Below, one piece after another: positions 1-64,000 of a stretch of DNA of 64,000 bases; position 1 is the stretch's first letter, and each line of letters begins with the position of its first letter. The stretch spans positions 1 to 64,000 of the forward strand of contig DATMBG010000026.1 of assembly GCA_035559535.1 (NCBI GenBank), written 5' to 3'. This DNA comes from Candidatus Limnocylindrales bacterium. GTDB taxonomy: Bacteria > Moduliflexota > Moduliflexia > Moduliflexales > JAUQPW01. The translations under genes and the position numbers were made by a program. The notes below the pieces were generated by a model. That model had not been told where the DNA came from. It made no database searches and saw nothing but the letters and a program-made list of their open reading frames with translations.

Positions 1-108
1 GGGAGGCCTCCCGCCCCTACACAGGATAGGGGGAACTGGGGGGCTAGGGGGGATGGGAGGTGAGGTGGGGAAGGGAAGCTTTTAGGGGTAGATTTTTTCT
101 AATAGTAG

Positions 109-128
109 GGGCGTACGGCCGTACGCCC
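109..128. repeat. REP-like perfect palindrome, copy 1
   Basis: A perfect 20-base palindrome, GGGCGTACGGCCGTACGCCC. An identical copy lies at 55811-55830 and a variant (GATC-type core) at 1958-1977. All three are preceded by GTAG, and the last two are followed by GTAC. This copy interrupts a longer dispersed repeat, which suggests that it moved in. Confidence 0.8.
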
Positions 129-234
129 TCCCATAGTCGGAAAAGGGAAGCTCAGGGATTGCCCGGGTCTCTACTCTTCCCTTCCCTGGGAGAAAAGGGG
201 AGAAAGTTAAGAATAGGTATTCTGCCCTCCCCCC

Positions 235-268
235 AACCTCCTCTCCCGAAGCCTCGGGAGAGGAGGTT
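235..268. repeat. 15-bp perfect inverted repeat
   Basis: Arms at 235-249 and 254-268 are perfect complements around a 4-base loop. The arm core CTCCTCTCCCGA resembles the CTCTCCC-type palindromes at 39300 and 16535. It lies 42 bases before the first binding-protein gene and could act as a terminator for an upstream gene or as a dispersed repeat. There is no T-tract. Confidence 0.6.
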
Positions 269-309
269 CATGAGTATCCTTCGGAGTTCTTTGGGGATAT
301 ACTAAAACC

Positions 310-1923
310 ATGAGAAATTCCTCCAAGTTTTTATACCCACATGCGGTTCTGATGATTATCATCGGATTAGTCTTGCTCACCTTCACTTCCCGGGTCATAG
401 CCCAAGAACCTAAGAGGGGGGGAACTTTAAAGCTAATTCCCCATGCCGATCTAAAAATTCTGGACCCGATCTGGACTACAGCCTATATCACCCGCAATCA
501 CGGTTATATGATTTACGATACCCTTTTTGCTTTAGACGAAAATTTGAAGGTACAGCCCCAGATGGTGGATACCTGGCAGGTAAGTCCGGATGGGCTCCAG
601 TATACCTTCACGTTGCGGGAAGGTCTCAAGTTCCATGACGGCAGTCCTGTTACGTCCGATGACGTCATTGCTTCCCTCAAACGATGGGGTCAGCGGGATA
701 TTCTGGGTAAGCAATTGATGGATTATACAAGCCGGTTAGAGAAGGTGGATGATAAAACTTTTCGGTTGGAGCTCAAGGAGCCTTTCGGGTTGGTACTCGA
801 TGCTCTGGCCAAGCCAAGCAGTAATGTGCCTTTCATCATGCCGGCTCGAATTGCAGCCACTCCGCCTGATAAGCAGATCACAGAAGCCATCGGTTCAGGA
901 CCCTTCAAATTCGTGAAGGAGGAGTGGGAGCCTGGATATCGCGTTGTTTATGTCCGTAATCCAGATTATGTACCCCGTTCTGAACCGGCCAGTTATGGTG
1001 CCGGAGGTAAGCGGGTATATGTGGATCGAGTGGAGTGGTTATATATTCCCGATCCCGCAACGGCCAGTGCAGCTTTAGAAAGAGGAGAGGTAGATTATTG
1101 GGAACGGTTACCGGCAAGTCTTATTACCCAACTGGAAAAGAATTCCCATATTGCCATCTCAGTAACCGATCCGCTGGGTAGCCAGTATGTGCTTCGCCCT
1201 AACCATCTCCATCCGCCCTTTAACAACGTAAAAGCCCGTCAGGCTTTATTGTGGATGACCAATCAGGAAGCCTACATGCAGGCGGCTGTGGGTGATAAGA
1301 GGTTCTGGCGGACCTGTCTGGCATTTTTTATGTGTGGCAGTCCTTGGGAGACCGAGGTGGGATCGGAGCCGTTGAAACGGCAAGATCTGGAGAAAGCCAG
1401 TCAATTGATGCAAGAAGCAGGATATGATGGACGACCGGTTGTACTCATGGATCCAACGGATCGCCTGCAATTACATGCCATCATGCTGGTGGCCCAATAC
1501 TTGTTGACCCAGATGGGAGTCAAGGTAGATCTCCAGGCCATGGATTGGAGTACCCTGGTAGCCCGCCGGGCCGAGAAAAAGCGACCCGAAGAGGGGGGCT
1601 GGAACTTACTTCCTACGGAGTTTATCGGAGCCGATACGTTTAATCCGGCTGTAAACCTGACCATAGACGGCAGTTGTGACAAGGCCTGGTTTGGCTGGTA
1701 TTGCAGTGAAAAAATGGAGAAGTTGCGTGCCGAATGGGCTCGTACCCAAGATGAAGCTAAGCGGAAGCAATTGGTAGAAGAAATTCAAAAGCTGGCCTAT
1801 GAAGAGGTTCCTTATATACCCGTGGGACAATCTGCTTACTTAATAGCCTATCGAGATTATGTAAAAGGAGTACCTAAATTTACAGCTCCGGTCTTGTGGA
1901 ACGTATGGCTGGACAAGAAATAA
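310..1923 (+). CDS. ABC transporter substrate-binding protein, peptide/nickel family (SBP_bac_5), copy 1
   Basis: A periplasmic solute-binding protein that delivers a peptide-like or other small solute to the DppB/DppC-type permeases at 5.5-7.4 kb. The 537 residues match the usual length of the family. Residues 1-31 form a signal peptide ending VIAQ. The mature start (RGGTLKLIPHADLKILDP) and the motif LREGLKFHDGSPVTSDDV near 100-120 are hallmarks of the DppA/OppA/NikA fold. There is no lipobox cysteine, so it should be soluble in the periplasm. The next gene is a close paralogue and a third copy survives as a relic, so this locus expanded by tandem duplication. The substrate cannot be read from sequence. 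Other members bind opines, sugars or metal chelates. Confidence 0.93.
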   Translation: MRNSSKFLYPHAVLMIIIGLVLLTFTSRVIAQEPKRGGTLKLIPHADLKILDPIWTTAYITRNHGYMIYDTLFALDENLKVQPQMVDTWQVSPDGLQYTFTLREGLKFHDGSPVTSDDVIASLKRWGQRDILGKQLMDYTSRLEKVDDKTFRLELKEPFGLVLDALAKPSSNVPFIMPARIAATPPDKQITEAIGSGPFKFVKEEWEPGYRVVYVRNPDYVPRSEPASYGAGGKRVYVDRVEWLYIPDPATASAALERGEVDYWERLPASLITQLEKNSHIAISVTDPLGSQYVLRPNHLHPPFNNVKARQALLWMTNQEAYMQAAVGDKRFWRTCLAFFMCGSPWETEVGSEPLKRQDLEKASQLMQEAGYDGRPVVLMDPTDRLQLHAIMLVAQYLLTQMGVKVDLQAMDWSTLVARRAEKKRPEEGGWNLLPTEFIGADTFNPAVNLTIDGSCDKAWFGWYCSEKMEKLRAEWARTQDEAKRKQLVEEIQKLAYEEVPYIPVGQSAYLIAYRDYVKGVPKFTAPVLWNVWLDKK

Positions 1924-2117
1924 GTGTGGGAGTGTGGGAGTGGAGGGGAGTGTGTAGGGGCGATCGGCCGATCGCCCGTACTGGAGTATGGGAGTGGGGA
2001 AGTGTGGGCGTGTAGGAGAGTATAATCCCATATTTTTCACCTCCACACTCTCATACTTTCATACTCCCATCCTTCCATCCTCCCATACTTCCACATCCCC
2101 ACACTCCCATACTTTTT
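1924..2117. repeat. Strand-switching minisatellite with REP-like palindrome
   Basis: A run of GTGTGGGAGTG-like units at 1924-2012 changes abruptly to the complementary C-rich units (CACTCCCATACTTTC-like) at 2039-2112. The two halves form one large imperfect inverted repeat. A 20-base palindrome (GGGCGATCGGCCGATCGCCC) is embedded at 1958-1977. The same architecture recurs at 7914-8130 and in shorter form at 63228-63285. No coding is inferred. Confidence 0.8.
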
Positions 2118-3737
2118 ATGATGATGCAAGGTTCTCACAGGTTTTTGTACCGAATTCCGATCCGGCTGATCTTAACCGGATTATTCTTACTCAACTTCAC
2201 CCCATGGGCCTTATCCGAAGAGCCTAAAATGGGTGGAACGCTGCGATTTATTGCCCATGCCGATTTAAAGATCCTGGACCCCATCTGGACAGGAGGATAT
2301 ATAACCCGTAACCATGGTTATATGATCTATGATACCCTCTTTGCTCTGGACGAGAATATGAAAGTACGGCCTCAGATGGTGGATACCTGGCAGGTAAGTC
2401 CGGATGGTTCGCAATATACTTTCACCCTCAGGGAGGGTCTCCGGTTTCATGATGGTACTCCGGTTACCTCGGAAGATGTCATTGCTTCTATCCGGCGTTG
2501 GGGTCAGCGGGATGCCTTGGGTAAGTTGTTGATGAAGGCTACGGCCCGTTTGGAAGCGGTGGATACCAGAACCTTCCGTTTAGAGTTAAAGGAACCTTTT
2601 GGACTGGTTTTGGAAGCTCTGGCCAAGCCGAGTAGCAATGTACCTTTTATTATGCCGGCTCGAATTGCAGCCACTCCGGCCGATGAACAGATCAAGGAAC
2701 CTATCGGCTCGGGTCCTTTCAAGTTCGTAAAGGAAGAATGGGAACCCGGGCATCGGGTTGCTTATGTCCGTAACCCGGAGTATGTCCCTCGTCCTGAGCC
2801 GCCCAGTTATGGTGCCGGAGGTAAAAGGGTTTATTTAGATCGTGTGGAGTGGCTTTATATTCCCGACCCGGCTACAGCCAGTGCGGCACTGGGAGCAGGG
2901 GAAGTAGATTTTTGGGAATTTCCCCCCTACGATTTTATTACCCAGTTAGAAAAAAACCCAAATATTACCGTCTTTGTTTACGATCCCCTGGGCTGGCAGG
3001 AACAATTGCGGATTAACCATCTCCATCCTCCCTTCAACAACAAGAAAGCTCGTCAGGCCCTGATGTGGATGGTTCATCAAGAGACCTATCTTCGGGTGGC
3101 TATCGGGGAGAAGAGGTTTTGGCGAACGTGTTTAGCGTTTTTCACATGTGGTAGTCCCTGGGAAACCCAGGCAGGTGCAGAGCCTCTCCTGCGGCAGGAT
3201 CTGGAGAAGGCAAAACAGTTAATGAAGGAGGCCGGTTATGATGGACGGCCTGTTGTTTTAATGGATCCTACGGATATTCCCGTTTTACATGCACCTACCC
3301 TGCTAACTCAGCAATTACTGACCCAGATTGGGGTCAAAGTGGATTTGCAGGCTATGGATTGGAGCACGCTCCTGTCCCGCCGGGCTGAGAAAAAGCCCCC
3401 TGAGGAAGGAGGATGGAACCTCTATCATATAAGATCCCTGTCTGCCGATGAGTTTAACCCGGCAGGTGATCTGACCATTGTTGGTGATTGTAACAGTGTG
3501 GTTCCCGGCTGGTATTGTAGTCCCCACATGGAGGAATTGCGAATAGAATTAGCCCGTACTCGAGATCCTATCCGGCAAAAGGAATTAGTAGAAGAGATCC
3601 AAAAGCTGGCCTATGACGAAGTCCCCAAAGTACCGTTGGGGCAGTCCCTGGGTTTAGTCGCTTATCGTAAGAACGTGAAAGGGGTGATCCCCTTTGCGGC
3701 CCCCGTTCTGTGGAACGTGTGGTTAGATAAAAAATAA
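2118..3737 (+). CDS. ABC transporter substrate-binding protein, peptide/nickel family (SBP_bac_5), copy 2
   Basis: A paralogue of the preceding gene, alignable along its whole length. Shared stretches include HADLKILDPIWT, NHGYMIYDTLFALDEN, VDTWQVSPDG and PVLWNVWLDKK at the C terminus. The 539 residues start with a signal peptide (about 1-33, ending ALS). Three consecutive ATG codons (2118, 2121, 2124) could each start it. Differences cluster in the middle (residues about 255-290) and near 440-470, likely where ligand specificity is set, which suggests the copies recognise different ligands. The strand-switching minisatellite separates the two copies. Role: periplasmic capture of a solute for an importer whose permeases lie 1.8 kb downstream. 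Confidence 0.93.
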   Translation: MMMQGSHRFLYRIPIRLILTGLFLLNFTPWALSEEPKMGGTLRFIAHADLKILDPIWTGGYITRNHGYMIYDTLFALDENMKVRPQMVDTWQVSPDGSQYTFTLREGLRFHDGTPVTSEDVIASIRRWGQRDALGKLLMKATARLEAVDTRTFRLELKEPFGLVLEALAKPSSNVPFIMPARIAATPADEQIKEPIGSGPFKFVKEEWEPGHRVAYVRNPEYVPRPEPPSYGAGGKRVYLDRVEWLYIPDPATASAALGAGEVDFWEFPPYDFITQLEKNPNITVFVYDPLGWQEQLRINHLHPPFNNKKARQALMWMVHQETYLRVAIGEKRFWRTCLAFFTCGSPWETQAGAEPLLRQDLEKAKQLMKEAGYDGRPVVLMDPTDIPVLHAPTLLTQQLLTQIGVKVDLQAMDWSTLLSRRAEKKPPEEGGWNLYHIRSLSADEFNPAGDLTIVGDCNSVVPGWYCSPHMEELRIELARTRDPIRQKELVEEIQKLAYDEVPKVPLGQSLGLVAYRKNVKGVIPFAAPVLWNVWLDKK

Positions 3738-3800
3738 GAGAGCCCTGTAAGTGGACGTCTCTGAGCCTTGGTAATATTGGTTGCGTCCCAATTACCTGTG

Positions 3801-3924
3801 CCTCTTCAACAACAAGAAAGCTCGTCAGGCCCTGCCAGTGATGTATTTAACCCGGCCGTAAACGATGGCACAGTTGGGGATGGTGACGAGGACTGGTATG
3901 GTTGGTACTGTTGTAGCATGGGAT
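3801..3924 (+). pseudogene. Relic of a third SBP_bac_5 binding-protein copy
   Basis: Two fragments of the binding-protein gene survive in different frames. Positions 3801-3834 read LFNNKKARQAL, matching residues about 304-314 of copy 2. Positions about 3835-3924 read SDVFNPAV, then DWYGWYC, then a stop, matching the FNPA...GWYCS region near residues 440-475 of both copies. Everything between is deleted. A third tandem copy was therefore present and has decayed. Confidence 0.85.
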
Positions 3925-4227
3925 AACACCCTGCACACCGACTAACTGTTTAATCAGAGTGATCAGTACTTTTAGTTATATCAAAACCTTAGGAGATTTC
4001 TACAATTTCATTGACATCTTTCGTAGAGAAAGTAAAGTATTTGACACGTATTTGCTAAAGGTGTTTTATGATCGAAAAAGAGAGCAGATTCTTTAGAACT
4101 TCCTGTGGAACTCTGATTTTCCTCCAAAGCGAAATTAAAATTTTAAGTGAACGTAAGAGGAAGAAATTCAAGCTTCCTGCTATGGGGTTACCTGGACTCT
4201 CGCTAGGGAGATAGGGTAGAAAAGTCT
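3925..4227. other. Intergenic, no feature recognised
   Basis: This AT-rich stretch lies between the binding-protein relic and the next gene. It may hold the promoter of the 4228 gene. I see no confident -35/-10 pair, hairpin or repeat. Confidence 0.5.
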
Positions 4228-4881
4228 ATGGTTACAAGTAAGAATATAAATCTAAAAAGGAATAGGAAAATGTCCAAACCCGTTAAGAGTGTTACCTTAT
4301 TTAGAAATCCGGCAGATAAGGAGGTTTGGAGTAGAACCTCTCGGATCTGGCAAAGATTTATAGTGTCAGGCTTTGGACTGGTTATCCTTTTCTCATCGTG
4401 GTGTGTTCAGGCTCAAGAAAACATAAAGTCGAAAGATGTTGGATTCGTTTTAGACATAGATGGAAAATGGTTTTTAGATGGAAAACTTCCCCAGAGAATC
4501 CTTAGAGGACAATCTCTTCCGGCCAAAGGGACGATCCGGATCCAATTGCCTAAAGCCAAATCTAATAAGATCGAAATCATCCTTCTGAATGGGGAAAGAA
4601 TTAGCCGTCGTTGCAACAAACCAGAAGCCTGTAACCAACCTATTTTGCTCCCTGAAGTTATTAAAAGTAAGTCATCTCCAGTAGATCGGGTTGTAGTAGC
4701 AGTTAAGGAAGTTTTTACCAGCTATCCCGAAAAGTTTGTAGCAACTTTCAGTTTTTTTCAAGGAGCTATAGAGCTGACAGAGCAATGGGGCAGAGATGGC
4801 TTGGAACCTGATCTGATTCGCAGTTTTTTACATGCCTGCCTTGCATCCCTGGCTGAACCCCAATCCCCTGCTAGAAAATAA
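4228..4881 (+). CDS. Secreted protein of unknown function
   Basis: A 217-residue protein I cannot assign. Residues about 45-64 are a hydrophobic segment (FGLVILFSSWCVQAQ) that looks like a signal-peptide core ending AQ. The true start may be the ATG at 4270 (MSKPVKSV), which shortens the long basic N-region. The mature part begins DVGFVLDIDGKWFLDGK and continues with alternating hydrophobic strands (LRGQSLPAKGTIRIQL, IEIILLNGERISRRC), loosely reminiscent of FecR-type beta folds. Two cysteines nine or ten residues apart (RRCNKPEACNQP) could form a disulfide. It sits between binding-protein and permease genes on the same strand, but with large gaps, so a transport role is not implied. Confidence 0.7.
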   Translation: MVTSKNINLKRNRKMSKPVKSVTLFRNPADKEVWSRTSRIWQRFIVSGFGLVILFSSWCVQAQENIKSKDVGFVLDIDGKWFLDGKLPQRILRGQSLPAKGTIRIQLPKAKSNKIEIILLNGERISRRCNKPEACNQPILLPEVIKSKSSPVDRVVVAVKEVFTSYPEKFVATFSFFQGAIELTEQWGRDGLEPDLIRSFLHACLASLAEPQSPARK

Positions 4882-5049
4882 GAAAGAGGTAGGAGTTGAA
4901 AGAATATTAAAGATTTCAACAGGAAGAAGCAGGGAGACTTTCACATAAAGCTTTCTAGGGTTTGGGAAGGTTATCAGGGAATAGAGGTAGAAAGTTAAGA
5001 CAAAATTTGTCAAAAGGTGATTAAGCGGTTTTCCGATCATTGCCTCCGG

Positions 5050-5247
5050 TAACCTTTCTCGCCCTTCCTTGAGTTTGTCAACCCAGACAGTAACCTTATA
5101 TTCTTCCTGAGCTTTCTGTAAGATCGTCTTGGCTGTCTTAGAAATCGTAAGATTCCTATAGGCCTTAGTCTCTCCATAGTGTGCGAAGAAGATTTTTCCT
5201 TTAAGGGATTGATCGAAGATAAAGGAATACTTGACAAATTCAGGCAA
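5050..5247 (-). pseudogene. Possible gene relic, DUF3800-like fragment
   Basis: The minus strand reads about 65 plausible residues: KYSFIFDQSLKGKIFF, YGETKAYRNLTISK, then AQEEYKVTVWVDKLKE. The reading then becomes low quality and runs antisense into the neighbouring gene. From memory the fragment resembles part of DUF3800-type nuclease-like proteins. That link is weak. No start signal or intact domain is present, so it is best taken as a decayed fragment. Confidence 0.3.
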
Positions 5248-5508
5248 AAGGGTACAATAAATTCAGACTTTTGGAGGTGGCCCGGTTTGTTCCGGATCAA
5301 GACAGGCGAAAGGTTGATCCTTCAGCTCCTGAACCCTTGTCTACCACAGGATCTGTCTGTAGGGTAAAAGAAACTATCCTAGACCTTATGGGTCCCCTAC
5401 AGGATAAGTTGTTCTAGGGGAGTACAAACCCCAGAAAAAGGGTTCTTAAAAACGTGGTTAGCTGTTCAATCAGTTGCCTGGAGATGTCTTGAATCTGTAT
5501 CCTTAGAC

Positions 5509-5514
5509 AGGAGA
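5509..5514 (+). promoter_or_regulatory. Shine-Dalgarno selecting a GTG start
   Basis: AGGAGA lies five bases before the GTG at 5520. The in-frame ATG at 5544 has no such site, so GTG is preferred as the start of the permease gene. Confidence 0.65.
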
Positions 5515-5519
5515 CAGGG

Positions 5520-6485
5520 GTGCAGGTTCAATGGCTTTACCCCATGCAGAGTTATATTATCAAGAGAATACTGGGTGCCATTCCTGTGATGTTTGTAGTG
5601 GTTGTTTTCGTTTTTAGTTTATTGCGCCTGGCGCCAGGTGATCCGGCCGTGGTGGTGGCGGGAGATTACGCCAAACCTGAAGATATCATACGCATCCGAC
5701 AAAAGCTGGGATTGGATAAGCCGATACACGAACAGTTTGTAATATGGATGGGTCAAATCCTTCGAGGTGACCTGGGGACTTCCATTTTCACAGGGCTGCC
5801 AGTGGCCCAACTCATTAAACAAAGATTGGAACCGACCCTCAGCCTTTGTATCTTTACCTTAATTATCAGTACCGGTCTGGCTATTCCACTGGGAATTTTG
5901 GCGGCATGGAAGGCAGGGACATGGATTGATCGGGGAACTATGGTCTTTTCGGTCCTCGGCTTTTCCCTACCGGTCTTCTGGCTGGGCTTTCTACTCATGT
6001 ATTTTTTTTCTATCCAGCTTTCCATCCTCCCCGTCCAGGGTTATGCTCGGCTCAGCGAAGGGTTTATTCCGTTTATTAAACATCTGATACTTCCCTCCCT
6101 GGCATTGGGTATGATTTATACCGCTTTACTGGCCCGTATGACCCGCGCGAGTATGTTAGAGGTTCTCAAGGAGGATTATATTCGTACAGCTTTTGCGAAG
6201 GGGGTAAAACCCGGCCTGGTACTCATGCGACATGCCTTCAAAAATGCCTCACTACCTGTAGCAACTATTATCGGTACAGGCTTTGCGCTGCTTCTCGGTG
6301 GAGCGGTAGTAACCGAAAGTGTCTTCGCTATTCCGGGCCTGGGAAGATTGACCGTCGATGCCATTTTGCATCGCGATTACCCGGTTATTCAGGGTGTGAT
6401 ACTCTTTACTTCGAGTATCTATGTTTTCATCAACCTCCTGGTAGATCTCTCCTATGTCTTTTTAGATCCTCGAATTCGATATTAA
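5520..6485 (+). CDS. ABC transporter permease, DppB/OppB family
   Basis: Inner-membrane permease of a peptide/nickel-type importer, 321 residues, the normal size. The family N-terminus is clear (YIIKRILGAIPVMFVVVVFVFSLLRLAPGDP), with the conserved RLAPGDP after the first membrane span. About six hydrophobic segments follow. The cytoplasmic EAA-type loop (YIRTAFAKGVKPGLVLMRHAF...LPV, about residues 220-246) is where the ATPase docks. The GTG start is chosen on its Shine-Dalgarno. The DppC-type gene begins 5 bases after the stop, so the two are co-transcribed. The partner ATPases (DppD/DppF) are not in this window. Confidence 0.95.
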   Translation: MQVQWLYPMQSYIIKRILGAIPVMFVVVVFVFSLLRLAPGDPAVVVAGDYAKPEDIIRIRQKLGLDKPIHEQFVIWMGQILRGDLGTSIFTGLPVAQLIKQRLEPTLSLCIFTLIISTGLAIPLGILAAWKAGTWIDRGTMVFSVLGFSLPVFWLGFLLMYFFSIQLSILPVQGYARLSEGFIPFIKHLILPSLALGMIYTALLARMTRASMLEVLKEDYIRTAFAKGVKPGLVLMRHAFKNASLPVATIIGTGFALLLGGAVVTESVFAIPGLGRLTVDAILHRDYPVIQGVILFTSSIYVFINLLVDLSYVFLDPRIRY

Positions 6486-6490
6486 GCGAC

Positions 6491-7381
6491 ATGAAAACAA
6501 CGGTACCTGTTAAAATAATCGCCCCCTGGAAATACGTAGATAACCAAATCCATGGGATACCTCGATTCTTGAAACGCCATCCAACTATGTGCCTGGGAAT
6601 CTTCCTGCTGGCCGTGATGAGCCTGATAGCCCTGGGGGCTCCGTTATGGTCACAGTTAGATCCGTTGGCCATTAATCCCATTGACCGACTTCAAGGACCT
6701 TCTGTTAAGCATTGGTTTGGAACAGACCATCTGGGACGGGATATTTATGCACGAACGATTTATGGTAGCCGCATCTCCCTGATAGTAGGACTTTGTGTGG
6801 CAACATTGAGTATGATCATCGGCTTAACCATTGGGTTAATCAGCGGATATGACCGACGTCTGGATATGGTGATCATGCGGATCATGGATGGATTGATGGC
6901 TATCCCGGCTATTTTACTGGCAATTGCTTTGATGGCTTTAATGCGGGCCAGTGTACAAAACGTTATCATCGCTTTAGTCATTCCCGAAGTTCCTCGCGTG
7001 GTTCGTGTCGTACGGGCTGCAGTATTAAGCTTACGAGAACAACCCTTTGTGGAAGCTACACGAGCTGCCGGGGCCTGGATCCCCAGGATCCTCTTTCGTC
7101 ACATCTTGCCCAACACCCTGGCTCCTTTAATTGTACAAGGTACGTATATCTGTGCCTCCGCCATTATTATTGAGGCTTACCTCAGCTTTCTGGGAGCCGG
7201 TACACCTCCTCAAATTCCCAGTTGGGGAAATATGATGGCCGAAGGACGTCCTTACGTGCAAATCGCTTTTTGGATTATCCTCTTCCCAGGACTCTTCCTG
7301 GCTCTGACAGTCCTTGCTATTAATCTGGTAGGCGATGGCTTAAGAGATACGCTAGATCCTAAGCTTGCACGTCGGATGTAA
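6491..7381 (+). CDS. ABC transporter permease, DppC/OppC family
   Basis: Second permease of the importer, 296 residues. It has the OppC-type N-terminal region before the first span (RFLKRHPTMCLGIFLLAVMSLIAL), then the conserved HWFGTDHLGRDIYARTIYGSRISL motif of this family, five more hydrophobic spans, and an EAA loop near 195-220 (QPFVEATRAAGA...RHILPN). It lies 5 bases behind the DppB-type gene, so the two form a heterodimeric channel. No ATPase gene follows. The next gene is a small secreted protein, so the transporter must recruit ATPases encoded elsewhere. Confidence 0.95.
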   Translation: MKTTVPVKIIAPWKYVDNQIHGIPRFLKRHPTMCLGIFLLAVMSLIALGAPLWSQLDPLAINPIDRLQGPSVKHWFGTDHLGRDIYARTIYGSRISLIVGLCVATLSMIIGLTIGLISGYDRRLDMVIMRIMDGLMAIPAILLAIALMALMRASVQNVIIALVIPEVPRVVRVVRAAVLSLREQPFVEATRAAGAWIPRILFRHILPNTLAPLIVQGTYICASAIIIEAYLSFLGAGTPPQIPSWGNMMAEGRPYVQIAFWIILFPGLFLALTVLAINLVGDGLRDTLDPKLARRM

Positions 7382-7485
7382 AAATCCACCGGGATGAACA
7401 CGTGGAGATACAGAACCACAGGGATAAAAAAATCTCCGTGCCCTTGCATCTCACTTATAAGGTGGTGTTAGTAGTTAAAGCTATA

Positions 7486-7911
7486 ATGAGGGTTGTTGAT
7501 AAAATTCTCTTCCTGCTCCTTCTGATAAATCTTCTGCTTTTTCCGGTACCCCCCTTAGCCCAGGATGAACCTTTCAAAGGTCTCAAGGTTCTTACCGATG
7601 AACTGGAAATCACCCCGCCGATGATAGGTGCCATCCGCGTAGATGGGATAACACCACCCCTTTACCTCTATACGGATAAGAATGCGGAAAATTTTGGGAT
7701 TCGACGTATTAACTTTCCAAATGGCGGTTTTATGAATCAGTTGATTGCACTTGAAGTCACCGTTATAGTTAAAAACGGGGGCTCTACCATTCCCGTCAGT
7801 ATTCTGGATCGCGATGTGAAAGGATTTACCACTCAGATTTTTGCCGTTCCCATCGTGAACCTCAACAATAATACCCGGCTGATTCTTAAATATTGGGCAG
7901 CCGGCTATTAA
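7486..7911 (+). CDS. Small secreted protein of unknown function
   Basis: 141 residues from the ATG at 7486; an upstream GTG at 7402 would add 28 hydrophilic residues. Residues about 5-23 form a signal peptide (LFLLLLINLLLFPVPPLAQ). The mature part reads as a compact beta domain (FKGLKVLTDELEITPPMIGAIRVDG, VTVIVKNGGSTIPVSILDRDV) and ends in a hydrophobic strand followed by WAAGY. I do not recognise a family. It could be a periplasmic or outer-surface beta protein. It ends just before the second strand-switching minisatellite, so it is probably not translationally linked to the FG-GAP gene beyond. Confidence 0.65.
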   Translation: MRVVDKILFLLLLINLLLFPVPPLAQDEPFKGLKVLTDELEITPPMIGAIRVDGITPPLYLYTDKNAENFGIRRINFPNGGFMNQLIALEVTVIVKNGGSTIPVSILDRDVKGFTTQIFAVPIVNLNNNTRLILKYWAAGY

Positions 7912-7913
7912 GT

Positions 7914-8130
7914 CCGGGTATGGGAGTGTGGGAGTGGGGAAGTGGGGAAGTATGGAAGTATAGGAGTGGGGGAGTGGGGAAGTGGGGGAGTGGGGAAGTG
8001 GGGGGGAGAATAAGTACTTATACCCCCATACCCCCATACTCCCATACTTCCATACCCCCCTACTTCCACCCTTTCATACCCCCATACTCCCACACTCCCA
8101 TACTCCCTTACTTCCCCACTCCCACACCTT
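7914..8130. repeat. Strand-switching minisatellite, second locus
   Basis: GGGAGTGGGGAAGT-type units fill about 7916-8006, then flip to their complement (CATACCCCCATACTCC-type units) at about 8020-8128. The whole can fold into a long cruciform and contains many G-runs. It matches the composition and layout of 1924-2117. ORFs that read through it give artificial HTPILPYFHT-like peptides, so the downstream gene start is placed after it. Confidence 0.8.
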
Positions 8131-8135
8131 TATTC

Positions 8136-10976
8136 ATGGCTTTTATCTTTTGCCTTTTGCTCTTTACCTTCTGCCTTCCTATCCAGGCTGCTCCTGCCAA
8201 GATTATAGCGGAACCTGATTGGAAGTACAAAACAGAAGGGTTTGTAGTAACCGTTTTCCCCTTCGACCTGGATGGGGATGGAAAAAAAGAGATCATCGCC
8301 GGTTCCGATACCCTTTATGTTCTCGACTATTCGGGTAATCTAAGTTGGAAATGTGAAGAAGCTTGCAGGCAGGTTAAATACTTCCGAAGTCTGTATATAG
8401 CAGATTTGGATGGCGATGGACACGGAGAGATTTTGGCAGGTTCTGCAGGAGCAGGTCCCGATACACCTTCTTTTTTTGTTTTTGATTTCCGGGGACGGGT
8501 TTTATGGAAAACCAGGGTCCAGGGTGAGGTAACTACCCTGTATGCCATGGATTTAAATCAAGATGGAAAAGCAGAGATCCTGGCAGGTTCCACCGACGGA
8601 ACGATCTATGTCTGGGATTATCAGGGGAACCTGAGATGGAAGTATAAAATGGAAGGATCCGCCGTAACCCTGACCGCTTTTGATTTGGGTAAAAAAGGGC
8701 AATCAGCGATCCTGGCAGGATCAGAGGATGGATCGGTTTATTTGTTCGGAAATAATGGGGAACTTTGGGATCGCTTTCCGGCAAAAGGCTCTATTTTGAG
8801 TCTGTATGTGGTGGATAGGAAGACAGGGGAAGGACTCAGACCCGGCTCTACCCTTGTACTCGCTGGATCGCTGGATACTACCCTTTATGCCCTTGAACCT
8901 GAAGAAAACCAGGGGACCCTCTCTTTAAAACTGAAATGGAAATTTGAGACTTCAGGAAGTGTTAATGTGACCTATGCCTTTGATCTGGAGGGGGATGGAT
9001 CTAAGGAAATCCTGATCGGATCCGGCGATCATAGGGTTTATGTTTTGGATGAACAGGGACAGCTTAAATGGACTTTCACCACAGGAGGAGAAATCACAAG
9101 CCTTCGTGCCTTTGATCTGGATAGGGATGGTAAAGGAGAAGTTATCGTGGGATCCAACGATCAGCAGGCTTATATCCTGAACTACCTGGGAGATCCTAAG
9201 TGGAAGTATGAAACTTCAAACTTTATCTCCAGCGTTTCTGGAGCGGACATTGACGGAGATGGTAAGGGAGAGATCGTGATAGGATCGGATAATATCTATG
9301 TCTTCGGTTATCCCTCCCCTCTGGTGACCTACGGTCCCGTCTGGAACTACGAAACCAAAGAACTCCCTTCGGTAATCTCTCCCGTTGATTTGGATGGGGA
9401 CGGAAACCTGGAAATTCTCATAGGAACCCTGGGGGGTGAACTACATGTATTGGATAATCAGGGCAGTTTCAGGGGCTACTATTCTAACCTGGCTTCACAG
9501 GAATCCGATGAACAGGGAAAATCTTCTCAAATTCTGAGGACCCCTTATCAGTTTACGCCCCAGGGAGGACTCAGGTATCCCTTTCAGACCGAAGAAAGCA
9601 TTACGGCCCTTTCGGTTTATGACCTGGATCGGGATGGAAAGGATGAAATCATCGTAGGATTAAAAAACGGGGAGGTAATACTTATTCAAAATGAGGCCGA
9701 AGCCTGGAGATATCGGGCACCCGGGTCTGTATCCGCTATTTTAGTGACCGAACTGGGTAAGGAGAGAACACCCGAAATTTTAGTAGGCTCTGAAGATGGA
9801 ACCCTCCAGGCCCTGGACTTTCAAGGGACTCGAAAATGGAATTATCATACAGGTGGAAAAATAAATATCCTCCTGGCTGAAGATCTGGATGAGGACGATG
9901 AAAAAGAAATTCTTATCGGAGGGGATGATAATATCTTGTATGTACTGGATGTAGAGGAAAATACCCTCCAACAGGGAAAACTTCAGTGGTACTATGAAAC
10001 CGGTGGGAGCATTTTTGATATAAGCGCCGGAGATTTAGATGCAGATGGTGAAATCGAGATAATCCTGGCCTGTCGAGACGGAACCCTTCATATTCTCAAC
10101 CATCAGGGTCAACCCAAGAGAGTTCAAAAAATCCCCAATCTTAATACTTTTTATCCGGAGGATTTGGAGGGAAATGAAACCATTGAGATTATCACTGGTT
10201 CGGAGGATGGAACCCTGGCCGTTTTTGATACCCAGCTCAACCTTAAATGGAGTCAAAAACTGGAAAAAGGGATAACCGGTCTTATGGCAACCAATTTATA
10301 CGGTGATCAGAGGGGGGCGATCCTGGTCGGGTGTCGAGATAAGAATTTTTATATTTTTGACTCTCAAGGGAAGTTAATCTGGAAATATAGAACCCCGGGG
10401 GTTATTCAGAGTTTACAGGCCCTGGATGTAGACCAAGATGAAAATGTAGAAGTCATTCTGAGCTTCGAGGGAACTTCCAACGTGCTGGCCCTGAGTCGTG
10501 TTTATAACTCACCTCCCTTCATTCGGGAAGCCAGAGTGGAAGCCTTAGGAAAGGATGAATATCGTTATACCCTTCGGATGGGGGATGTAAATGGAGGCTA
10601 TAACCAGGTAGGGCTTGAAGTCTACAGCCCTTCTCGAAATCTTTGGAGGTTGATAGGAGAACCCAAACTGGCCGAGTCTGGAGATAAACTTACCTGGCAA
10701 CTTTCGGGTCTTTTTACTTTTTGGGATCGGGGATTACCCCATCGATATCGCTTCTTCTATAACGATCAGGGGTTGACCGGTACCTGGGGAGAATTCCGGG
10801 GGCCCGATATCCCCGGTATTCCCTGGTATATGTACGGGGTGATCCTTTTCCTATCCCTCGTTGTTTTATCCTTCTTAATCTGGAGCTGCCTTTATAAGTT
10901 TAGATCCTTCAAGGATCGGTCGCAAAAAGTAGAAGGCCGAAGGCAGAAGGATCGAAGATCCGGGATCGGAGATTAA
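8136..10976 (+). CDS. Exported FG-GAP/VCBS beta-propeller repeat protein with C-terminal membrane anchor
   Basis: 946 residues from the ATG at 8136. Upstream reading is minisatellite and is rejected. Residues about 1-19 are a signal peptide (FIFCLLLFTFCLPIQA). The body is a long array of blades, each pairing a calcium-binding loop of the DxDGDG type (at least eleven, for example DLDGDGKKEI, DLDGDGHGEI, DLNQDGKAEI, DIDGDGKGEI, DLDADGEIEI) with a PQQ/WD-like strand motif such as YVLD..G.LKWKY. Near the C terminus lie an Ig-like segment (about 830-905), one membrane span (YMYGVILFLSLVVLSFLIWS) and a basic tail. It should be anchored in the inner membrane with a large calcium-dependent propeller outside. 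The role is unknown; adhesion or envelope scaffolding is plausible. Confidence 0.88.
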   Translation: MAFIFCLLLFTFCLPIQAAPAKIIAEPDWKYKTEGFVVTVFPFDLDGDGKKEIIAGSDTLYVLDYSGNLSWKCEEACRQVKYFRSLYIADLDGDGHGEILAGSAGAGPDTPSFFVFDFRGRVLWKTRVQGEVTTLYAMDLNQDGKAEILAGSTDGTIYVWDYQGNLRWKYKMEGSAVTLTAFDLGKKGQSAILAGSEDGSVYLFGNNGELWDRFPAKGSILSLYVVDRKTGEGLRPGSTLVLAGSLDTTLYALEPEENQGTLSLKLKWKFETSGSVNVTYAFDLEGDGSKEILIGSGDHRVYVLDEQGQLKWTFTTGGEITSLRAFDLDRDGKGEVIVGSNDQQAYILNYLGDPKWKYETSNFISSVSGADIDGDGKGEIVIGSDNIYVFGYPSPLVTYGPVWNYETKELPSVISPVDLDGDGNLEILIGTLGGELHVLDNQGSFRGYYSNLASQESDEQGKSSQILRTPYQFTPQGGLRYPFQTEESITALSVYDLDRDGKDEIIVGLKNGEVILIQNEAEAWRYRAPGSVSAILVTELGKERTPEILVGSEDGTLQALDFQGTRKWNYHTGGKINILLAEDLDEDDEKEILIGGDDNILYVLDVEENTLQQGKLQWYYETGGSIFDISAGDLDADGEIEIILACRDGTLHILNHQGQPKRVQKIPNLNTFYPEDLEGNETIEIITGSEDGTLAVFDTQLNLKWSQKLEKGITGLMATNLYGDQRGAILVGCRDKNFYIFDSQGKLIWKYRTPGVIQSLQALDVDQDENVEVILSFEGTSNVLALSRVYNSPPFIREARVEALGKDEYRYTLRMGDVNGGYNQVGLEVYSPSRNLWRLIGEPKLAESGDKLTWQLSGLFTFWDRGLPHRYRFFYNDQGLTGTWGEFRGPDIPGIPWYMYGVILFLSLVVLSFLIWSCLYKFRSFKDRSQKVEGRRQKDRRSGIGD

Positions 10977-11037
10977 GAATAATAGAAATGCGCGTTTATC
11001 TTCGAGTCCCCTTCTACTTTCAACCTTCTGCTTTACC
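10923..11037. repeat. Imperfect inverted repeat between convergent genes
   Basis: Arms near 10925-10949 and 11013-11037 are purine-rich and pyrimidine-rich complements (AGTAGAAGG and CAGAAGG against CCTTCTACTTT and CCTTCTGCTTT). They bracket the end of the FG-GAP gene and stop just before the end of the opposing FAH gene. The hairpin could terminate both transcripts. Confidence 0.45.
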
Positions 11038-11043
11038 TATGAC

Positions 11044-11805
11044 TTACTCTTCCAGCTTGACCCGGTTGATCAAACTTCCGATCTTTTCAATTCTTACCTC
11101 AATCGTATCCCCCGGATGCATGGGGCCAACCCCGGCAGGAGTTCCCGTTGAGATGATATCTCCAGGTAAGAGTGTCATAGCCCGGGTAATGAAACTGATC
11201 AACTGGGGAACGTTAAAAACCAGCTTGGAAGTCCGGGAAGATTGCTTGACCACCCCATTCTGAATCAACTCTATTTTTAAATCTGAGGGGTCTATATCCG
11301 TTACAATGTAAGGACCACAGGGAGCAAAGGTATCAAAGGATTTTGCACGTGCAAACTGCCCATCACTCCTCTGAATATCTCGTTCCGAAACATCGTTGCA
11401 ACATATATATCCTAACACGTAATCCAGGGCTTCCGACTCTTTAACATAACGGGCCTTTTTACCTATGACTACCCCCAACTCTGCTTCATAATCGGTGCGT
11501 CGGGAGTCCCTGGGAATAATAATATCCTGCCCGGGACCAATAATAGCACTGGGAGCCTTAAAAAAGATAAGAGGAACTTTGGGCAAAGGCATTTTGGTCT
11601 CTTCCGCATGGTCCACATAGTTAAGACCAATGGCCACCAGTTTGCTGGGAATGATGGGGGCTAAGATCTCGACATCATTCAGGTTATAGGTAGTTTGAGT
11701 TACGGTATACTCTCCGAAAATATCTCCCGAGATCTCCCGCACTTTGTCGTCTTCAACCACACCATAGGCTATTTTTCCATTTCGGCTAAATCTGGCAATT
11801 TTCAC
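11044..11805 (-). CDS. Fumarylacetoacetate hydrolase (FAH) family protein
   Basis: A cytoplasmic metal-dependent enzyme of the FAH superfamily, 253 residues, as usual for the short bacterial form. It has the N-terminal cap (residues 1-50), then the catalytic fold. Likely Mg/Mn ligands are E107 and E109 (DYEAELGVVIG) and D138 (CCNDVSERD). The loop ISTGTPAGVGPMHPGD near 215-235 is a family signature. Members hydrolyse or decarboxylate acylpyruvates or 2-oxo-diacids from aromatic degradation, or decarboxylate oxaloacetate. The exact substrate cannot be told. It stands alone, converging on the FG-GAP gene, so context gives no pathway. Confidence 0.9.
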   Translation of the reverse strand: MKIARFSRNGKIAYGVVEDDKVREISGDIFGEYTVTQTTYNLNDVEILAPIIPSKLVAIGLNYVDHAEETKMPLPKVPLIFFKAPSAIIGPGQDIIIPRDSRRTDYEAELGVVIGKKARYVKESEALDYVLGYICCNDVSERDIQRSDGQFARAKSFDTFAPCGPYIVTDIDPSDLKIELIQNGVVKQSSRTSKLVFNVPQLISFITRAMTLLPGDIISTGTPAGVGPMHPGDTIEVRIEKIGSLINRVKLEE

Positions 11806-12121
11806 GTTGTTTCCTCCTGTTGTTTAACAAAGTTTAATATCAAAAATCATCTTCTTAAGATCGGTTTTAAACAAATTCTAGGGGAATTAATAAGTGAGAA
11901 GTCTGAGATTGTCAAGGGGAAACTTTGAGGATTCTATCGGCATGGGGATAAGCTTCTGCCGTTCCCATAACCTCTAGAGCAGTTTATCAGGCAGCCAAAT
12001 CGTCGTCTAAATTATTTAGGGTGTCGGAGAATAGAGACTATTTCGCCAGGGTACAAAGAATACAAAAGAGTTTAAGATATTTTCCTTGCAAGTCTTATAG
12101 ATTTAGGGTGAACTTTAAGCC
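11806..12121. other. Divergent promoter region
   Basis: Region between the FAH gene (leftward) and the NtrC-type regulator gene (rightward). No strong promoter can be singled out. TTGC at about 12096 lacks a GG at the correct spacing for sigma-54, and a GG-N10-GC match near 11945 has poor flanks. Confidence 0.4.
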
Positions 12122-13474
12122 ATGTACTCGATTTTGATTGTAGACGATAATGATGCAGTCCGTTTTATGCTGTCGGACTTCCTTTCTCAGGAAGGTTACC
12201 AGATTTTTGTCGCTCAAAATGGCTTTGAAGCCCTCCGGTGGGTAAAAGATCAACCTATAGATCTTGTACTGTTGGATATTGATATGCCCGGCTTGAATGG
12301 ATTGCAGGTTCTGGAAAAAATCAAAGAGCTGGATAGTGATTGTCTGGTTATCATGTTGACGGCTCTTCAGGAAATCAAGTTCGCTGTACAGGCCATGAAA
12401 CTGGGGGCTTATGATTACTTATCCAAGCCGGTTAATCTTGAGGAAATTAAGCTGATTATCGAGAAAGGGTTGCAACATAGTCAGCTCCAGAGAAAAGCCT
12501 TCAATTTAGAACAAAAAATTCAAGAAGTCTGGAGTCCGGCGGGATTAATCGGAACCAGCCCAGGCATCACCAAGATTTATCAATTGATCGATAAAGTGGC
12601 ACGAACTGACACCACCGTGCTTATTCAGGGAGAGAGTGGAACCGGTAAGGAGTTGGTCGCGTATACCCTTCATCAACACAGTTCCCGAAGGGATAAATCC
12701 TTTGTAACTGTAGATTGTGGGGCCATCCCAGGGGACTTGATGGAGAGTGAGTTATTCGGGCATGAAAAAGGGGCTTTTACGGGGGCTTCACAAAGAAAAA
12801 TAGGAAAGTTCGAGCTGGCCCGGGGAGGAACCCTCTTCTTAGATGAAATCGGAAACCTCCCCCTTTCCGGGCAGGCTAAACTCCTCAGAGCACTCGAACA
12901 AAAACAGATTACCCGGGTGGGCGGAACTTCAATAATTCCTACGAATGTAAGAATCATTGCGGCTACCAATCTGGTATTACGCCAGGCAGTCCGGGAAGGG
13001 AAATTCCGAGAGGATCTCTTTTATCGATTGAACGTCTTTACCTTAGAACTCCCACCTTTGCGAGAGAGAAAAGAAGATATTCCCTTGTTGGCAGAGAATT
13101 TTCTCAATCGGTTTGCTCAGCAGCAAAAGAAGAACATCCACGGGATTTCCCCAAAGGCCATGGAGATCCTCCTGGGTTATTCCTGGCCCGGGAATGTTCG
13201 AGAACTTCGGAATGTTCTGGAAAGGGCTGTTATTCTGGCCGAAGACCAGATAACCCCCGAGCACCTGCCGGATCTCACTTTATTTTCTCCCACACCTTTT
13301 TCCTCTCTGTCTTTCTCTGAAGCCAAGGAAAAACTCCTCTCAGACCTTGAGAAGAAATATATCCTGGAAGCCCTCGCCAAAAACAAAGGAAATAAAGCAA
13401 AAGCCGCCCGGGCCCTCCAAATTAATTATAAAACTCTCTACGATAAACTGAAAAAATACGGAATCGACGCCTGA
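12122..13474 (+). CDS. Sigma-54-dependent response regulator, NtrC/AtoC family (orphan)
   Basis: DNA-binding activator of sigma-54 RNA polymerase, 450 residues. The receiver domain spans 1-120 with phospho-acceptor D52 (LVLLDIDMPG) and the acidic pair D8/D9. The AAA+ domain follows, with Walker A GESGTGKE at 170-177 and an intact sigma-54 contact loop GAFTGA at 217-222. The C terminus is a Fis-type helix-turn-helix (KAKAARALQINYKTLYDKLKKYG). No histidine kinase is adjacent, unlike the other two regulators of this type here. Possible inputs are the orphan binding proteins 1-3 kb downstream, but that is inference. Its target promoters are not evident in the window. Confidence 0.95.
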   Translation: MYSILIVDDNDAVRFMLSDFLSQEGYQIFVAQNGFEALRWVKDQPIDLVLLDIDMPGLNGLQVLEKIKELDSDCLVIMLTALQEIKFAVQAMKLGAYDYLSKPVNLEEIKLIIEKGLQHSQLQRKAFNLEQKIQEVWSPAGLIGTSPGITKIYQLIDKVARTDTTVLIQGESGTGKELVAYTLHQHSSRRDKSFVTVDCGAIPGDLMESELFGHEKGAFTGASQRKIGKFELARGGTLFLDEIGNLPLSGQAKLLRALEQKQITRVGGTSIIPTNVRIIAATNLVLRQAVREGKFREDLFYRLNVFTLELPPLRERKEDIPLLAENFLNRFAQQQKKNIHGISPKAMEILLGYSWPGNVRELRNVLERAVILAEDQITPEHLPDLTLFSPTPFSSLSFSEAKEKLLSDLEKKYILEALAKNKGNKAKAARALQINYKTLYDKLKKYGIDA

Positions 13475-13475
13475 A

Positions 13476-13508
13476 GGTTTCTATACTCCACTTTGGAGTT
13501 TTGAAACC
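13476..13508 (+). terminator. Hairpin after the regulator gene
   Basis: GGTTTC (13476-13481) pairs with GAAACC (13503-13508), with an inner ACTCC/GGAGT stem. It begins just after the stop of the response regulator. There is no T-tract, so this is only a probable terminator. Confidence 0.5.
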
Positions 13509-13784
13509 CTAACTTCTTCCCCAGAGAAATTTATCCTTTCCTGACCCCTTAACCTCTTCTGATCCCCTGCCCTTACAAAGACCTGCTGTGGATTCTAGCT
13601 GCTGATGTTCAATTTGAGTGATAAAAGTTTTAGCGAAAATGAAGGTGCTTATAAGTAAAAAGAGAGAAGGTTGCAACTTCTCCCTTTCCTGACTTCAAGA
13701 AGGAACCCTTTAGTATCTGGACCTTGAGAGCTCGTTTTTTATAGACTACCTCAGCCCAGGTGGTAATCCAATCGGGCCATTAGG

Positions 13785-13943
13785 ATGGTTGTAGCCAATA
13801 ATTTCGATGGGAATAAAAAAGCAGATCTTGCCGTATGGAGGCCCGATCCCGATAAAGCAGGCTGGTATCTTCTACTTTCAACCGGTAGGGTAAAAGTACA
13901 ACCCGCCGGGCATATGGAAAACTCTGACCTTATCCAATTTTAG
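13785..13943 (+). pseudogene. Fragment of a VCBS/FG-GAP repeat gene
   Basis: A 52-codon open stretch reads VVANNFDGNKKADLAVWRP followed by GWYLLLSTG, the signature of one VCBS/FG-GAP repeat (DGDGKxDxAVWRP...GTWY). There is no signal peptide or ribosome site, and the reading ends abruptly. It is probably a leftover of a repeat-containing secreted protein unrelated to the gene at 8.1 kb, whose repeats lack the VWRP motif. Confidence 0.6.
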
Positions 13944-13975
13944 AAGTTGATGAAATAGGGCTGGCATGGCAAGAT

Positions 13976-14270
13976 AAGTTGGGTAGTGAAAGCAGCCCTA
14001 TGAGGCCAAAATTAAGTAAACAGTGTAGTAGTCCCCTGTAAAGTTAGTTTTAATATACCTTAAAAACCCCGTTAGGAGAGATCTGTTTATAGCAAAACAG
14101 CTCCCCAGCCTTATGAGAGGAAACTCCACCAGGAGTGACCGGTTCGGAACAGATCTAACCCAGATCGCTCCTGGAGGCGTCAAACGAGACGTTTGACCTG
14201 CTACGAACATCGTTTTTGATGTCTTTTAAGGATTTATCCAGATTAACTTTACAAGGTAGTAGTTACCGGC
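13976..14270. mobile_element. Compound MITE-like element
   Basis: Two non-coding pieces abut. At 13978-14030 lies a block (TAGTGAAAGCAGCCCTATG...AAGTAAACAGTGTA) that also occurs at about 39250-39380. From 14023 to about 14265 an element is bounded by terminal inverted repeats sharing the core TGTAAAGTTA (left 14037-14046, right as TAACTTTACA at 14244-14253). Inside are nested hairpins: AGATCTGTT/AACAGATCT, and GTCAAACG/CGTTTGAC around 3 bases at 14179-14197. No transposase is encoded, as expected for a MITE. A related element is at 22657-22810. Confidence 0.6.
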
Positions 14271-14298
14271 CGATACATTACCGGAACCGGAATTGATC

Positions 14299-14676
14299 AT
14301 GGAAAAAGTTATAAAGCATCAGCCGGTAACTATACTTCCAAGCCTTAACCCAGGGAAAGAAAAAATGAAAGATCCAGATATTTCAGCCACCTGCTTACAG
14401 CAGATGATTAAAGATTATGAAGAAGCACTGGAGGTTTATACCATGGATCACTTTCCTGTTCAGTATGCGACCCTACAGCACAATCTTGGAAATGCCTATC
14501 GTAAGCTTGCAGAGATAGAGAATAGAAATGAAAATTTAAAGAGGGCCCTCGAAGCTTACGAGGAAGCACTTAAAGTATTTACAAAGGAAAAATTTCCAAC
14601 AGTACATGACCTTGTGAAAGCCATCCAACTGCAGGCTGAGCAAGAGGTCAGAATATCTACTCAAACGTCCGATTAA
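14299..14676 (+). CDS. Short tetratricopeptide-repeat protein, probably a gene remnant
   Basis: 125 residues from the ATG at 14299 (a TTG at 14293 is also in frame). About two TPR units are visible: YATLQHNLGNAYRKLAEIE..NENLKRALEAYEEALKVF. This wording (NLGNAYR, NLxRALEAYEEAL, FP spacer) is typical of the long TPR arrays that precede CHAT or NB-ARC domains. Here only the repeat part remains, with no catalytic domain or signal peptide, and the 5' end sits in the MITE-like element. It overlaps the convergent gene by 20 bases. I read it as a truncated relic, though a small adaptor protein is possible. Confidence 0.5.
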   Translation: MEKVIKHQPVTILPSLNPGKEKMKDPDISATCLQQMIKDYEEALEVYTMDHFPVQYATLQHNLGNAYRKLAEIENRNENLKRALEAYEEALKVFTKEKFPTVHDLVKAIQLQAEQEVRISTQTSD

Positions 14677-15604
14677 CCAGTTGCAGGATCGAGTCGGAGA
14701 GGGATAATCCAAGCTTTTTGGCCGTTGCTTTATTAAGTACGATGACCGTTCCAATGGGTTCGGTTACCTGAATATCCCATGGTTTCTGTTTATCTTTTAA
14801 AATTTGAAGGGTTATGGAGGCAGCCTGAGAACCGATGGTTTCATAATCTGGAGATACCGATAAAAGCGCTCCGGCCTTAACAAAATTTTCTGAATACCCC
14901 AGAAAGGGAATTTTTTGTTGCAGGGTCTGCTTCTGTAAAAATTCAAAGTTATCCTGGGTAATCACAATGGGATCTGCCACCATCCACAGCGCATCAATTT
15001 GATTTTTAATCCCATCCCAGGCTTTCTTTACCGCCTTTTCCGAAGTAACTTGAACTTCTACCAGCTTTATTCCCAAACCTGAAGAAATTTCTCTGGCCCG
15101 CCTGATAAGCTCCTGGGAGGCCTCTGGACTGTAAATCACACCAATTCGGGAGATCTGAGGGGCAATTAATTTTAAATGGGTAAACTGGGATTCTGGAGGA
15201 ACATCCAGGGAAATCCCGGTGATATTTTTGTTTTTTGACAAATCCAATTTTTTCCAATTCAAAACCATGGAGAAGATAATCGGAACATCGGGAAATCCTT
15301 CCTTAGCCAGGAAGGTTGCTTTATCTCCAATGGCAAAAATAAGCCGGGGCTTATCGTGTTTTATCTTTTCGATTAACTTCCGCCCTTTGTTCAAATCTCC
15401 TTCTATATCGAATTCCCGGACAGGATAGGAAAGGGCCTTTTTGAAGGCTTCTGCCGGAAGGTTATATTGGGGGATCTTCTGATTAGTCTTTAGGATTACA
15501 ATCTCTTCACCGGCTTCTACAAGACAGATTAACCCAAGCTCGACTAAACCTGACGTAGTCATCATAAGAATAAGAAACAAAAAAAGATGAATAGAGAACT
15601 TCAT
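14657..15604 (-). CDS. ABC-type periplasmic binding protein (ABC_sub_bind, PF04392-like)
   Basis: 315 residues with a signal peptide (about 1-31, hydrophobic FLFLILMMTTSGLVELGLICLVEAG). The body matches the YtrF/TrpX-like family: ILKTNQKIPQYN, RKLIEKIKHDKPRLIFAIGDKATFLA, VIYSPEASQELIRRAREISSGLGI and the C-terminal LNKATAKKLGLSL. Members bind aromatic amino acids or act as ligand sensors for two-component systems. The gene follows the PhnD-like gene by 4 bases on the same strand, so they are one operon. No permease or ATPase is nearby, favouring a sensing or scavenging role over classical transport. The start ATG directly precedes a good signal peptide. Confidence 0.85.
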   Translation of the reverse strand: MKFSIHLFLFLILMMTTSGLVELGLICLVEAGEEIVILKTNQKIPQYNLPAEAFKKALSYPVREFDIEGDLNKGRKLIEKIKHDKPRLIFAIGDKATFLAKEGFPDVPIIFSMVLNWKKLDLSKNKNITGISLDVPPESQFTHLKLIAPQISRIGVIYSPEASQELIRRAREISSGLGIKLVEVQVTSEKAVKKAWDGIKNQIDALWMVADPIVITQDNFEFLQKQTLQQKIPFLGYSENFVKAGALLSVSPDYETIGSQAASITLQILKDKQKPWDIQVTEPIGTVIVLNKATAKKLGLSLSDSILQLVNRTFE

Positions 15605-15608
15605 GGTT

Positions 15609-16424
15609 TTATTCTAAATGCCCCAGAATTTCCTCATCCGGCACAATCCAGCGATCGTAGTTCAACAAGTTTAAAACCTCTTTTCCATCAGGACTTTCAG
15701 ACATTTTTAAAAAGATCGATTTGATTTTTTCGATTTCCTCAGCCGAGGCATAATCCTTCAGAACCACCAGTAGGGGATGAAGAATTTCCGGGGAAGTATA
15801 GATAATCTTGATTTTTGCTACAGCCGGGTTAACTGCTTTTAGAATATCGATGTTATGGGGGACAACCATCGCCAGGTTTACTCGTTTGTAACTTACGGCT
15901 AATAAAGCATCCAGGTCTTTGGGTACGGTAATGATTTTCATACTCGATATATCCACAGGATTATTTTTGAAAAAGTTATCGGCTAAGAGCTCCGGCGTAT
16001 TATCTCCCAGTGGGGTGGTAGCCAGTGTTTTTCCACTCAGTTCTTTGAGATCCTGAATATCCTCCAGGGTCACCAGAACTTTTTTATAGCCTTTTTGGCC
16101 GTTCTTTATAGGAATTAAAAGGGGAGTCAGAGGGTATTTTTGAGCCAGTATGGGATAATACCAGCTTGAGATGATAAGGAAAGAGGGCTTCCTGGCTTCA
16201 ATTTGCTGCATCATCACCTCAAATTTTATAAAGGGTTGGAAATCCATAGAGAGGTTCGTCTTTTTCAAATAATTCCCCACTCTGGCTTTGAGGACACTGA
16301 CGTCTTTTAGATTAGCATCGGGATTGTAGAAGAAAATACTGGCTCCGTTGTCAGCCCCTAAAGCCGGGGTAGATCCTAAGAGTAAAAAATTTATTAAAAG
16401 GCAGCAGGCTATCTGGAGGAACAT
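15609..16424 (-). CDS. PhnD-like phosphate/phosphonate-family periplasmic binding protein
   Basis: 271 residues. Signal peptide about 1-23 (FLQIACCLLINFLLLGSTPALG). The type-2 periplasmic binding fold is recognisable: LKARVGNYLKKTNLSMDFQPF, IISSWYYPILAQ, DIQDLKELSGKTLATTPLGDNT, VPKDLDALLAVSYKRVNLAMVVPHN. In PhnD proteins this family binds phosphonates or phosphite; other members are sensor proteins fused to kinases or placed beside them. It is the first gene of a two-gene operon with the ABC_sub_bind protein. With no transporter genes in reach, a signal-reception role is my preferred inference. Confidence 0.82.
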   Translation of the reverse strand: MFLQIACCLLINFLLLGSTPALGADNGASIFFYNPDANLKDVSVLKARVGNYLKKTNLSMDFQPFIKFEVMMQQIEARKPSFLIISSWYYPILAQKYPLTPLLIPIKNGQKGYKKVLVTLEDIQDLKELSGKTLATTPLGDNTPELLADNFFKNNPVDISSMKIITVPKDLDALLAVSYKRVNLAMVVPHNIDILKAVNPAVAKIKIIYTSPEILHPLLVVLKDYASAEEIEKIKSIFLKMSESPDGKEVLNLLNYDRWIVPDEEILGHLE

Positions 16425-16869
16425 AAAGACAGGGTCTCAACTCCTAAGGATAAGATATTCTCTTCAGGAGAGAAGATCAAATCTTTTCTCATGGGGCTCA
16501 ATAGGCCATGATTCGGTCTCCTCGAAGATTGCCGATGTCTCCACTCTCCCCTCCCCTGTGAAGGAAGGGGAGAGGGAGGAGTCAGGTACAAAAAAGATAC
16601 CCTGGAAAGTCTCTCCAGATGGGATTTAGAAGGTTATCCGCCCATGTACGGCGGGAATTCCCCCGCATGCAGGGGAAGGGGAGGATATAGAGGAAAAGGG
16701 GGCTTCCTTCGGAGCTTGAAGAAAATTCTGAATGACTGAATCCCCCGACTTCCATTGGGGGCTATAGACAGTTCGCCGCTGACAGGGCTTTTTACCCTTA
16801 TCCCGGCACTATGGGGAAACAGGGAGGTATGCCTGCTAAACTGCTACAGATCCAGTACGGAGGTTTTTC
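16425..16869. other. Intergenic with CTCTCCC-type hairpin
   Basis: Divergent region between the binding-protein operon and the LysR gene. An imperfect hairpin at about 16531-16582 (CTCTCCCCTCCCCT against AGGAAGGGGAGAG) belongs to the same CTCTCCC palindrome class seen at 39310 and 235. The remainder shows no gene. Confidence 0.5.
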
Positions 16870-16899
16870 TTGACAGGAAAAGTCTGAATCATGTATCCT
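16870..16899 (+). promoter_or_regulatory. Sigma-70-type promoter of the LysR gene
   Basis: TTGACA at 16870-16875 and TATCCT at 16894-16899 are separated by 18 bases. An AGGAGG Shine-Dalgarno follows at 16908-16913, five bases or so before the ATG. The 5' leader would be only about 10-15 bases long. Confidence 0.55.
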
Positions 16900-16917
16900 T
16901 AGGTAACAGGAGGAAAT

Positions 16918-17814
16918 ATGGAGTTTAGGCAACTGGAAGTTTTTTGTAAGGTCGCAGAGTTAAAGAGTTTTACAAAAGCTGCCGAAGCAATTTATCTTAC
17001 CCAACCCACCGTGAGCAGTCATATTCAGTATCTGGAGAACTTATGGGATGTAAAGCTTTTTGACCGGACGGCCAGGATGGCCAAATTAACTAAAGCGGGT
17101 GAATTACTCTTTCAATATGCTAAAGAGATTCTGCGTTTGAGGCAGGAAATGCAAAATGCTATGGAGGAATTCTCTGGAACTATCCGGGGGAATCTGGAAG
17201 TCGGTGGGAGCAGCATTCCCGGTAATTATATTTTGCCCAGATTAATCGGCCTCTTTAAGGAAGCGTATCCTCAGGCTCAGATTAGCTTACAAGTTTCAGA
17301 TACCAAAGGTATTGTTAAAGCCTTACTGGAAGATGAAATTGAGTTAGGGGTGGTTGGTGCCCATCTTCCGGATCCTCGTTTAAGGTACGAGGTGTTTGCC
17401 AGGGAGGAGTTGGTTTTAATCGTGCCTCCAGACCATAAATGGGCCAACCGGCAGTATGTTGAGCTTGCAGATTTAATCCAGGAACCTCTTATTTTCCGTG
17501 AAAAGGGCTCCGGCACCCGAATGATTACCGAACAGGGCTTTGCAGACAAAAATATTTCTCTTAAAAATCTCCAGATTATAGCCGAAATGGGAAGTACAGA
17601 GGCTATTAAGCAGGCCGTTGTAGCAGGGATAGGGGTTTCTATCTTATCTTATCAGGCTGTTCTCCACGAGGTAAAATGTCGTTCTCTGGTGGCCCTGACC
17701 GTTCAGGATATGAGTCTTTTCCGGGAATTTTACATTGTTTACCCCCAGGTCAGAACCCTCTCCCCACTGGCTAAAGCTTTTATTCAATTCCTTTTAAGAC
17801 ACAAAATGTCTTGA
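16918..17814 (+). CDS. LysR-family transcriptional regulator
   Basis: 298 residues. The N-terminal winged helix-turn-helix is typical (FRQLEVFCKVAELKSFTKAAEAIYLTQPTVSSHIQYLE, residues 3-40). The effector domain (about 90-295) has the two-lobed periplasmic-binding-like fold with GNLEVGGSSIPGNYILPRLIGLF. Wording is close to the CysL/selenium-metabolism-associated LysR subgroup, but no selenium genes are nearby, so the ligand is unassigned. Strong Shine-Dalgarno and a likely sigma-70 promoter precede it. The NfeD gene begins 30 bases after its stop on the same strand, so co-transcription is possible. A small hairpin (AAGACA/TGTCTT) overlaps its stop. Confidence 0.93.
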   Translation: MEFRQLEVFCKVAELKSFTKAAEAIYLTQPTVSSHIQYLENLWDVKLFDRTARMAKLTKAGELLFQYAKEILRLRQEMQNAMEEFSGTIRGNLEVGGSSIPGNYILPRLIGLFKEAYPQAQISLQVSDTKGIVKALLEDEIELGVVGAHLPDPRLRYEVFAREELVLIVPPDHKWANRQYVELADLIQEPLIFREKGSGTRMITEQGFADKNISLKNLQIIAEMGSTEAIKQAVVAGIGVSILSYQAVLHEVKCRSLVALTVQDMSLFREFYIVYPQVRTLSPLAKAFIQFLLRHKMS

Positions 17815-17844
17815 AAATGGGATAAAGGATGGTTCATAATTGAT

Positions 17845-19176
17845 ATGATGAAGTCCCTAAATTTTTTACTTCCCAAAATTAAAATAGTATTCTATCCGGG
17901 AACTCTTGTTTTTCTTTTATTTACCTTACCCGTCTTTGCCGATTCTCCTAAACCCCGGGTTCAGGTAATTCGAATCGATAGTTCCATTAATCCGGTCACC
18001 GAGGAATTTATTCTTCAATCCATCGATACAGCCAGCAAAGCCGAAATGGAGAGTTTAATTATTGAGCTGGATACCCCGGGCGGATTAGACTCCTCTATGC
18101 GCAATATTGTAAAGGGAATTTTTAACTCGTCGATTCCGGTTATCGTGTATGTTTCACCCAGTGGCGCTCGAGCCGCCTCTGCAGGTGTGATGATTACCAT
18201 GGCGGCCCATATAGCTGCCATGGCTCCCGGAACGAATATAGGAGCTGCGCATCCGGTCAACTTAGGAGGCGGAATGGACGAGGAAATGAAGAAAAAAGTA
18301 GAAAATGATGCCATCGCCTATGCCCAGGGCATAGCCCAAAAACGGGGAAGAAACGAAGAGTGGGCCGCACAAGCCGTCAAAGAGAGTGTTTCGGTAACTG
18401 CCGAGAAAGCCCTGGAACTCCATATTATCGATGTGGTGGCTTCAAATCTCCCGGAGCTTCTTTCCCAGGTCCATGGGAGAAAGGTGACCCTGGAATCGGG
18501 TGTAAAGGAGTTGAATACAAAGGATGCCGACATAGTTCGGGTTGAAATGGGGTTACGACATCGGATTTTAAATACTTTGACCAATCCCAACATCGCCTAT
18601 ATTCTCATGATCCTGGGATTTTATGGGCTTATTTTTGAGCTTTCCAATCCCGGGGCTGTTTTACCTGGAATTTTAGGGGGTATCTGTTTAATCCTGGGAC
18701 TTTATTCCCTCCAGACCCTTCCCATCAATTATGCCGGTCTCCTCCTTTTCTTATTCGGAATTATGTTGCTGGTGCTGGAAGTAAAAGTAGCCAGTTATGG
18801 TGCCCTGACCATCGGTGGAATTGTTTCCATGATTCTGGGTTCCATCATGCTTTTTGAATCTCCTGAACCTTACCTGAGGGCTTCCTGGTCCGTTATCCTG
18901 CCGGCTGTAGGAACTACGGCTGCACTTATTTTATTTGCCCTGGGAGTCGCCATCAAAGCGCGATTGTCTAAACCTGCAACCGGAAAAGAAGGAATGATTG
19001 GGGAAATCGGAACGGTTTATTCTAAGCTGGATGATCGAGAGTTTAAAGTCTTTGTCCACGGAGAATACTGGAACGCAGAAAGTGATCAAATGTTGGAGGT
19101 TGGAGAAAAGGTAGAAGTTATCCAGGTAAAAGGTTTAAAGTTGAAGGTAAGGAGAGCTAAAAGGAAAGAAATGTAG
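17845..19176 (+). CDS. NfeD-family membrane-bound ClpP-class serine protease
   Basis: 443 residues. Signal/anchor at 15-33, then a ClpP-like protease domain with the Ser-Lys dyad: S112 in GARAASAGVMITMA and K151 in KKKVENDA. DTPGG at 76-80 supports the active-site fold. Four or five membrane spans follow (about 245-370), and the C-terminal OB-fold NfeD domain (GMIGEIGTVYSKL...VEVIQVKGLKLKVRR) closes it. This long form (NfeD1b) cleaves the hydrophobic tail of its partner stomatin in archaeal homologues. The slipin gene is next, 92 bases on, the conserved pairing of this family. A terminator-like hairpin lies between the two. Confidence 0.94.
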   Translation: MMKSLNFLLPKIKIVFYPGTLVFLLFTLPVFADSPKPRVQVIRIDSSINPVTEEFILQSIDTASKAEMESLIIELDTPGGLDSSMRNIVKGIFNSSIPVIVYVSPSGARAASAGVMITMAAHIAAMAPGTNIGAAHPVNLGGGMDEEMKKKVENDAIAYAQGIAQKRGRNEEWAAQAVKESVSVTAEKALELHIIDVVASNLPELLSQVHGRKVTLESGVKELNTKDADIVRVEMGLRHRILNTLTNPNIAYILMILGFYGLIFELSNPGAVLPGILGGICLILGLYSLQTLPINYAGLLLFLFGIMLLVLEVKVASYGALTIGGIVSMILGSIMLFESPEPYLRASWSVILPAVGTTAALILFALGVAIKARLSKPATGKEGMIGEIGTVYSKLDDREFKVFVHGEYWNAESDQMLEVGEKVEVIQVKGLKLKVRRAKRKEM

Positions 19177-19233
19177 TAATCTCTTTAATCCCTCTTTAGG
19201 AATGAAGAGAAAGGTTACTACAGGCTTTTTTTT
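19173..19233 (+). terminator. Terminator-like hairpin between NfeD and slipin genes
   Basis: GTAGTAAtCTCTTT (from 19173) pairs with AAAGGTTACTAC (to 19222), followed by a run of eight or nine T. This has the form of a Rho-independent terminator placed inside the gene pair, so slipin expression may be partly attenuated or have its own promoter. Confidence 0.65.
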
Positions 19234-19268
19234 CTAAACAAACATCTAAACAAACAAAGGAGGATTCT

Positions 19269-20042
19269 ATGGGAATCGGCGTAATGGTCGTTGGTTTTCT
19301 TCTTTTAGTCGTTATTCTTAACTCCATTCGGATCTTGAAGGAATATGAACGGGCTGTTATCTTCCGTCTGGGAAAGCTTGCCCCCGAAGGGGCCATCGTG
19401 GGTGGTAATGGGCCTGGGTTGATCTTGCTAATTCCCATTATTGATAAAATGGTCAAAATCAGTTTACGAACGGTAGTTTTGGATGTTCCGCCTCAAGATG
19501 TTATTACGAAAGATAATGTTTCGATCAAGGTCAACGCGGTTGTGTATTTTCGCGTGGTAGATCCCAATAAAGCCGTTGTCGAGGTGGAAAACTATCTCTA
19601 TGCAACCTCTCAGTTAGCCCAGACTACCTTGCGGAGCGTTCTGGGTCAGGTTGAGCTGGATGATTTACTCTCTGAGCGGGAGAAAATCAACGCCCATTTA
19701 CAGGAAATCCTGGATCGCCATACCGACCCCTGGGGTATTAAGGTATCTACCGTAGAGGTGAAACACATCGACCTCCCTCAGGAAATGCAGCGAGCTATGG
19801 CCAGACAGGCAGAAGCTGAAAGGGAACGAAGGGCTAAAGTTATTAATGCAGAGGGAGAATATCAGGCTTCTTCACGGCTTGCAGAAGCTGCTTCTATCAT
19901 AGCTACCCAGCCGACCGCCTTACAACTTCGGTTCTTGCAAACTTTAACCGAAATAGCGGCAGAGAATAACTCCATCGTTCTTTTCCCCGTTCCTATCGAT
20001 CTGATTCGACCTTTTATAAAACTCATAGAGGAGAAAAAATAA
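19269..20042 (+). CDS. Slipin (stomatin/prohibitin-type SPFH/Band 7 protein)
   Basis: 257 residues. One N-terminal membrane segment ([17 protein letters not shown], 5-22) is followed by the SPFH domain: [67 protein letters not shown] coiled-coil follows ([28 protein letters not shown]), then the C-terminal oligomerisation tail ([34 protein letters not shown]). It forms membrane microdomain scaffolds and is the likely substrate or partner of the NfeD protease just upstream. Shine-Dalgarno AAGGAGG sits seven or so bases before the ATG. Confidence 0.95.
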
Positions 20043-20051
20043 GACCCGGCT

Positions 20052-20086
20052 AGAAAGCAGAAAGGTTTTTGTACTTTCTGCTTTCT
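20052..20086. terminator. Bidirectional hairpin terminator
   Basis: Perfect 13-base arms AGAAAGCAGAAAG (20052-20064) and CTTTCTGCTTTCT (20074-20086) around a T-containing loop. It lies between the convergent slipin and Liv ATPase genes and can serve both transcripts. Confidence 0.7.
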
Positions 20087-20116
20087 GAGCTTTAGGTCAA
20101 CTCCTGCTCAAAGGTC

Positions 20117-21652
20117 TTAAATGGCCAGGTATTTTTTAACCAGGGCTTCGTTTTTCCATAATTCTTCCACCGATCCTTCATATTGGATCCTTCCTTTTTC
20201 CAGAATAAAAGCATGATCGGCTACGGCGCGGGCGAAGTTCAAGTTCTGGTCTGCTAAAAGAATGGTTACACCTTCTCTCCGGATATTCTGGATGGCCTCC
20301 CTCAAGATCTGTACCAGGAGAGGGCTTAATCCTTCTGAAGGTTCATCCAGTAAAAGTAAGGTGGGATTGGCCATTAAAGCCCTTCCGATGGCCAGCATTT
20401 TTTGCTCTCCGCCGCTGAGATGCCGCCCCTTTTGATTTTCCAGATCTTTAAGTTTTGGAAAAAGGGTATAGACCTTGGAAAGGTTCCAACCCCCCTGGAC
20501 AGGAGGTATGACCCACTGAGCTATTTCAAGATTCTGGCGGACCGTCAATTCGGGGAAAATCCTTCGATCATCTGGAACATACCCAATGCCGAGAAGAGCT
20601 ATTTCATAGGGCTTTCTTTTGGAAATGTCCTGTCCTTTGAAGCGAATAACCCCGGATCGAGGCGGAGTCAGGCCCATGATGCTTCGAAGGGTGGTCGTTT
20701 TACCTACTCCATTTCTTCCCAATAAACAGGCCACTTCTCCCTGATTAACCTCCAGGGAGATCTCTTGCAAGATATGACTGAAACCGTAGAACGTATCGAT
20801 GGATTGAAGCTCTAAGATTTTGTGGGTAGTAGGAGGCCTGGAGGCTGAGGCCTGCTTTTCATTGACCGGGGGGGTCCACGATGACGAACGGGGGATAGCG
20901 GTCAATGGATTATCTCCCAAATAAACTTCTCGAACGATGGGGTCTTCTTTAATCTCTTCGGGTCGCCCATCCACCAAAACTTTCCCCCTATGTAAAACAA
21001 TGATCCGGTCGGAAAGGGAAAACACCACATCCATATCATGCTCCACAATGAGGAAAGTTGTTTTTTGCTCTACCGCTAATCGTTTGATATTTTTAAGGAT
21101 ATGGACCCGTTCTACGGGATTCATACCGGCTGTAGGCTCATCGAGAATAAGGAGGGTGGGATGACTGGCCAGGGCCATTCCGATCTCCAGCAGTCGTTGA
21201 TCTCCATGGGAAAGAGCGGCTGCAGGAAGCGTGGATTTCTCCAAAAGGCCGATCGTTTGGAGTATGTCTTCCACAGATTTTCTTACAGAGGTTAAGCGTT
21301 TGAATCTGGAGAAAAGATTCAGGCTTTTATTCATCCGGGAAAGTGTGGGAATGGCGATATTTTCGAAAACGGTCAATCGAGGCAGGATATTGGTGATTTG
21401 AAAGGAACGGCCTATGCCCCTTTTTACTCTACGATGAATGGGAAATCGCGTAATATCTTCACCTTTAAAGAAGATTTTTCCCGAATCCGGAAAAAATCTG
21501 CCTGTCAGGAGGTTAATGAAGCTGGTCTTTCCAGCTCCGTTGGGTCCGATAATCGAAGTAAAAACCCCTTCTTCAAATTTTAAATCAATACCATCGACTG
21601 CATGAATTTCACCGAAATACTTTTTGAGGCCTTCAACCCTCAACAGTTCCAT
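20117..21652 (-). CDS. Fused LivG-LivF ABC transporter ATPase
   Basis: 511 residues holding two complete ATP-binding cassettes that are normally separate LivG and LivF proteins. Cassette 1: Walker A GPNGAGKT at 36-43, signature LSHGDQ at 147-152 (usually LSYGQQ), Walker B LLILDEP near 167-173. A proline/serine-rich linker runs from about 252 to 277. Cassette 2: Walker A GRNGVGKT at 312-319, signature LSGGEQ at 412-417, Walker B LLLLDEP near 432-438. It powers the importer formed with the LivM and LivH permeases upstream in the operon. The fusion fixes a 1:1 pairing of the two ATPases. There is no stop or frameshift between the halves. Confidence 0.95.
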   Translation of the reverse strand: MELLRVEGLKKYFGEIHAVDGIDLKFEEGVFTSIIGPNGAGKTSFINLLTGRFFPDSGKIFFKGEDITRFPIHRRVKRGIGRSFQITNILPRLTVFENIAIPTLSRMNKSLNLFSRFKRLTSVRKSVEDILQTIGLLEKSTLPAAALSHGDQRLLEIGMALASHPTLLILDEPTAGMNPVERVHILKNIKRLAVEQKTTFLIVEHDMDVVFSLSDRIIVLHRGKVLVDGRPEEIKEDPIVREVYLGDNPLTAIPRSSSWTPPVNEKQASASRPPTTHKILELQSIDTFYGFSHILQEISLEVNQGEVACLLGRNGVGKTTTLRSIMGLTPPRSGVIRFKGQDISKRKPYEIALLGIGYVPDDRRIFPELTVRQNLEIAQWVIPPVQGGWNLSKVYTLFPKLKDLENQKGRHLSGGEQKMLAIGRALMANPTLLLLDEPSEGLSPLLVQILREAIQNIRREGVTILLADQNLNFARAVADHAFILEKGRIQYEGSVEELWKNEALVKKYLAI

Positions 21653-21695
21653 CCCTTAGGGAAGCAAAAGGCAAAAGCAAAGATATTTTTCTCCT

Positions 21696-22646
21696 TTACC
21701 TTTTGGCCTTTGCTTTGAATTGGATAAGAGCTCCTACAACCCCTCCTCGTAATCCGAGCAGAATAAGGAGTAGAATGATTCCATATACCAGCAGCCAGTA
21801 CTCGGTATACCGGACGACGGTTTCTTTCAAAAGGATAAACAACGCGGAACCAACGATAGGACCGGCGAAGGTATGAATTCCTCCTAAAAGGCTTGCCAGG
21901 ATGGGTTCAGAGGATTTGGTCCAATCTGCGGCTGCAGGCGCGACGGTATTTTCCAGAGGAGCCAGTAACGCACCGGCCAATCCGGCAAAGAATCCCGAAA
22001 TCACAAAGGCTATCCATCGATATCTCTTGATAGGAATTCCGGCAAACTCCACACGATGAGAATTTTCCCGTATACCCTGAAGGACCAGTCCAAAGGAGGA
22101 GTTGACAATGGTATAAAGGAGAAGAATGGCCAGAAGTGTAACGATTAAAACAAAATAATAGTAATTAGATACGGCCTTCATGTTTAAGCTAAATACCCCG
22201 GGAATCTGAAGGGGAGCTCGGGGAATTCCGATCAATCCATCATCGCCTCCGGTGACATCCCGCCATTTCCAGGCCAGGGAGTAGACCATCATCCCGAAGG
22301 CCAGGGTCAGCATGGAGAAATATACATCAGTATGGCGAACACAAAAAAAGCCGATGATTAAGGCAAGAAGGGTTGCAGCCAGCGTACCTCCCAGAACGCC
22401 GGGAATTAGAGAATTGGTTACATTCTTTAAAATCAGGCCCGTTGCATAGGCTCCCGTTGCATAAAAGGCTGCATGTCCAAAGGATAAAAGTCCTGTATAG
22501 CCGAACAAAAGATTGAACCCTAAGGCAAACAGACTCAACATGAGAATCTGAAGGGTTATATAAAGATAAAACCTTGAAGCCAGAAGGGGAAGAATCATCA
22601 AAACAACGATTAAGAGGCATAAACCAATCACTGTATAAGGTTTCAT
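21696..22646 (-). CDS. LivM-type ABC transporter permease
   Basis: 316 residues with about nine hydrophobic spans. Family motifs are present: LFALGFNLLFGYTGLLSFGHAAFYATGAY in the second and third spans, VFFSMLTLAFGMMVY-like segment near 112-127, GIRENSHRVEFAGIPIKRYRW cytoplasmic loop near 195-215, and GGIHTFAGPIVGSALFILL near 253-272. It pairs with the LivH-type permease to form the channel for a branched-chain amino acid or related organic acid/amide. It lies 43 bases upstream of the fused ATPase gene and 267 bases behind LivH, with a MITE-like element filling that gap. Confidence 0.93.
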   Translation of the reverse strand: MKPYTVIGLCLLIVVLMILPLLASRFYLYITLQILMLSLFALGFNLLFGYTGLLSFGHAAFYATGAYATGLILKNVTNSLIPGVLGGTLAATLLALIIGFFCVRHTDVYFSMLTLAFGMMVYSLAWKWRDVTGGDDGLIGIPRAPLQIPGVFSLNMKAVSNYYYFVLIVTLLAILLLYTIVNSSFGLVLQGIRENSHRVEFAGIPIKRYRWIAFVISGFFAGLAGALLAPLENTVAPAAADWTKSSEPILASLLGGIHTFAGPIVGSALFILLKETVVRYTEYWLLVYGIILLLILLGLRGGVVGALIQFKAKAKR

Positions 22647-22656
22647 TTATTAAAGG

Positions 22657-22810
22657 TTACTATTTTGTAAAGTTAATTCTGTGTGATTCTCCTTCACCCC
22701 AGGCTCCTCCCCCTCCCTCATCCTCCCCGTCCACGGGGGGATGGAAAGGGGGAAGGGGAGCCGGGGGTGAGGGCAGAACGGTCATTCAAATCTAACTTTA
22801 CGAAGTACTG
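22657..22810. mobile_element. MITE-like element inside the Liv operon
   Basis: The gap between the two Liv permease genes holds an element bounded by inverted repeats with the core GTAAAGTTA (22668-22676 and its complement TAACTTTAC at 22793-22801). The inside is a long imperfect hairpin: CTTCACCCC..GGCTCCTCCCCC at 22692-22715 against GGGGAAGGGGAGCCGGGGGTGAGG at 22748-22772. The terminal core matches the element at 14023-14265. It is transcribed as part of the operon and could process or stabilise the mRNA. Confidence 0.65.
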
Positions 22811-22913
22811 CCCTATTTAGAGACACCCCAAGCCGTCTGAGACCCTTGCCAGGTATCTTTTTCTCTGACCCGATCCCTTTCCTGCCTCCCCACATCTCCG
22901 TGTTTCTTGTTTT

Positions 22914-23780
22914 CTAAACTTCTCGGGTTCCAAACAATCCCCAGGGTCTTAAAATGAGTACAACGGCCATGAGGATAAAGGCCAGAGCCATTTCAAATAC
23001 GGGAATATAGAAAACACCGTATACATGAAGAAGTCCTATCAGGATAGCTCCGATAAAGGCGCCTTTTAAGCTTCCCAGGCCTCCAATAACCGCAACAATA
23101 AAAGCTTCGATGATAATTATCTCGCCCATTCCCGGAGAAACCGGGCGAATAGGTATACTCAGAGCTCCGCCTAATGCAGCAAGCCAGGCCCCCAGCATGA
23201 AAACCCCGGTGTATAATCGAGGAACATTTACCCCCAGGGCGCTGGCCATCTCTCGATCTGAGGCAGAAGCTACAATGAGGCGGCCCCACCGGGTTTTCTC
23301 CAGGAGGAACCAGAGTCCTAAAGCGATGAGGGGTCCAACCAGGATAATAAACAGATTGTACAGGGGATACGCCTGACCCAGGATCGACAGGGAGCTATCC
23401 AGACCCGGGGGCATAGGCGAGGCCTGATAGATAGGGCCCCAAATCAACTTAACTAAATCATTGAAGATAAGGACGAAGGCAAAGGTCAGCAAAAGTTGAT
23501 AAGCAACTTCCAGACGATAAACCCATCGGAGAAAGAATCGCTCCATCAGCAGGCCGATTCCGGCAACAAAGACAGGTCCTATCGCCAATCCCAGCCAGAA
23601 GTTATGCCCCAGAAGTCCAAAAAAGTAGAAGGTCAGATAGGCACCCAACATGTAGAGGCTTCCATGGGCAAAGTTCAATACACGCAGAACTCCAAAGATC
23701 AGGCTAAGTCCTGCGGCGACCATCCAAAGGTACATGGCTTCACTGAGACCCACCAGGCCCTGGAATAGAAATGTCCTCAT
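22914..23780 (-). CDS. LivH-type ABC transporter permease
   Basis: 288 residues from the ATG at 23780. A start at 23822 would lie inside an upstream terminator hairpin and is rejected. About eight spans. Motifs: GLSEAMYLWMVAAGLSLIFGVLRVLNFAHGSLYMLGAYLTF near the N terminus, the cytoplasmic loop GRLIVASASDREMASALGVNVPRLY, and GGLGSLKGAFIGAILIGLL near 240-260. It forms the translocation pore with LivM. The binding-protein gene is just upstream and the hairpin between them probably lowers expression of this gene relative to the binding protein. Confidence 0.93.
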   Translation of the reverse strand: MRTFLFQGLVGLSEAMYLWMVAAGLSLIFGVLRVLNFAHGSLYMLGAYLTFYFFGLLGHNFWLGLAIGPVFVAGIGLLMERFFLRWVYRLEVAYQLLLTFAFVLIFNDLVKLIWGPIYQASPMPPGLDSSLSILGQAYPLYNLFIILVGPLIALGLWFLLEKTRWGRLIVASASDREMASALGVNVPRLYTGVFMLGAWLAALGGALSIPIRPVSPGMGEIIIIEAFIVAVIGGLGSLKGAFIGAILIGLLHVYGVFYIPVFEMALAFILMAVVLILRPWGLFGTREV

Positions 23781-23790
23781 CGGAATCAGG

Positions 23791-23833
23791 AATAAAAAAT
23801 TTCTCGCAAAGAGCAAATACACCTTTGCGAGAA
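23791..23833 (-). terminator. Intercistronic Rho-independent terminator/attenuator
   Basis: On the minus strand, perfect 11-base arms (TTCTCGCAAAG and CTTTGCGAGAA; 23823-23833 and 23801-23811) are followed by ATTTTTTATT. It sits between the stop of the binding-protein gene (23856) and the LivH start (23780). Such partial terminators commonly give excess binding protein over permease. Confidence 0.75.
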
Positions 23834-23855
23834 AACCGAAGATCGAAGGGGATTT

Positions 23856-25133
23856 CTAGGCTTCAACAAATGGCGGTTTCCGAAAATACTCCTCTGCCGG
23901 TATAACCTTGAGGTCTGTCAAGGTTGGAAAGGGATACTCTGGATTGTGGGTAATACGGCCCCACGGGACCTGATAAACCGCTTGATGATCTTCGGGACGG
24001 ATGTATCGTTTACCGGCCGGGGTCATGAGGGTCATCCCCTCAAGGGCTTTGATGATCTCGGGCGTTGAAACCGTTCCAGCCTTTTCTACCGCGGCTTTGA
24101 TGGCATAGATGGCAGAATACGTGGTCTCTGAGACGTAGTGGGGATATTTATTCCAGCGTTTATAAAATCTATCAACGAAAGCCTTATTTTCAGGGGTATC
24201 AGGGTATTGAAACCAGTATCGGCAGGTGACCCAGGCTTTTTCCGGGTACTCCTTTCCAAGACCTTCCAATACATCCATGGCTGCTCCCATAGGGGTCATC
24301 CAGGTTTGAATTTTATCAAAAACTCCGAAAAGCTTGGCCTGCTTGATTAAAGTAACGGCTTCCCCGGCCCACTGGGTTGAGTAAATTCCATCGGGATTGG
24401 CAGCCATGACTTTGGTAATATGAGCCCCAAAGTCCGAAGTCAGGAACTTAGCCCAGGCTTCTTCTACAAATTCTACGTCGGGACGGAGCTTTTTTAAAGT
24501 TGCCTTAAAAAAGTTCCAGGCGGTATGTCCGTATTCATAATCGGCCCCGATGGTAACCCATCGCTTCGCCGGGAAATCTTTGGCTACTATGGCAGCCGCA
24601 ATTCCATCCTGGTAAACCGGCACGCTGATTCGAAAAATCTGTTTGATCCCCTGCTTGTAGACCAGATTTTCGGTAAGTTTTTCGGTTGCTCCATGGGTTA
24701 CAATGAGAACTCTATCCAATTCCCCCATGATGGCCCCAACCCCTAAGGCCGAAGAGCTGGCATCGAGACCTGTAAGAAAATCGGCTCCCCAGTCATCTAC
24801 AAAATATCGGGCATTTTTAGCGGCCACATCGGGTTTTAACTCCTCATCTCGAAATTCAATTTCGACCTTACTCCCCAGAATTCCTCCGCTGGAGTTAATT
24901 TCATCAACGGCCAGTTGAGCCCCCATTTTCATAAATTGCCCATATCCTCCAAACGGGCCGGAAAGGGTTGCCTGGGCTCCAATTCGAATGGGGTCTTTAA
25001 TTTTACCCTTCTTTTCTGTTTGGGCATAAACCGGATCCAGGGGGTAAACAAGTTGAGATCCCAGGACTCCTGTACCTACTAAAGATATCCCATACTTTAA
25101 AAAATCTCTTCTTCCTACCTCTTTTGAACCCAT
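23856..25133 (-). CDS. Liv-type ABC transporter substrate-binding protein with Tat signal
   Basis: 425 residues, Peripla_BP_6 family. The N-terminus GRRDFLKYGISLVGTGVLGS (R8, R9) is a twin-arginine signal, so the protein is exported folded. The mature part has the family wording: PIRIGAQATLSGPFGGYGQFMKMGAQLAVDEINSSGGILGSKVEIEFRDEELKP, then DFLTGLDASSSALGVGAIMGE and ATIGADYEYG-like VTIGADYEYGHTAW. It is the first gene of the Liv operon. The presence of ADYEYG and the Tat signal resembles amide, urea or aromatic-acid binders as much as branched-chain amino-acid binders, so the ligand is open. Confidence 0.94.
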   Translation of the reverse strand: MGSKEVGRRDFLKYGISLVGTGVLGSQLVYPLDPVYAQTEKKGKIKDPIRIGAQATLSGPFGGYGQFMKMGAQLAVDEINSSGGILGSKVEIEFRDEELKPDVAAKNARYFVDDWGADFLTGLDASSSALGVGAIMGELDRVLIVTHGATEKLTENLVYKQGIKQIFRISVPVYQDGIAAAIVAKDFPAKRWVTIGADYEYGHTAWNFFKATLKKLRPDVEFVEEAWAKFLTSDFGAHITKVMAANPDGIYSTQWAGEAVTLIKQAKLFGVFDKIQTWMTPMGAAMDVLEGLGKEYPEKAWVTCRYWFQYPDTPENKAFVDRFYKRWNKYPHYVSETTYSAIYAIKAAVEKAGTVSTPEIIKALEGMTLMTPAGKRYIRPEDHQAVYQVPWGRITHNPEYPFPTLTDLKVIPAEEYFRKPPFVEA

Positions 25134-25187
25134 TGTCCCACCTCCTGTATGGCTAAAGGGAATAAAAAACCCTCTGTAATTTTAAAG

Positions 25188-25208
25188 GATAACCTGTCTA
25201 AGGTTATC
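25188..25208. promoter_or_regulatory. Inverted repeat upstream of the Liv operon
   Basis: GATAACCT (25188-25195) and AGGTTATC (25201-25208) are perfect arms around five bases, 55 bases before the Liv binding-protein start and 42 bases after the stop of the response regulator. It could be an operator for the Liv operon or the regulator's terminator. It has no T-tract. Confidence 0.45.
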
Positions 25209-25249
25209 ATCTCCACCTGCTGATGGATTGTCAAGTTTAATCTTCAAAC

Positions 25250-26650
25250 TCAAGAGTTACCTGACCCTCGGATGGAATTTTCTCGTTTCAAATGGAATTT
25301 CTGAATTCGGTACTGTAAGGTTTTGTAGGTAATCCCCAGGAGTTCTGAAGCTCGTTTAATACTCCAGTTAGACTTGATGAGGGCGTTTTCAATAAGATTT
25401 CGTTCCACCTCAGAGAGAGATATGCCCTCATCAGGAATAGTGAGATCAAGCCCAAGGCTCTGAGACTTAGGGGCCAGGAGTTTTTGGGGAAGATCACTGG
25501 CTCGAATAATTCCATCTTCGTTTAGGAGAATCGTCCGTTCTATTACAGACTCTAATTCTCGAACATTTCCCGGCCAGGAGTAATCCAGTAATCGATCCAT
25601 GGCGTCCGGGGTTATTTTCTCAATGACTTTTCCAAACTTTTTTCCGTACTTTTTAATAAAGAAATCGATAAGCAGGGAGATGTCTTCTTTTCTCTCCCGT
25701 AACGAAGGAAGAAAAATAGGAACTACATTGAGCCGATAGTATAGATCCTGGCGGAATCGGCCTTCTTGCATTTCTTCTTCCAGGTTTTTATTGGTTGCTG
25801 CAATCACCCGTACATCTACCGTAATGACCTTATTACCACCAACCCGTTTTATTTCTCCATCCTGAAGCACCCGGAGCAATTTAGCTTGCAGAGAAATATT
25901 CAAATCCCCGATTTCATCCAGAAAAAGGGTTCCCTGGTGGGCTTCTTCAAAGATTCCTTTCTTTTGAGTATAAGCGCCGCTGAAGGATCCCTTTTCATGG
26001 CCAAACATCTCACTTTCCAGGAGGGTATCCGGAATGGCCGCGCAATTAATTGCCAGGAAAGCATGATTTTTTCGTTTACTATAAAAATGAATAGCCCTGG
26101 CCACCAATTCTTTTCCGGTTCCACTCTCCCCGTAAATAAGGACAGTGGAGTCACTGGGGGCGACCTTTTCGATAATTCTAAATACTTCCTGCATCCGAGG
26201 AGAACTTCCAATAAGGTTGTGAAACTGATACCGTTCCTCCAGTTCTTTTCGTAAGAGACGATTCTCCCGCAGCAGGGATCTGTTTTCCAGGGCTCTCTGC
26301 ACGGTTAGAAGAAGTTCTTCTTTACCGAAGGGCTTTGTAAGGTAATGGAAAGCCCCTTTTTTCATGGCTTCTACGGCAGATTCTACGGAGCCATAAGCCG
26401 TTACCACGATCACACTGGTCTCCGGACTTATTTCCTTCACTTTTCCCAACAGTTCGATCCCATCCATCTCGGGCATCTTGAGATCCGTTATAATGAGAGC
26501 TACCGAAGTTTGTTTTAGGAGTTCCAGAGCTTCCCGGCCACTTCCGGCTATAGTAACCGGATAGCCTTCATATTTTAAAATATCTCGGATGATTTCTCGT
26601 TGAAGTTTTTCATCATCTACAACGAGAATACTTTCAGAGTACTCTTTCAT
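25250..26650 (-). CDS. Sigma-54-dependent response regulator, NtrC family (partner of the 26.6-28.1 kb kinase)
   Basis: 466 residues from the ATG at 26650, which overlaps the kinase stop by 17 bases; longer readings run into the kinase gene. Receiver domain with D56 (LIITDLKMPEMDG) and acidic pair D12/D13. AAA+ domain with Walker A GESGTGKE at 174-181. The sigma-54 contact loop reads GSFSGA at 221-226 rather than GAFTGA. The T-to-S change is known in active members; the A-to-S change is unusual. C-terminal Fis-type helix-turn-helix (SNWSIKRASELLGITYKTLQYRIQKF). It is the best candidate to bind the TACCTT-N4-AAGGTA sites at 28369 and 60056. Confidence 0.95.
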   Translation of the reverse strand: MKEYSESILVVDDEKLQREIIRDILKYEGYPVTIAGSGREALELLKQTSVALIITDLKMPEMDGIELLGKVKEISPETSVIVVTAYGSVESAVEAMKKGAFHYLTKPFGKEELLLTVQRALENRSLLRENRLLRKELEERYQFHNLIGSSPRMQEVFRIIEKVAPSDSTVLIYGESGTGKELVARAIHFYSKRKNHAFLAINCAAIPDTLLESEMFGHEKGSFSGAYTQKKGIFEEAHQGTLFLDEIGDLNISLQAKLLRVLQDGEIKRVGGNKVITVDVRVIAATNKNLEEEMQEGRFRQDLYYRLNVVPIFLPSLRERKEDISLLIDFFIKKYGKKFGKVIEKITPDAMDRLLDYSWPGNVRELESVIERTILLNEDGIIRASDLPQKLLAPKSQSLGLDLTIPDEGISLSEVERNLIENALIKSNWSIKRASELLGITYKTLQYRIQKFHLKRENSIRGSGNS

Positions 26651-28112
26651 TCTGGTTCCCTCCGTTCTCCCCAAGGGGAAGGGTAATCCTGAAGGTCGTT
26701 CCCTCTCCAAGCTGGCTTTCCACTGTAATCAAGCCCCCGTGTTCCTCGATAATTTGATGGGCAATGGTCAGGCCCAATCCGGAACCCCCCTCTTTTGTTG
26801 TAAAATAAGGCTCAAAGATTTTTTCCCGATATTCGGGAGGGATGCCCTTTCCCGTATCTGAGAAGAGGATCTGGATGTTTCGCGGGGGGTATTCTGGACT
26901 TTCTCGAACTACCGGTTGAACTTGAAGGGTTAAAGTTCCTCCCCCTGGCATGGCTTGAAAAGCATTGAAAACGAGATTAAGAAAAGCGGTTTTAAGAAGC
27001 TCTTCATCGGCCAGAATTTCTATAGGGGTTGAGGGTATTTCGACCTTGATTTGAATATTTTGCTTCTCTGCTTCTGTTGCAACGAGTTGAGCAATCTGTT
27101 GAAGGAGAAGGGAGATCTGAACAGGCACTTTTTTCGCGTGGGGCGGACGCGCAAATTGTAAAAATTCAACCACCAGACGGTTAAGCCGCAAAATTTCACT
27201 CCGTATGTTATTCAGATAAGTTTCAAATTCTTGCCTTTCTTTCTCCTGGGAATTGGCCCGAGGCGCAAACCGATCTCGAACGTGATCGATGGTAAGGGCT
27301 ATGGAGTTCAGGGGATTCCGAATCTCATGGGCCAGCCTGGCTCCCAGTTCTCCAATCATAGCCAGACGCTCCGAACGCTTAATTCGCTCTTCCCAGGCTT
27401 TTTGTTGCTGTAAGCGAACGGCCATGTTATTAAATCTTTCGATTAATCGACCCAATTCGTCCTGGGTATTGGCCTTGAGTTGGACATCAAAATTCCCCTG
27501 GGCAATCTGCTCAGAAGCTTTAATGAGTTGATCAATGGGATAGATGAATCGATTGACCAGATAGATAATAATCCCGATCCCTACAATAAACGTGGTTAAG
27601 GTGAGTAAAAAATTGAGGAAGCGGGCTCGGGCTATGAGATACTTAAAATCATCTAAAAGCATGATAGCATGGGCATAGTTGGTTCCCTCTTCATTCTCTC
27701 CTATGGGGATGATAATATCGTAGCGCTTGAGCCTTTTTTCTAATTCCTTTTTCGTCTCCTCCTGTGCAGACTCTCCGACTAATCGCCGCCTCCGAAGTTC
27801 TTCAAGACTGATTCCATCATCTTTGGGATTGGAACTGAGGATCACATGGTTTTCGTCATTTAAAATGGAAATTTGATAGAGTTTATTTTTCTCGGCCAGT
27901 TGCTGTAGTATCTTTCGTTTATCCTCCGTGCTGATTCCTTCTGCAAAAATTTGATCCACATCCACCTGACCGATTTTTTCCAATGCCTTTACATGATCTT
28001 CAACCTGGGTCAAAAGCGTCCTTTCATGCCGCTGCATAGACCAGTAGGTGACCACAAGGAGTCCACCCAATAAGGTAACCATTACAAGAATAAGCTTTTG
28101 CTTGAGCGTCAT
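26634..28112 (-). CDS. Membrane sensor histidine kinase
   Basis: 492 residues. Membrane spans at about 8-24 and 166-186 flank a periplasmic sensor region of about 140 residues (rich in charged helices, KLYQISILNDENHVILSSNPKDDG, a PAS/Cache-like strand pattern). A HAMP domain follows (190-240), then the HisKA domain with H262 in ARLAHEIRNPLNS. The ATP-binding domain has an N-box (NLVFNAFQAMPGGG), G1 (DTGKGIPPEY) and G2 (GGSGLGLTIA). It phosphorylates the regulator encoded next in the operon, with overlapping genes. A GG-N10-GC promoter lies 74-88 bases upstream of its start. Confidence 0.95.
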   Translation of the reverse strand: MTLKQKLILVMVTLLGGLLVVTYWSMQRHERTLLTQVEDHVKALEKIGQVDVDQIFAEGISTEDKRKILQQLAEKNKLYQISILNDENHVILSSNPKDDGISLEELRRRRLVGESAQEETKKELEKRLKRYDIIIPIGENEEGTNYAHAIMLLDDFKYLIARARFLNFLLTLTTFIVGIGIIIYLVNRFIYPIDQLIKASEQIAQGNFDVQLKANTQDELGRLIERFNNMAVRLQQQKAWEERIKRSERLAMIGELGARLAHEIRNPLNSIALTIDHVRDRFAPRANSQEKERQEFETYLNNIRSEILRLNRLVVEFLQFARPPHAKKVPVQISLLLQQIAQLVATEAEKQNIQIKVEIPSTPIEILADEELLKTAFLNLVFNAFQAMPGGGTLTLQVQPVVRESPEYPPRNIQILFSDTGKGIPPEYREKIFEPYFTTKEGGSGLGLTIAHQIIEEHGGLITVESQLGEGTTFRITLPLGENGGNQNERVL

Positions 28113-28185
28113 GTCTTTAGGTTACATCCCCTTTAGGGTAAAATTAAGAATAAAAAGTGAGTCTTTATACAAAATTATCAAAAGC

Positions 28186-28200
28186 GCAAAAAATATACCA
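28186..28200 (-). promoter_or_regulatory. Sigma-54 (-24/-12) promoter of the kinase/regulator operon
   Basis: On the minus strand: TGGTATATTTTTTGC, giving GG and GC exactly ten bases apart. It points toward the kinase gene, with a predicted start near 28173 and a 60-base leader. Its wording matches the other two candidate sites (TGGTATAG...TTGC). It implies positive autoregulation by the regulator of the same operon. Confidence 0.7.
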
Positions 28201-28269
28201 GCTCCCATCAGCTCGTAAAATCCATCGGTCATGGAAGGATTCGCACCCATTTCCTCTCGAACAGGTCCG

Positions 28270-28285
28270 TACCTTATTTGAGGCA
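28270..28285. promoter_or_regulatory. Degenerate activator site
   Basis: TACCTTATTTGAGGCA keeps the left half-site of the TACCTT-N4-AAGGTA motif and part of the right half. It lies about 78 bases upstream of the kinase promoter, a suitable place for an enhancer-binding protein. Confidence 0.4.
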
Positions 28286-28368
28286 TAATTAGTCTGAATC
28301 CCCACGGTTTTATATTCTATCTTTATAAAATATTACTATTTAGTTCAGGTGATCAGAAAAAAGGTTTT

Positions 28369-28384
28369 TACCTTTTTTAAGGTA
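28369..28384. promoter_or_regulatory. Putative upstream activator site (UAS)
   Basis: TACCTTTTTTAAGGTA is an inverted repeat with 6-base arms. The identical 16 bases, with matching flanks (AAAAAAG before, T after), occur on the minus strand at 60056-60071. It lies about 107 bp upstream of the -24 element at 28484 and about 177 bp upstream of the divergent kinase promoter, so it may serve both. The likely binder is the NtrC-type regulator of the adjacent operon. Confidence 0.65.
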
Positions 28385-28482
28385 TTTTAAGAAAAGGTTT
28401 AATGAGTTTGGTCTGAATCCCTCATCACTTAAAAAGCCCTTTAGAGTATAGTTTCCATGGATTTTTTCTTCGTCTAAAAACC

Positions 28483-28498
28483 TGGTATAGAACTTGCG
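28483..28498 (+). promoter_or_regulatory. Sigma-54 (-24/-12) promoter of the peptidoglycan-binding protein gene
   Basis: TGGTATAGAACTTGCG has GG and GC separated by exactly ten bases and a good TTGC element. The predicted start is near 28509, giving a leader of about 165 bases before the ATG at 28675. The upstream activator motif lies at 28369-28384. Confidence 0.75.
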
Positions 28499-28616
28499 AG
28501 CGGAAAAAGCGGAAGCATTTCCGTTATCGGATCTGAAGCAAACCCTTTCTTATTTTTAAAGATAAGAAGATAAGGGATGGCCTACCAGGTTTTTATACGA
28601 AGGAAAAGGACAAAAG

Positions 28617-28652
28617 ATGAGGGATAAATAAAAATTTTTATTTATCGCTTAT
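28617..28652 (+). promoter_or_regulatory. AT-rich hairpin in the 5' leader, with a mini-ORF after it
   Basis: A 24-base perfect palindrome at 28623-28646 extends with mismatches to 28617-28652. It lies just before the Shine-Dalgarno GGAGG (28659-28663). A start at 28667 would give a two-codon ORF (ATG AAG TAA) whose stop overlaps the gene's ATG (TAATG). The hairpin could control translation, for example by temperature. Confidence 0.45.
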
Positions 28653-28674
28653 CTGTCCGGAGGTAAATGAAGTA

Positions 28675-29067
28675 ATGAAAAAGATCTGGGTATTACTTTT
28701 AGCAGGTGCGTTGGTTTTAAATTTTAGTGGAACCACTCTGGCGGCTAAACACCCTACACGGCATCATACCAAAGCGAAACACTCTACGAAACATGCTCAC
28801 AAGCATAAATTGAGTAAATCCTCTGCTCAGACGATGAGAATTCAACGTGATTTAAAGTTAGCCGGGTATAACCCTGGTCCGATCGATGGGAAAATGGGCC
28901 CTAAAACCAGAGCAGCTATAAAAGCCTTTCAGAAGGATAATCATCTGAAAGTGGATGGAGTTGTAGGACCCAAGACCTGGGCCAAGTTATCCACACATTC
29001 CAAATCCGGCCGTTATACTAAGAAGACTCATCACAGCCGTGCCTTCCATGCAAAAAAATCTGTATAG
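28675..29067 (+). CDS. Secreted peptidoglycan-binding (PG_binding_1) protein, His/Lys-rich
   Basis: 130 residues. Signal peptide 1-23 (KKIWVLLLAGALVLNFSGTTLAA). A strikingly basic, histidine-rich segment follows (HPTRHHTKAKHSTKHAHKHK, 25-44), then one peptidoglycan-binding domain at about 52-108 (RIQRDLKLAGYNPGPIDGKMGPKTRAAIKAFQ...VDGVVGPKTWAKL), and another basic tail. It should reside in the periplasm bound to the cell wall. The basic and histidine-rich arms could bind metal ions or acidic polymers. It stands alone behind a sigma-54 promoter, so its expression appears to be switched on by an enhancer-binding protein, most simply the adjacent kinase/regulator pair. Confidence 0.9.
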   Translation: MKKIWVLLLAGALVLNFSGTTLAAKHPTRHHTKAKHSTKHAHKHKLSKSSAQTMRIQRDLKLAGYNPGPIDGKMGPKTRAAIKAFQKDNHLKVDGVVGPKTWAKLSTHSKSGRYTKKTHHSRAFHAKKSV

Positions 29068-29085
29068 CTAATCCCCCAGAGTTTT

Positions 29086-29184
29086 GGGACTTGGGGACGC
29101 GGAGTTTTGAGATACGGAGACAGAGAGACGCGGGGACGCGGAGACATTGGGATGCAGAGGCATTTCTCCGCATCCCCAAGTCCC
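29086..29184. repeat. Inverted repeat with tandem GGGGACGCGGAG units
   Basis: GGGACTTGGGGACGCGGAG (29086-29104) pairs with CTCCGCATCCCCAAGTCCC (29166-29184) with one mismatch. Between them are short tandem GGAGAC / GGGGACGCGGAG units. It lies between convergent genes and may terminate both. Confidence 0.6.
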
Positions 29185-29229
29185 CAAGTCCCAAAGGGGG
29201 TCCTTCCTGGAAGAAGGTTTAAAATTTAT

Positions 29230-30420
29230 TTATGAATGGGTTTTATTGAAGGTGGAATTCGAGCTCAGTTGAAGTCCACCCCGAAGAGTGGACAAGACTT
29301 GAGATCTTTTACGCAGGATCAGAATCACCGAAAGGATCATATAAGCGTAAGATACTTCGATACGAATATCCGGGATGAAAAGTTGCACGGCAAACAGGCT
29401 GAAGAGGCCTAAAGATTCCCAAAGGGAGAGGCTAAGATTGGCCAGAACGGCCAGTGCAAAGAGGGATTGGGCGCTGGTGAGAAGGAGTTCATGTTGTTGG
29501 CGAAGATCCAGGGTTAAGGCTCCGATTCCACCCAGGTTGATGCTGTAAACGAGGGGAATGGTGCCGATGAGGAGGGTCCACTGATTAACTTTAGCAGAAA
29601 GGAGAGCTCCCAATCCTGCTGCGGCATCCCCCCGTAAGGTCCACAGAATAGCCACAATGAATTCTGGGGCTTCAGAGGCCAGGGGAGCAAGCCATTGAAC
29701 GAGTAGGAACTCATCGATGCCCAGGAAGGTTCCAGAAGCAACCAGGGATTCGGCAAAGGGTTCCGCAACCAGGAAAATAACCACCGCAGAGAAAAGGAAA
29801 AGGAGAAAGGTAGCGAATCGCCGGTAAAGGGTAGAGAGATTTCCGATCAGGCGGGCAGGTCCCACCAACTCGGGTTCATGAACCTCGGCATGGATTGTAC
29901 GCCAGACATAAAATCCAAAAATAGCCAGAAGTATGAGGGTATCTAACAGGGATAGGGTATCTTTAAACGGAAGTAGAAAGGAATAAAGGGTGGCAAAACC
30001 CAGAAAGCTAATTTCTATGCGGTGTTCAGGTTCTAATAAGACTTCTCGTCGATGAAATCTCAGTGCGAAAACCCAGACAATAAGGGCCCAACCAAACCCA
30101 ACCAACAGGCGGTTAGATCCGGTCATATTTGCTGTTGCGTAAGCTGTATATTCAGGTCGCTCGGCAGCAGTCCAGGCAAAATAAAGATCAACGGCGTACT
30201 CCGGGAGCACGGCAATAAGGGCAAGTACGGCTACAGCCAGAGCCCGAGGAATATCCATCTGAGCTACTTCAGCCGCCCAGGAAAGAAGAAAGGCAGCCCC
30301 CAGAACACCCAGTCCAAAAATCAAAGCTGAAAGAGGCGGATACATATGTAGGTCGGCCAACTTAAGGTAAAGGGCAGGTCCGGTTATTATAATTGCGCCC
30401 CACAGTAAAATTTGCTGCAT
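29230..30420 (-). CDS. Sodium/calcium exchanger-family (CaCA) membrane protein
   Basis: 396 residues, about eleven hydrophobic spans in two inverted halves. The two alpha repeats that form the ion site are visible: ALIAVLPEYAVDLYFAW with TANMTGSNRLLVGFGWALI (about 67-120), and LAPLASEAPEFIVAILWTLRGDAAAGLGALLSAKVNQWTLLIGTIPLV (about 250-297). The acidic residues E in LPEYAVD and SEAPEF correspond to the conserved ion ligands. It probably exports calcium or another divalent cation in exchange for sodium or protons. Monocistronic. Its C-terminal tail is short and basic. Confidence 0.9.
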   Translation of the reverse strand: MQQILLWGAIIITGPALYLKLADLHMYPPLSALIFGLGVLGAAFLLSWAAEVAQMDIPRALAVAVLALIAVLPEYAVDLYFAWTAAERPEYTAYATANMTGSNRLLVGFGWALIVWVFALRFHRREVLLEPEHRIEISFLGFATLYSFLLPFKDTLSLLDTLILLAIFGFYVWRTIHAEVHEPELVGPARLIGNLSTLYRRFATFLLFLFSAVVIFLVAEPFAESLVASGTFLGIDEFLLVQWLAPLASEAPEFIVAILWTLRGDAAAGLGALLSAKVNQWTLLIGTIPLVYSINLGGIGALTLDLRQQHELLLTSAQSLFALAVLANLSLSLWESLGLFSLFAVQLFIPDIRIEVSYAYMILSVILILRKRSQVLSTLRGGLQLSSNSTFNKTHS

Positions 30421-30689
30421 GGTTGTGCTCCTTATTCGATGAGGATGGCGTTAATGAGAAATTTTCTATCTATACCAATATTTTAAATTTCATACCCCTT
30501 GAGTTTAGTTGCAAGATCTTCTTGATGAAATTAAAAGCCCGGCTCAGTAAATTATATAAGTTTACGGAGCTTTATCTAAAAAGAACGGATAGTTTCCTAT
30601 ATCATCTAACCAAACTTCCTTAATTTACCTGGATGAGTTCTTGCTCTTGGTAAAGTTTCAGGATATAAAGATAAGGAGTCTAAGCCTTT
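30421..30689. other. Divergent promoter region
   Basis: Region between the exchanger gene and the barrel gene. GGAG at 30675-30678 is the Shine-Dalgarno for the ATG at 30690. I see no certain promoter or repeat. Confidence 0.4.
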
Positions 30690-31199
30690 ATGAGAAAGCA
30701 ACTACGATTGAAGCCTCTCTTTTTAACCTCAGGACTTTTCATTTTCCTCATGGTTTATGCCGATAAAGCTTCTGCTCAACCTTCTGCAGGGTCTTATGAA
30801 CTTCGTTTTAACCTTTCGGCTCGTAGTGGATTGGGAAACAATCCATCTTCCGTTAGAGCTTCTGGCCATGCCGGGTATTTTTTGACCGAGAGTAGTGAGA
30901 TCGGTTTTTCAGCCTCGGTTGCAAATAGAGAAGAGGCGAATATTAGAGGCTCCGCTCTGGGATTTTATAGCTATCATTTTCGTCATCTTTTCGAGGATCC
31001 TCGCCTTCTTCCTTTTGTGAGTGTAGGAATAGGTGCCGGTTTTGACAGTCAAACGGTCTTCGCCGAAAATAACGAAATAGGTATTAAATATTTCTTTGGC
31101 AAACACATCGGTTTGACCACCAGTTTAACTTACCAGGTTCGAAGTAAAATAGATAATGATCTTCTCTTTGAATTTGGACTGTTAGCTGTAACCAAATAA
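30690..31199 (+). CDS. Small outer-membrane beta-barrel protein
   Basis: 169 residues. Signal peptide about 1-29 (FIFLMVYADKASAQ). The mature part consists of alternating amphipathic strands separated by turns (YELRFNLSARSGLG, GHAGYFLTESSEIGFSASV, LPFVSVGIGAGFDS, IGIKYFFGKHIGLTTSLTYQVRS, LLFEFGLLAVTK), consistent with an eight-stranded OmpA/OmpW-like barrel. The C terminus does not end in the usual aromatic residue. No particular function is implied. It is flanked by an exchanger gene and a convergent phytase-esterase-like gene, with no operon partner. Confidence 0.78.
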   Translation: MRKQLRLKPLFLTSGLFIFLMVYADKASAQPSAGSYELRFNLSARSGLGNNPSSVRASGHAGYFLTESSEIGFSASVANREEANIRGSALGFYSYHFRHLFEDPRLLPFVSVGIGAGFDSQTVFAENNEIGIKYFFGKHIGLTTSLTYQVRSKIDNDLLFEFGLLAVTK

Positions 31200-31378
31200 A
31201 AGAAGAATCCCGCTATGTGAAATTATAAATTCCCTAGGTGGAATCTAGCGTTTGTTGTTAGGAAGGCCGAAAAGAAAATAGAGTGATTTAAGTAGGTCCG
31301 GCAAAGGAAATAATTGGAGGGTCCTTCAGGAAGGCAAAGGGTTATAAAATATTTTCCCTAAGAGGGGGATGAAATCTT

Positions 31379-32296
31379 TTACCAGGTCTTTACAATGGGA
31401 CGCTCCATAATTAATAACAAGGGTCTGCGATCGTTCGGGTCACAGGCTCTTGCCTCATTGTTATTATCCAGGATAATAAAAACGTGATCTTTGTCCATGG
31501 TCAGACCTTCCGCCTTACCAAAGGTCATATCCAGATATTGGAGTTCCTCGCGGGTCTCAATAGCTTTATAGGACCAACAATCTCTTTCTTCAAATTTTTG
31601 ACCGGTATCTACGAGTTTACATATTGCGTAAGCACTCCTTTCCAGGGCGTAAAGACCCTGATCTTCCACGAACAAATCGGAAAAATCTGGATTTAGACCT
31701 TTGGGTAACGTCAGTTGGGTGGTATCGTTTTTAAAAACTCGTACTTCAAAAGGTACTTTGCCGATGTCTACTTCCATAATTCCCCTGGGTTGTCTTTCCG
31801 CGGCTAAAACAAATTTATGAGGTCCCCTCAAGGCGATACCTTCCAGATAAGCATTTGGAACCTGGAAAAGGCCTTTTTCCTTTCCATAAGATCGTAAGCT
31901 TGGCGTTATCCAGGAAACTTCTTCCCCCTTCGCACTGACCCGAAGAATTCTAAAGGCCGTTTCACTGATAAGATAAAAATTACCCATCTCATCACAGGTA
32001 ATTCCCTCAAAGTCCAATTTGCTTTCTGTAACGGGTTCTGAAAGCTTAAATTGGAGGTAAGGCACTAAAACGGCTTTGTCATCCCTTAATTTAACCTCAA
32101 AGATCGTGTTATCATGCTTGTCGGAGACCGTGACCAGCATGTTATGGCAGATTGCCAGTCCGGAAGGCTGAATATTTTCAGGACCTTCTACAGGTAGAGC
32201 TTTTTCAAGCTTTAAAGGTATCGGTTCTTCATCGGCAATAACCGGAGAATTCACAAAAACAAATCCGATAATTAAGACGCGTATCAGATTCCTCAT
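31379..32296 (-). CDS. Secreted esterase-like/phytase-like family protein (PF13449-type)
   Basis: 305 residues. Signal peptide 1-21 (LIRVLIIGFVFVNSPVIA). The body is a six-bladed propeller-like repeat with the family's recurring E-G-I/L motif: SKLDFEGITCDEMGNFYLISE (about 92-112), AYLEGIALRGPHKFVLAAERQP (148-169), and FGKAEGLTMDKDHVFIILDNNNEA (260-283). Family members are annotated 'esterase-like activity of phytase'; the reaction of this one is unknown. The repeated acidic residue could be a metal ligand. It is monocistronic and periplasmic. Confidence 0.82.
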   Translation of the reverse strand: MRNLIRVLIIGFVFVNSPVIADEEPIPLKLEKALPVEGPENIQPSGLAICHNMLVTVSDKHDNTIFEVKLRDDKAVLVPYLQFKLSEPVTESKLDFEGITCDEMGNFYLISETAFRILRVSAKGEEVSWITPSLRSYGKEKGLFQVPNAYLEGIALRGPHKFVLAAERQPRGIMEVDIGKVPFEVRVFKNDTTQLTLPKGLNPDFSDLFVEDQGLYALERSAYAICKLVDTGQKFEERDCWSYKAIETREELQYLDMTFGKAEGLTMDKDHVFIILDNNNEARACDPNDRRPLLLIMERPIVKTW

Positions 32297-32369
32297 ATCC
32301 TTTTTAAGATGCTTTATATCTCTATCAGGTTTTAATTCCAGCCTTGCTTATCATCACACTGGGAGTAAG

Positions 32370-32463
32370 AAGTTACAAATGTAATGCCAACTTAACCGAA
32401 GGGATGAGGTTTTTTACCCAACTGAAAATTCTAACCTGATTTCTGGCATTGGATTTGTAACTT
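32370..32463. repeat. Hairpin element with 20-bp inverted arms
   Basis: AAGTTACAAATGTAATGCCA (32370-32389) and TGGCATTGGATTTGTAACTT (32444-32463) pair with two mismatches around 54 bases. The right arm resembles TGGCATCAGATTTGTA (46979) and TGGTATCAGGTTTGTA (37347), so a shared motif may be involved. It is probably a MITE-like or regulatory element. Confidence 0.6.
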
Positions 32464-32679
32464 ATCTTAAACCTGGTGAAGAGGGAACGTAAATCCGGTG
32501 AGTTCACCTGTCGCAAAAATATGACAGATTACAGGGGAGAGTATTCCCGTTTCCAGGATCTTATATTAATTCCCTCTGAAGAGGTTGTCGAATGTAGAGA
32601 AGCTATTCCCTGTGCATCCAGCTAAGGAAGGGGAAAAGCCTTATTTTCGGCCTGAAAATCCCCCTGAAGGGGGGAATAG

Positions 32680-32765
32680 CTTTCAAGGGTAGGTTTTTTC
32701 TAACCTAACCCCTTCCCGCGTCGGGAAGAGGGAACTCGGGAATGGCCTAGGTCCTCACTCTCCTC
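32680..32765. repeat. Dispersed intergenic repeat, copy 2
   Basis: About 85 bases beginning GCTTTCAAGGGTAGGTTTTT and running through CTAACCTAACCCCTTCCC and GTCGGGAAGAGGGAAC match 46545-46633 and, with an insert, 78-180. It holds a small hairpin (CTTCCCGCGTCGGGAAG). The 32297-32906 intergenic stretch otherwise contains only the hairpin element at 32370-32463 and no gene. Confidence 0.6.
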
Positions 32766-32906
32766 GCTGGGGCTAACTTTCTTATCCTGGTGCATATACC
32801 CTTGAGGGAAGTGTCTAGACCCCGGATCTAATCCTTAACTTAAGGCCCAGGGAATTGCCTCTATCCTTTATACCACTTTTAATACCGATTTGGTACGAAA
32901 AAATAT

Positions 32907-33776
32907 GTGTCCGCAGGTATGAAACCACACTTTCTTTTTAAAAGAACGGGGTTGGTCGGATTAGTTTTATGGCTTAGTTTAGGGGTCTTTATAGATCCGG
33001 CTTATCCCATAGAAAGCCCCTGGCGTGTTCAGGGTGGCCTGGAGCCGCTCAGGATGGGAGGGACTATTCAGGTTCGAGAATTTGATATAACAGGTACGAA
33101 ACTGGATCTGGCCGATGATTTGAGCATGGGACGGTGGACGGTTCTACCCTTTGTAGAAATAGCTTATTACTTTTTGGAAAAGAATGCTTTGTCCCTGAGC
33201 TTTGATTATATGAAATTATCCGGAGATACCACCCTGAAGGAATCCATCAACTTCAATGGAAAGACCTTTCCTTCGGGAGTATCGATCCATTCCACTTCGG
33301 ATTTATACCATCTACAACTGCTCTACCGCCGTTTTCTGAAGACCTGGGAATCCGGCGATTACTTAAGCCTCTTGATCGGATTAGATTATACCCGTCTTAT
33401 CTTTGATGTGGAATCGGAAACCCCTATTATCAGTCAGTTTGGGGGACCCGAAGATTTCAAACAGTCTTTACCGTTTCCCGTTCTTGGTTTGGAAGGTACC
33501 TATCGGCTTTCTCGCAAAACAAGTATAGAAGGTCGATTTCTAGGAATGAAATTAAATAACCTCAATACACACCAAGAGGAAGGAGGACCCCTCTTTCAAG
33601 ATGAAACCTGTCTAAACAGTTCTCTGACGGCTGTTTATGCTTTTAGCCATCGTTTCTCTCTTCGAGCGAACCTGACCTATCGGTATTTCACTCAGAATCT
33701 AACCAGCCAAGAGGATGGAAACTTTTTCCACTTCTCAGGGATCGGGATTTTAATATCGGCAGAACGTCGATTTTAA
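32907..33776 (+). CDS. Outer-membrane beta-barrel protein
   Basis: 289 residues, read from the GTG-type start at 32907 (SAGMKPHFLFKRTG). The ATG at 32919 (MKPHFLFKRTGLVGL) may be the true start, because it gives a standard signal peptide ending DPAYPIES. The remainder shows repeated amphipathic strands with aromatic ends (WTVLPFVEIAYYFL, ALSLSFDYMKLSGDT, YHLQLLYRRFLK, YLSLLIGLDYTRLIF, FSLRANLTYRYF) and the protein ends ...GIGILISAERRF with the C-terminal phenylalanine preferred by the BAM machinery. Function unknown; probably a porin-like or envelope structural barrel. Confidence 0.82.
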   Translation: MSAGMKPHFLFKRTGLVGLVLWLSLGVFIDPAYPIESPWRVQGGLEPLRMGGTIQVREFDITGTKLDLADDLSMGRWTVLPFVEIAYYFLEKNALSLSFDYMKLSGDTTLKESINFNGKTFPSGVSIHSTSDLYHLQLLYRRFLKTWESGDYLSLLIGLDYTRLIFDVESETPIISQFGGPEDFKQSLPFPVLGLEGTYRLSRKTSIEGRFLGMKLNNLNTHQEEGGPLFQDETCLNSSLTAVYAFSHRFSLRANLTYRYFTQNLTSQEDGNFFHFSGIGILISAERRF

Positions 33777-33882
33777 AACTGTCCGGTAACCGGATAGCTT
33801 CAAAATTCTCCTAAAGGAATCGGAGAGTAAGGGTTTATAACCGGAAAGAAACAGAAGAGGTCCACGGGAAAGCCGTTTAGAT

Positions 33883-33902
33883 GAGTCCTGAAATCAGGAC
33901 TC
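33883..33902. terminator. Hairpin between convergent genes
   Basis: Perfect arms GAGTCCTGA (33883-33891) and TCAGGACTC (33894-33902), followed by AAAAAT on the plus strand, so that the minus-strand transcript has ATTTTT before it. It lies between the barrel gene and the response regulator and probably terminates transcription. Confidence 0.6.
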
Positions 33903-33917
33903 AAAAATCCCGAAAGG

Positions 33918-35285
33918 TTAAGGTTTCAGGCCGTATTTTTCGGCCCGGTAGAGAAAAGTCTTGTAACTTAATCCCAGGAGTTTGGCTGCTTCTTTATACA
34001 CCCCCCCGGCCCGCTCGATGGCTTGAAAAATAAGGCTCTTCTCTAATTCTTCCAGGGAGATGCCTTGTTCTGGAAGACGATAAGGAACTTCCATTTTGAA
34101 ACTGGGGGTAAGAACCTCCCGGGGAAGATCGGCTACGGAGATTTCATCGGAATCGCAGAACAATAGAATTCTTTCTACGATAGATTCCAGTTGGCGGATA
34201 TTACCCGGAAAGTCGTAGTTCATAAGAACGGCCAGTGCTTCTGGAGACATCTTTGGAATCCGGGAGGTTTTATCTGAGCGGTGTCTGCGGATAAAATGTT
34301 CCACCAACAAAGGAATATCTTCTTTTCGTTCCCGGAGGGGCGGGAGGTGAATGGAAATAACATTAAGGCGATAGTACAGGTCTTCTCGAAACTCCCCTCT
34401 CTGGACGAGAGTTTGAAGATCTTTATTGGTTGCGGCGATAATTCGGACATCGATTTTGATCTGCTTAGAGCCTCCTACCCGCCTGATTTCCTTTTCTTGA
34501 AGCATTCTTAGAATTTTCGCCTGCAAAGGAAGGCTCAGATCTCCAATTTCGTCTAAAAAGAGAGTCCCCTGATGGGCGGCTTCGACCAGTCCTTTTTTTG
34601 AGGTGTTTGCACCGGTAAAGGCCCCTCGTTCATAACCGAAAAGTTCACTCTCCAGAAGGGTTTCAGGAATTGCAGCACAATTAATAGGAATAAAGGGAGC
34701 CTCTTTCCGGGGACTGTTGAAGTGAATAGCCTGAGCAACCATTTCCTTACCAGTACCACTCTCCCCATAAATCAGGATAGTTGCATCACTATCCATCACC
34801 TTTTGAAGGGTTCTAAATATTTCCTTCATTCTCCTGCTATTTCCTATAAGGTTAGGAAACTGAAATCGCTCCTGGAGTTGGTTCCGTAATCGTCGAACTT
34901 CTTGATTCAGGTGGAGGGTTTTTACAGCCCGTTCTACCACCAAAATCAGTTCATTTTTATCCAGAGGTTTGACCAGATAATCAAAGGCCCCTTTTTTCAT
35001 GGCAGCTACAGCCGTTTCAATCGTTGCGTAGGCCGTTATAAGGATAACACTAACATCGGAGCGTTGCTTGAGGATCTCCTCCAGAAAGACAAGCCCATCC
35101 ATGCCGGGCATCTTCAAGTCGGTTAATACCACTTCAACAGGTAAGGAACTCAATAATCTAAGCCCTTCTTGCGCCTGGGTAACCTGTTCTACCAGGTAAC
35201 CGGCATCTTGCAGAATTTCGGCAACCACTTTTCCCTGAGCCCGGTTATCATCTACCACTAAGATATAAACTGGGGAGGAATTCAT
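33918..35285 (-). CDS. Sigma-54-dependent response regulator, NtrC family (partner of the 35.3-37.0 kb kinase)
   Basis: 455 residues from the ATG at 35285, 32 bases after the kinase stop. Longer readings overlap the kinase. Receiver domain with D56 (VVLTDLKMPGMDG). AAA+ domain with Walker A GESGTGKE and an intact GAFTGA loop in FGYERGAFTGANTSKKG. C-terminal Fis-type helix-turn-helix (AGGVYKEAAKLLGLSYKTFLYRAEKYGLKP). It activates sigma-54 promoters in response to the co-encoded kinase. Its target sites may include the palindrome at 37169. It differs from the 25.2 kb regulator in the recognition helix, so distinct sites are expected. Confidence 0.95.
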   Translation of the reverse strand: MNSSPVYILVVDDNRAQGKVVAEILQDAGYLVEQVTQAQEGLRLLSSLPVEVVLTDLKMPGMDGLVFLEEILKQRSDVSVILITAYATIETAVAAMKKGAFDYLVKPLDKNELILVVERAVKTLHLNQEVRRLRNQLQERFQFPNLIGNSRRMKEIFRTLQKVMDSDATILIYGESGTGKEMVAQAIHFNSPRKEAPFIPINCAAIPETLLESELFGYERGAFTGANTSKKGLVEAAHQGTLFLDEIGDLSLPLQAKILRMLQEKEIRRVGGSKQIKIDVRIIAATNKDLQTLVQRGEFREDLYYRLNVISIHLPPLRERKEDIPLLVEHFIRRHRSDKTSRIPKMSPEALAVLMNYDFPGNIRQLESIVERILLFCDSDEISVADLPREVLTPSFKMEVPYRLPEQGISLEELEKSLIFQAIERAGGVYKEAAKLLGLSYKTFLYRAEKYGLKP

Positions 35286-35317
35286 CCCAACATGAAGATT
35301 GCAGAAGGCCGTTTTTC

Positions 35318-36997
35318 TTATGCCGCCGTCTGCTCTCCCTCTCCTATAGTCTGGAGACTCAGTTCGATACAAAAGGAAGTACCTTTCCCAACCTGACTGG
35401 TTACGGAAATTCGTCCATTATGAGCCTGGATAGCTCTTTGTACAATGGCCAGGCCTAATCCAATCCCATTTGCTTTGGTCGTAAAAAAGGGATTAAAAAG
35501 CTTATCCAGATGCGTTTCTTCTATTCCTGTACCTGTATCGGTTATGGTAATCTGTACATGCCGGGTTTTTTGAATGAATTCAGTTTTAACGGTCAAGGTA
35601 CCCCCCTCCGGCATCGCCTGGATGGCGTTCAAAAGTAAATTAACAAAAGCTCGTCTGAGCATCTCTGGGTCTGCCAGGAGGAGGGGAAGATTTTCTACAT
35701 ATTCCCTTTTTACCTCGATTCCAACAGAAGTCACTCCGCTCATCACTAAAGCCAGGGCATTATCCAGAAGTTCATGCAAGGAGCAAAGGACCGGATGGAG
35801 TTTAAGGGGTCGGGTATAATCCAGAAAAGCCATAACCAGGCTATCCAGTTGTTGAATTTGTTCTAAAATGATTTGGTAGAATTCCTGATATTTAGGATCC
35901 TTTCGAGCTTCCGGGCCTATAAATTTATCCTGAAAGTGTTGAATGATAAGCTTGATGGTACTTAACGGATTCTTAATCTCATGGGCAATACCTGCCGCAA
36001 TCATGGCTGCAGCCGCATTTCGCTCTGAGTGGATCAACTTTTGTTGAGTTTTCTCCAACTCTTCTATTTTTAAGGCAAGGGCCTGGTTTATCTTCTGTAA
36101 CTCGGACGTGGCCTGGTCTACCCGATCTTGAAGAGAGCGGTTAAGTTCGATAATCTCGGCTCGGGAACGCTGAAGGCTTGCGATCATGTCGTTATAAGCG
36201 GCGGCCAATTGTCCCAGTTCACGGGGCCTCTTTACCTCTAACTTATAAGAAAAATTTCCCATTCGAACCGTCTGAATCCCATCTGTCAAGATCTGGAGAG
36301 GATGAATGATGATCCGTCTCAGGCAATACCAGATTACCAGGATAATGGCAGCCAGAGAGCTCAGAAAAACCAACAGGGATTTAAGTAAAGAAGCCTGAAT
36401 TTGGGCCAAAACCTCATCCAGAGAAATTTCAATCCCAATACTTCCAATAACTTGATTTTGGTTATCATGGAGGGGCGAAATAACCTCCCAGACATAAAGT
36501 TGATCCCTATGAAGAAGAGATCTGATAACTTCCTTAAAACCGATCTGTTCCCGGGAGAAATGATAACGATCTTCACCACTCTGTCGGTCCACAATCTCTA
36601 AATTGATAAGAGGTGTGTCGGTTTGAATAACCTGGCCCTCTAAAGGATTTGGACCTGTTCCTTTTTCTCTGGGATTGGTGGTAGCTGCAAGATAAAACTG
36701 ATCCGGTGCGGTGGGGACAGGAACCACAATATCAATCTCGTTAATATCCGGTCGTGAAGCTTTGAGATCCAAAATCTTTTGCTGGAGTCCTTCTACATCT
36801 TCTATTTCCTGCCTGCTTTTGATACTGATATCAAAAATTCTGGCCAGTACCAGGGCTTTATCTTTAAGTTGATGGTTCAGGCTATCCGATAAAATAGAAA
36901 GGTGCAAAACAGTTGCCATCAGACTAATCCCGGCAACAGAGAGGGAAACTAGGCTAATGAGGGTAGTTTGTAAAGTTTTAGGAAATCGGGCGCTCAT
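35318..36997 (-). CDS. Membrane sensor histidine kinase
   Basis: 559 residues from the ATG at 36997; a TTG at 37033 would lie upstream of the predicted transcription start. First span about 10-33 (TLISLVSLSVAGISLMATVLHL), a periplasmic sensor domain of about 170 residues with Cache-like wording (INEIDIVVPVPTAPDQFYLAATTNP, VWEVISPLHDNQNQVIGSIGIEIS), second span about 205-227, HAMP, a long coiled coil (about 270-330), HisKA with H339 (AAGIAHEIKNPLSTIKL) and an HATPase domain (NLLLNAIQAMPEGG, DTGTGIEETH, GIGLGLAIVQRAI). It signals to the NtrC-type regulator encoded next in the operon. Confidence 0.94.
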   Translation of the reverse strand: MSARFPKTLQTTLISLVSLSVAGISLMATVLHLSILSDSLNHQLKDKALVLARIFDISIKSRQEIEDVEGLQQKILDLKASRPDINEIDIVVPVPTAPDQFYLAATTNPREKGTGPNPLEGQVIQTDTPLINLEIVDRQSGEDRYHFSREQIGFKEVIRSLLHRDQLYVWEVISPLHDNQNQVIGSIGIEISLDEVLAQIQASLLKSLLVFLSSLAAIILVIWYCLRRIIIHPLQILTDGIQTVRMGNFSYKLEVKRPRELGQLAAAYNDMIASLQRSRAEIIELNRSLQDRVDQATSELQKINQALALKIEELEKTQQKLIHSERNAAAAMIAAGIAHEIKNPLSTIKLIIQHFQDKFIGPEARKDPKYQEFYQIILEQIQQLDSLVMAFLDYTRPLKLHPVLCSLHELLDNALALVMSGVTSVGIEVKREYVENLPLLLADPEMLRRAFVNLLLNAIQAMPEGGTLTVKTEFIQKTRHVQITITDTGTGIEETHLDKLFNPFFTTKANGIGLGLAIVQRAIQAHNGRISVTSQVGKGTSFCIELSLQTIGEGEQTAA

Positions 36998-37035
36998 AGA
37001 ATAATTAGATTCTGTAAATTTCTGAATTGTCAAGA

Positions 37036-37050
37036 GCTATTGTTATACCA
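37036..37050 (-). promoter_or_regulatory. Candidate sigma-54 promoter of the second kinase/regulator operon
   Basis: On the minus strand: TGGTATAACAATAGC. GG and GC are exactly ten bases apart and the -24 element (TGGTATA) equals that of the 28186 and 28483 sites, but the -12 element is TAGC rather than TTGC. The predicted start near 37024 supports the ATG at 36997. Confidence 0.5.
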
Positions 37051-37168
37051 TTTCCCTATTGAACCTGCATAAGCCGTCAGAGGAGTCCTCGGGGTTATTC
37101 TGGCTTCTCTTTACCCTTACAATTAAAGGAAGAGGGCAGGAATAGGTTAGGTAAGGCTCAATTCTCCG

Positions 37169-37180
37169 TACCCTAGGGTA
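37169..37180. promoter_or_regulatory. Candidate activator palindrome
   Basis: TACCCTAGGGTA is a perfect 12-base palindrome about 125 bp upstream of the -24 element at 37048-37050. The distance is that expected for an enhancer-binding-protein site. The wording is related to but distinct from TACCTT-N4-AAGGTA, fitting a different NtrC-type regulator. Confidence 0.4.
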
Positions 37181-37455
37181 TTCCATAGCGAAGGCATTTT
37201 AATCCCCAAATGGGGATCTTTAATCCTCTTTTGAGGATTTTGACAAGAGTAATTTTCAAAAAAAGTCCTTCCTCTTACCTGTTCTTCCTATCCAGCTCCC
37301 TGATTCCAGGTATTTTCCAGATTAGCATTCCGACCGTTTAAGTGTGGTATCAGGTTTGTACATCGGATAGGTGAGAGGGGAAAACCTCTGAAAGAGATCA
37401 GAATGGAGAATTTTCCTCCTTTTCATCCAGAAATACTCCAACAGAGCTGTGAAAT

Positions 37456-39171
37456 ATGGAGATTAAAAAAACTGAAGACTTTAACCGGGAGCTTGAGTTC
37501 TTCTCTAAGGGACAGGGTGTTTTACAAAAACCAGTGGGTGAACAAAGAATTGCCTTTTTGTTTTTAATCATCCTTCTGTTCCTGCGGATTGTTTTTATCT
37601 TTCGGTATCCTTTCAATTCAGATGAACCCCAGCATTTACATGTCGTGTGGGGCTGGGCCCACGGTCTGCTTCCATATCGTGACGTATTCGATAATCACGC
37701 CCCTCTTTTTCACCTCCTGTGGGCTCCGATCTTTGCTACCCTGGGGGATCACCCTGAGACACTCTTCTGGATGCGGCTTACCATGATTCCCCTTTACCTG
37801 CTGGCGTTGGGGAGTACTTATGAAATGGGTCAAAGAATTTTCTCTCTTCGGGTTGGTCTGTGGGCTGCGGTATTCACAGGATTGTTTCCACGGTTTTTTC
37901 TCTGTTCTACCGAGTTTCGCACGGATAACCTCTGGACGGTACTCTGGTTGGTGACGATGGTTCTCCTGGTTAGAGGGCCTATAACGTTCTTGCGAAGTTT
38001 TACGGTGGGTATCCTGTTGGGAGCCACCATGGCCGTTTCAATGAAAACGACTCTGTTGCTTGTTACCCTTAGCATTGCCGGCCTGACCACGCTTTACCTC
38101 TCTGCCGGGTATCAGCCGGTTAACCTCTCTGATCTCTTCGGGTGTGTGATGCGGGCATTGGTGGGATTTTCTTTGATACCCGGGGCGTTGATTCTGTTCT
38201 TCTTTGCCAGAGGGGCTTTAGAACCTTTTTTCTATGGAGTTATCAAGCATAACATCCTTCCAGGACTGGGTTCTTGGGGCAAATTTCGATGGTACCGATT
38301 GCTTTTTCCCATAGGGTACCCCTTCCTTTGGTGGGGAGCTCAGGTTATGATTCGCCGTATTCCCGACCCCGTGGGGATCCGTCGGGCTTTTGTATTCCTG
38401 GTCACCGGCGTATATCTCTCGGCCCTTTATAGTTTTTGGCCTCTCATCGAGCGGCAGCATTTTCTCCCTTTTTATCCCCTCTGCCTTATTTTCCTGACCT
38501 ATTTCGTGCTGGATAGGGCGGGTCGATGGTTCAAGGGATGGTCGGTTTCCTTTCTAAGATATTTAGTCCCCACCGGTATTGCTCTTTTAGAAATTGTTTC
38601 GTTGGTAGTGACAGAAAAGCCCTGGCAGGATAGGACCCGTGACCAGATAGAATTACTTAAAGATGTGCTGACCCTTACCCAACCCGGGGATCCGGTGATG
38701 GATGTAAAAGGTGAGATGATTTTCCGTCCGCGTGCTTTTTATTATGTACTCGAAACGATTACCATGGAGCGCCTCAAACGGGGATTGATTAAAGATGATA
38801 TTCCAGAACGCCTTATGGAGACCCATACCTATGTTGCCGCCCTGGACAATAGTCGATTTCCTCCCCGTGCCGGTAAATTTCTTCGGGAAAATTATCTACC
38901 GATAGGTCGTCTACGGGTAGTTGGCCAGTTTCTTGCCCCTTCCCTATCCGACGGAAAGTATGTTTTTTCCTTCGAGGTTCGAATTCCGGCACCGTATGTG
39001 ATTATTTCTGAAAAAGGTATCTTAACCGGCTGGATGGATGGCACCCCCTGCCAGGGTGCTCGATTTCTTACCGTTGGGCATCATGAATTCTTTACTTCTC
39101 CGACAGAAGGCAGATTTGCACTTATATGGGCACAGGCTGTGGAGCGAGGTTTTTCACCCTTTAAGGGGTAA
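37456..39171 (+). CDS. Membrane glycosyltransferase, GT39/ArnT-like (PMT_2) family
   Basis: 571 residues with about eleven spans. After a 35-residue cytoplasmic lead it has the first span (FLFLIILLFLRIVFIF), then the key acidic motif of GT-C enzymes in the first external loop: FNSDEPQHLHVVWGWAHGLLPYRDVFDNHAPLFHLLWAP (D55/E56 region). The C-terminal 170 residues form a soluble periplasmic domain with ENY/EVRI strands. Such enzymes transfer sugars from polyprenyl-phosphate donors to lipids, proteins or glycans outside the inner membrane. It is followed by a GT2 and another GT39 gene, so the three probably make one glycoconjugate. Confidence 0.9.
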   Translation: MEIKKTEDFNRELEFFSKGQGVLQKPVGEQRIAFLFLIILLFLRIVFIFRYPFNSDEPQHLHVVWGWAHGLLPYRDVFDNHAPLFHLLWAPIFATLGDHPETLFWMRLTMIPLYLLALGSTYEMGQRIFSLRVGLWAAVFTGLFPRFFLCSTEFRTDNLWTVLWLVTMVLLVRGPITFLRSFTVGILLGATMAVSMKTTLLLVTLSIAGLTTLYLSAGYQPVNLSDLFGCVMRALVGFSLIPGALILFFFARGALEPFFYGVIKHNILPGLGSWGKFRWYRLLFPIGYPFLWWGAQVMIRRIPDPVGIRRAFVFLVTGVYLSALYSFWPLIERQHFLPFYPLCLIFLTYFVLDRAGRWFKGWSVSFLRYLVPTGIALLEIVSLVVTEKPWQDRTRDQIELLKDVLTLTQPGDPVMDVKGEMIFRPRAFYYVLETITMERLKRGLIKDDIPERLMETHTYVAALDNSRFPPRAGKFLRENYLPIGRLRVVGQFLAPSLSDGKYVFSFEVRIPAPYVIISEKGILTGWMDGTPCQGARFLTVGHHEFFTSPTEGRFALIWAQAVERGFSPFKG

Positions 39172-39385
39172 TACCAGGTCGGTATTGAAATGGGGTGTAA
39201 AGCGGGCACCCTTAAGGGGCTTCAATGATGTAAATTCATTTTCACCTATGAGCCTGCGTAGTACACTGTTTACTTAGTTTTGCTTGACTTGTAAGTGGCC
39301 TTCATCCCCAGCCCCTCTCCCACGCTGCGGGAGAGGGGAGTTAGGGAGTGAAAGCGGCCCTATGGGGTCAAAATTACTGTTCTCC
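39171..39385. mobile_element. MITE-like element and dispersed repeat before the GT2 gene
   Basis: 39171-39204 (ATACCAGGTCGGTATTGAAA and GGGGTGTAAAG) is the reverse complement of 46908-46938. From about 39248 an element starts CGTAGTACACTGTTTACTTA, contains the hairpin CCCCTCTCCCACGCTGCGGGAGAGGGG (39315-39340 region) and ends with a block, GGGAGTGAAAGCGGCCCTAT through about 39375, that recurs at 13978-14020. No transposase is encoded. Confidence 0.6.
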
Positions 39386-39419
39386 GACTATCGGTGACTG
39401 GCACCTCATCGAGAAGGAT

Positions 39420-40166
39420 ATGTCCAAAGAGGTTCTTCCAAATCCGGTTGTCTGTTGTGTGATACCTTGTTATAACGTCGCAGTACTTTGTGGAGAGGTA
39501 GTTATCCAGACGGCTAAGTATGTGGATTACGTAATTGCTGTAAATGATGGTTCGACAGATGGAACGGATAAGGTATTGCACAAAGTTGCGGCGGAGAGTC
39601 AGGGACGTATTCGGGTCCTTTCATTTTTGAATAATCGCGGTAAGGGTACTGCCCTCCTGGAAGGGTTCCATTATGCCCTTAGGGAAATTCCCTTCGATAT
39701 CCTTGTTACTTTAGATGGGGATCGCCAACATTGTCCCTCGGATATTCCTCGCCTGGTACAGGCCTGTATACAGGAAAATGCAGCATTGGTTATCGGGGAG
39801 CGCACCTTCGATCTGGGAGCCATACCCTTACGGAGCCGCCTTGGGAATAGGCTGGCGACTATACTTCTACAAAGACTTTATCCCCGAAGCCCCCGGGATA
39901 CTCAATCCGGTCTACGAGCATTTCAACGAAGCTTTATCGAGCAAATTGTGCAAGATATCAAAGGGGGGCGGTATGAAACCGAACTCTATATCCTTCTCCT
40001 GGCCCTTGAGCGACGGCTACCCATTGCAACGGTCCCCATTCCGGCCATTTATTTCGATCAAAACAAGTCCTCACACTTTCGACCTGTGGTAGATACCTTA
40101 TCGATCTGTCGGGCATTCCTCGACTTCCGGGTTGGTGTTAAAAACAAGGTGTGTCCTGGCCGGTAA
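39420..40166 (+). CDS. Glycosyltransferase family 2 (dolichol-phosphate-sugar synthase-like)
   Basis: 248 residues from the ATG at 39420, just past the MITE-like element; the longer reading from 39348 starts inside it. GT-A fold motifs are clear: VVCCVIPCYNVA at the N terminus, VNDGSTDGTDKVL, FLNNRGKGTALLEGFHYAL, the metal-binding DxD as TLDGDRQH, and YETELYILLLALERRLPIATVPIPAIYF near the acceptor site. It probably loads a sugar on polyprenyl phosphate, providing the donor for the neighbouring GT39 enzymes. No C-terminal membrane spans. The next gene begins 34 bases after its stop. Confidence 0.88.
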   Translation: MSKEVLPNPVVCCVIPCYNVAVLCGEVVIQTAKYVDYVIAVNDGSTDGTDKVLHKVAAESQGRIRVLSFLNNRGKGTALLEGFHYALREIPFDILVTLDGDRQHCPSDIPRLVQACIQENAALVIGERTFDLGAIPLRSRLGNRLATILLQRLYPRSPRDTQSGLRAFQRSFIEQIVQDIKGGRYETELYILLLALERRLPIATVPIPAIYFDQNKSSHFRPVVDTLSICRAFLDFRVGVKNKVCPGR

Positions 40167-40200
40167 GAGTAACGCCCCGAATTGCCACCTGGAGTTAAAA

Positions 40201-41952
40201 ATGGATGGGCTAGCAAGCAGAAATCGTTATATTTGGAAACTCTTACCGATAGAAAGCAGGATATTAACAGCATTAGATAAAGATTCCCAACAGCAACGGT
40301 GGATAGTTATTTACTGGCTGATTGCTGGCGTGATGGGCGCCATTCGTACCTGGGCTACCCGTCATACCATGAATGCCGATGGAATCTCCTATCTTGACAT
40401 GGGAGATGCGTATTTACGGGGTGACTGGAGTATGGCCCTTAATACCCTTTGGAGTCCATTCTACTCCTGGCTATTAGGTCTGGCTTTATTGGTCTTGAAA
40501 CCTTCACCGTATTGGGAGTTTACCGTTGTACATCTCGTAAACTTTATTATTTACATATGGGCATTAAGTTGTTTTCATTTCTTTTTGTTTGAATGGATTC
40601 ATTATAACGGAGGTCCGTCAATCCGGTTTTCCAAAGATAGATATAGAGTTCTGCCTGAAGGGCTGTGGCTGTCATTGGGTTACATCCTGTTCATCTGGTC
40701 TTCTTTAGAATTGATAACTCTCTCGGCGGTAACTCCTGACTTGTGTGTTGCCGCATTTGTTTATTTAGCTTCAGGTCTGTTATTACGTATCCGCAAGAAG
40801 TCCACAAGCTGGTTCCCATTTGTACTTTTGGGAGCAACCCTTGGCTTGAGTTATCTCACGAAAGCTTTTATGTTCCCTCTGGCTTTTATCTTTCTTGGAG
40901 TTAGTATACTGGTTGATAACCCACGGATAACAGTACTACGTACCCTGATAGCCTTAATGGTGTTTCTCTTGATTACAAGCCCTTTCATCATTGCTCTCTC
41001 CAAAGTTAAAGGCCGATTAACTTTTGGTGACAGCGGGAAATTGAACTATGTCTGGCACGTCAACGAGATCCCCGGTCGTCATTGGCAAGGCGACTCGCTG
41101 GACCATAAACCGCTTGTACATCCTACACAGCAAATATATGAAGTCCCGCCGGTCTATGAATTTGCATTCCCGGTTGGGGGTACTTATCCCCCTTGGTACG
41201 ATCCAAGTTATTGGTATGAGGGTGTTAAACCACATTTTAGGATTATTCAACAAGCTAAAGCCCTTCTGAGAAACTTATGCGTTTATTTCAGATTGTTGTT
41301 GGGTCCAGTTGGTGCATTAATGATCGGTTTATCCATACTGTTCTATAAGAGTGGCCAGGGACCAGAGTCTCTTAGAGATATAAGAGTCTATTGGCCACTT
41401 CTCATTCCAGTACTTACAGCACAAGGCTTGTTTTTACTGGTCCATGTAGAGCGTCGTTATATTGCACCTTTTATCGTAATCACGTTGGTAGTTTTATTTG
41501 CCGGGATTCGTTTAACTCATACCAATAAAAGATTAGTTCCCACTTTAACTCTTGCCGTTTTAATGGCATTTATCCTCTCAACCGTTCCAAAAACTGTTGG
41601 AGATGTTCTTTCCATACCTTGGGGCCAGCCTCATATTTACTGGCAGGTGGCCGAGGGCTTAAAGCGTATAGGAGTACAACCCGGAGACAAAGTCGCGTCA
41701 ACTAGTTATAGCCATTCTATCAATGTGAAGTGGGCCCGGCTTGCCCGTGTTCAAATCATTGCCGAAGTTTACAGTCAGGAAGGGGATGGATTTTGGACAG
41801 CAAGTCCTGTAATCCGAGAGCAAATTCTGGCTGCTTTTGCCAAGGCAGGTGCTAAGGTAGTTGTTACCGATATGATCCCAGATTCAGTTGATAAGGCGGG
41901 GTGGCAACAGGTAGGAGACACAGGGTATTACGCTTATTTCTTAGCCAGGTAA
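40201..41952 (+). CDS. Membrane glycosyltransferase, GT39-like family
   Basis: 583 residues from the ATG at 40201, which has GGAG seven bases before it; an upstream start at 40132 overlaps the GT2 gene. About eleven spans. The first external loop carries the catalytic acidic residues of GT-C enzymes (TRHTMNADGISYLDMGDAYLRGDW). Further spans include ILFIWSSLELITLSAVTPDLCVAAFVYLASGLLL. The C-terminal part (KRIGVQPGDKVASTSYSHSINVKWARLARVQIIAEV) is a soluble domain ending ...VGDTGYYAYFLAR. It is likely to act with the GT2 enzyme on a lipid-linked sugar, extending the glycan or decorating a protein. Confidence 0.88.
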   Translation: MDGLASRNRYIWKLLPIESRILTALDKDSQQQRWIVIYWLIAGVMGAIRTWATRHTMNADGISYLDMGDAYLRGDWSMALNTLWSPFYSWLLGLALLVLKPSPYWEFTVVHLVNFIIYIWALSCFHFFLFEWIHYNGGPSIRFSKDRYRVLPEGLWLSLGYILFIWSSLELITLSAVTPDLCVAAFVYLASGLLLRIRKKSTSWFPFVLLGATLGLSYLTKAFMFPLAFIFLGVSILVDNPRITVLRTLIALMVFLLITSPFIIALSKVKGRLTFGDSGKLNYVWHVNEIPGRHWQGDSLDHKPLVHPTQQIYEVPPVYEFAFPVGGTYPPWYDPSYWYEGVKPHFRIIQQAKALLRNLCVYFRLLLGPVGALMIGLSILFYKSGQGPESLRDIRVYWPLLIPVLTAQGLFLLVHVERRYIAPFIVITLVVLFAGIRLTHTNKRLVPTLTLAVLMAFILSTVPKTVGDVLSIPWGQPHIYWQVAEGLKRIGVQPGDKVASTSYSHSINVKWARLARVQIIAEVYSQEGDGFWTASPVIREQILAAFAKAGAKVVVTDMIPDSVDKAGWQQVGDTGYYAYFLAR

Positions 41953-42054
41953 ATAAACCAGTTGATCTGGTACAAACTTTTACCTTCAGATTCTCCCATA
42001 TAGGGTCAGAATAGACTTCAGGGTAAACCTGGAGGTTAAGGATATTTCCTCGAC

Positions 42055-42855
42055 TTAGGGAAACCAGTATGTTAAACCCGGCCGAATTAAAACTGCCCGG
42101 TTATTGTCGTAGCTTACGCCTAGGGAGAGAAAAAGGTTAGGATAAAGGTAATAACGGGTTCCTAATGTCCCGACCAGTTCGCCTCCTGCTGCTTCCGGTA
42201 CCACAGCGTTTTCGTTGCCTGAGCTACTTCCTTCTCCGGTATTAGGCGAGGAGGAGGTATTACCAAAAACTTCCCCGACAATGTCGAACTTTTTATTGAG
42301 ATGATATTCCTCAGCCAGGGCAAAACCGAAGATGTTGTTTAACTGGACTCCTGAAGGTTCTCCGATGATGGTATAGCTGATATTGGCATGGGTATCGAAT
42401 TTGCCAAATCGTTTGCTGGCAATGAGGTATCCGGTGCAATCGGTTTTTCCGGTACCGATAAGAATATCATCCGCCGTTGGAAGCTTTACTTCAACGGCAG
42501 TGGCAAGTGCAGGGAACTTTAGGCTCTCGTACCAAAAAAGATAGGAAAGAGTTACCTCCAAGTCTCCAAGCCCGGTTGCCTGCCGTCCTTGCTTCGGGCG
42601 AATGGCTGTATAGAAAACCGGCTCCACCAAAAGCTCTAGATTGTCGGTTATACCATACTCAATTGCCATGGGTACAGCCGTCTCCGTCCCTTCGGAAGAA
42701 GTTTGATACTCAAAGGTGTTTTCCACCTTAAACCATCCTGCTTTAAGGGGTCGTGCCGTTTCTGTCTCGAGGGGCTGTCCAGCATAAAGAAGAGTAGAAG
42801 GTACCCACCACATCCATAGACCCAGTCCAATAAGAAAACGATAAAAATTTATCAT
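42055..42855 (-). CDS. Outer-membrane protein, MetA-pathway (PF13557-like) family
   Basis: 266 residues from the ATG at 42855; 8 upstream residues are possible from 42879. Signal peptide 1-25 (FLIGLGLWMWWVPSTLLYAG). The mature part is a beta-barrel: FKVENTFEYQTSSEGTETAVPMAIEYGITDNLELLVEPVFYTAIRP, GLGDLEVTLSYLFWYESLKFPALATAVEVKLPTAD, and strands to the C-terminal RPGLTYWFP. The wording GLGDLEV...VEVKLPT is typical of the 'putative MetA-pathway of phenol degradation' barrels, often annotated as transporters. It is the last gene in the same direction as the ABC-2 export operon and may be its outer-membrane partner. Confidence 0.8.
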   Translation of the reverse strand: MINFYRFLIGLGLWMWWVPSTLLYAGQPLETETARPLKAGWFKVENTFEYQTSSEGTETAVPMAIEYGITDNLELLVEPVFYTAIRPKQGRQATGLGDLEVTLSYLFWYESLKFPALATAVEVKLPTADDILIGTGKTDCTGYLIASKRFGKFDTHANISYTIIGEPSGVQLNNIFGFALAEEYHLNKKFDIVGEVFGNTSSSPNTGEGSSSGNENAVVPEAAGGELVGTLGTRYYLYPNLFLSLGVSYDNNRAVLIRPGLTYWFP

Positions 42856-42948
42856 GAATCTTCCATCTCCTTTCTCCATGGCGAGAGCAGGGGATAAAAA
42901 TCAAGCTATTTCCCCCTGCTCCCAGGGAGTTTCCTGACTACAACAATT

Positions 42949-43362
42949 TTAATCTTGTCCGTTATCTACTCTAACCACCTGTCCGGTTGTAGCATCTACC
43001 TTCACGTCGCTGATTCCCTTGGAAGTCTGAATCTCAACAGAATAAACAATCTGTCCATTCTCATCATCAAGGGTAACCCGGAGTACGGTACCACTTACAA
43101 CTGCCAAGGCAGCAGCCTTTGCTTGATCGGGCGTAATTCTGGCAAGGCTCGGATCAACAGGCTGATCAGACATATCTGATATCCCTGAAGAATCCTCCAT
43201 ACCTGAAGAATCTTCTATATTGGAATTCTGTGAGCTCGATGAAAATTGGGTTGAACTGGAGCTGGTTGTTGGGGAAGTGGGGGAACGCGAGGATTTACCA
43301 CATCCAGCGAAGAAAATGAAGAATATCCCTAAGACCAAAAATACTGGAATGGGTCGTTTCAT
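42949..43362 (-). CDS. PepSY-domain lipoprotein
   Basis: 137 residues. Lipoprotein signal with lipobox IFFAGC, so C21 is the likely lipidated residue. A long Ser/Thr/Asn-rich low-complexity linker follows (22-65), then one PepSY domain (about 75-135: RITPDQAKAAALAVVSGTVLRVTLDDENGQIVYSVEIQTSKGISDVKVDATTGQVVRVD). PepSY domains inhibit peptidases or bind cell-wall metal or peptide ligands. A homologous domain is found in the protein at 45967-46386. A GCAGGGG/CCCCTGC hairpin lies between this gene and the barrel gene downstream (42885-42921). Confidence 0.9.
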   Translation of the reverse strand: MKRPIPVFLVLGIFFIFFAGCGKSSRSPTSPTTSSSSTQFSSSSQNSNIEDSSGMEDSSGISDMSDQPVDPSLARITPDQAKAAALAVVSGTVLRVTLDDENGQIVYSVEIQTSKGISDVKVDATTGQVVRVDNGQD

Positions 43363-43631
43363 AGGGTCACTTCTCCTTTCGGTAAAGATTACGTAGAGGC
43401 ACAGTGGAAGTTAGGGTTTAGAAAGTTTCGGTAACCCGAGTAACTTCCACATCTAATCTAGTACAAGAATCTAGTACAAGAAGGATGCCACTCAGAAATT
43501 TAAGATGAAAAGATCTCGCAAGGTCAAGGGAGGTAGGCTACTTGAGTAAAGAAGGTTTACCGGAAAGCCAACTGACTGAGTCCTTAAAACAGCACCCCGA
43601 AATCCTGAATTGAAGACCGAAGCTCGAGACC

Positions 43632-44201
43632 TTAGTTCTCAGTTCGGTCAAGGAAGGTTCTGTTTTTCAAGGATTTTGTATGCAAACTTCCGAATAGGAA
43701 TAAAAGGAATAAAGGTTCTCCTATAGAAACAAAAAGAATTCGGTCTGAAGCCAGGGTAGGCTTAGGTTGGATATCAAAAGGTATGAGATCACTCACGATA
43801 GGCCGACTTTCCTGAGGGTTAATTACCGTTAAGAGTATGCCAAACTTTCCAGCCTGAATTAGCCTCATATCCCACCCCTGGGTATGGGTTTCGCCTGCCG
43901 ACAATTGATGTATATGGATGGCTGTCTGCGCCGACCAATCTTCAAGATCTACCGGATGTTCCTTGCCTGGTTCTAGAGATAGCAAGGCTATATAAGCTGT
44001 GAGTCCTTTTAAAGGTTGGGGTCCGAGGTTTTTAACAGTGCCAATGAAAGTCGGAGTGTTACCCATTTTCAAAATTTCATCTGGGCGTTGCAGGGTTACC
44101 TGGATCGAAAGCGTATTTGCTGCAGGAGCAATCCTTGTGCCGGGTAAAGAGAGAACAATCCCTATGAAAAGACCTAGGCTTTTTAAGTGGAGATACCTCA
44201 T
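43632..44201 (-). CDS. Exported membrane-anchored beta-domain protein of the ABC-2 operon
   Basis: 189 residues. Signal peptide about 1-28 (LFIGIVLSLPGTRIAPAA). The middle is a CARDB/NEW3-like beta-sandwich (LSIQVTLQRPDEILKMGNTPTFIGTVKNLGPQPLKGLTAYIALLSLEP). A C-terminal span (ILFVSIGEPLFLLFLFGSLH) anchors it, leaving a short basic tail inside. Its start overlaps the permease stop by 4 bases (ATGA), so it is translated with the exporter genes. It probably acts outside the inner membrane as a component or chaperone of the exported substrate. I know of no defined function. Confidence 0.75.
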   Translation of the reverse strand: MRYLHLKSLGLFIGIVLSLPGTRIAPAANTLSIQVTLQRPDEILKMGNTPTFIGTVKNLGPQPLKGLTAYIALLSLEPGKEHPVDLEDWSAQTAIHIHQLSAGETHTQGWDMRLIQAGKFGILLTVINPQESRPIVSDLIPFDIQPKPTLASDRILFVSIGEPLFLLFLFGSLHTKSLKNRTFLDRTEN

Positions 44202-44950
44202 AATTCGATGTTCCTCGTCGTTTTATAAAGGAGCCAGAAGACTATAAAGGAATAACAGCTCAAGAGGGTCAGCCTTAAAAGTTGAAAGGTTATTCCCTGC
44301 CCGTCAATCACCACGCTATCAAGCGTGTTTAATGCATTTGCAAAGGGATTTATGAGATCGATCACCTGTCCTACAGCAGTTTGCCTTAACGAAGGTCCTA
44401 AAAGAATGGGGCTTCCAGACAAGAGAAAAATAATCAGATTGGCCCATAACACATTTTTGAAGGATTTCATCCTGGCGGACAATATCAAAGCCAAACCACC
44501 AAAAATTAAAACCAATAAGGTTCCTACTAGGGATAGATATTTCATAGAAGGCCAGAGGTTTTGTCCAAGATTCCCTACGGCCCAGAGATAGGGGATTGAA
44601 AGGGCCAAAAGAATCAACCAGGAAAACAGAATTCCCATCAGTTTGGTGAATGCCAAGTCCTGTCCTGTAACTGGTGTCAACATTAAGATTTCTAAGGTTT
44701 TCCGATCCCGCTCTCCGGCAAAGCCATCACTTCCTCGTATTATGGCAACCAATGAGGCCATGGTAATAATGATGCCGCTCATCATATACACCGCTTGCGC
44801 GTTGTCTATCAAGCTTAATTCTGTATTGCTGACCAGCAGGATGGAGAACATGCTGAGAATAACAGTGGTCACAACGAGGAGAAGAATCCCTCGCGTTGCC
44901 AGGAGATCTTCGAGGAATTCTTTTTTAATTAAAGGTACCCAGGTATTCAT
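44198..44950 (-). CDS. ABC-2 type exporter permease (NosY/CcmB-like group)
   Basis: 250 residues with six spans: ILLLVVTTVILSMFSILLV, AVYMMSGIIITMASLVAI, FSWLILLALSIPYLWAV, MKYLSLVGTLLVLIFGGLAL and two more near the C terminus. The cytoplasmic loop GFAGERDRKTLEILMLTPVTGQDLAFTKL is the typical ABC-2 coupling motif. It overlaps the ATPase gene by 4 bases upstream and the beta-domain gene by 4 bases downstream, so all three are one transcript. It exports an unknown substrate or performs membrane maturation. Confidence 0.93.
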   Translation of the reverse strand: MNTWVPLIKKEFLEDLLATRGILLLVVTTVILSMFSILLVSNTELSLIDNAQAVYMMSGIIITMASLVAIIRGSDGFAGERDRKTLEILMLTPVTGQDLAFTKLMGILFSWLILLALSIPYLWAVGNLGQNLWPSMKYLSLVGTLLVLIFGGLALILSARMKSFKNVLWANLIIFLLSGSPILLGPSLRQTAVGQVIDLINPFANALNTLDSVVIDGQGITFQLLRLTLLSCYSFIVFWLLYKTTRNIEL

Positions 44951-45861
44951 GCCATACCTCCTGTGGTGTAAGCAAGATAGAGATCTTCTAGCTTATCGGA
45001 GACATCTTCAACTTCGATAATCGGTAGTCCGCTGTTGATAAGGGTTTTAATAACCATGGTTGGAGTCATATCCTCAACCAGACAGGTCATCCAATCTCCT
45101 TTCCTTTCAATCAACGATATACCCGGATAACTCCAAGTTGAAGGGAGTTGATAGCCATTTTCTAAATGAAAACGATAACGGCGGATGGATGGTTTGTTAA
45201 GAGAAGAGGTAAGCATTCCTTCATAGCGGACTTTTCCTTTATCCAAAATAGCGATGCGGGTGCATAAACGTTCCACATCATCCAGAATATGGGTAGAAAT
45301 AACCAGAGTCGTGGCTTTTTCTCGATTCAGCTTAAGCAAAAGATCATGGATCTCTCTTCTTCCTCGTGGATCCAAGCCATTGGTTGGCTCATCCAGGAAT
45401 AGAACTTCAGGATTGTTTATCATAGCCCGCGCAATCCCCAACCGTTGTTTCATTCCTTGGGAAAAGGTCCTGATAGGACGACTATCACCGGGTTCCAATC
45501 CAACCTGTTGCAACCAGTCCTGATAATCATCCAGAGTAAGGGCAATATCATAGAGTTGACCAAAAAAGCTCAGGTAACTTAGGGCTGACATCCATCCGTA
45601 AAGGCCATAGGATTCAGGTAAGGCATTGACCCTTTGACGTAACTGCGGACCGGCTAAGAAAGGGTCCATTCCCAATACCGTTATAACTCCTTCATCAGGC
45701 TTGAGAATACCTAAAAGGATACGTAGTGTGGTTGTCTTGCCCGAGCCATTGGGTCCTAAAAGGCCATAGATATCTCCCGAGTGAACTACCAGGGAGATAT
45801 CCTCCAGAACAAGCCTTTCCTCAAAGGTTTTTTTCAAACCATAAACTTCTACAGGATTCAT
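44947..45861 (-). CDS. ABC exporter ATP-binding protein (CcmA/NosF-type)
   Basis: 304 residues. Walker A GPNGSGKT at about 37-44, Q-loop, signature FSQGMKQRLGIARAM near 133-147, Walker B EVLFLDEPTNGLDP near 152-165, and a C-terminal extension of about 85 residues typical of drug and Nos/lipoprotein-type exporters. It energises the permease encoded next. A 31-base direct repeat precedes the gene. The operon also contains two PepSY proteins and an outer-membrane barrel on the same strand. Confidence 0.95.
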   Translation of the reverse strand: MNPVEVYGLKKTFEERLVLEDISLVVHSGDIYGLLGPNGSGKTTTLRILLGILKPDEGVITVLGMDPFLAGPQLRQRVNALPESYGLYGWMSALSYLSFFGQLYDIALTLDDYQDWLQQVGLEPGDSRPIRTFSQGMKQRLGIARAMINNPEVLFLDEPTNGLDPRGRREIHDLLLKLNREKATTLVISTHILDDVERLCTRIAILDKGKVRYEGMLTSSLNKPSIRRYRFHLENGYQLPSTWSYPGISLIERKGDWMTCLVEDMTPTMVIKTLINSGLPIIEVEDVSDKLEDLYLAYTTGGMA

Positions 45862-45868
45862 GAAAACC

Positions 45869-45965
45869 TCCTTGAAGGGTTTCTTACTACAGAATTAGCT
45901 TAGGCCATAATGCTCGAAGTCCCCTCCTCCTGCATCCTTGAAGGGTTTCTTACTATAGAATTAGC
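45869..45965. repeat. 31-bp direct repeat
   Basis: TCCTTGAAGGGTTTCTTACT at 45869 continues through AGAATTAGC to 45899 and recurs at 45935-45965 with one change (C to T). The spacing is 66 bases from start to start. The second copy ends next to the stop of the PepSY gene and the first lies in front of the ATPase start, so the Shine-Dalgarno region is duplicated. Confidence 0.75.
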
Positions 45966-45966
45966 C

Positions 45967-46386
45967 CTAATCCTCCTCTTCTTCGTTTTCTCGTTCTCTG
46001 TTTTTATGTTTCTTACCCTCACGGTGATCTGCCGAGTGTTGGTCTAACTTCAAAACCGAACCGGTTCCTGCGTCGATCTTAACATCTGTTATGGACTTGT
46101 CGCCAGAGACAATCTCTACCCCGTAAACCAGGTAATCGTTCTCATTCTCCAGTTCTATTTTGAGAACCTTACCTGGAACCCTGGTAAGAGCAGTTTGCAT
46201 AGCTTCTTGTAAAGAAATCTTTGCCATATCGGGGAAGTCACTTCGTTCTGCCTGGCCAACGATAATAGAACCCTTGTAAGAAGGTTCTTGAACTTTGTTA
46301 CTTTTTTCTTCTGCATATATACTGGTGGAGATCCCTATAAGTAGTAACAAAACAGGGATTTTAAGAACATGGTTAATTTTTCTCAT
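45967..46386 (-). CDS. Periplasmic PepSY-domain protein
   Basis: 139 residues. Signal peptide 1-25 (NHVLKIPVLLLLIGISTSIYA). A PepSY domain lies at about 55-115 (ISLQEAMQTALTRVPGKVLKIELENENDYLVYGVEIVSGDKSITDVKIDAGTGSVLKLD). The C-terminal tail is extremely charged (HREGKKHKNRERENEEEED). It is the first gene of the ABC-2 operon; the second PepSY protein is a lipoprotein at the operon end. PepSY proteins bind metal or peptide ligands and inhibit proteases. The pair may protect or present the exported product. Confidence 0.88.
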   Translation of the reverse strand: MRKINHVLKIPVLLLLIGISTSIYAEEKSNKVQEPSYKGSIIVGQAERSDFPDMAKISLQEAMQTALTRVPGKVLKIELENENDYLVYGVEIVSGDKSITDVKIDAGTGSVLKLDQHSADHREGKKHKNRERENEEEED

Positions 46387-47144
46387 AATTCTTCTCCTTT
46401 CATAGGAAGTTTGTTAAAAACTCCTCAATATTTCTTCTGATACCCCATTTGAAGGATTCCTTACCAGAGGTCATGCCGGGTTGAAGAAAACATCGTTCCC
46501 TTCAGGTTGGCAAGACCCTTGGTTTTTCACCCGAGGTGGCCTTGGCTTTCAGGGGTAAATGTTTTTCTAACCTAACCCTCTTCCTGTGTTGGGAGGGGGA
46601 AACCCAGGGATTATCTGGACCCAACTCTCCCCTTAACGACCTATCTACTCCAAATTCAACGCAAGAAGAGTGCCATCCAAAAGTAAGGCAGAAAATCTCG
46701 CAGGATCATCCGGACCCTTGATCAAGGACGGTTATAAATACCTAATTCAGGACTTTTTAATCCTCTTTTAGGGATTCTATCCTGGTAATACCCATTCCGA
46801 TTGAAGAGGTTGCATCTTGGGAGGGGACAACGCTAGGTGGCCCTTAACAGGCAGCCTCTTCCTTCCCTCCTTGCCTGCGGGGAGGGTTAGAGTGGACTAT
46901 GCCTGCTTTACACCCCATTTCAATACCGACCTGGTATAAAGGGAGCAACTTTTAATGGGGACCTAGGACGGAAATTTGTGGCATCAGATTTGTAGGCTAA
47001 ATGGGTGCAAAAGAGCATTAAGGGACCTCTCCTTAACAGAGCTTCGCTCTGAATCTAACAAGTTGTGGATAGCTCTTTCAAAGAAGAAGGCTGTCCATAA
47101 CTTAATTTTTTAGAAATCCTTATAGAGGTTATTTTAGCATTTTT
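46387..47144. other. Divergent region rich in dispersed repeats
   Basis: Contains the dispersed repeat copy 3 (46545-46633, matching 32680-32765), a stretch 46908-46938 matching the reverse complement of 39171-39204, a candidate GG-N10-GC site (TGGTATAAAGGGAGC, 46932-46946) of low quality, and the TGGCATCAGATTTGTA motif at 46979-46994. No gene is seen. It is the promoter region of the efflux/lipid operon (rightward) and of the PepSY/ABC operon (leftward). Confidence 0.55.
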
Positions 47145-48398
47145 ATGACCTTAAGATTTTTAAGCTTCTTTTTGATGTTATATTTGTTGGGGTGTTCGGC
47201 TTCGGACGCTCAGAAAAAGGAGGAAGAGGTTGCTCCTGAGGTTACTGTTAAGGTTACCCGGGTAGAACGTCGGAAGGTGGTAGAGTTTGTCTCAGGTGTA
47301 GGTTCTATTTATCCTCTTGAACAGACTACCGTCAGCTCCATGCTTTCAGCGTCTGTCAAAGAGCTTAAAGTTCAGAAGGGAAGCGAGGTTCAGAAGGGAG
47401 ACCTTATAGCTGTTCTTGAAAACCAGAACCTGGAGTTGGCTAAGTTAAGGGCGGAGGCTGATTTAAAGTCGACCCAGGCAAGCTTTCAGAAGGTAAAGGC
47501 TGGATCTCGACCCGAGGAGATTAAACAGGCGGAAGCCAGTGTAAACTCTGCCCGGGCCTCTTTAAATAATGCTCAAGCAGAATTAGACCGAAAAACACAA
47601 CTTTTCCAACGAGAGGCGATATCTCGAAAAGACTACGAGCAGGCCAGAGTAGATCTGGAAACTGCTCGTAGTAATTATCAAACGGCTGTACAAAACTTAC
47701 AACTCCTTAAAAAGGGTTCTCGAAAGGAGGACCTTGAAGCAGCCTGGGACTTAGTACTTCAGAAAAAGAGTGAGTTAGAATTGGCTCAAATCGATCTGGA
47801 TCGTTCCCTCATTCGAAGTCCTTTAACAGGAGTTGTGACCGAGCAGTTTGTATACCCGGGAGAGGTTGTAGACATCAAAGCACCCATAGTAACCATCATG
47901 AAATTAGATGAAGTTATCGTACGGGCTCACTTTACTCCAGAAGACGCCTCTCAGGTGAAGGCGGGTTCAGAGGCTCAAGTGATGGTAAAAGTTTACCCGG
48001 ACAAGGTATTTGAAGGTCGGGTTATTCAGATCGGATCGGTCCTCGATCCAACCAATGGTACTGTTGAGATATGGGTACAGGTTCCCAATCGGGAGAAGGA
48101 GTTAAAAATTGGGGATTATGCAACCGTCAAGGTTATTACACGGGTTTATCCAGACAGTTTAGTGATTCCCAGGCAAGCAGCTCTTTTAGACGAACAAACC
48201 TCCCGAGCCATGGTCATGGTCGTAGACAAAGACGCGATAGCCCGGAGTCGGGAGGTAGTTCGGGGAGTAATAAACGATGGTTTTGTTCAGATTCTAAAGG
48301 GGTTAGAAGAAGGAGAAATCGTGATTACGGAAGGGGTTTACGGTCTTCCGGATGGTACGAAGGTAAAGCCTGAGCATCTGGTACAAGGGGAGCCATGA
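47145..48398 (+). CDS. RND efflux membrane-fusion (periplasmic adaptor) protein
   Basis: 417 residues. Lipoprotein signal with lipobox LLGC (C17). The HlyD/AcrA fold is complete: lipoyl half EFVSGVGSIYPLEQTTVSSMLSASVKELKVQKGSEVQKGDLIAVLEN, a long helical hairpin (about 95-215, KLRAEADLKSTQASFQK ... ELAQIDLDRSLIRSP), second lipoyl half (GVVTEQFVYPGEVVDIKAPIVTIMKLDEVIV), beta-barrel and C-terminal MPD. It links the RND pump to the TolC-type channel. The pump gene overlaps its stop by 4 bases. Confidence 0.96.
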   Translation: MTLRFLSFFLMLYLLGCSASDAQKKEEEVAPEVTVKVTRVERRKVVEFVSGVGSIYPLEQTTVSSMLSASVKELKVQKGSEVQKGDLIAVLENQNLELAKLRAEADLKSTQASFQKVKAGSRPEEIKQAEASVNSARASLNNAQAELDRKTQLFQREAISRKDYEQARVDLETARSNYQTAVQNLQLLKKGSRKEDLEAAWDLVLQKKSELELAQIDLDRSLIRSPLTGVVTEQFVYPGEVVDIKAPIVTIMKLDEVIVRAHFTPEDASQVKAGSEAQVMVKVYPDKVFEGRVIQIGSVLDPTNGTVEIWVQVPNREKELKIGDYATVKVITRVYPDSLVIPRQAALLDEQTSRAMVMVVDKDAIARSREVVRGVINDGFVQILKGLEEGEIVITEGVYGLPDGTKVKPEHLVQGEP

Positions 48399-51300
48399 GC
48401 CGATTCTTTTCATGGATACTTCAACATGGAAAAGCTATTCTTTTTACGACCCTGATCCTAAGTTTAGGGGGAATTTATCTAGCCTTTCGTCTTCCAATAG
48501 CCATTTTCCCAAATATCAGTATCCCCCGAATTGTCGTTATTGCTGAAAATGAGGTAGAACCTGCCGAAAAGATGTTGGTGACGGTTACAAAACCTATTGA
48601 AGAGGGAGTCGGTGTTGTCCCCGGAATCCGTACGATTAAATCGACTACCAGCCGGGGCTCTGCGGAAATCAATCTCAACTTCGATTGGGGAATAGATATG
48701 GTTCAAGCCCTTCAGTTGATCCAATCCCGGCTTTCAGAAATCAGTTCGACATTTCCTCCTCCAACCAGTATTACAGCCCGACGCTTATTTCCTACCATTT
48801 TCCCCATCATGGGGTTCAGTTTGACTTCTAAAACCCAGAGCCTGGCAGATCTTACCGATCTAGCAACTTATAGTTTGCGTCCTCAACTGGGGCGAGTCCA
48901 GGGGGTTTCGGAGGCGGTGGTGGTAGGGGGTAAAGTTCGGGAATATCATATCATAGTCGATCCTGTTAAGCTGGCGGCTTTTAAAATGACCTTGGACCAG
49001 GTCGTGAACACCTTAAAGGCTACAAACTGGATTTCTTCAGGTGGGTTGTTAGAGGAAAACTATCAACTCTATCTTGTACTTGTGAGTGGGCAGGTAAACG
49101 ACTCAGAGGGGATTAAAAACCTCATTTTGAAAGTAGACAATAAAGTACCCATTCGTCTTCGTGATCTGGCTACGGTAGAACCTGCAGTACGACCAGAAAA
49201 TGTGATTGTCACAGCAAATGGAACCCAGGCCGTTCTTATCAATATCTATAGCCAGCCAGGAGGTAATACGGTCCGTATTGCAGATGAAGTCAAGAATACC
49301 CTGGAACCCCTCCGGAGGCAAATTCCACCTGACGTCGTTATCTCTACTTTTTATGATCAATCCCTCCTGGTTCGAGAGTCCATTAAAAACGTTCGAGATA
49401 GTATCCTCTTGGGGCTTTGCTTGTCTACCCTGATTCTTGTATTATTTTTAAAAACCTGGAGGAGCACGGTCGTAGCCATTCTGGTTATTCCATCAACGGT
49501 TCTCATAACCTTTGTACTCATGTATGTATGGAATATGAGTTTTAATTTAATGACTCTAGGGGGTATTGCCGCCGCTGTCGGATTGATCATTGATGATGCC
49601 ATCGTGGTGGTTGAAAATATTGTGAAACACTTGGATGATGGGGAGACACGTTTGATAGCTATAAGAAACGCCATAATCGAGATTACCCCGGCGGTTATCA
49701 GCTCTACCTTGACACCCATTGTCGTGTTTATTCCCCTGGCTTTTCTTCAAGGTCTTACTGGAGCCTTCTTCAAACCCTTTTCTATGACAATGGTTCTGGC
49801 GCTCCTCACCTCCTTGGTGTTGGCTTTAACCCTCACACCGACCCTGGCTGCCCTATTTTTATCCGAAAAGTCAATAAAAAAGACCCTGGATAACAGCTGG
49901 ATTCGCCGTAGTGCAATTTATAGCAGGTCGATAACAGCGATAAACCGTTTGACTACGAGTCTTTTTTCATGGAAAAAGCGAGAATGGATTCAAACCATTC
50001 CTTTGTCGGGTTCTATGAGTTATAAAGAACACAGGCCTCGACGGGGTGATGACAGGAATAGTTCTTACCAGACGGTCGGTGATGGAAGCAAAGGAGGAGA
50101 CGGATCCTTCAGCACGCCTAGTACAGATTCTGGGTCTATGGACGGAACCGGCTTTTATGATCGCCCGGTTAAGATTGACTATGATCAGGGCGACAACGAA
50201 GATTCTCCTTACATGGAGGAGGATCCTGGGCATTACCTTGATGTTTCTCAACGAAGCTGTGAAGAAGGTGGACGTTTATTTCAAAGTATTCTGATCGGAT
50301 ATGAACGGGCGATTCGCTGGATTCTTCCTCGACCCTGGATCGTTCTCGTCATTATCCTGATTCTGGTCGGAGGTTCTTATCTTGTATACGGAACCATAGA
50401 GTCTGGATTTATGCCAGAAATGGATGAGGGAGCTTTTGTTCTGGATTATGTCACTCCACCTGGGACTTCCCTGGAAGAATCGAATCGTATGTTGAAGCAT
50501 TTAGAAGCACTTATCCAGGCCATTCCAGAGATAGAAAGCTACTCTCGGCGTACTGGAACCCAGTTGGGTCTGGCGATTACAGAGCCTAATACCGGAGATT
50601 TTCTGATTAAACTCAAAGATCGGAGAACCCGGAGAATTGAAGAAATCATGGATGATCTAAGGCGACAGATTGAATCGTCAGAACCTGCTATTCGGGTTGA
50701 GTTTATTCAGATCCTCCAGGATCTTATTGGAGATCTGACCCATTCTCCTTCTCCCATTGAGGTAAAGATTTTCTCCGATGATAACACTGTTCGACAGGAG
50801 AAGGCTAGGGAGATCGCCCAGGTACTTGAGTCAATCCCTGGAGTTGTAGATGTATTTGATGGAGTTGTGGTGAGCGGTTCTGTTATCTCAATAGATATTG
50901 ATAAGGAGAGGGCCATTCGAAACGGCCTGAGCGTAGAGGAAATCGCCACGAACCTCAATACCATTCTGACAGGAACCCTTGCTTCCAACCTCATCAAAGG
51001 GGATCAGGAGATCGGACTCCGGGTAATGTTCCCTATGGAGTATCGCAAGAACCTGGATCTGCTTAAAGAACTCACCTTAATTAATTCACAAGGGATTTCT
51101 GTTCCTTTAAGAGAGTTGGCTGACATCCGGGTCGAAAAGGGCCATACTGAGCTTAATCGGGATAATCTACGCCAGGTTACAACAGTTACGGCCCGATTAA
51201 GTGGAAGGGATTTAGGTAGTACTATCCGAGAGCTTCAAAGCCAATTACACCGCAAGGTTCAACTTCCTAAGGGTGTAACGCTGGAATATGGAGGTTTATA

Positions 51301-51811
51301 TCGTAGTCAGCAGGAAGCATTCAAAGATTTATTAACCGTACTACTGACTGCATTTCTCCTGGTTTTTATCGTTCTTCTCTTCGAATTTAGCACTTTTATT
51401 CCTCCGCTTTCCATTATCCTGACCACACTCCTTTCTATCTCAGGGTCTTTAGGAGCCCTCTGGTTCACTCATACTCCGTTTAACGTGTCTTCTTTCATGG
51501 GAACCATCATGGTGGTAGGGATTGTAGCTAAAAACGGGATCCTCCTGTTAGATTCCGCAAAACGTTATGAAGCCTCTCATTCCGATATCCTTGAGTCTCT
51601 GATTCTAGCAGGACGTCGCCGGATACGACCTATTATGATGACAACCCTGGCAGCTATGCTAGGGTTGCTTCCCCTGGCTTTGGGGATTGGAGCTGGGGCT
51701 GAAATGCAGCAACCGTTAGCCATTGCTGTCATGGGTGGACTTTGCCTTTCTATGGGTTTGTCCTTGATTATAGCTCCGGCTTTCTATGTACTGCTATCGA
51801 ACATCTTCTGA
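48395..51811 (+). CDS. RND-family efflux transporter (AcrB/HAE-like) with an unusual cytoplasmic insertion
   Basis: 1138 residues, about 100 longer than typical pumps. Twelve spans in two halves: first half with the TM4 region (GGIAAAVGLIIDDAIVVVENI, the D-D proton relay pair), second half with TM10 (FMGTIMVVGIVAKNGILLLD). Periplasmic porter loops are intact (SGFMPEMDEGAFVLDYVTPPGTSLEES after TM7). Between TM6 and TM7, about residues 498-625, lies a hydrophilic Gly/Ser/Asp-rich stretch (RPRRGDDRNSSYQTVGDGSK and onward) that I do not recognise from other pumps. The reading frame stays open throughout. The substrate is unknown; the MFP and TolC genes flank it. Confidence 0.94.
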   Translation: MSRFFSWILQHGKAILFTTLILSLGGIYLAFRLPIAIFPNISIPRIVVIAENEVEPAEKMLVTVTKPIEEGVGVVPGIRTIKSTTSRGSAEINLNFDWGIDMVQALQLIQSRLSEISSTFPPPTSITARRLFPTIFPIMGFSLTSKTQSLADLTDLATYSLRPQLGRVQGVSEAVVVGGKVREYHIIVDPVKLAAFKMTLDQVVNTLKATNWISSGGLLEENYQLYLVLVSGQVNDSEGIKNLILKVDNKVPIRLRDLATVEPAVRPENVIVTANGTQAVLINIYSQPGGNTVRIADEVKNTLEPLRRQIPPDVVISTFYDQSLLVRESIKNVRDSILLGLCLSTLILVLFLKTWRSTVVAILVIPSTVLITFVLMYVWNMSFNLMTLGGIAAAVGLIIDDAIVVVENIVKHLDDGETRLIAIRNAIIEITPAVISSTLTPIVVFIPLAFLQGLTGAFFKPFSMTMVLALLTSLVLALTLTPTLAALFLSEKSIKKTLDNSWIRRSAIYSRSITAINRLTTSLFSWKKREWIQTIPLSGSMSYKEHRPRRGDDRNSSYQTVGDGSKGGDGSFSTPSTDSGSMDGTGFYDRPVKIDYDQGDNEDSPYMEEDPGHYLDVSQRSCEEGGRLFQSILIGYERAIRWILPRPWIVLVIILILVGGSYLVYGTIESGFMPEMDEGAFVLDYVTPPGTSLEESNRMLKHLEALIQAIPEIESYSRRTGTQLGLAITEPNTGDFLIKLKDRRTRRIEEIMDDLRRQIESSEPAIRVEFIQILQDLIGDLTHSPSPIEVKIFSDDNTVRQEKAREIAQVLESIPGVVDVFDGVVVSGSVISIDIDKERAIRNGLSVEEIATNLNTILTGTLASNLIKGDQEIGLRVMFPMEYRKNLDLLKELTLINSQGISVPLRELADIRVEKGHTELNRDNLRQVTTVTARLSGRDLGSTIRELQSQLHRKVQLPKGVTLEYGGLYRSQQEAFKDLLTVLLTAFLLVFIVLLFEFSTFIPPLSIILTTLLSISGSLGALWFTHTPFNVSSFMGTIMVVGIVAKNGILLLDSAKRYEASHSDILESLILAGRRRIRPIMMTTLAAMLGLLPLALGIGAGAEMQQPLAIAVMGGLCLSMGLSLIIAPAFYVLLSNIF

Positions 51812-51868
51812 TCTACCGGGGACTACGATGATTTTTACTTCGTAGTTTTTGGGGATTTATGAATTCTG

Positions 51869-53131
51869 TTGAAGGAACTGATAGGATTTCTATTTATTCT
51901 GGCTCTTGAAGTAGGGGGTGTGATACCCGGGTTTGCCCAAACCCCTAAATCCCAGGCCCCCATTCATCAAATCACACTAGATGAAGCGGTAGGGTTGCTC
52001 CTGGAAAACAATCCCAATCTTATGAGTGGGAAACTTAGGATTCAGATAGCTCAAACCAAGGAAATTACCGCTGGGCTGCGACCGAACCCGGTCTTCAGTA
52101 ATACAAATGATGTTCTTTCGCCTGTCAAAGAGTATACCGCTGTTATCAGCCAACTTCTGGAAAGAGGAGGTAAGCGTCAATTACGGATTCAAAGTGCCCG
52201 GCTAGAAACTCAGATAGCAGAAGCCGATTTTGCCGATCGTGTGCGTTTACTCACCTTTGAGGTAAAAAAGGCCTTTATCCAACTTTTACTGGCGAAGTTA
52301 AATCGGGAATTAGCCCAAAAGAACTTGATGGCCTTCCAGGAAATTATCAGGCTCAATATGTTACGGTTTCAAAAAGGAGATATCTCGGGAAGCGATCTTA
52401 AGAAGATAACCCTGGAACAATTAAAATTTCAGAATGATTTGAATGTTGCCACCTTACAGTTAACTCAGGCCCGGGTAGCCTTATGGAATCTTCTCTATAC
52501 CCCCAGGCTTAGCAAAGATTTTGAGGTAAAAGGGGATCTTAAATTTAAAAATGTTCAACTAGCCCTGAACGACTTAATCGATGCAGCTTTTCACCATCGA
52601 CCCGATTGGATTTCAGCTCTCAAAGCCACTGAAAAAGCTGAAACCGATGCCCGGCTGGCAGTAGCCAATGGTAAAGTAGATATCACGGCTGAGATAGATT
52701 ATAAACGAACAGGCCCTGATAATACGGGCATCTTCGGATTTAGTGTTCCTCTCCCTCTGTTTAACCGAAATCAGGGAGAGATCCAAGGTTCCAGGTTGGA
52801 GGTTCAGCGAAGTAAGATCACTTTAGAAGCTTTAAAATCACAAATCATGAGTGAGGTTGAAAACGCCTTCGAATCTTTTAAAAGTACCCGTGAAACTGTA
52901 CTTCTTTATGAGGTTGGAACGTCTGGTACAGAAGGATATCTGAAACAGGCCGAAAGTTTAAGAGAGATAGCCCAATTTGCCTATAGTCAAGGAGAGACTT
53001 CGCTGTTGGATCTCCTGGATGCTGAACGAACCTATCGAGATACCCAGTTAAATTATCATCAAGCGTTAGCTGATTACCTGATCAGTCTTTATCAGATTAA
53101 TCTCTCAGTTGGTAAAGAGGTTGTTCAGTAA
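51869..53131 (+). CDS. Outer-membrane efflux channel protein, TolC family
   Basis: 420 residues from a TTG start, because no ATG precedes the signal peptide (KELIGFLFILALEVGGVIPGFAQ). The OEP domain occurs twice (about 35-220 and 225-415): ITLDEAVGLLLENNPNLMSGKLRIQIAQ, then GLRPNPVFSNTNDVLSPV, and in the second half VPLPLFNRNQGEIQGSRLEVQRSK. The protein ends with QGETSLLDLLDAERTYRDTQLNYHQALADYLISLYQINLSVG, a TolC/CzcC hallmark. It completes the tripartite pump with the MFP and RND proteins. It resembles the CzcC group, so a metal or cationic substrate is possible. Confidence 0.95.
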   Translation: MKELIGFLFILALEVGGVIPGFAQTPKSQAPIHQITLDEAVGLLLENNPNLMSGKLRIQIAQTKEITAGLRPNPVFSNTNDVLSPVKEYTAVISQLLERGGKRQLRIQSARLETQIAEADFADRVRLLTFEVKKAFIQLLLAKLNRELAQKNLMAFQEIIRLNMLRFQKGDISGSDLKKITLEQLKFQNDLNVATLQLTQARVALWNLLYTPRLSKDFEVKGDLKFKNVQLALNDLIDAAFHHRPDWISALKATEKAETDARLAVANGKVDITAEIDYKRTGPDNTGIFGFSVPLPLFNRNQGEIQGSRLEVQRSKITLEALKSQIMSEVENAFESFKSTRETVLLYEVGTSGTEGYLKQAESLREIAQFAYSQGETSLLDLLDAERTYRDTQLNYHQALADYLISLYQINLSVGKEVVQ

Positions 53132-53171
53132 AGTCTTGAACTCTGGCCAATGGGAGATAAGATTATTCTCC

Positions 53172-54869
53172 ATGATGAAAAAGCGACGTGTCTTGGTCTG
53201 GATAGTTGCGGGGGTTACTTTTGGAAGTGGATTGGTAAATCTCTTTTCTCTCATACGTCCAGGCCTATCCCTGCGTGCTGGCTGGTTCGTAGAGATTTTT
53301 CCACTGGAATTTCTCCATCTTTCTGCCTTTCTGACCTTGTTGATTGGCTTTGCCCTTGTTATCTCTTCTATTAACATTTATAAACGAAAGAAAAGGGCCT
53401 TTCAAAGCGTGTTTTTGTTAGCGTGCCTGTCCATCATCTTCCATTTAACCCAAGGACTTGATTATGAAGATGTGCTATCCTCCATGGTTTTGCTGATTTT
53501 GCTGGTTCTAGTCCGAAAAAGTTTTACTGTAAAAAGTAGTATTCCAGACTTGCGTTTAGAATTGATCCGTTTAGGAATAGCTGTTACCGTGGCGATTAGC
53601 TATGGGATGGCCGGGTTTTGGTTTCTTGATGAGAAAGAGTTTCATATCAACTTTACCCTCCGCAATTCCATCTACGAAACCTTCCTATTCCTCTCTCTGG
53701 TTGGGGATCCACAAGTTGTACCCCACACACGCTACGCTCACTGGTTCGTGAATTCTCTTTATATGATGACTATGACTACCGTGGGTTATTGTATTTTCGT
53801 ACTATTTCGACCGGTCCTTTATCAATTTAGAACTCATCCCCAGGAGCGTGCCATGGCAACAGAGATCGTACTCAAATGGGGCCGTTCGGCACTGGATTAT
53901 TTTAAACTTTGGCCGGATAAATCTTACTTTTTTTCACCTTCTCAAAGGTGTTTTCTTGCTTACCGCGTTGGAGGAAATTTCGCCGTGGTATTGGGAGATC
54001 CTGTAGGGCCTGAAGAGGAAATAGAAGATACAATTCGTACCTTTATGGAATTTTGCCAGGAGAATGATTGGGGACTTGGATTCCACCAAACCTTACCCGA
54101 TTTTCTCCCTATCTATCAAAAATTAGGTTTTAAAAAACTGAAAATTGGGGATAGTGCTATCGTAGATCTAAAACGGTTCAGCCTTCAGGGAAAAGCTATG
54201 AAGAAAATTCGGCATTATACCAATCAACTGGAAAAGTCTGGAATTCAAGCTCTTTACTACAAACCCCCCATTCCTGAGGAAATTCTTTTACAAGTAAAGG
54301 AGGTCTCTGATGAATGGTTGCAGGTTCCGGGACGTCGGGAGCGCGGATTTACGTTGGGGAGGTTCGAACCGAACTATATTCGATCTACTCCCCTGTTTGT
54401 AGCCATCGACCAAAACGGTCAGATTCTGGCGTTTGCAAATATAGTTCCTTCCTATTGCAAGGGAGAAGCGACTATTGACCTTATGAGACATCGTAGGGGA
54501 GTTCCCAATGGAATCATGGACTATCTCTTTGTAAAGCTTTTTTTATACAATCAAGAAAAAGGATACCAACGTTTTGACTTAGGGATGGCTCCTATGTCTG
54601 GATTTCAAGAAAATGAACAAGCTTCAAGGGAAGAGAAAGCCATTCACTATTTTTTTCAGCACCTGAACTTCCTCTTCAGCTATATTGGGTTACGGCAATA
54701 TAAAGCAAAATTCGTGAGTTTTTGGGAGCCGCGCTATGTGGTTTATCGAAATCCTTTCGATTTACCGCGGTTAGCTATTGCTTTGAGCAAAGTCTCTGAG
54801 TTGAAGAGAGGGTATTTCACGAGTTCTGGCTTTACGTTTTCTTTGAATCCACTCGCCAGAGGTCTCTAG
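53172..54869 (+). CDS. Lysyl-phosphatidylglycerol synthase C-terminal-type membrane protein (synthase half of MprF)
   Basis: 565 residues from the ATG at 53172, 40 bases after the TolC stop. About six spans (1-225) match the membrane part attached to the MprF synthase domain. The soluble DUF2156/LPG_synthase_C domain (about 245-555) has the tandem GNAT fold: RCFLAYRVGGNFAVVLGDPVGP, WGLGFHQTLPDFLPIYQKLGFKKLKIGDSAIVDL, RHYTNQLEKSGI, GFTLGRFEPNYI, ATIDLMRHRRGVPNGIMDYLFV and FDLGMAPMSGF. This domain transfers an amino acid from aminoacyl-tRNA to phosphatidylglycerol. The flippase half is absent here and is present as a separate gene at 60429. Confidence 0.93.
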   Translation: MMKKRRVLVWIVAGVTFGSGLVNLFSLIRPGLSLRAGWFVEIFPLEFLHLSAFLTLLIGFALVISSINIYKRKKRAFQSVFLLACLSIIFHLTQGLDYEDVLSSMVLLILLVLVRKSFTVKSSIPDLRLELIRLGIAVTVAISYGMAGFWFLDEKEFHINFTLRNSIYETFLFLSLVGDPQVVPHTRYAHWFVNSLYMMTMTTVGYCIFVLFRPVLYQFRTHPQERAMATEIVLKWGRSALDYFKLWPDKSYFFSPSQRCFLAYRVGGNFAVVLGDPVGPEEEIEDTIRTFMEFCQENDWGLGFHQTLPDFLPIYQKLGFKKLKIGDSAIVDLKRFSLQGKAMKKIRHYTNQLEKSGIQALYYKPPIPEEILLQVKEVSDEWLQVPGRRERGFTLGRFEPNYIRSTPLFVAIDQNGQILAFANIVPSYCKGEATIDLMRHRRGVPNGIMDYLFVKLFLYNQEKGYQRFDLGMAPMSGFQENEQASREEKAIHYFFQHLNFLFSYIGLRQYKAKFVSFWEPRYVVYRNPFDLPRLAIALSKVSELKRGYFTSSGFTFSLNPLARGL

Positions 54870-54889
54870 ATGCCCTTTGCTTTTTCTGT

Positions 54890-55732
54890 ATGATATTTAT
54901 TCATAGTGAAAATAATTATGAAAGTAGATCAATTCTACAGAGGTGTCTTTACCGGTCATACCTTTGTAGTATTCTGATAGGAGTTTTATTTCCTGCTCTT
55001 CTGTTCGCCCAGACCCCCTTCGCAGGAAAAAATGTGCTCATTCTTCGAGGGCAGCCACAGTATATTTATTTATATCCTGCTCGGGGAGAGCCTAAAAGTT
55101 CAAATTCTAAAATTCTATTTGCCCCTGGAGATGGAGGATGGCGGGGCTATGCCATCGAGCTTGCTCAGGTTATGGCCTCTGGGGGATACGATGTGTATGG
55201 GCTGGATACTAAACATTACCTGAAAAGTTTTACCGGTAAAACAACCTTAAAAGAAACAGACGTTATGTCAGATTTCCGGCAAATTGCAGAATGGATGGTC
55301 CAGGGAGCGAATAAACGGGTTACTCTGGTTGGCTGGTCCGAAGGAGCCGGACTATGTTTGCTGGCAGCGGCTTCGGAAGAAAACAAAAAGATATTCAAGG
55401 GTCTGATTACTATCGGCCTGGCAGAAACCAGTGCCTTAGGCTGGCGATGGGTAGATAACCTTACGTACCTTACCAAAAAAGATCCCAGGGAGCCGCTGTT
55501 TTGGAGTGTTGATTTTTTGCCTCGAGTTGCTCCACTTCCTTTGCTAATGATCCATGCCACTCAAGATGAATGGGTTTCTCCGGAAACAGCCCGGCGGATG
55601 TTTGATACCGGGCAAGAACCGAAGCGGTTTATATTAATTAAAGCTCGAAATCATCGTTTTGATGGCAATAGAGAGGAATTCTTTCGTTTATTGCAGGAAG
55701 GATTGCAATGGGTCAACCCAGCAGGTCATTGA
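54890..55732 (+). CDS. AcvB/VirJ-like periplasmic hydrolase (candidate lysyl-phosphatidylglycerol hydrolase)
   Basis: 280 residues. Signal peptide about 20-41 (LCSILIGVLFPALLFAQ). Alpha/beta-hydrolase of the AcvB/VirJ family: FAPGDGGWRGYAIELAQVMASGGYDVYGLDTKHYL, nucleophile S150 in VTLVGWSEGAG, acid D226 in HATQDEWVSPE, and H255 in KARNHRFDG. In Agrobacterium AcvB is a lysyl-phosphatidylglycerol hydrolase acting beside the synthase LpiA. Here it follows the synthase gene by 20 bases, which supports the same pair. A decayed second copy of the 3' half lies at 60178-60440, directly before the flippase-half gene. Confidence 0.92.
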   Translation: MIFIHSENNYESRSILQRCLYRSYLCSILIGVLFPALLFAQTPFAGKNVLILRGQPQYIYLYPARGEPKSSNSKILFAPGDGGWRGYAIELAQVMASGGYDVYGLDTKHYLKSFTGKTTLKETDVMSDFRQIAEWMVQGANKRVTLVGWSEGAGLCLLAAASEENKKIFKGLITIGLAETSALGWRWVDNLTYLTKKDPREPLFWSVDFLPRVAPLPLLMIHATQDEWVSPETARRMFDTGQEPKRFILIKARNHRFDGNREEFFRLLQEGLQWVNPAGH

Positions 55733-55810
55733 CTGCTATCTTTTACAGGCTCGTCTTTTTATATATAAACATAGATTGGATAGAAGAGATCAAGCCCTCA
55801 TCAAAAGTAG

Positions 55811-55830
55811 GGGCGTACGGCCGTACGCCC
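55811..55830. repeat. REP-like perfect palindrome, copy 3
   Basis: Identical to the palindrome at 109-128 (GGGCGTACGGCCGTACGCCC) with the same AGTAG before it. It lies 15 bases before the TPR gene start and just before its Shine-Dalgarno AAGG, so its hairpin could modulate translation. Confidence 0.8.
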
Positions 55831-55844
55831 GTACAAGGTATGAA

Positions 55845-57020
55845 ATGGAAAAAAACTTAAGAGGTTTTTTATTCGCTTTGCTTGTAGTTCAGGTTTTGTT
55901 CATTACTCAACAAACCTTTCCCCAGGAAGCTTATAAAAATAGCGTGTTAGAGGAGGTTAATGATCCGGACCTTCGTCAGGGAGTTGGAGAGTATCAGCGC
56001 TATAACTTTCAGCAGGCCCTAGAAAACTTTGAACGGTTCATCCAAAAACACCCGGAAAGTCTTTTAGGCTATTTTTTACAGGCGGAGACCTACTGGTCGA
56101 TATTTATCAATAAGCGGGAGAATACAGAAGCCGAGAAACATTTCATTGAATTGAGCCAGAAGGTTATTAAAATGGGGGAAGCGCGTTTAAAGAGGAACAA
56201 AAATGATACCGACACCCTGCTTATCTTAGCCAGCTTGTATGGCCGTTGGGGATTGCTGGAAGGTTCTTATAACCATCGATGGGAAGCCATAGTGCGATCT
56301 ATGAAGGCCAGGGCCTACTTCGAGAAAGTCGTGGAGATCAACCCGGAAATTTATGATGCCTATCTGGGATTAGGCCTTTATGATTATTTCACGGCTACCT
56401 TCCCGGGCTATATTCGAGTCTTCAGTAAGGTTTTGTTTGGTTTGTATGGGGGTCAGGAAAAAGGCCTCAAGGAATTGCAACTTGCCATGGAAAAGGGAAC
56501 CTATGGTAGGGATTTAGCCAAGTTTTTCCTGGCTTTTTTCTATGTAAGGTACGAAAATAAAGCCCCTCAGGCTTTAAACCTACTTAAGGAGTTAACGGAT
56601 CAATATCCGGAAAATCTCAATTATTTAGGCCTGTTGGCCTATTGCTATAAAGAACTCAAAGATTATGACAATGCCATTCATACCTATAGAAAAATACTGG
56701 AACTGGCTGCTGCAAAAGAAGTTTATGGAGAAGAGTCCTTAAATATTACCACATACTTTTTTGGAGAGAGTTTACGATTGGCCGGAAAATATGAAGAAGC
56801 TAAAAAATATTTCGACGCCATGGTTCATACCGATTCAACGGATAAGTATTGGGTTCTGGCCTATGCACATCTCAGCTTAGGAAAAATCTATGATACTTTC
56901 GGAGAAAGAGACAAGGCTCTGGAGTCATATCGAAATGTTCTCGCGTTGAAAGATTTTGAAGACTCCCATAAGAAAGTTGAGAGATACTTAAAAGCTCCCT
57001 ATAAACCCGGTCAGGATTAG
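55845..57020 (+). CDS. Exported tetratricopeptide-repeat protein
   Basis: 391 residues from the ATG at 55845, chosen because it directly precedes a signal peptide (RGFLFALLVVQVLFITQQTFPQ) and has AAGG six bases before; longer readings pass through the REP palindrome. Five or so TPR units follow: QALENFERFIQKHPESLLGYFLQAETYWS, ARLKRNKNDTDTLLILASLYG, PQALNLLKELTDQYPENLNYLGLLAYCYKEL, NAIHTYRKILELAAAKEV, and KALESYRNVLALKDFEDSHK. It is the last gene of the apparent efflux/lipid operon, 113 bases after the AcvB-like gene. It may scaffold envelope partners; no enzymatic domain is present. Confidence 0.85.
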   Translation: MEKNLRGFLFALLVVQVLFITQQTFPQEAYKNSVLEEVNDPDLRQGVGEYQRYNFQQALENFERFIQKHPESLLGYFLQAETYWSIFINKRENTEAEKHFIELSQKVIKMGEARLKRNKNDTDTLLILASLYGRWGLLEGSYNHRWEAIVRSMKARAYFEKVVEINPEIYDAYLGLGLYDYFTATFPGYIRVFSKVLFGLYGGQEKGLKELQLAMEKGTYGRDLAKFFLAFFYVRYENKAPQALNLLKELTDQYPENLNYLGLLAYCYKELKDYDNAIHTYRKILELAAAKEVYGEESLNITTYFFGESLRLAGKYEEAKKYFDAMVHTDSTDKYWVLAYAHLSLGKIYDTFGERDKALESYRNVLALKDFEDSHKKVERYLKAPYKPGQD

Positions 57021-57066
57021 GTGTTTCAGGGATACGCTATCTCATCTCATTTGGATTTAAGGAGGC

Positions 57067-58356
57067 CTACGGTTTTCCAGGTCCGGTCATCGTCAGGGGA
57101 GGTAAATCGCGACTGATATCTTGAATAACCCGGAGGATTCGGCGGATATCTTGGGGTTGGAGTCCCGAGTAAACGGGCAATTGTAGGGTTCCTTCGGTTG
57201 ATTCGGCATGGGGACACGGGGAGGTGTAAGGAGCAAATAGCTCCAAGCGGGTACATATGTCCACATGCATGATTTCCATATCTATACCACGGCGGATTGC
57301 GCGACGGCTTAAGGTAATGGGATCTGAGGTGCGTATGCAATATTGGTAATAAACCGGCGAGGTATAAGGAAGGGTCTGGGGTGGCAAAATCGATTGGATT
57401 TCTTTCAAGCCTTCCGTCAATCGGCGGGCATGTTCTTGACTCTTTGCATTCAATTTATCAATTACTTCCAGTACTTTCAGTCCGATGACGGCCTGGGCAT
57501 TACTATAACGTCGTCGATAGGCTGAAGGTAGCGGATCCAGGGGTCGAATTTTTTCCCAAATGTAACGTGTTAAATCATGGTGTCCGAAGAAGGAGGCAAT
57601 GTAAAAAGCCGGAAAAAGACTGAAAGTAAACCCATAGGGGCTGATGAAAGCCCGTTGAAGATATCCGGAGAACAGTTTCGATATAACCTCCCTGGTTGAA
57701 GGCCAGGGTTCTGCTTCGGCCAGTTGCCGAATTCGTTCGGCCAGCCGGTCATCGTTAGTGATGGCCATTCCTCCCCCGTAAGTATTCAATCCTTTGAGCA
57801 TTTGAAAGCTAAAGAAAGCAGCATGACCAAATGTTCCAGTTTTAGATCCTCGATAGGTAGCTCCAATGGCATGGGCGCAATCCTCGATGACATAAAGTCC
57901 ATGCTGTTTTGCAATGGCTAAGATAGGGTCCATATCGCAGGGTTGTCCGTAGAGATGAGTCGGTACGATGATTCGTGTTCGCTCGGTTATTACGGTCGAA
58001 AGAGCCTGAGGGTCCAAATTGTAGGTATAAGGATCAATATCGACGAATACAGGCCGTAATCCTGCCACCCGTGCCATTTCAGGAATAACCCAAAACGTCA
58101 GGGCAGGGAAGATAATTTCGGAGCCGGGGGGCAGGTCCAACGCCCGAAGGATATAATAAAAGGCCATACGTCCGTATGAAGCCGTGATAGCATGGCGAAC
58201 ACCATGATAAGCAGCAAACTTCTCTTCAAATTGTCGAATGGCGGGGCCCTGAACCCCCTGACCCCTCAAAAATGTTTTAAGTAAAGCCTGAGTGGTTCCG
58301 GGGACCTGCCGGGCGCCATAACGTGCGATAGTTCGAATCATATTCTCTTTGTCCAT
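57067..58356 (-). CDS. DegT/DnrJ/EryC1/StrS-family aminotransferase
   Basis: 429 residues from the ATG at 58356; a TTG at 58383 is an alternative start. PLP fold-type-I enzyme: ASYGRMAFYYILRALDLPPGSEIIFPALTF, IIVPTHLYGQPCDMDPI, D159 in VIEDCAHAIGATY, and the Schiff-base lysine K188 in FSFQMLKGLNTYGGGMAI. It transaminates a keto-sugar or a similar carbonyl compound. The upstream partner is a B12/radical SAM protein behind a sigma-54-like promoter, so the two probably form one regulated biosynthetic unit. A 12-base hairpin covers its start codon. Confidence 0.9.
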   Translation of the reverse strand: MDKENMIRTIARYGARQVPGTTQALLKTFLRGQGVQGPAIRQFEEKFAAYHGVRHAITASYGRMAFYYILRALDLPPGSEIIFPALTFWVIPEMARVAGLRPVFVDIDPYTYNLDPQALSTVITERTRIIVPTHLYGQPCDMDPILAIAKQHGLYVIEDCAHAIGATYRGSKTGTFGHAAFFSFQMLKGLNTYGGGMAITNDDRLAERIRQLAEAEPWPSTREVISKLFSGYLQRAFISPYGFTFSLFPAFYIASFFGHHDLTRYIWEKIRPLDPLPSAYRRRYSNAQAVIGLKVLEVIDKLNAKSQEHARRLTEGLKEIQSILPPQTLPYTSPVYYQYCIRTSDPITLSRRAIRRGIDMEIMHVDICTRLELFAPYTSPCPHAESTEGTLQLPVYSGLQPQDIRRILRVIQDISRDLPPLTMTGPGKP

Positions 58357-58408
58357 TGTCCATGGGCCTTCAGGATTTGTCAAGTATAAAGAACCCTGGA
58401 CAATGGAC
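58351..58408 (-). promoter_or_regulatory. Hairpin covering the DegT start codon
   Basis: GTCCATTGTCCA (58351-58362) and TGGACAATGGAC (58397-58408) are perfect 12-base arms. On the minus strand the loop holds the end of the intercistronic leader, and the distal arm contains the start codon of the aminotransferase gene. This could sequester the start, coupling it to translation of the radical SAM gene, or reduce expression. Confidence 0.5.
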
Positions 58409-58412
58409 GGTA

Positions 58413-59816
58413 TCAGCTAATCGCTTTAGGCTCCTGAGAGGTAAAATAAGCCATTTCAATCTCACGTTGACGCCGTTGGGCATACGCATCCCAGCGTTGG
58501 ACCCATTTGGCAAAACAATTTGGAAGCCCCAGATAATTCCATCCCCAGGAGGGTCGGATATAGAACCGGCTATAGGCGGTCGTAAGCATAAATAGAAGTT
58601 GTTCATGGGTTAGGTTAGGGTGTTTAAAAGTAGGAGTATAGCCATCGAATTTCTCTAAATCAGTTTCGGTAATAAGAGACTCCATGCGTTTACGAAGAGG
58701 GGTTCCGGGGTAAGGGGTCAGAATCTTAAACAGGGCCATCGTACTATTTAAATCGATGGAATAATCAATGGTAGCCTGGATACTTTCTATGGTATCGGTT
58801 AAGAACCCTATTACATAGAACCCCACCGTCATGATTCCTTTTTTACTACAATAAGAGATGATGTCCTTTTGGTGTTCCGGAGGGATAGGTCTTCGGCCAA
58901 CGCGCTTGAGGGTATTGGAATCGACCGACTCTACTCCAAAGGTTAGAGCACGCAATCCGGCTCTATAGAGGAGATCAATCAACTCTTTATCTAAACTATC
59001 CAGTCTGGTCTCACACTCAAATCGGACCGGAAGGTTCTTGCGGATGATTCCTTCGGCAATCGCCATACTCCGGTCTCTTTCCTCTGTAAAGAGAGGATCC
59101 CGGAAGACCAGGAAAACTCTACCGTATTGACGGCAAATCTGCTCAATCTCTTCAAGCACATTTTGGGGACTACGGGCCCGATAAACTGCCGTAATACGAT
59201 GAGGACAATACGTACAGAACTCCGGACAACTTCGGCTGGATAGTAAAGGAAAAACCGATCGCATGGAGAAGAGGGAATGACCTACGGCATGGCCGAATCT
59301 TCTTCGGTACACTAAATCCCATCGAGGAAACGGTAAAGAATCCAGATCCTGGATGGTCGAACTGACAACGGGACCCTTCAAGATTTCGCCCTGGGCTAAC
59401 CGCAGGGCAGCATGCTCGGGTTCTCCTTTAATGATGAAATCCCCATGACCGGCTAATACTTCTGGGACATGGGTTGCAAAAGTCCCAAAAAATCCAACCT
59501 GCATTCCATATCTTCGCCTGGCTTCTTCCGCCCATTGAATCTCATGTCGAAAATCTACAATTGAGGTTAAGACCAGGGCCAGATCTCCCGGTATCCACTT
59601 GTTATCCGTTACATAAACCTCGTGTCCGGCCTGGGCAAAAATAGCAGCCAGATAACCGAGTTGAATACTGGGCAAATTCCGATAAAGCTTCCGCATCCGT
59701 TCCACCACACGAGTCGTCCATGAAATACCCCGAAACCGGGACCCATAACCCCCGGCAATAGTATCTTTACTGACCACTCCGTTTTGTCCTTTTAAATCTG
59801 CCAAGACTACTCGCAT
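58413..59816 (-). CDS. B12-binding-domain radical SAM protein
   Basis: 467 residues from the ATG at 59816, which has GGGGAGGG about five bases upstream on the minus strand. The N-terminal part (about 1-145) is a cobalamin-binding-like Rossmann region (LGYLAAIFAQAGHEVYVTDNKW, FFGTFATHVPEVLAGHGDFIIKGEPE). The radical SAM core has CxxxCxxC as C197-C201-C204 (SCPEFCTYC) and continues with FRDPLFTEERDR, CETRLDSLDKELIDLLYRAG, LTFGVESVDSNTLKRVGR and ILTPYPGTPLRKRME. The family does methylations and ring rearrangements in lipid, hopanoid and antibiotic pathways. Co-transcription with the DegT enzyme suggests a modified amino-sugar or lipid product. Confidence 0.93.
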   Translation of the reverse strand: MRVVLADLKGQNGVVSKDTIAGGYGSRFRGISWTTRVVERMRKLYRNLPSIQLGYLAAIFAQAGHEVYVTDNKWIPGDLALVLTSIVDFRHEIQWAEEARRRYGMQVGFFGTFATHVPEVLAGHGDFIIKGEPEHAALRLAQGEILKGPVVSSTIQDLDSLPFPRWDLVYRRRFGHAVGHSLFSMRSVFPLLSSRSCPEFCTYCPHRITAVYRARSPQNVLEEIEQICRQYGRVFLVFRDPLFTEERDRSMAIAEGIIRKNLPVRFECETRLDSLDKELIDLLYRAGLRALTFGVESVDSNTLKRVGRRPIPPEHQKDIISYCSKKGIMTVGFYVIGFLTDTIESIQATIDYSIDLNSTMALFKILTPYPGTPLRKRMESLITETDLEKFDGYTPTFKHPNLTHEQLLFMLTTAYSRFYIRPSWGWNYLGLPNCFAKWVQRWDAYAQRRQREIEMAYFTSQEPKAIS

Positions 59817-59931
59817 AAATCCCTCCCCATTTCCAGTATATAGTATTCTCGAGAATACCTTCAAAAGTACTCCATAACCACTTCTTTATAAGCCCATTAA
59901 CACATTGAAAAATGAACTAACCTATATTTCC

Positions 59932-59946
59932 GCAAATCCTATACCA
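59932..59946 (-). promoter_or_regulatory. Sigma-54 (-24/-12) promoter of the radical SAM/DegT pair
   Basis: On the minus strand: TGGTATAGGATTTGC, with GG and GC exactly ten bases apart and TTTGC at -12. The -24 half (TGGTATAG) equals that of the 28483 promoter. The predicted start near 59920 gives a leader of about 100 bases. A TACCTT-N4-AAGGTA site lies at 60056-60071. Confidence 0.75.
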
Positions 59947-60055
59947 TATTTCAGATAACTACCTATGAAGGGATAAGAACTTCGGAAAGAGCATGTCTGG
60001 TAAGCTTTTTGAATCATTATAAATCTTAAAAAGATTTTTTTAATTTTCTCGGAGA

Positions 60056-60099
60056 TACCTTAAAAAAGGTAAACTTTTTTGTTCTACCTTAAATCGGGT
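60056..60099 (-). promoter_or_regulatory. Putative upstream activator sites (UAS pair)
   Basis: TACCTTAAAAAAGGTA at 60056-60071 is the exact reverse complement of the site at 28369-28384; the flanks also agree. It lies about 119 bp upstream of the -24 element. A second, weaker copy (TACCTTAAATCGGGTA, 60084-60099) lies 28 bases further upstream. Two spaced sites are usual for NtrC-type activators. Confidence 0.65.
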
Positions 60100-60177
60100 A
60101 TATCTTCCCGGATTTATGAAGTAGCCGGAGAGAAAACCAGATTAGGCAGGATAAGGTATCATTGATGTCCAGTTGGA

Positions 60178-60440
60178 TCTTATAAAAAGGATCCAACAGG
60201 ACCTAACCCGTTGGGAGGATCGACCGATTGCCTGTACTTTCTTGCCAGGAATTGCCCCTCTTCCGTTGCTGATGATCTATCGAGTCGAGATAAATATATT
60301 TTAGAAACGGCCAGACAACTATTCTCTATGGCCTTGGAACCGAAACGCTTTGCCTTAATTGAGGCTTGAAATCATGGTTTTGACGGCTATATAGAGGAAT
60401 TTTTCTATGTACTATATGAAGGACTACCATGGATAGCCAA
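60178..60440 (+). pseudogene. Pseudogene of the AcvB/VirJ-like hydrolase (3' half)
   Basis: Reading different frames, the region aligns with the end of the gene at 54890: KKDPTGP (KKDPREP in the functional copy), FLPGIAPLPLLMI (FLPRVAPLPLLMI), ETARQLFSMALEPKRFALIEA (residues 232-252, EPKRFILIKA), then NHGFDGYIEEFFYVLYEGL (NHRFDGNREEFFRLLQEGL). The codon for R253 has become TGA and at least two frameshifts are present. The S150 region is missing. The copy is dead and ends exactly where the flippase gene begins. Confidence 0.88.
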
Positions 60441-61514
60441 AATAACCCGTTGAACCCAGCTTTTATTTCACTGGTAAGACCTACTTTACAACTGATAAAA
60501 CAGGCCTCAGGATACTTATTTGCTTTCGTCTGTTTGGTATGGGTTCTTCGGGGTTTCCGATTTAACGAATTTCTGAAAAGTATTCCCACCATTCGGTGGA
60601 GATGGGTCCTATTGGCCATTATGCTGGATATCCTCAGTTACCTCTGTCAGGGTTTACGTTGGCAATTTCTTCTCCGACCTGTAGGGACTTTATCGATTTG
60701 GCAGGCCACTCAAGCTATTTATACAGGTCTGTTCATAAATGAAATTCTACCAATGCGCTTGGGTGAACTGGTTCGTGCTTATCTTGTTTCTCGTTGGCTT
60801 TCCGTTGTATTTAGCTCTGTAATTCCTTCTCTGGTTATGGAGCGTTTATTAGATGGGATTTGGTTGATAATAACCCTGGGCCTGATGACTATTTTTGTTC
60901 CACTGCCTAAAGACCTTTTAGAAACCGCTGGTTTGTCAGCAATGTTGGTCTTGACAGTTATAAGCCCGTTCATCTATGTCATCTTCCGTAAAAGCGCTAA
61001 AACTCCCACAGACAAAGATCGAAAAATATCTTCAAATTTGTCGGTGAATACCCTCTCCTTACGCTGCTTAATAACATCCTTTCTTGGAAATTTAATCCAT
61101 GGGCTTCAAAACATCGGTTTATCACGCTTTTTTTATTTAGCCCTTAGCCTTTCTTTTTTGGTCCTCTCCCTACAAGCCCTGGTCTTTTGGTTGGTTATGT
61201 GGGCTTATGGATTAAGGCTACCTTTTTGGGTGGGAGCGGCAGTTTTTCTTATTGTCCATCTGGGAACTGCTATTCCAACTGCTCCTGCTAACGTAGGAAC
61301 TTATCAATTCTTTTGTATGGTAGGTCTTACCCTCTTTGGGGTTGAAAAACCCCTGGCAGCAGGTTTCTCCATGGTCGTTTTCATCCTTTTAACCGGTCCA
61401 ATATGGATAATTGGCTTTTTGGCCATGAGTTATAGTGGAACTACATGGAGAACACTTCGAAAAGAAATTAATAAGTTACCCTATAATAGAGAAAACCAGG
61501 TAAGCTCTGAGTAG
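60429..61514 (+). CDS. LPG_synthase_TM/UPF0104-family membrane protein (flippase half of MprF)
   Basis: 361 residues, about eight spans. Family wording: YLFAFVCLVWVLRGFRFNEF, IRWRWVLLAIMLDILSYLCQGLRWQFLLRPVG, IWQATQAIYTGLFINEILPMRLGELVRAYLVSRWLSV, SSVIPSLVMERLLDGIWL, and the C-terminal HLGTAIPTAPANVGTYQFFCMVGL. This is the N-terminal domain of MprF/AglD2-type proteins that flip aminoacylated lipids outward. No synthase domain is attached, which complements the synthase-only gene at 53172. The first codons overlap the acvB pseudogene, so its original Shine-Dalgarno context was presumably in that gene. Confidence 0.92.
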   Translation: MDSQNNPLNPAFISLVRPTLQLIKQASGYLFAFVCLVWVLRGFRFNEFLKSIPTIRWRWVLLAIMLDILSYLCQGLRWQFLLRPVGTLSIWQATQAIYTGLFINEILPMRLGELVRAYLVSRWLSVVFSSVIPSLVMERLLDGIWLIITLGLMTIFVPLPKDLLETAGLSAMLVLTVISPFIYVIFRKSAKTPTDKDRKISSNLSVNTLSLRCLITSFLGNLIHGLQNIGLSRFFYLALSLSFLVLSLQALVFWLVMWAYGLRLPFWVGAAVFLIVHLGTAIPTAPANVGTYQFFCMVGLTLFGVEKPLAAGFSMVVFILLTGPIWIIGFLAMSYSGTTWRTLRKEINKLPYNRENQVSSE

Positions 61515-61540
61515 ATATACTCTGCCAGTTTCAGTAATGT

Positions 61541-61570
61541 GAGGTAAAGATCGGCTTTACCTCTTATCTT
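61541..61570 (+). terminator. Terminator of the flippase-half gene
   Basis: Perfect arms GAGGTAAAG (61541-61549) and CTTTACCTC (61555-61563) around ATCGG, followed by TTATCTTA. It stands 27 bases after the stop. Confidence 0.6.
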
Positions 61571-61950
61571 ATAGGGAAAACTGACTATCGTTCCCTGTCT
61601 TCCCCATGTAATCCCATTTTTACGTTGAAACATCGCATAAACTGCAGGAGTAGCCTCTTACGGCTGCCCCGTTTAAGGGCGATTCTAGGTGATCACCCTG
61701 CAGATTATACGACATTTCCATTTAGTTAGATTTAGTATAAGATGAAACTTTTTTGAGTGAACAAAAAGAAAGGTTGAATTCCTTTCTAATCAAGGCTAAA
61801 AACTCTCTATATTGTCAAGGTAAGGCAAATGTTATAAATTAGTTTAATAACTCTATTAATCACGTGAGAACCCAATAATCCTTTAAATGAGGGCAGATAA
61901 AGACCGGGTTTTTCAACTGTCCTCTAGAATCTTAAAATAAAAGGCCTATC
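61571..61950. other. Intergenic, little to see
   Basis: No gene is recognised. The palindrome GGTGATCACC lies at 61690-61699. AAAAGG at 61938-61943 is the Shine-Dalgarno of the DedA gene. No strong promoter is identifiable. Confidence 0.4.
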
Positions 61951-62553
61951 TTGAGTGGATTAGAAAAGATTTTAGTGGGTTACTTTGAACATTTTACCTA
62001 CCTGGGTATTTTTACCGTTCTCCTTTTGTGCGGAATGGGAATTCCGATACCAGAAGATATTGTTCTGATTACGAGCGGGTATTTAGTCTATACGGGATAT
62101 ATTCGTCTTTCTTACACAATTCTGGTCTGTCTGGTTGGAGTTGTTTTGGGGGATTTTGTCATTTATCTGATCGGAAAAAGATGGGGGGAACAAATTATTA
62201 GTCATCATCGGTTTTCCAGGGTTCTTACCAAGGAGAGGGTCTATAAAGCCAGGGAATATTTTGCTAAATATGGAACCAAGGCGGTATTTATTGCCAGGCA
62301 TTTATCCGGACTTCGATTTCCTATCTACTTTACAGCCGGAATGGTTCGAATGCCGCCTGTAAAATTTGTTTTAGTAGACCTGGCCGCGGCTTTTATTACC
62401 GTCCCTTTACTTATCTCTCTCAGCTACTATCTCGGAGACCATATCGACCGGTTCATCCATATTGTTAAACAAACCGAACATGCTTTATTGGCAATTATGA
62501 TGATCGTGGTATTGTTATTCATTCTAACCCGGCTCAGGAGTAAAGAAGTTTGA
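61951..62553 (+). CDS. DedA-family membrane protein
   Basis: 200 residues from a TTG start with AAAAGG seven bases before. The family core is present: YLGIFTVLLLCGMGIPIPEDIVLITSGYLVYTG (re-entrant P-I-P-E loop), LGDFVIYLIGKRWGEQII, KYGTKAVFIARHLSGLRFPIYFTAGMVRMPPVKFVLVDLAAAFI, and two C-terminal spans. DedA proteins are implicated in recycling or flipping phospholipid and undecaprenyl carriers at the inner membrane and in tolerance to cationic peptides. It stands near the flippase-half gene, a fitting neighbour, but a 436-base gap and a terminator separate them. Confidence 0.93.
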   Translation: MSGLEKILVGYFEHFTYLGIFTVLLLCGMGIPIPEDIVLITSGYLVYTGYIRLSYTILVCLVGVVLGDFVIYLIGKRWGEQIISHHRFSRVLTKERVYKAREYFAKYGTKAVFIARHLSGLRFPIYFTAGMVRMPPVKFVLVDLAAAFITVPLLISLSYYLGDHIDRFIHIVKQTEHALLAIMMIVVLLFILTRLRSKEV

Positions 62554-62561
62554 GAAGCCGT

Positions 62562-64000
62562 CTAGTGAGGTACCTCTCCCAATTCAGCCAGTATATTTTG
62601 GAGTTTTTCTTCATAGTCCCGCTTGAGGGCCAAGAGCTGAAGAGTAAATTCATCCCGAAGTCGAGCATATTCCTTTTCAAAACCCTGAGGCGCAAAGCTA
62701 TAAGTTCTGAATCGTAAACAGCCGACGGCAGGCTTGCCGTTTTCATATCGTATTCCAGAAGGCGTGACAGGAGTTGGAGTGTACCAAAGAGTTAAGGCAT
62801 TCTCAGGATCGGTTGTAGAGGACTCCAAAGAAAAATAATAGAACTTACCCTGTGAATCCACCAGGGGTGGAAATCGGAAAGTATACCAGAAGCCATCTCG
62901 AATGAAGCGGGCATCTGCCTTGATCATCACCAGGTCTTCCTTAGCCTCCGGATCAACTTTCAGTCTAAAAGTCAGATCACAGGTATTCAGCCGGTTGTAA
63001 GCGCCGGGCATGATATCTATTCTGCATAAATTGGGCCGTGTCGCTAAAAATGACTGGCCCACGACCCGCGGATAAAGTAAACTCCCCAGGGTTGCTTCGG
63101 ACTTATCCTGAACTACATCCAAAACCTCCCGTTGTTGATTTTCTTTCCTTACCTGAATTAAATCTAAAAGCAATTGGACAAGTTCCCAGTTGCTCCCTTT
63201 GGGTGGAGAATAGGGGAATGAGGGTAGAGAGGTGTGGGAGTGTGGGAGTGTGGGGGTGTGGGAGAATATACCCCCATACTCCCAGGCTTTCCCCGCCATG
63301 GAGGCAAAGTAAGTTTCAACGGATTTAAGGAGCTCTTGGTTATCTTTTTTCTTTGAAATTAACAGATGACTTCGATAGCCCGGTGCCCGATGGTCTGATT
63401 CATAAAAATGTAGATTGTAAAGTTTATTGATCATCAGGTCCAGGGGTTCAGGATCGTGAAGAGAAAGGATAAAGTGCCGAAGTATCATCATGAAAAGCCA
63501 GTTATATAAATATCCACTGGGAAAGAGGATATAATTCAGTTGTTTTTGTTTTAAAATTTCACAAACCTCTTCCAGCCGGGGCAGACCGTTTTGAAGGTGT
63601 TCGGTCAGAGGGACATTTACCCAACCTGTTTCCCGGATAATAAACTCGTAGAGCAGTTTTTCCGCTATCTGGGTACTTTCTTGATAGAAGGGAGCTCCCA
63701 GGAGTACATAATCCCCGGCGACCCGGAGAAGCTCCTCGATAAAGGTACTTCGTTCATTGGGGTGGATGTGCTCTAAAGTATCACAGGTCATTACTATCTG
63801 GAAGGAGCTATCCGGAAAGGGCAGTTGCGTACCGCTGCCTTTTACATATCCAGGCAGGGGACAATCCACAACGTCAAGAACGGTTACCTTTTCTTCTGAA
63901 AGAAAGAGAGGGGCCGGTAAAAGATCCTCACCCCTGAATCGAAAGTATCCACCCACATCTAGAATGGATAACTTTTCCGGACCTCGTTTTAAGATAGAGA
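62562..64000 (-). CDS. SAM-dependent methyltransferase-domain protein (5' end beyond the window)
   Basis: The reading frame stays open to the right-hand edge, so the N-terminus is missing. The SAM-binding motif I is visible at the edge (KLSILDVGGYFRFRGED), followed by LDVVDCPLPGYVKGSGTQLPFPDSSFQIVMTCDTLEHI and LLLGAPFY-like VLLGAPFYQES. The methyltransferase domain ends near 63450. The remaining 290 codons form a glycan-associated type C-terminal region with beta strands and a coiled-coil tail. About 20 residues near 63228-63285 are encoded by the GTGGGAG minisatellite. Methyltransferases of this shape often act on surface sugars. Confidence 0.85.
   Translation of the reverse strand, partial: SILKRGPEKLSILDVGGYFRFRGEDLLPAPLFLSEEKVTVLDVVDCPLPGYVKGSGTQLPFPDSSFQIVMTCDTLEHIHPNERSTFIEELLRVAGDYVLLGAPFYQESTQIAEKLLYEFIIRETGWVNVPLTEHLQNGLPRLEEVCEILKQKQLNYILFPSGYLYNWLFMMILRHFILSLHDPEPLDLMINKLYNLHFYESDHRAPGYRSHLLISKKKDNQELLKSVETYFASMAGKAWEYGGIFSHTPTLPHSHTSLPSFPYSPPKGSNWELVQLLLDLIQVRKENQQREVLDVVQDKSEATLGSLLYPRVVGQSFLATRPNLCRIDIMPGAYNRLNTCDLTFRLKVDPEAKEDLVMIKADARFIRDGFWYTFRFPPLVDSQGKFYYFSLESSTTDPENALTLWYTPTPVTPSGIRYENGKPAVGCLRFRTYSFAPQGFEKEYARLRDEFTLQLLALKRDYEEKLQNILAELGEVPH
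63228..63285. repeat. Minisatellite patch inside the methyltransferase gene
   Basis: GTGGGAG-type units followed by their complement (CCCCCATACTCCC). In the minus-strand gene it encodes GIFSHTPTLPHSHTSLPSFPY, a low-complexity segment between the two domains. The composition equals that of the intergenic arrays at 1924 and 7914. The frame is kept. Confidence 0.7.

Follow-up and report, generated by a model that had tools for sequence, protein, structure and literature searches.

The window analyzed here is a 64-kb stretch of DNA (64,000 nucleotides) that carries, on its minus strand, the genes for a membrane sensor histidine kinase and an NtrC-class response regulator and, divergent from them, the gene for a small exported protein with a peptidoglycan-binding domain (Table 1). 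Farther along the window lie the genes for a radical SAM protein and a DegT-type aminotransferase, and many envelope genes surround this operon, encoding an efflux pump, proteins with lysyl-phosphatidylglycerol synthase domains, and a VTT-domain protein. The open reading frame of the regulator was listed to position 26710; its probable start, the ATG at 26647, lies within the last bases of the kinase gene. The regulator matched PF00072, PF00158, and PF02954, all above the cut-off, and thus has the domain set of the NtrC class. Against the model for the PrsK/PrsR PEP-CTERM regulators (PEP_resp_reg, TIGR02915) it scored 442 bits, below the cut-off of 502.6.

We compared the locus with draft assemblies of one close relative from the same genus (G001) and two family-level relatives from the same order (G002 and G003). 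The loop through which the regulator would contact sigma-54 reads GSFSGA in both genus members and GAFTGA in the orthologs of G002 and G003. GSFSGA was found in 2 of the 79 loops counted at related loci, one of the two being the G001 ortholog. In PspF, the conserved threonine of the GAFTGA loop is critical (PMC2941729), so a regulator with the GSFSGA loop need not be able to activate through sigma-54.

Table 1. Genes, predicted sigma-54 promoters, and candidate upstream activating sites (UAS) in the window
Feature	Position	Strand	Remarks
NtrC-class response regulator	25250..26647	-	Receiver, sigma-54 AAA+ with GSFSGA loop, Fis-type HTH; predicted palindrome binder
Membrane sensor histidine kinase	26634..28112	-	HAMP, HisKA, HATPase
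Sigma-54 -24/-12 promoter of kinase/regulator operon, TGGTATATTTTTTGC	28186..28200	-	In front of kinase gene
UAS2, TACCTTATTTGAGGCA	28270..28285	+	~-102 from predicted kinase-operon start; TACCTTATTTGAGGTA in G001
UAS1 of peptidoglycan-binding gene, TACCTTTTTTAAGGTA	28369..28384	+	Exact match; centre ~-132 from predicted start; candidate main upstream activating site of 28483 promoter
Sigma-54 -24/-12 promoter of peptidoglycan-binding protein gene, TGGTATAGAACTTGC	28483..28497	+	Exact
Target: secreted His/Lys-rich protein, 130 aa	28675..29067	+	PG_binding_1 domain; 88% identical in G001
Target: DegT/DnrJ/EryC1/StrS-type aminotransferase	57067..58383	-	Same strand as radical SAM gene, 29 bp downstream of it
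Target: radical SAM protein	58413..59816	-	ORF listed to 59864; ATG at 59816 has ribosome site before it
Sigma-54 -24/-12 promoter of radical SAM/DegT operon, TGGTATAGGATTTGC	59932..59946	-	Exact
UAS1 of radical SAM operon	60056..60071	-	Exact 16-mer; ~-142 to -143 from predicted start
UAS2 of radical SAM operon, TACCCGATTTAAGGTA	60085..60100	-	~-171 to -172 from predicted start; CACCTGATTTAAGGTA in G001

The initial annotation had pointed to a palindromic 16-mer in front of the peptidoglycan-binding gene and to its exact reverse complement in front of the radical SAM gene, and both copies were confirmed by exact matching. Both are intergenic and lie 31 kb apart, and each is accompanied by a weaker second copy and by a strong -24/-12 promoter in the correct orientation. 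Of the two second copies that had been proposed, the degenerate one at 28270 stood as described, while the one near the radical SAM operon had been placed one base off (at 60084-60099). The two predicted target promoters likewise matched exactly and were oriented as claimed, with gaps of 98 bp (28369 site) and 109 bp (60056 site) between the palindrome and the -24 element. UAS2 and UAS1 in the kinase-peptidoglycan-binding gene region are 99 bp apart; UAS2 is at -231 from the predicted start of the peptidoglycan-binding gene, and UAS1 is at -202 from that of the kinase gene. Within the window, the palindrome was matched six times at ≤3 mismatches, compared to 1.4 matches expected, and a count of six was reached in none of 100 shuffles.

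A third sigma-54 promoter, absent from the initial annotation, precedes the kinase gene. Because it would drive the kinase/regulator operon, the circuit appears to be autoregulated. The three promoters score ~12.4 bits each in the sigma-54 matrix, whereas the next-best site in the same intergenic regions scores 7.2. The genome encodes rpoN, and the pattern TGGYATN5TTGC occurs 93 times genome-wide versus 8 times for the reversed pattern, indicative of a real set of sigma-54 promoters; ~28 full-length AAA+ enhancer-binding activators were counted as well. Apart from the regulon considered here, such a large apparent promoter set, together with so many enhancer-binding proteins, is an observation in its own right for a little-studied lineage. 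When the 350 bp upstream of each of 113 sigma-54-like sites from the genome (TGGYATN5TTGC plus the TGGCAC class) were screened, TACCTN6AGGTA was present upstream of 3 of the 113, namely, the three promoters in the window. By chance, ~0.08 independent loci of this type would be expected (P ~0.003 for two, Poisson), an estimate that takes no account of conservation or of the second palindrome copies. The arrangement is that of a sigma-54 regulon, with predicted -24/-12 promoters and candidate activator sites roughly 80 to 200 bp upstream of the start.

By count, the palindrome is not enriched in the genome. Pattern searches of the 5.6-Mb genome and of the sequence stretches around the matches, with the reversed pattern as the control, found TACCTTN4AAGGTA three times (3 for the control) and the looser TACCTN6AGGTA 12 times (16 for the control). 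Its specificity is instead positional, since both intergenic copies of TACCTTN4AAGGTA precede sigma-54 promoters. The third copy was rejected as a member because it lies inside the coding sequence of the alanine racemase gene (alr), as it does in G001. Long reading frames contain all but four of the TACCTN6AGGTA sites, i.e., two in the window and two others, and neither of the latter two stands at a suitable distance in front of a sigma-54-like promoter. The remaining sites were rejected as either coding or devoid of a correctly placed promoter, and the genome-wide excess of palindrome/promoter pairs that had been anticipated did not materialize, with no further members being found.

These elements are shared by the two genus members. 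G001 keeps all three promoters, the second copies, and both exact 16-mers, each 16-mer in front of the orthologous target gene. Its kinase ortholog is full length and 98% identical, and its radical SAM ortholog, 97% identical, carries the promoter and UAS. The palindromes and promoters are identical to those of G001 at 106 of 109 positions, compared to 84.6% for the other intergenic columns (binomial P ~2e-5); the power of this test is limited by how closely the two genomes are related. The longest invariant runs span 40 nucleotides at the 28369 palindrome, 54 at the 60056 palindrome, and 70 at the kinase promoter. The two targets are ~14 kb apart in G001 rather than 31 kb, because the window region from 40.2 to 55.8 kb is absent from that place.

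This ~15.6-kb segment (40182-55830), which includes an RND efflux system, an ABC transporter, and a gene with a lysyl-phosphatidylglycerol synthase domain, is not at the orthologous place in G001, where the radical SAM side directly joins the 39-kb side. The palindrome GGGGCGTACGGCCGTACGCCC is repeated at window positions 101-149 and 55803-55851 within 49-mers that are 80% identical and 55.7 kb apart, and the second copy is at the edge of the missing segment. Two dispersed intergenic repeats, one of 150 bp (window 46786-46939) and one of 66 bp (positions 68036-68103 of contig 26 of this genome), have two and several relatives, respectively, in G001 contig C57. Arrays of an 8-base unit (GTATGGGA/GTGTGGGA) were also observed at 1924-2113, 7910-8136, and 63208-63271; in the first two arrays, the unit is followed by its reverse complement (TCCCATAC-like), such that each could form a long hairpin.

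The system can be followed into another family. The best match to the kinase is full length both in G003 (46% identical, 448 bits, with the next-best match there at 169) and in G002 (43%, 409 bits), and the adjoining regulator orthologs are 68% and 65% identical, respectively. The HTH of the window regulator is identical at 25 of 28 positions to those of these orthologs; in this comparison, the DNA-binding helix reads NWSIKK/RASELLGISYKTLQYRIQKYHLK versus NWSIKRASELLGITYKTLQYRIQKFHLK. Both genomes have the gene order htrA-kinase-regulator divergent from hsp20-lon, the HtrA/DegP, Hsp20, and Lon neighbors being assigned by family. The htrA-hsp20 gap of G003 contains TACCTTATATGAGGTA and TACCTTATTTCAGGCA, one perfect palindrome and one copy with a single mismatch, 98 bp apart (L281 8301 and 8399); this spacing is like that of the UAS pair in the window, as is the sequence class. 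The corresponding gap in G002 contains GACCTCATATCAGGTA, one mismatch from the palindrome. Since perfect palindromes number only 4 in the 8.4 Mb of G003, the chance of finding one in the 0.7-kb gap is ~3e-4. Sigma-54-like sites (TGGCATGATCTTTGTA and TGGCACGGTCTTTGTA) precede htrA-kinase-regulator in the two genomes, with 124 and 126 bp between the palindrome and the predicted start and with a -12 element that ends in GT rather than GC. On the hsp20-lon side, TTGACA-type sequences are present, and a good sigma-54 site is lacking.

Because the palindrome adjoins the orthologs of the 25250-26647 regulator in the other family, it is tied to this regulator rather than to a second NtrC-class regulator encoded in the window at 33918-35372. 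This result favors the earlier proposal that the adjacent kinase/regulator pair is the controller, with binding itself being predicted. Among the nearest 80 regulator relatives in public genomes, all but the same-genus one differed in the DNA-binding helix and lacked paired sites. In the genome under study, no perfect palindrome was present in the htrA and hsp20 genes that were found or in the flanks examined; the stretches around them (L294, L295, L296, and L303) gave only single one-mismatch matches, counted irrespective of promoter position, and none was convincing. Near the htrA/hsp20/lon locus of G003, a gene for a PEP-CTERM-type protein (L281 17151-17789) has a 7/7 sigma-54 promoter, TGGCATCTCACTTGCA, at 18166 (-). 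A further palindrome-like match there, TACCTTGATCCAGGTA at L281 18030, was judged to be due to chance, as it lies downstream of the sigma-54 promoter of the PEP-CTERM-like gene.

We considered whether the palindromes might instead be sites of the second regulator, which, together with its kinase (35318-37033), lies between the two palindromes in both genus genomes. The two regulators are 51% identical overall, and their HTH regions are partly similar (recognition helix SYKTFLYR versus TYKTLQYR). However, no good palindrome accompanies the operon of the second regulator, which is preceded by a conserved sigma-70-like TTGACA region, whereas the palindrome accompanies the orthologs of the first regulator into another family and sits beside their operon; we therefore regard the second regulator as an unlikely owner of the sites. 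Just as improbable, in our judgment, is that the palindromes bind another type of factor, such as a dimeric repressor, or that sigma-70 promoters drive the genes and the sigma-54 sites are incidental. The unremarkable genome count of the 16-mer, the deviant GSFSGA loop, and the TTGACA-type sequences at hsp20-lon are all compatible with this possibility, but the three strong sigma-54 sites of the two intergenic regions each have a palindrome at the distance of an enhancer and do not vary between the species, and a sigma-54-like site recurs at a similar spacing in G002 and G003. It is also true that a repeated 16-mer is by itself not rare in 64 kb and that the loose motif shows no excess across the genome, as would be expected if A/T-rich palindromes merely happened to repeat. 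Nevertheless, the promoter-specific placement, the invariance, and the recurrence beside orthologous regulators make such a coincidence scarcely credible.

Taken together, these results make it very probable that the kinase/regulator operon, the peptidoglycan-binding gene, and the radical SAM/DegT operon form a small autoregulated sigma-54 regulon. The initial annotation had counted the latter two as members, which our data bear out, but it had left out the operon of the regulator itself. At the level of sequence, the sites and promoters, their joint conservation, their exclusive pairing in this genome, and the association of the palindrome with orthologs of the regulator are all established; physical binding, phosphotransfer, the use of sigma-54, and a stress signal are inferred. 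The membrane kinase would sense a signal, probably cell envelope or protein-folding stress, and phosphorylate the adjacent regulator. The regulator would then bind the paired TACCT-N6-AGGTA palindromes (at 28270, 28369, 60056, and 60085) 100 to 170 bp upstream and, through looping and ATP hydrolysis, open RNA polymerase-sigma-54 at the three promoters (28200 [-], 28483 [+], and 59946 [-]), with activation of its own operon amounting to positive autoregulation.

The ancestral role of the system was probably a response to envelope or protein quality stress, since HtrA, Hsp20, and Lon adjoin it in the relatives and the targets in the window include a secreted peptidoglycan-binding protein. For this genome, the stress role is extrapolated from those relatives, and the targets appear to have changed between the families, because its own htrA and hsp20 genes show no convincing palindrome. 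With two genomes to go by, the choice of the ancestral target set is a guess. These considerations raise the broader proposal, for and against which we see the case as evenly balanced, of an undescribed family of sigma-54 envelope/protein quality stress systems that was ancestrally arranged as htrA-kinase-regulator divergent from hsp20-lon around a TACCT-N6-AGGTA pair ~98 bp apart, in which the genus studied here kept the enhancers and regulator but exchanged the targets, a peptidoglycan-binding protein and a radical SAM/DegT operon being the new ones. The regulon type is already known; the change of targets is the unusual and interesting part. The analysis provides a specific candidate operator, derived from sequence alone, for a regulator of an uncultured, barely described lineage. 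It also suggests that an activator and its enhancer can survive family-level divergence while their targets change, with envelope proteins taking the place of proteases and chaperones, and, beyond the well-studied Proteobacteria, it points to envelope protein quality control by way of sigma-54.

A literature search for the TACCT-N6-AGGTA motif returned nothing relevant. Several known systems resemble the one described here. In enteric bacteria, ZraSR/ZraP mediates a zinc-dependent envelope stress response through sigma-54 promoters controlled by the regulator (PMC4987338). As in that system, a kinase/NtrC-class regulator operon is divergent from a small exported protein gene, and both have sigma-54 promoters, which are predicted in our case. 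In contrast, the exported protein here has a peptidoglycan-binding domain and is not ZraP, and the window system has an additional, distant radical SAM operon. Since the regulator reached 429.5 of the 760 bits required for ZraR and the kinase 202 of the 479 required for ZraS, we do not file the system as ZraSR, even though it would work like it. HsfBA of Myxococcus xanthus, in which an NtrC-like response regulator directly controls the Lon-type heat shock gene lonD and others (PMC9109919), offers a precedent for control of lon by such a regulator, HsfA being likened to the window regulator by description. It differs in that HsfB is a hybrid kinase and in that Lon is a divergent neighbor only in the family of G002 and G003 and is absent from the window. 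The sigma-54 response regulators of Desulfovibrio vulgaris belong to another lineage, and TACCT-N6-AGGTA was not met in the available parts of the paper describing them (PMC4641369). Many of their motifs belong to a single regulator, the largest group of functions concerns the cell exterior, and most of the regulators control one to four operons, such that a regulon of this size would be usual for a regulator of this kind.
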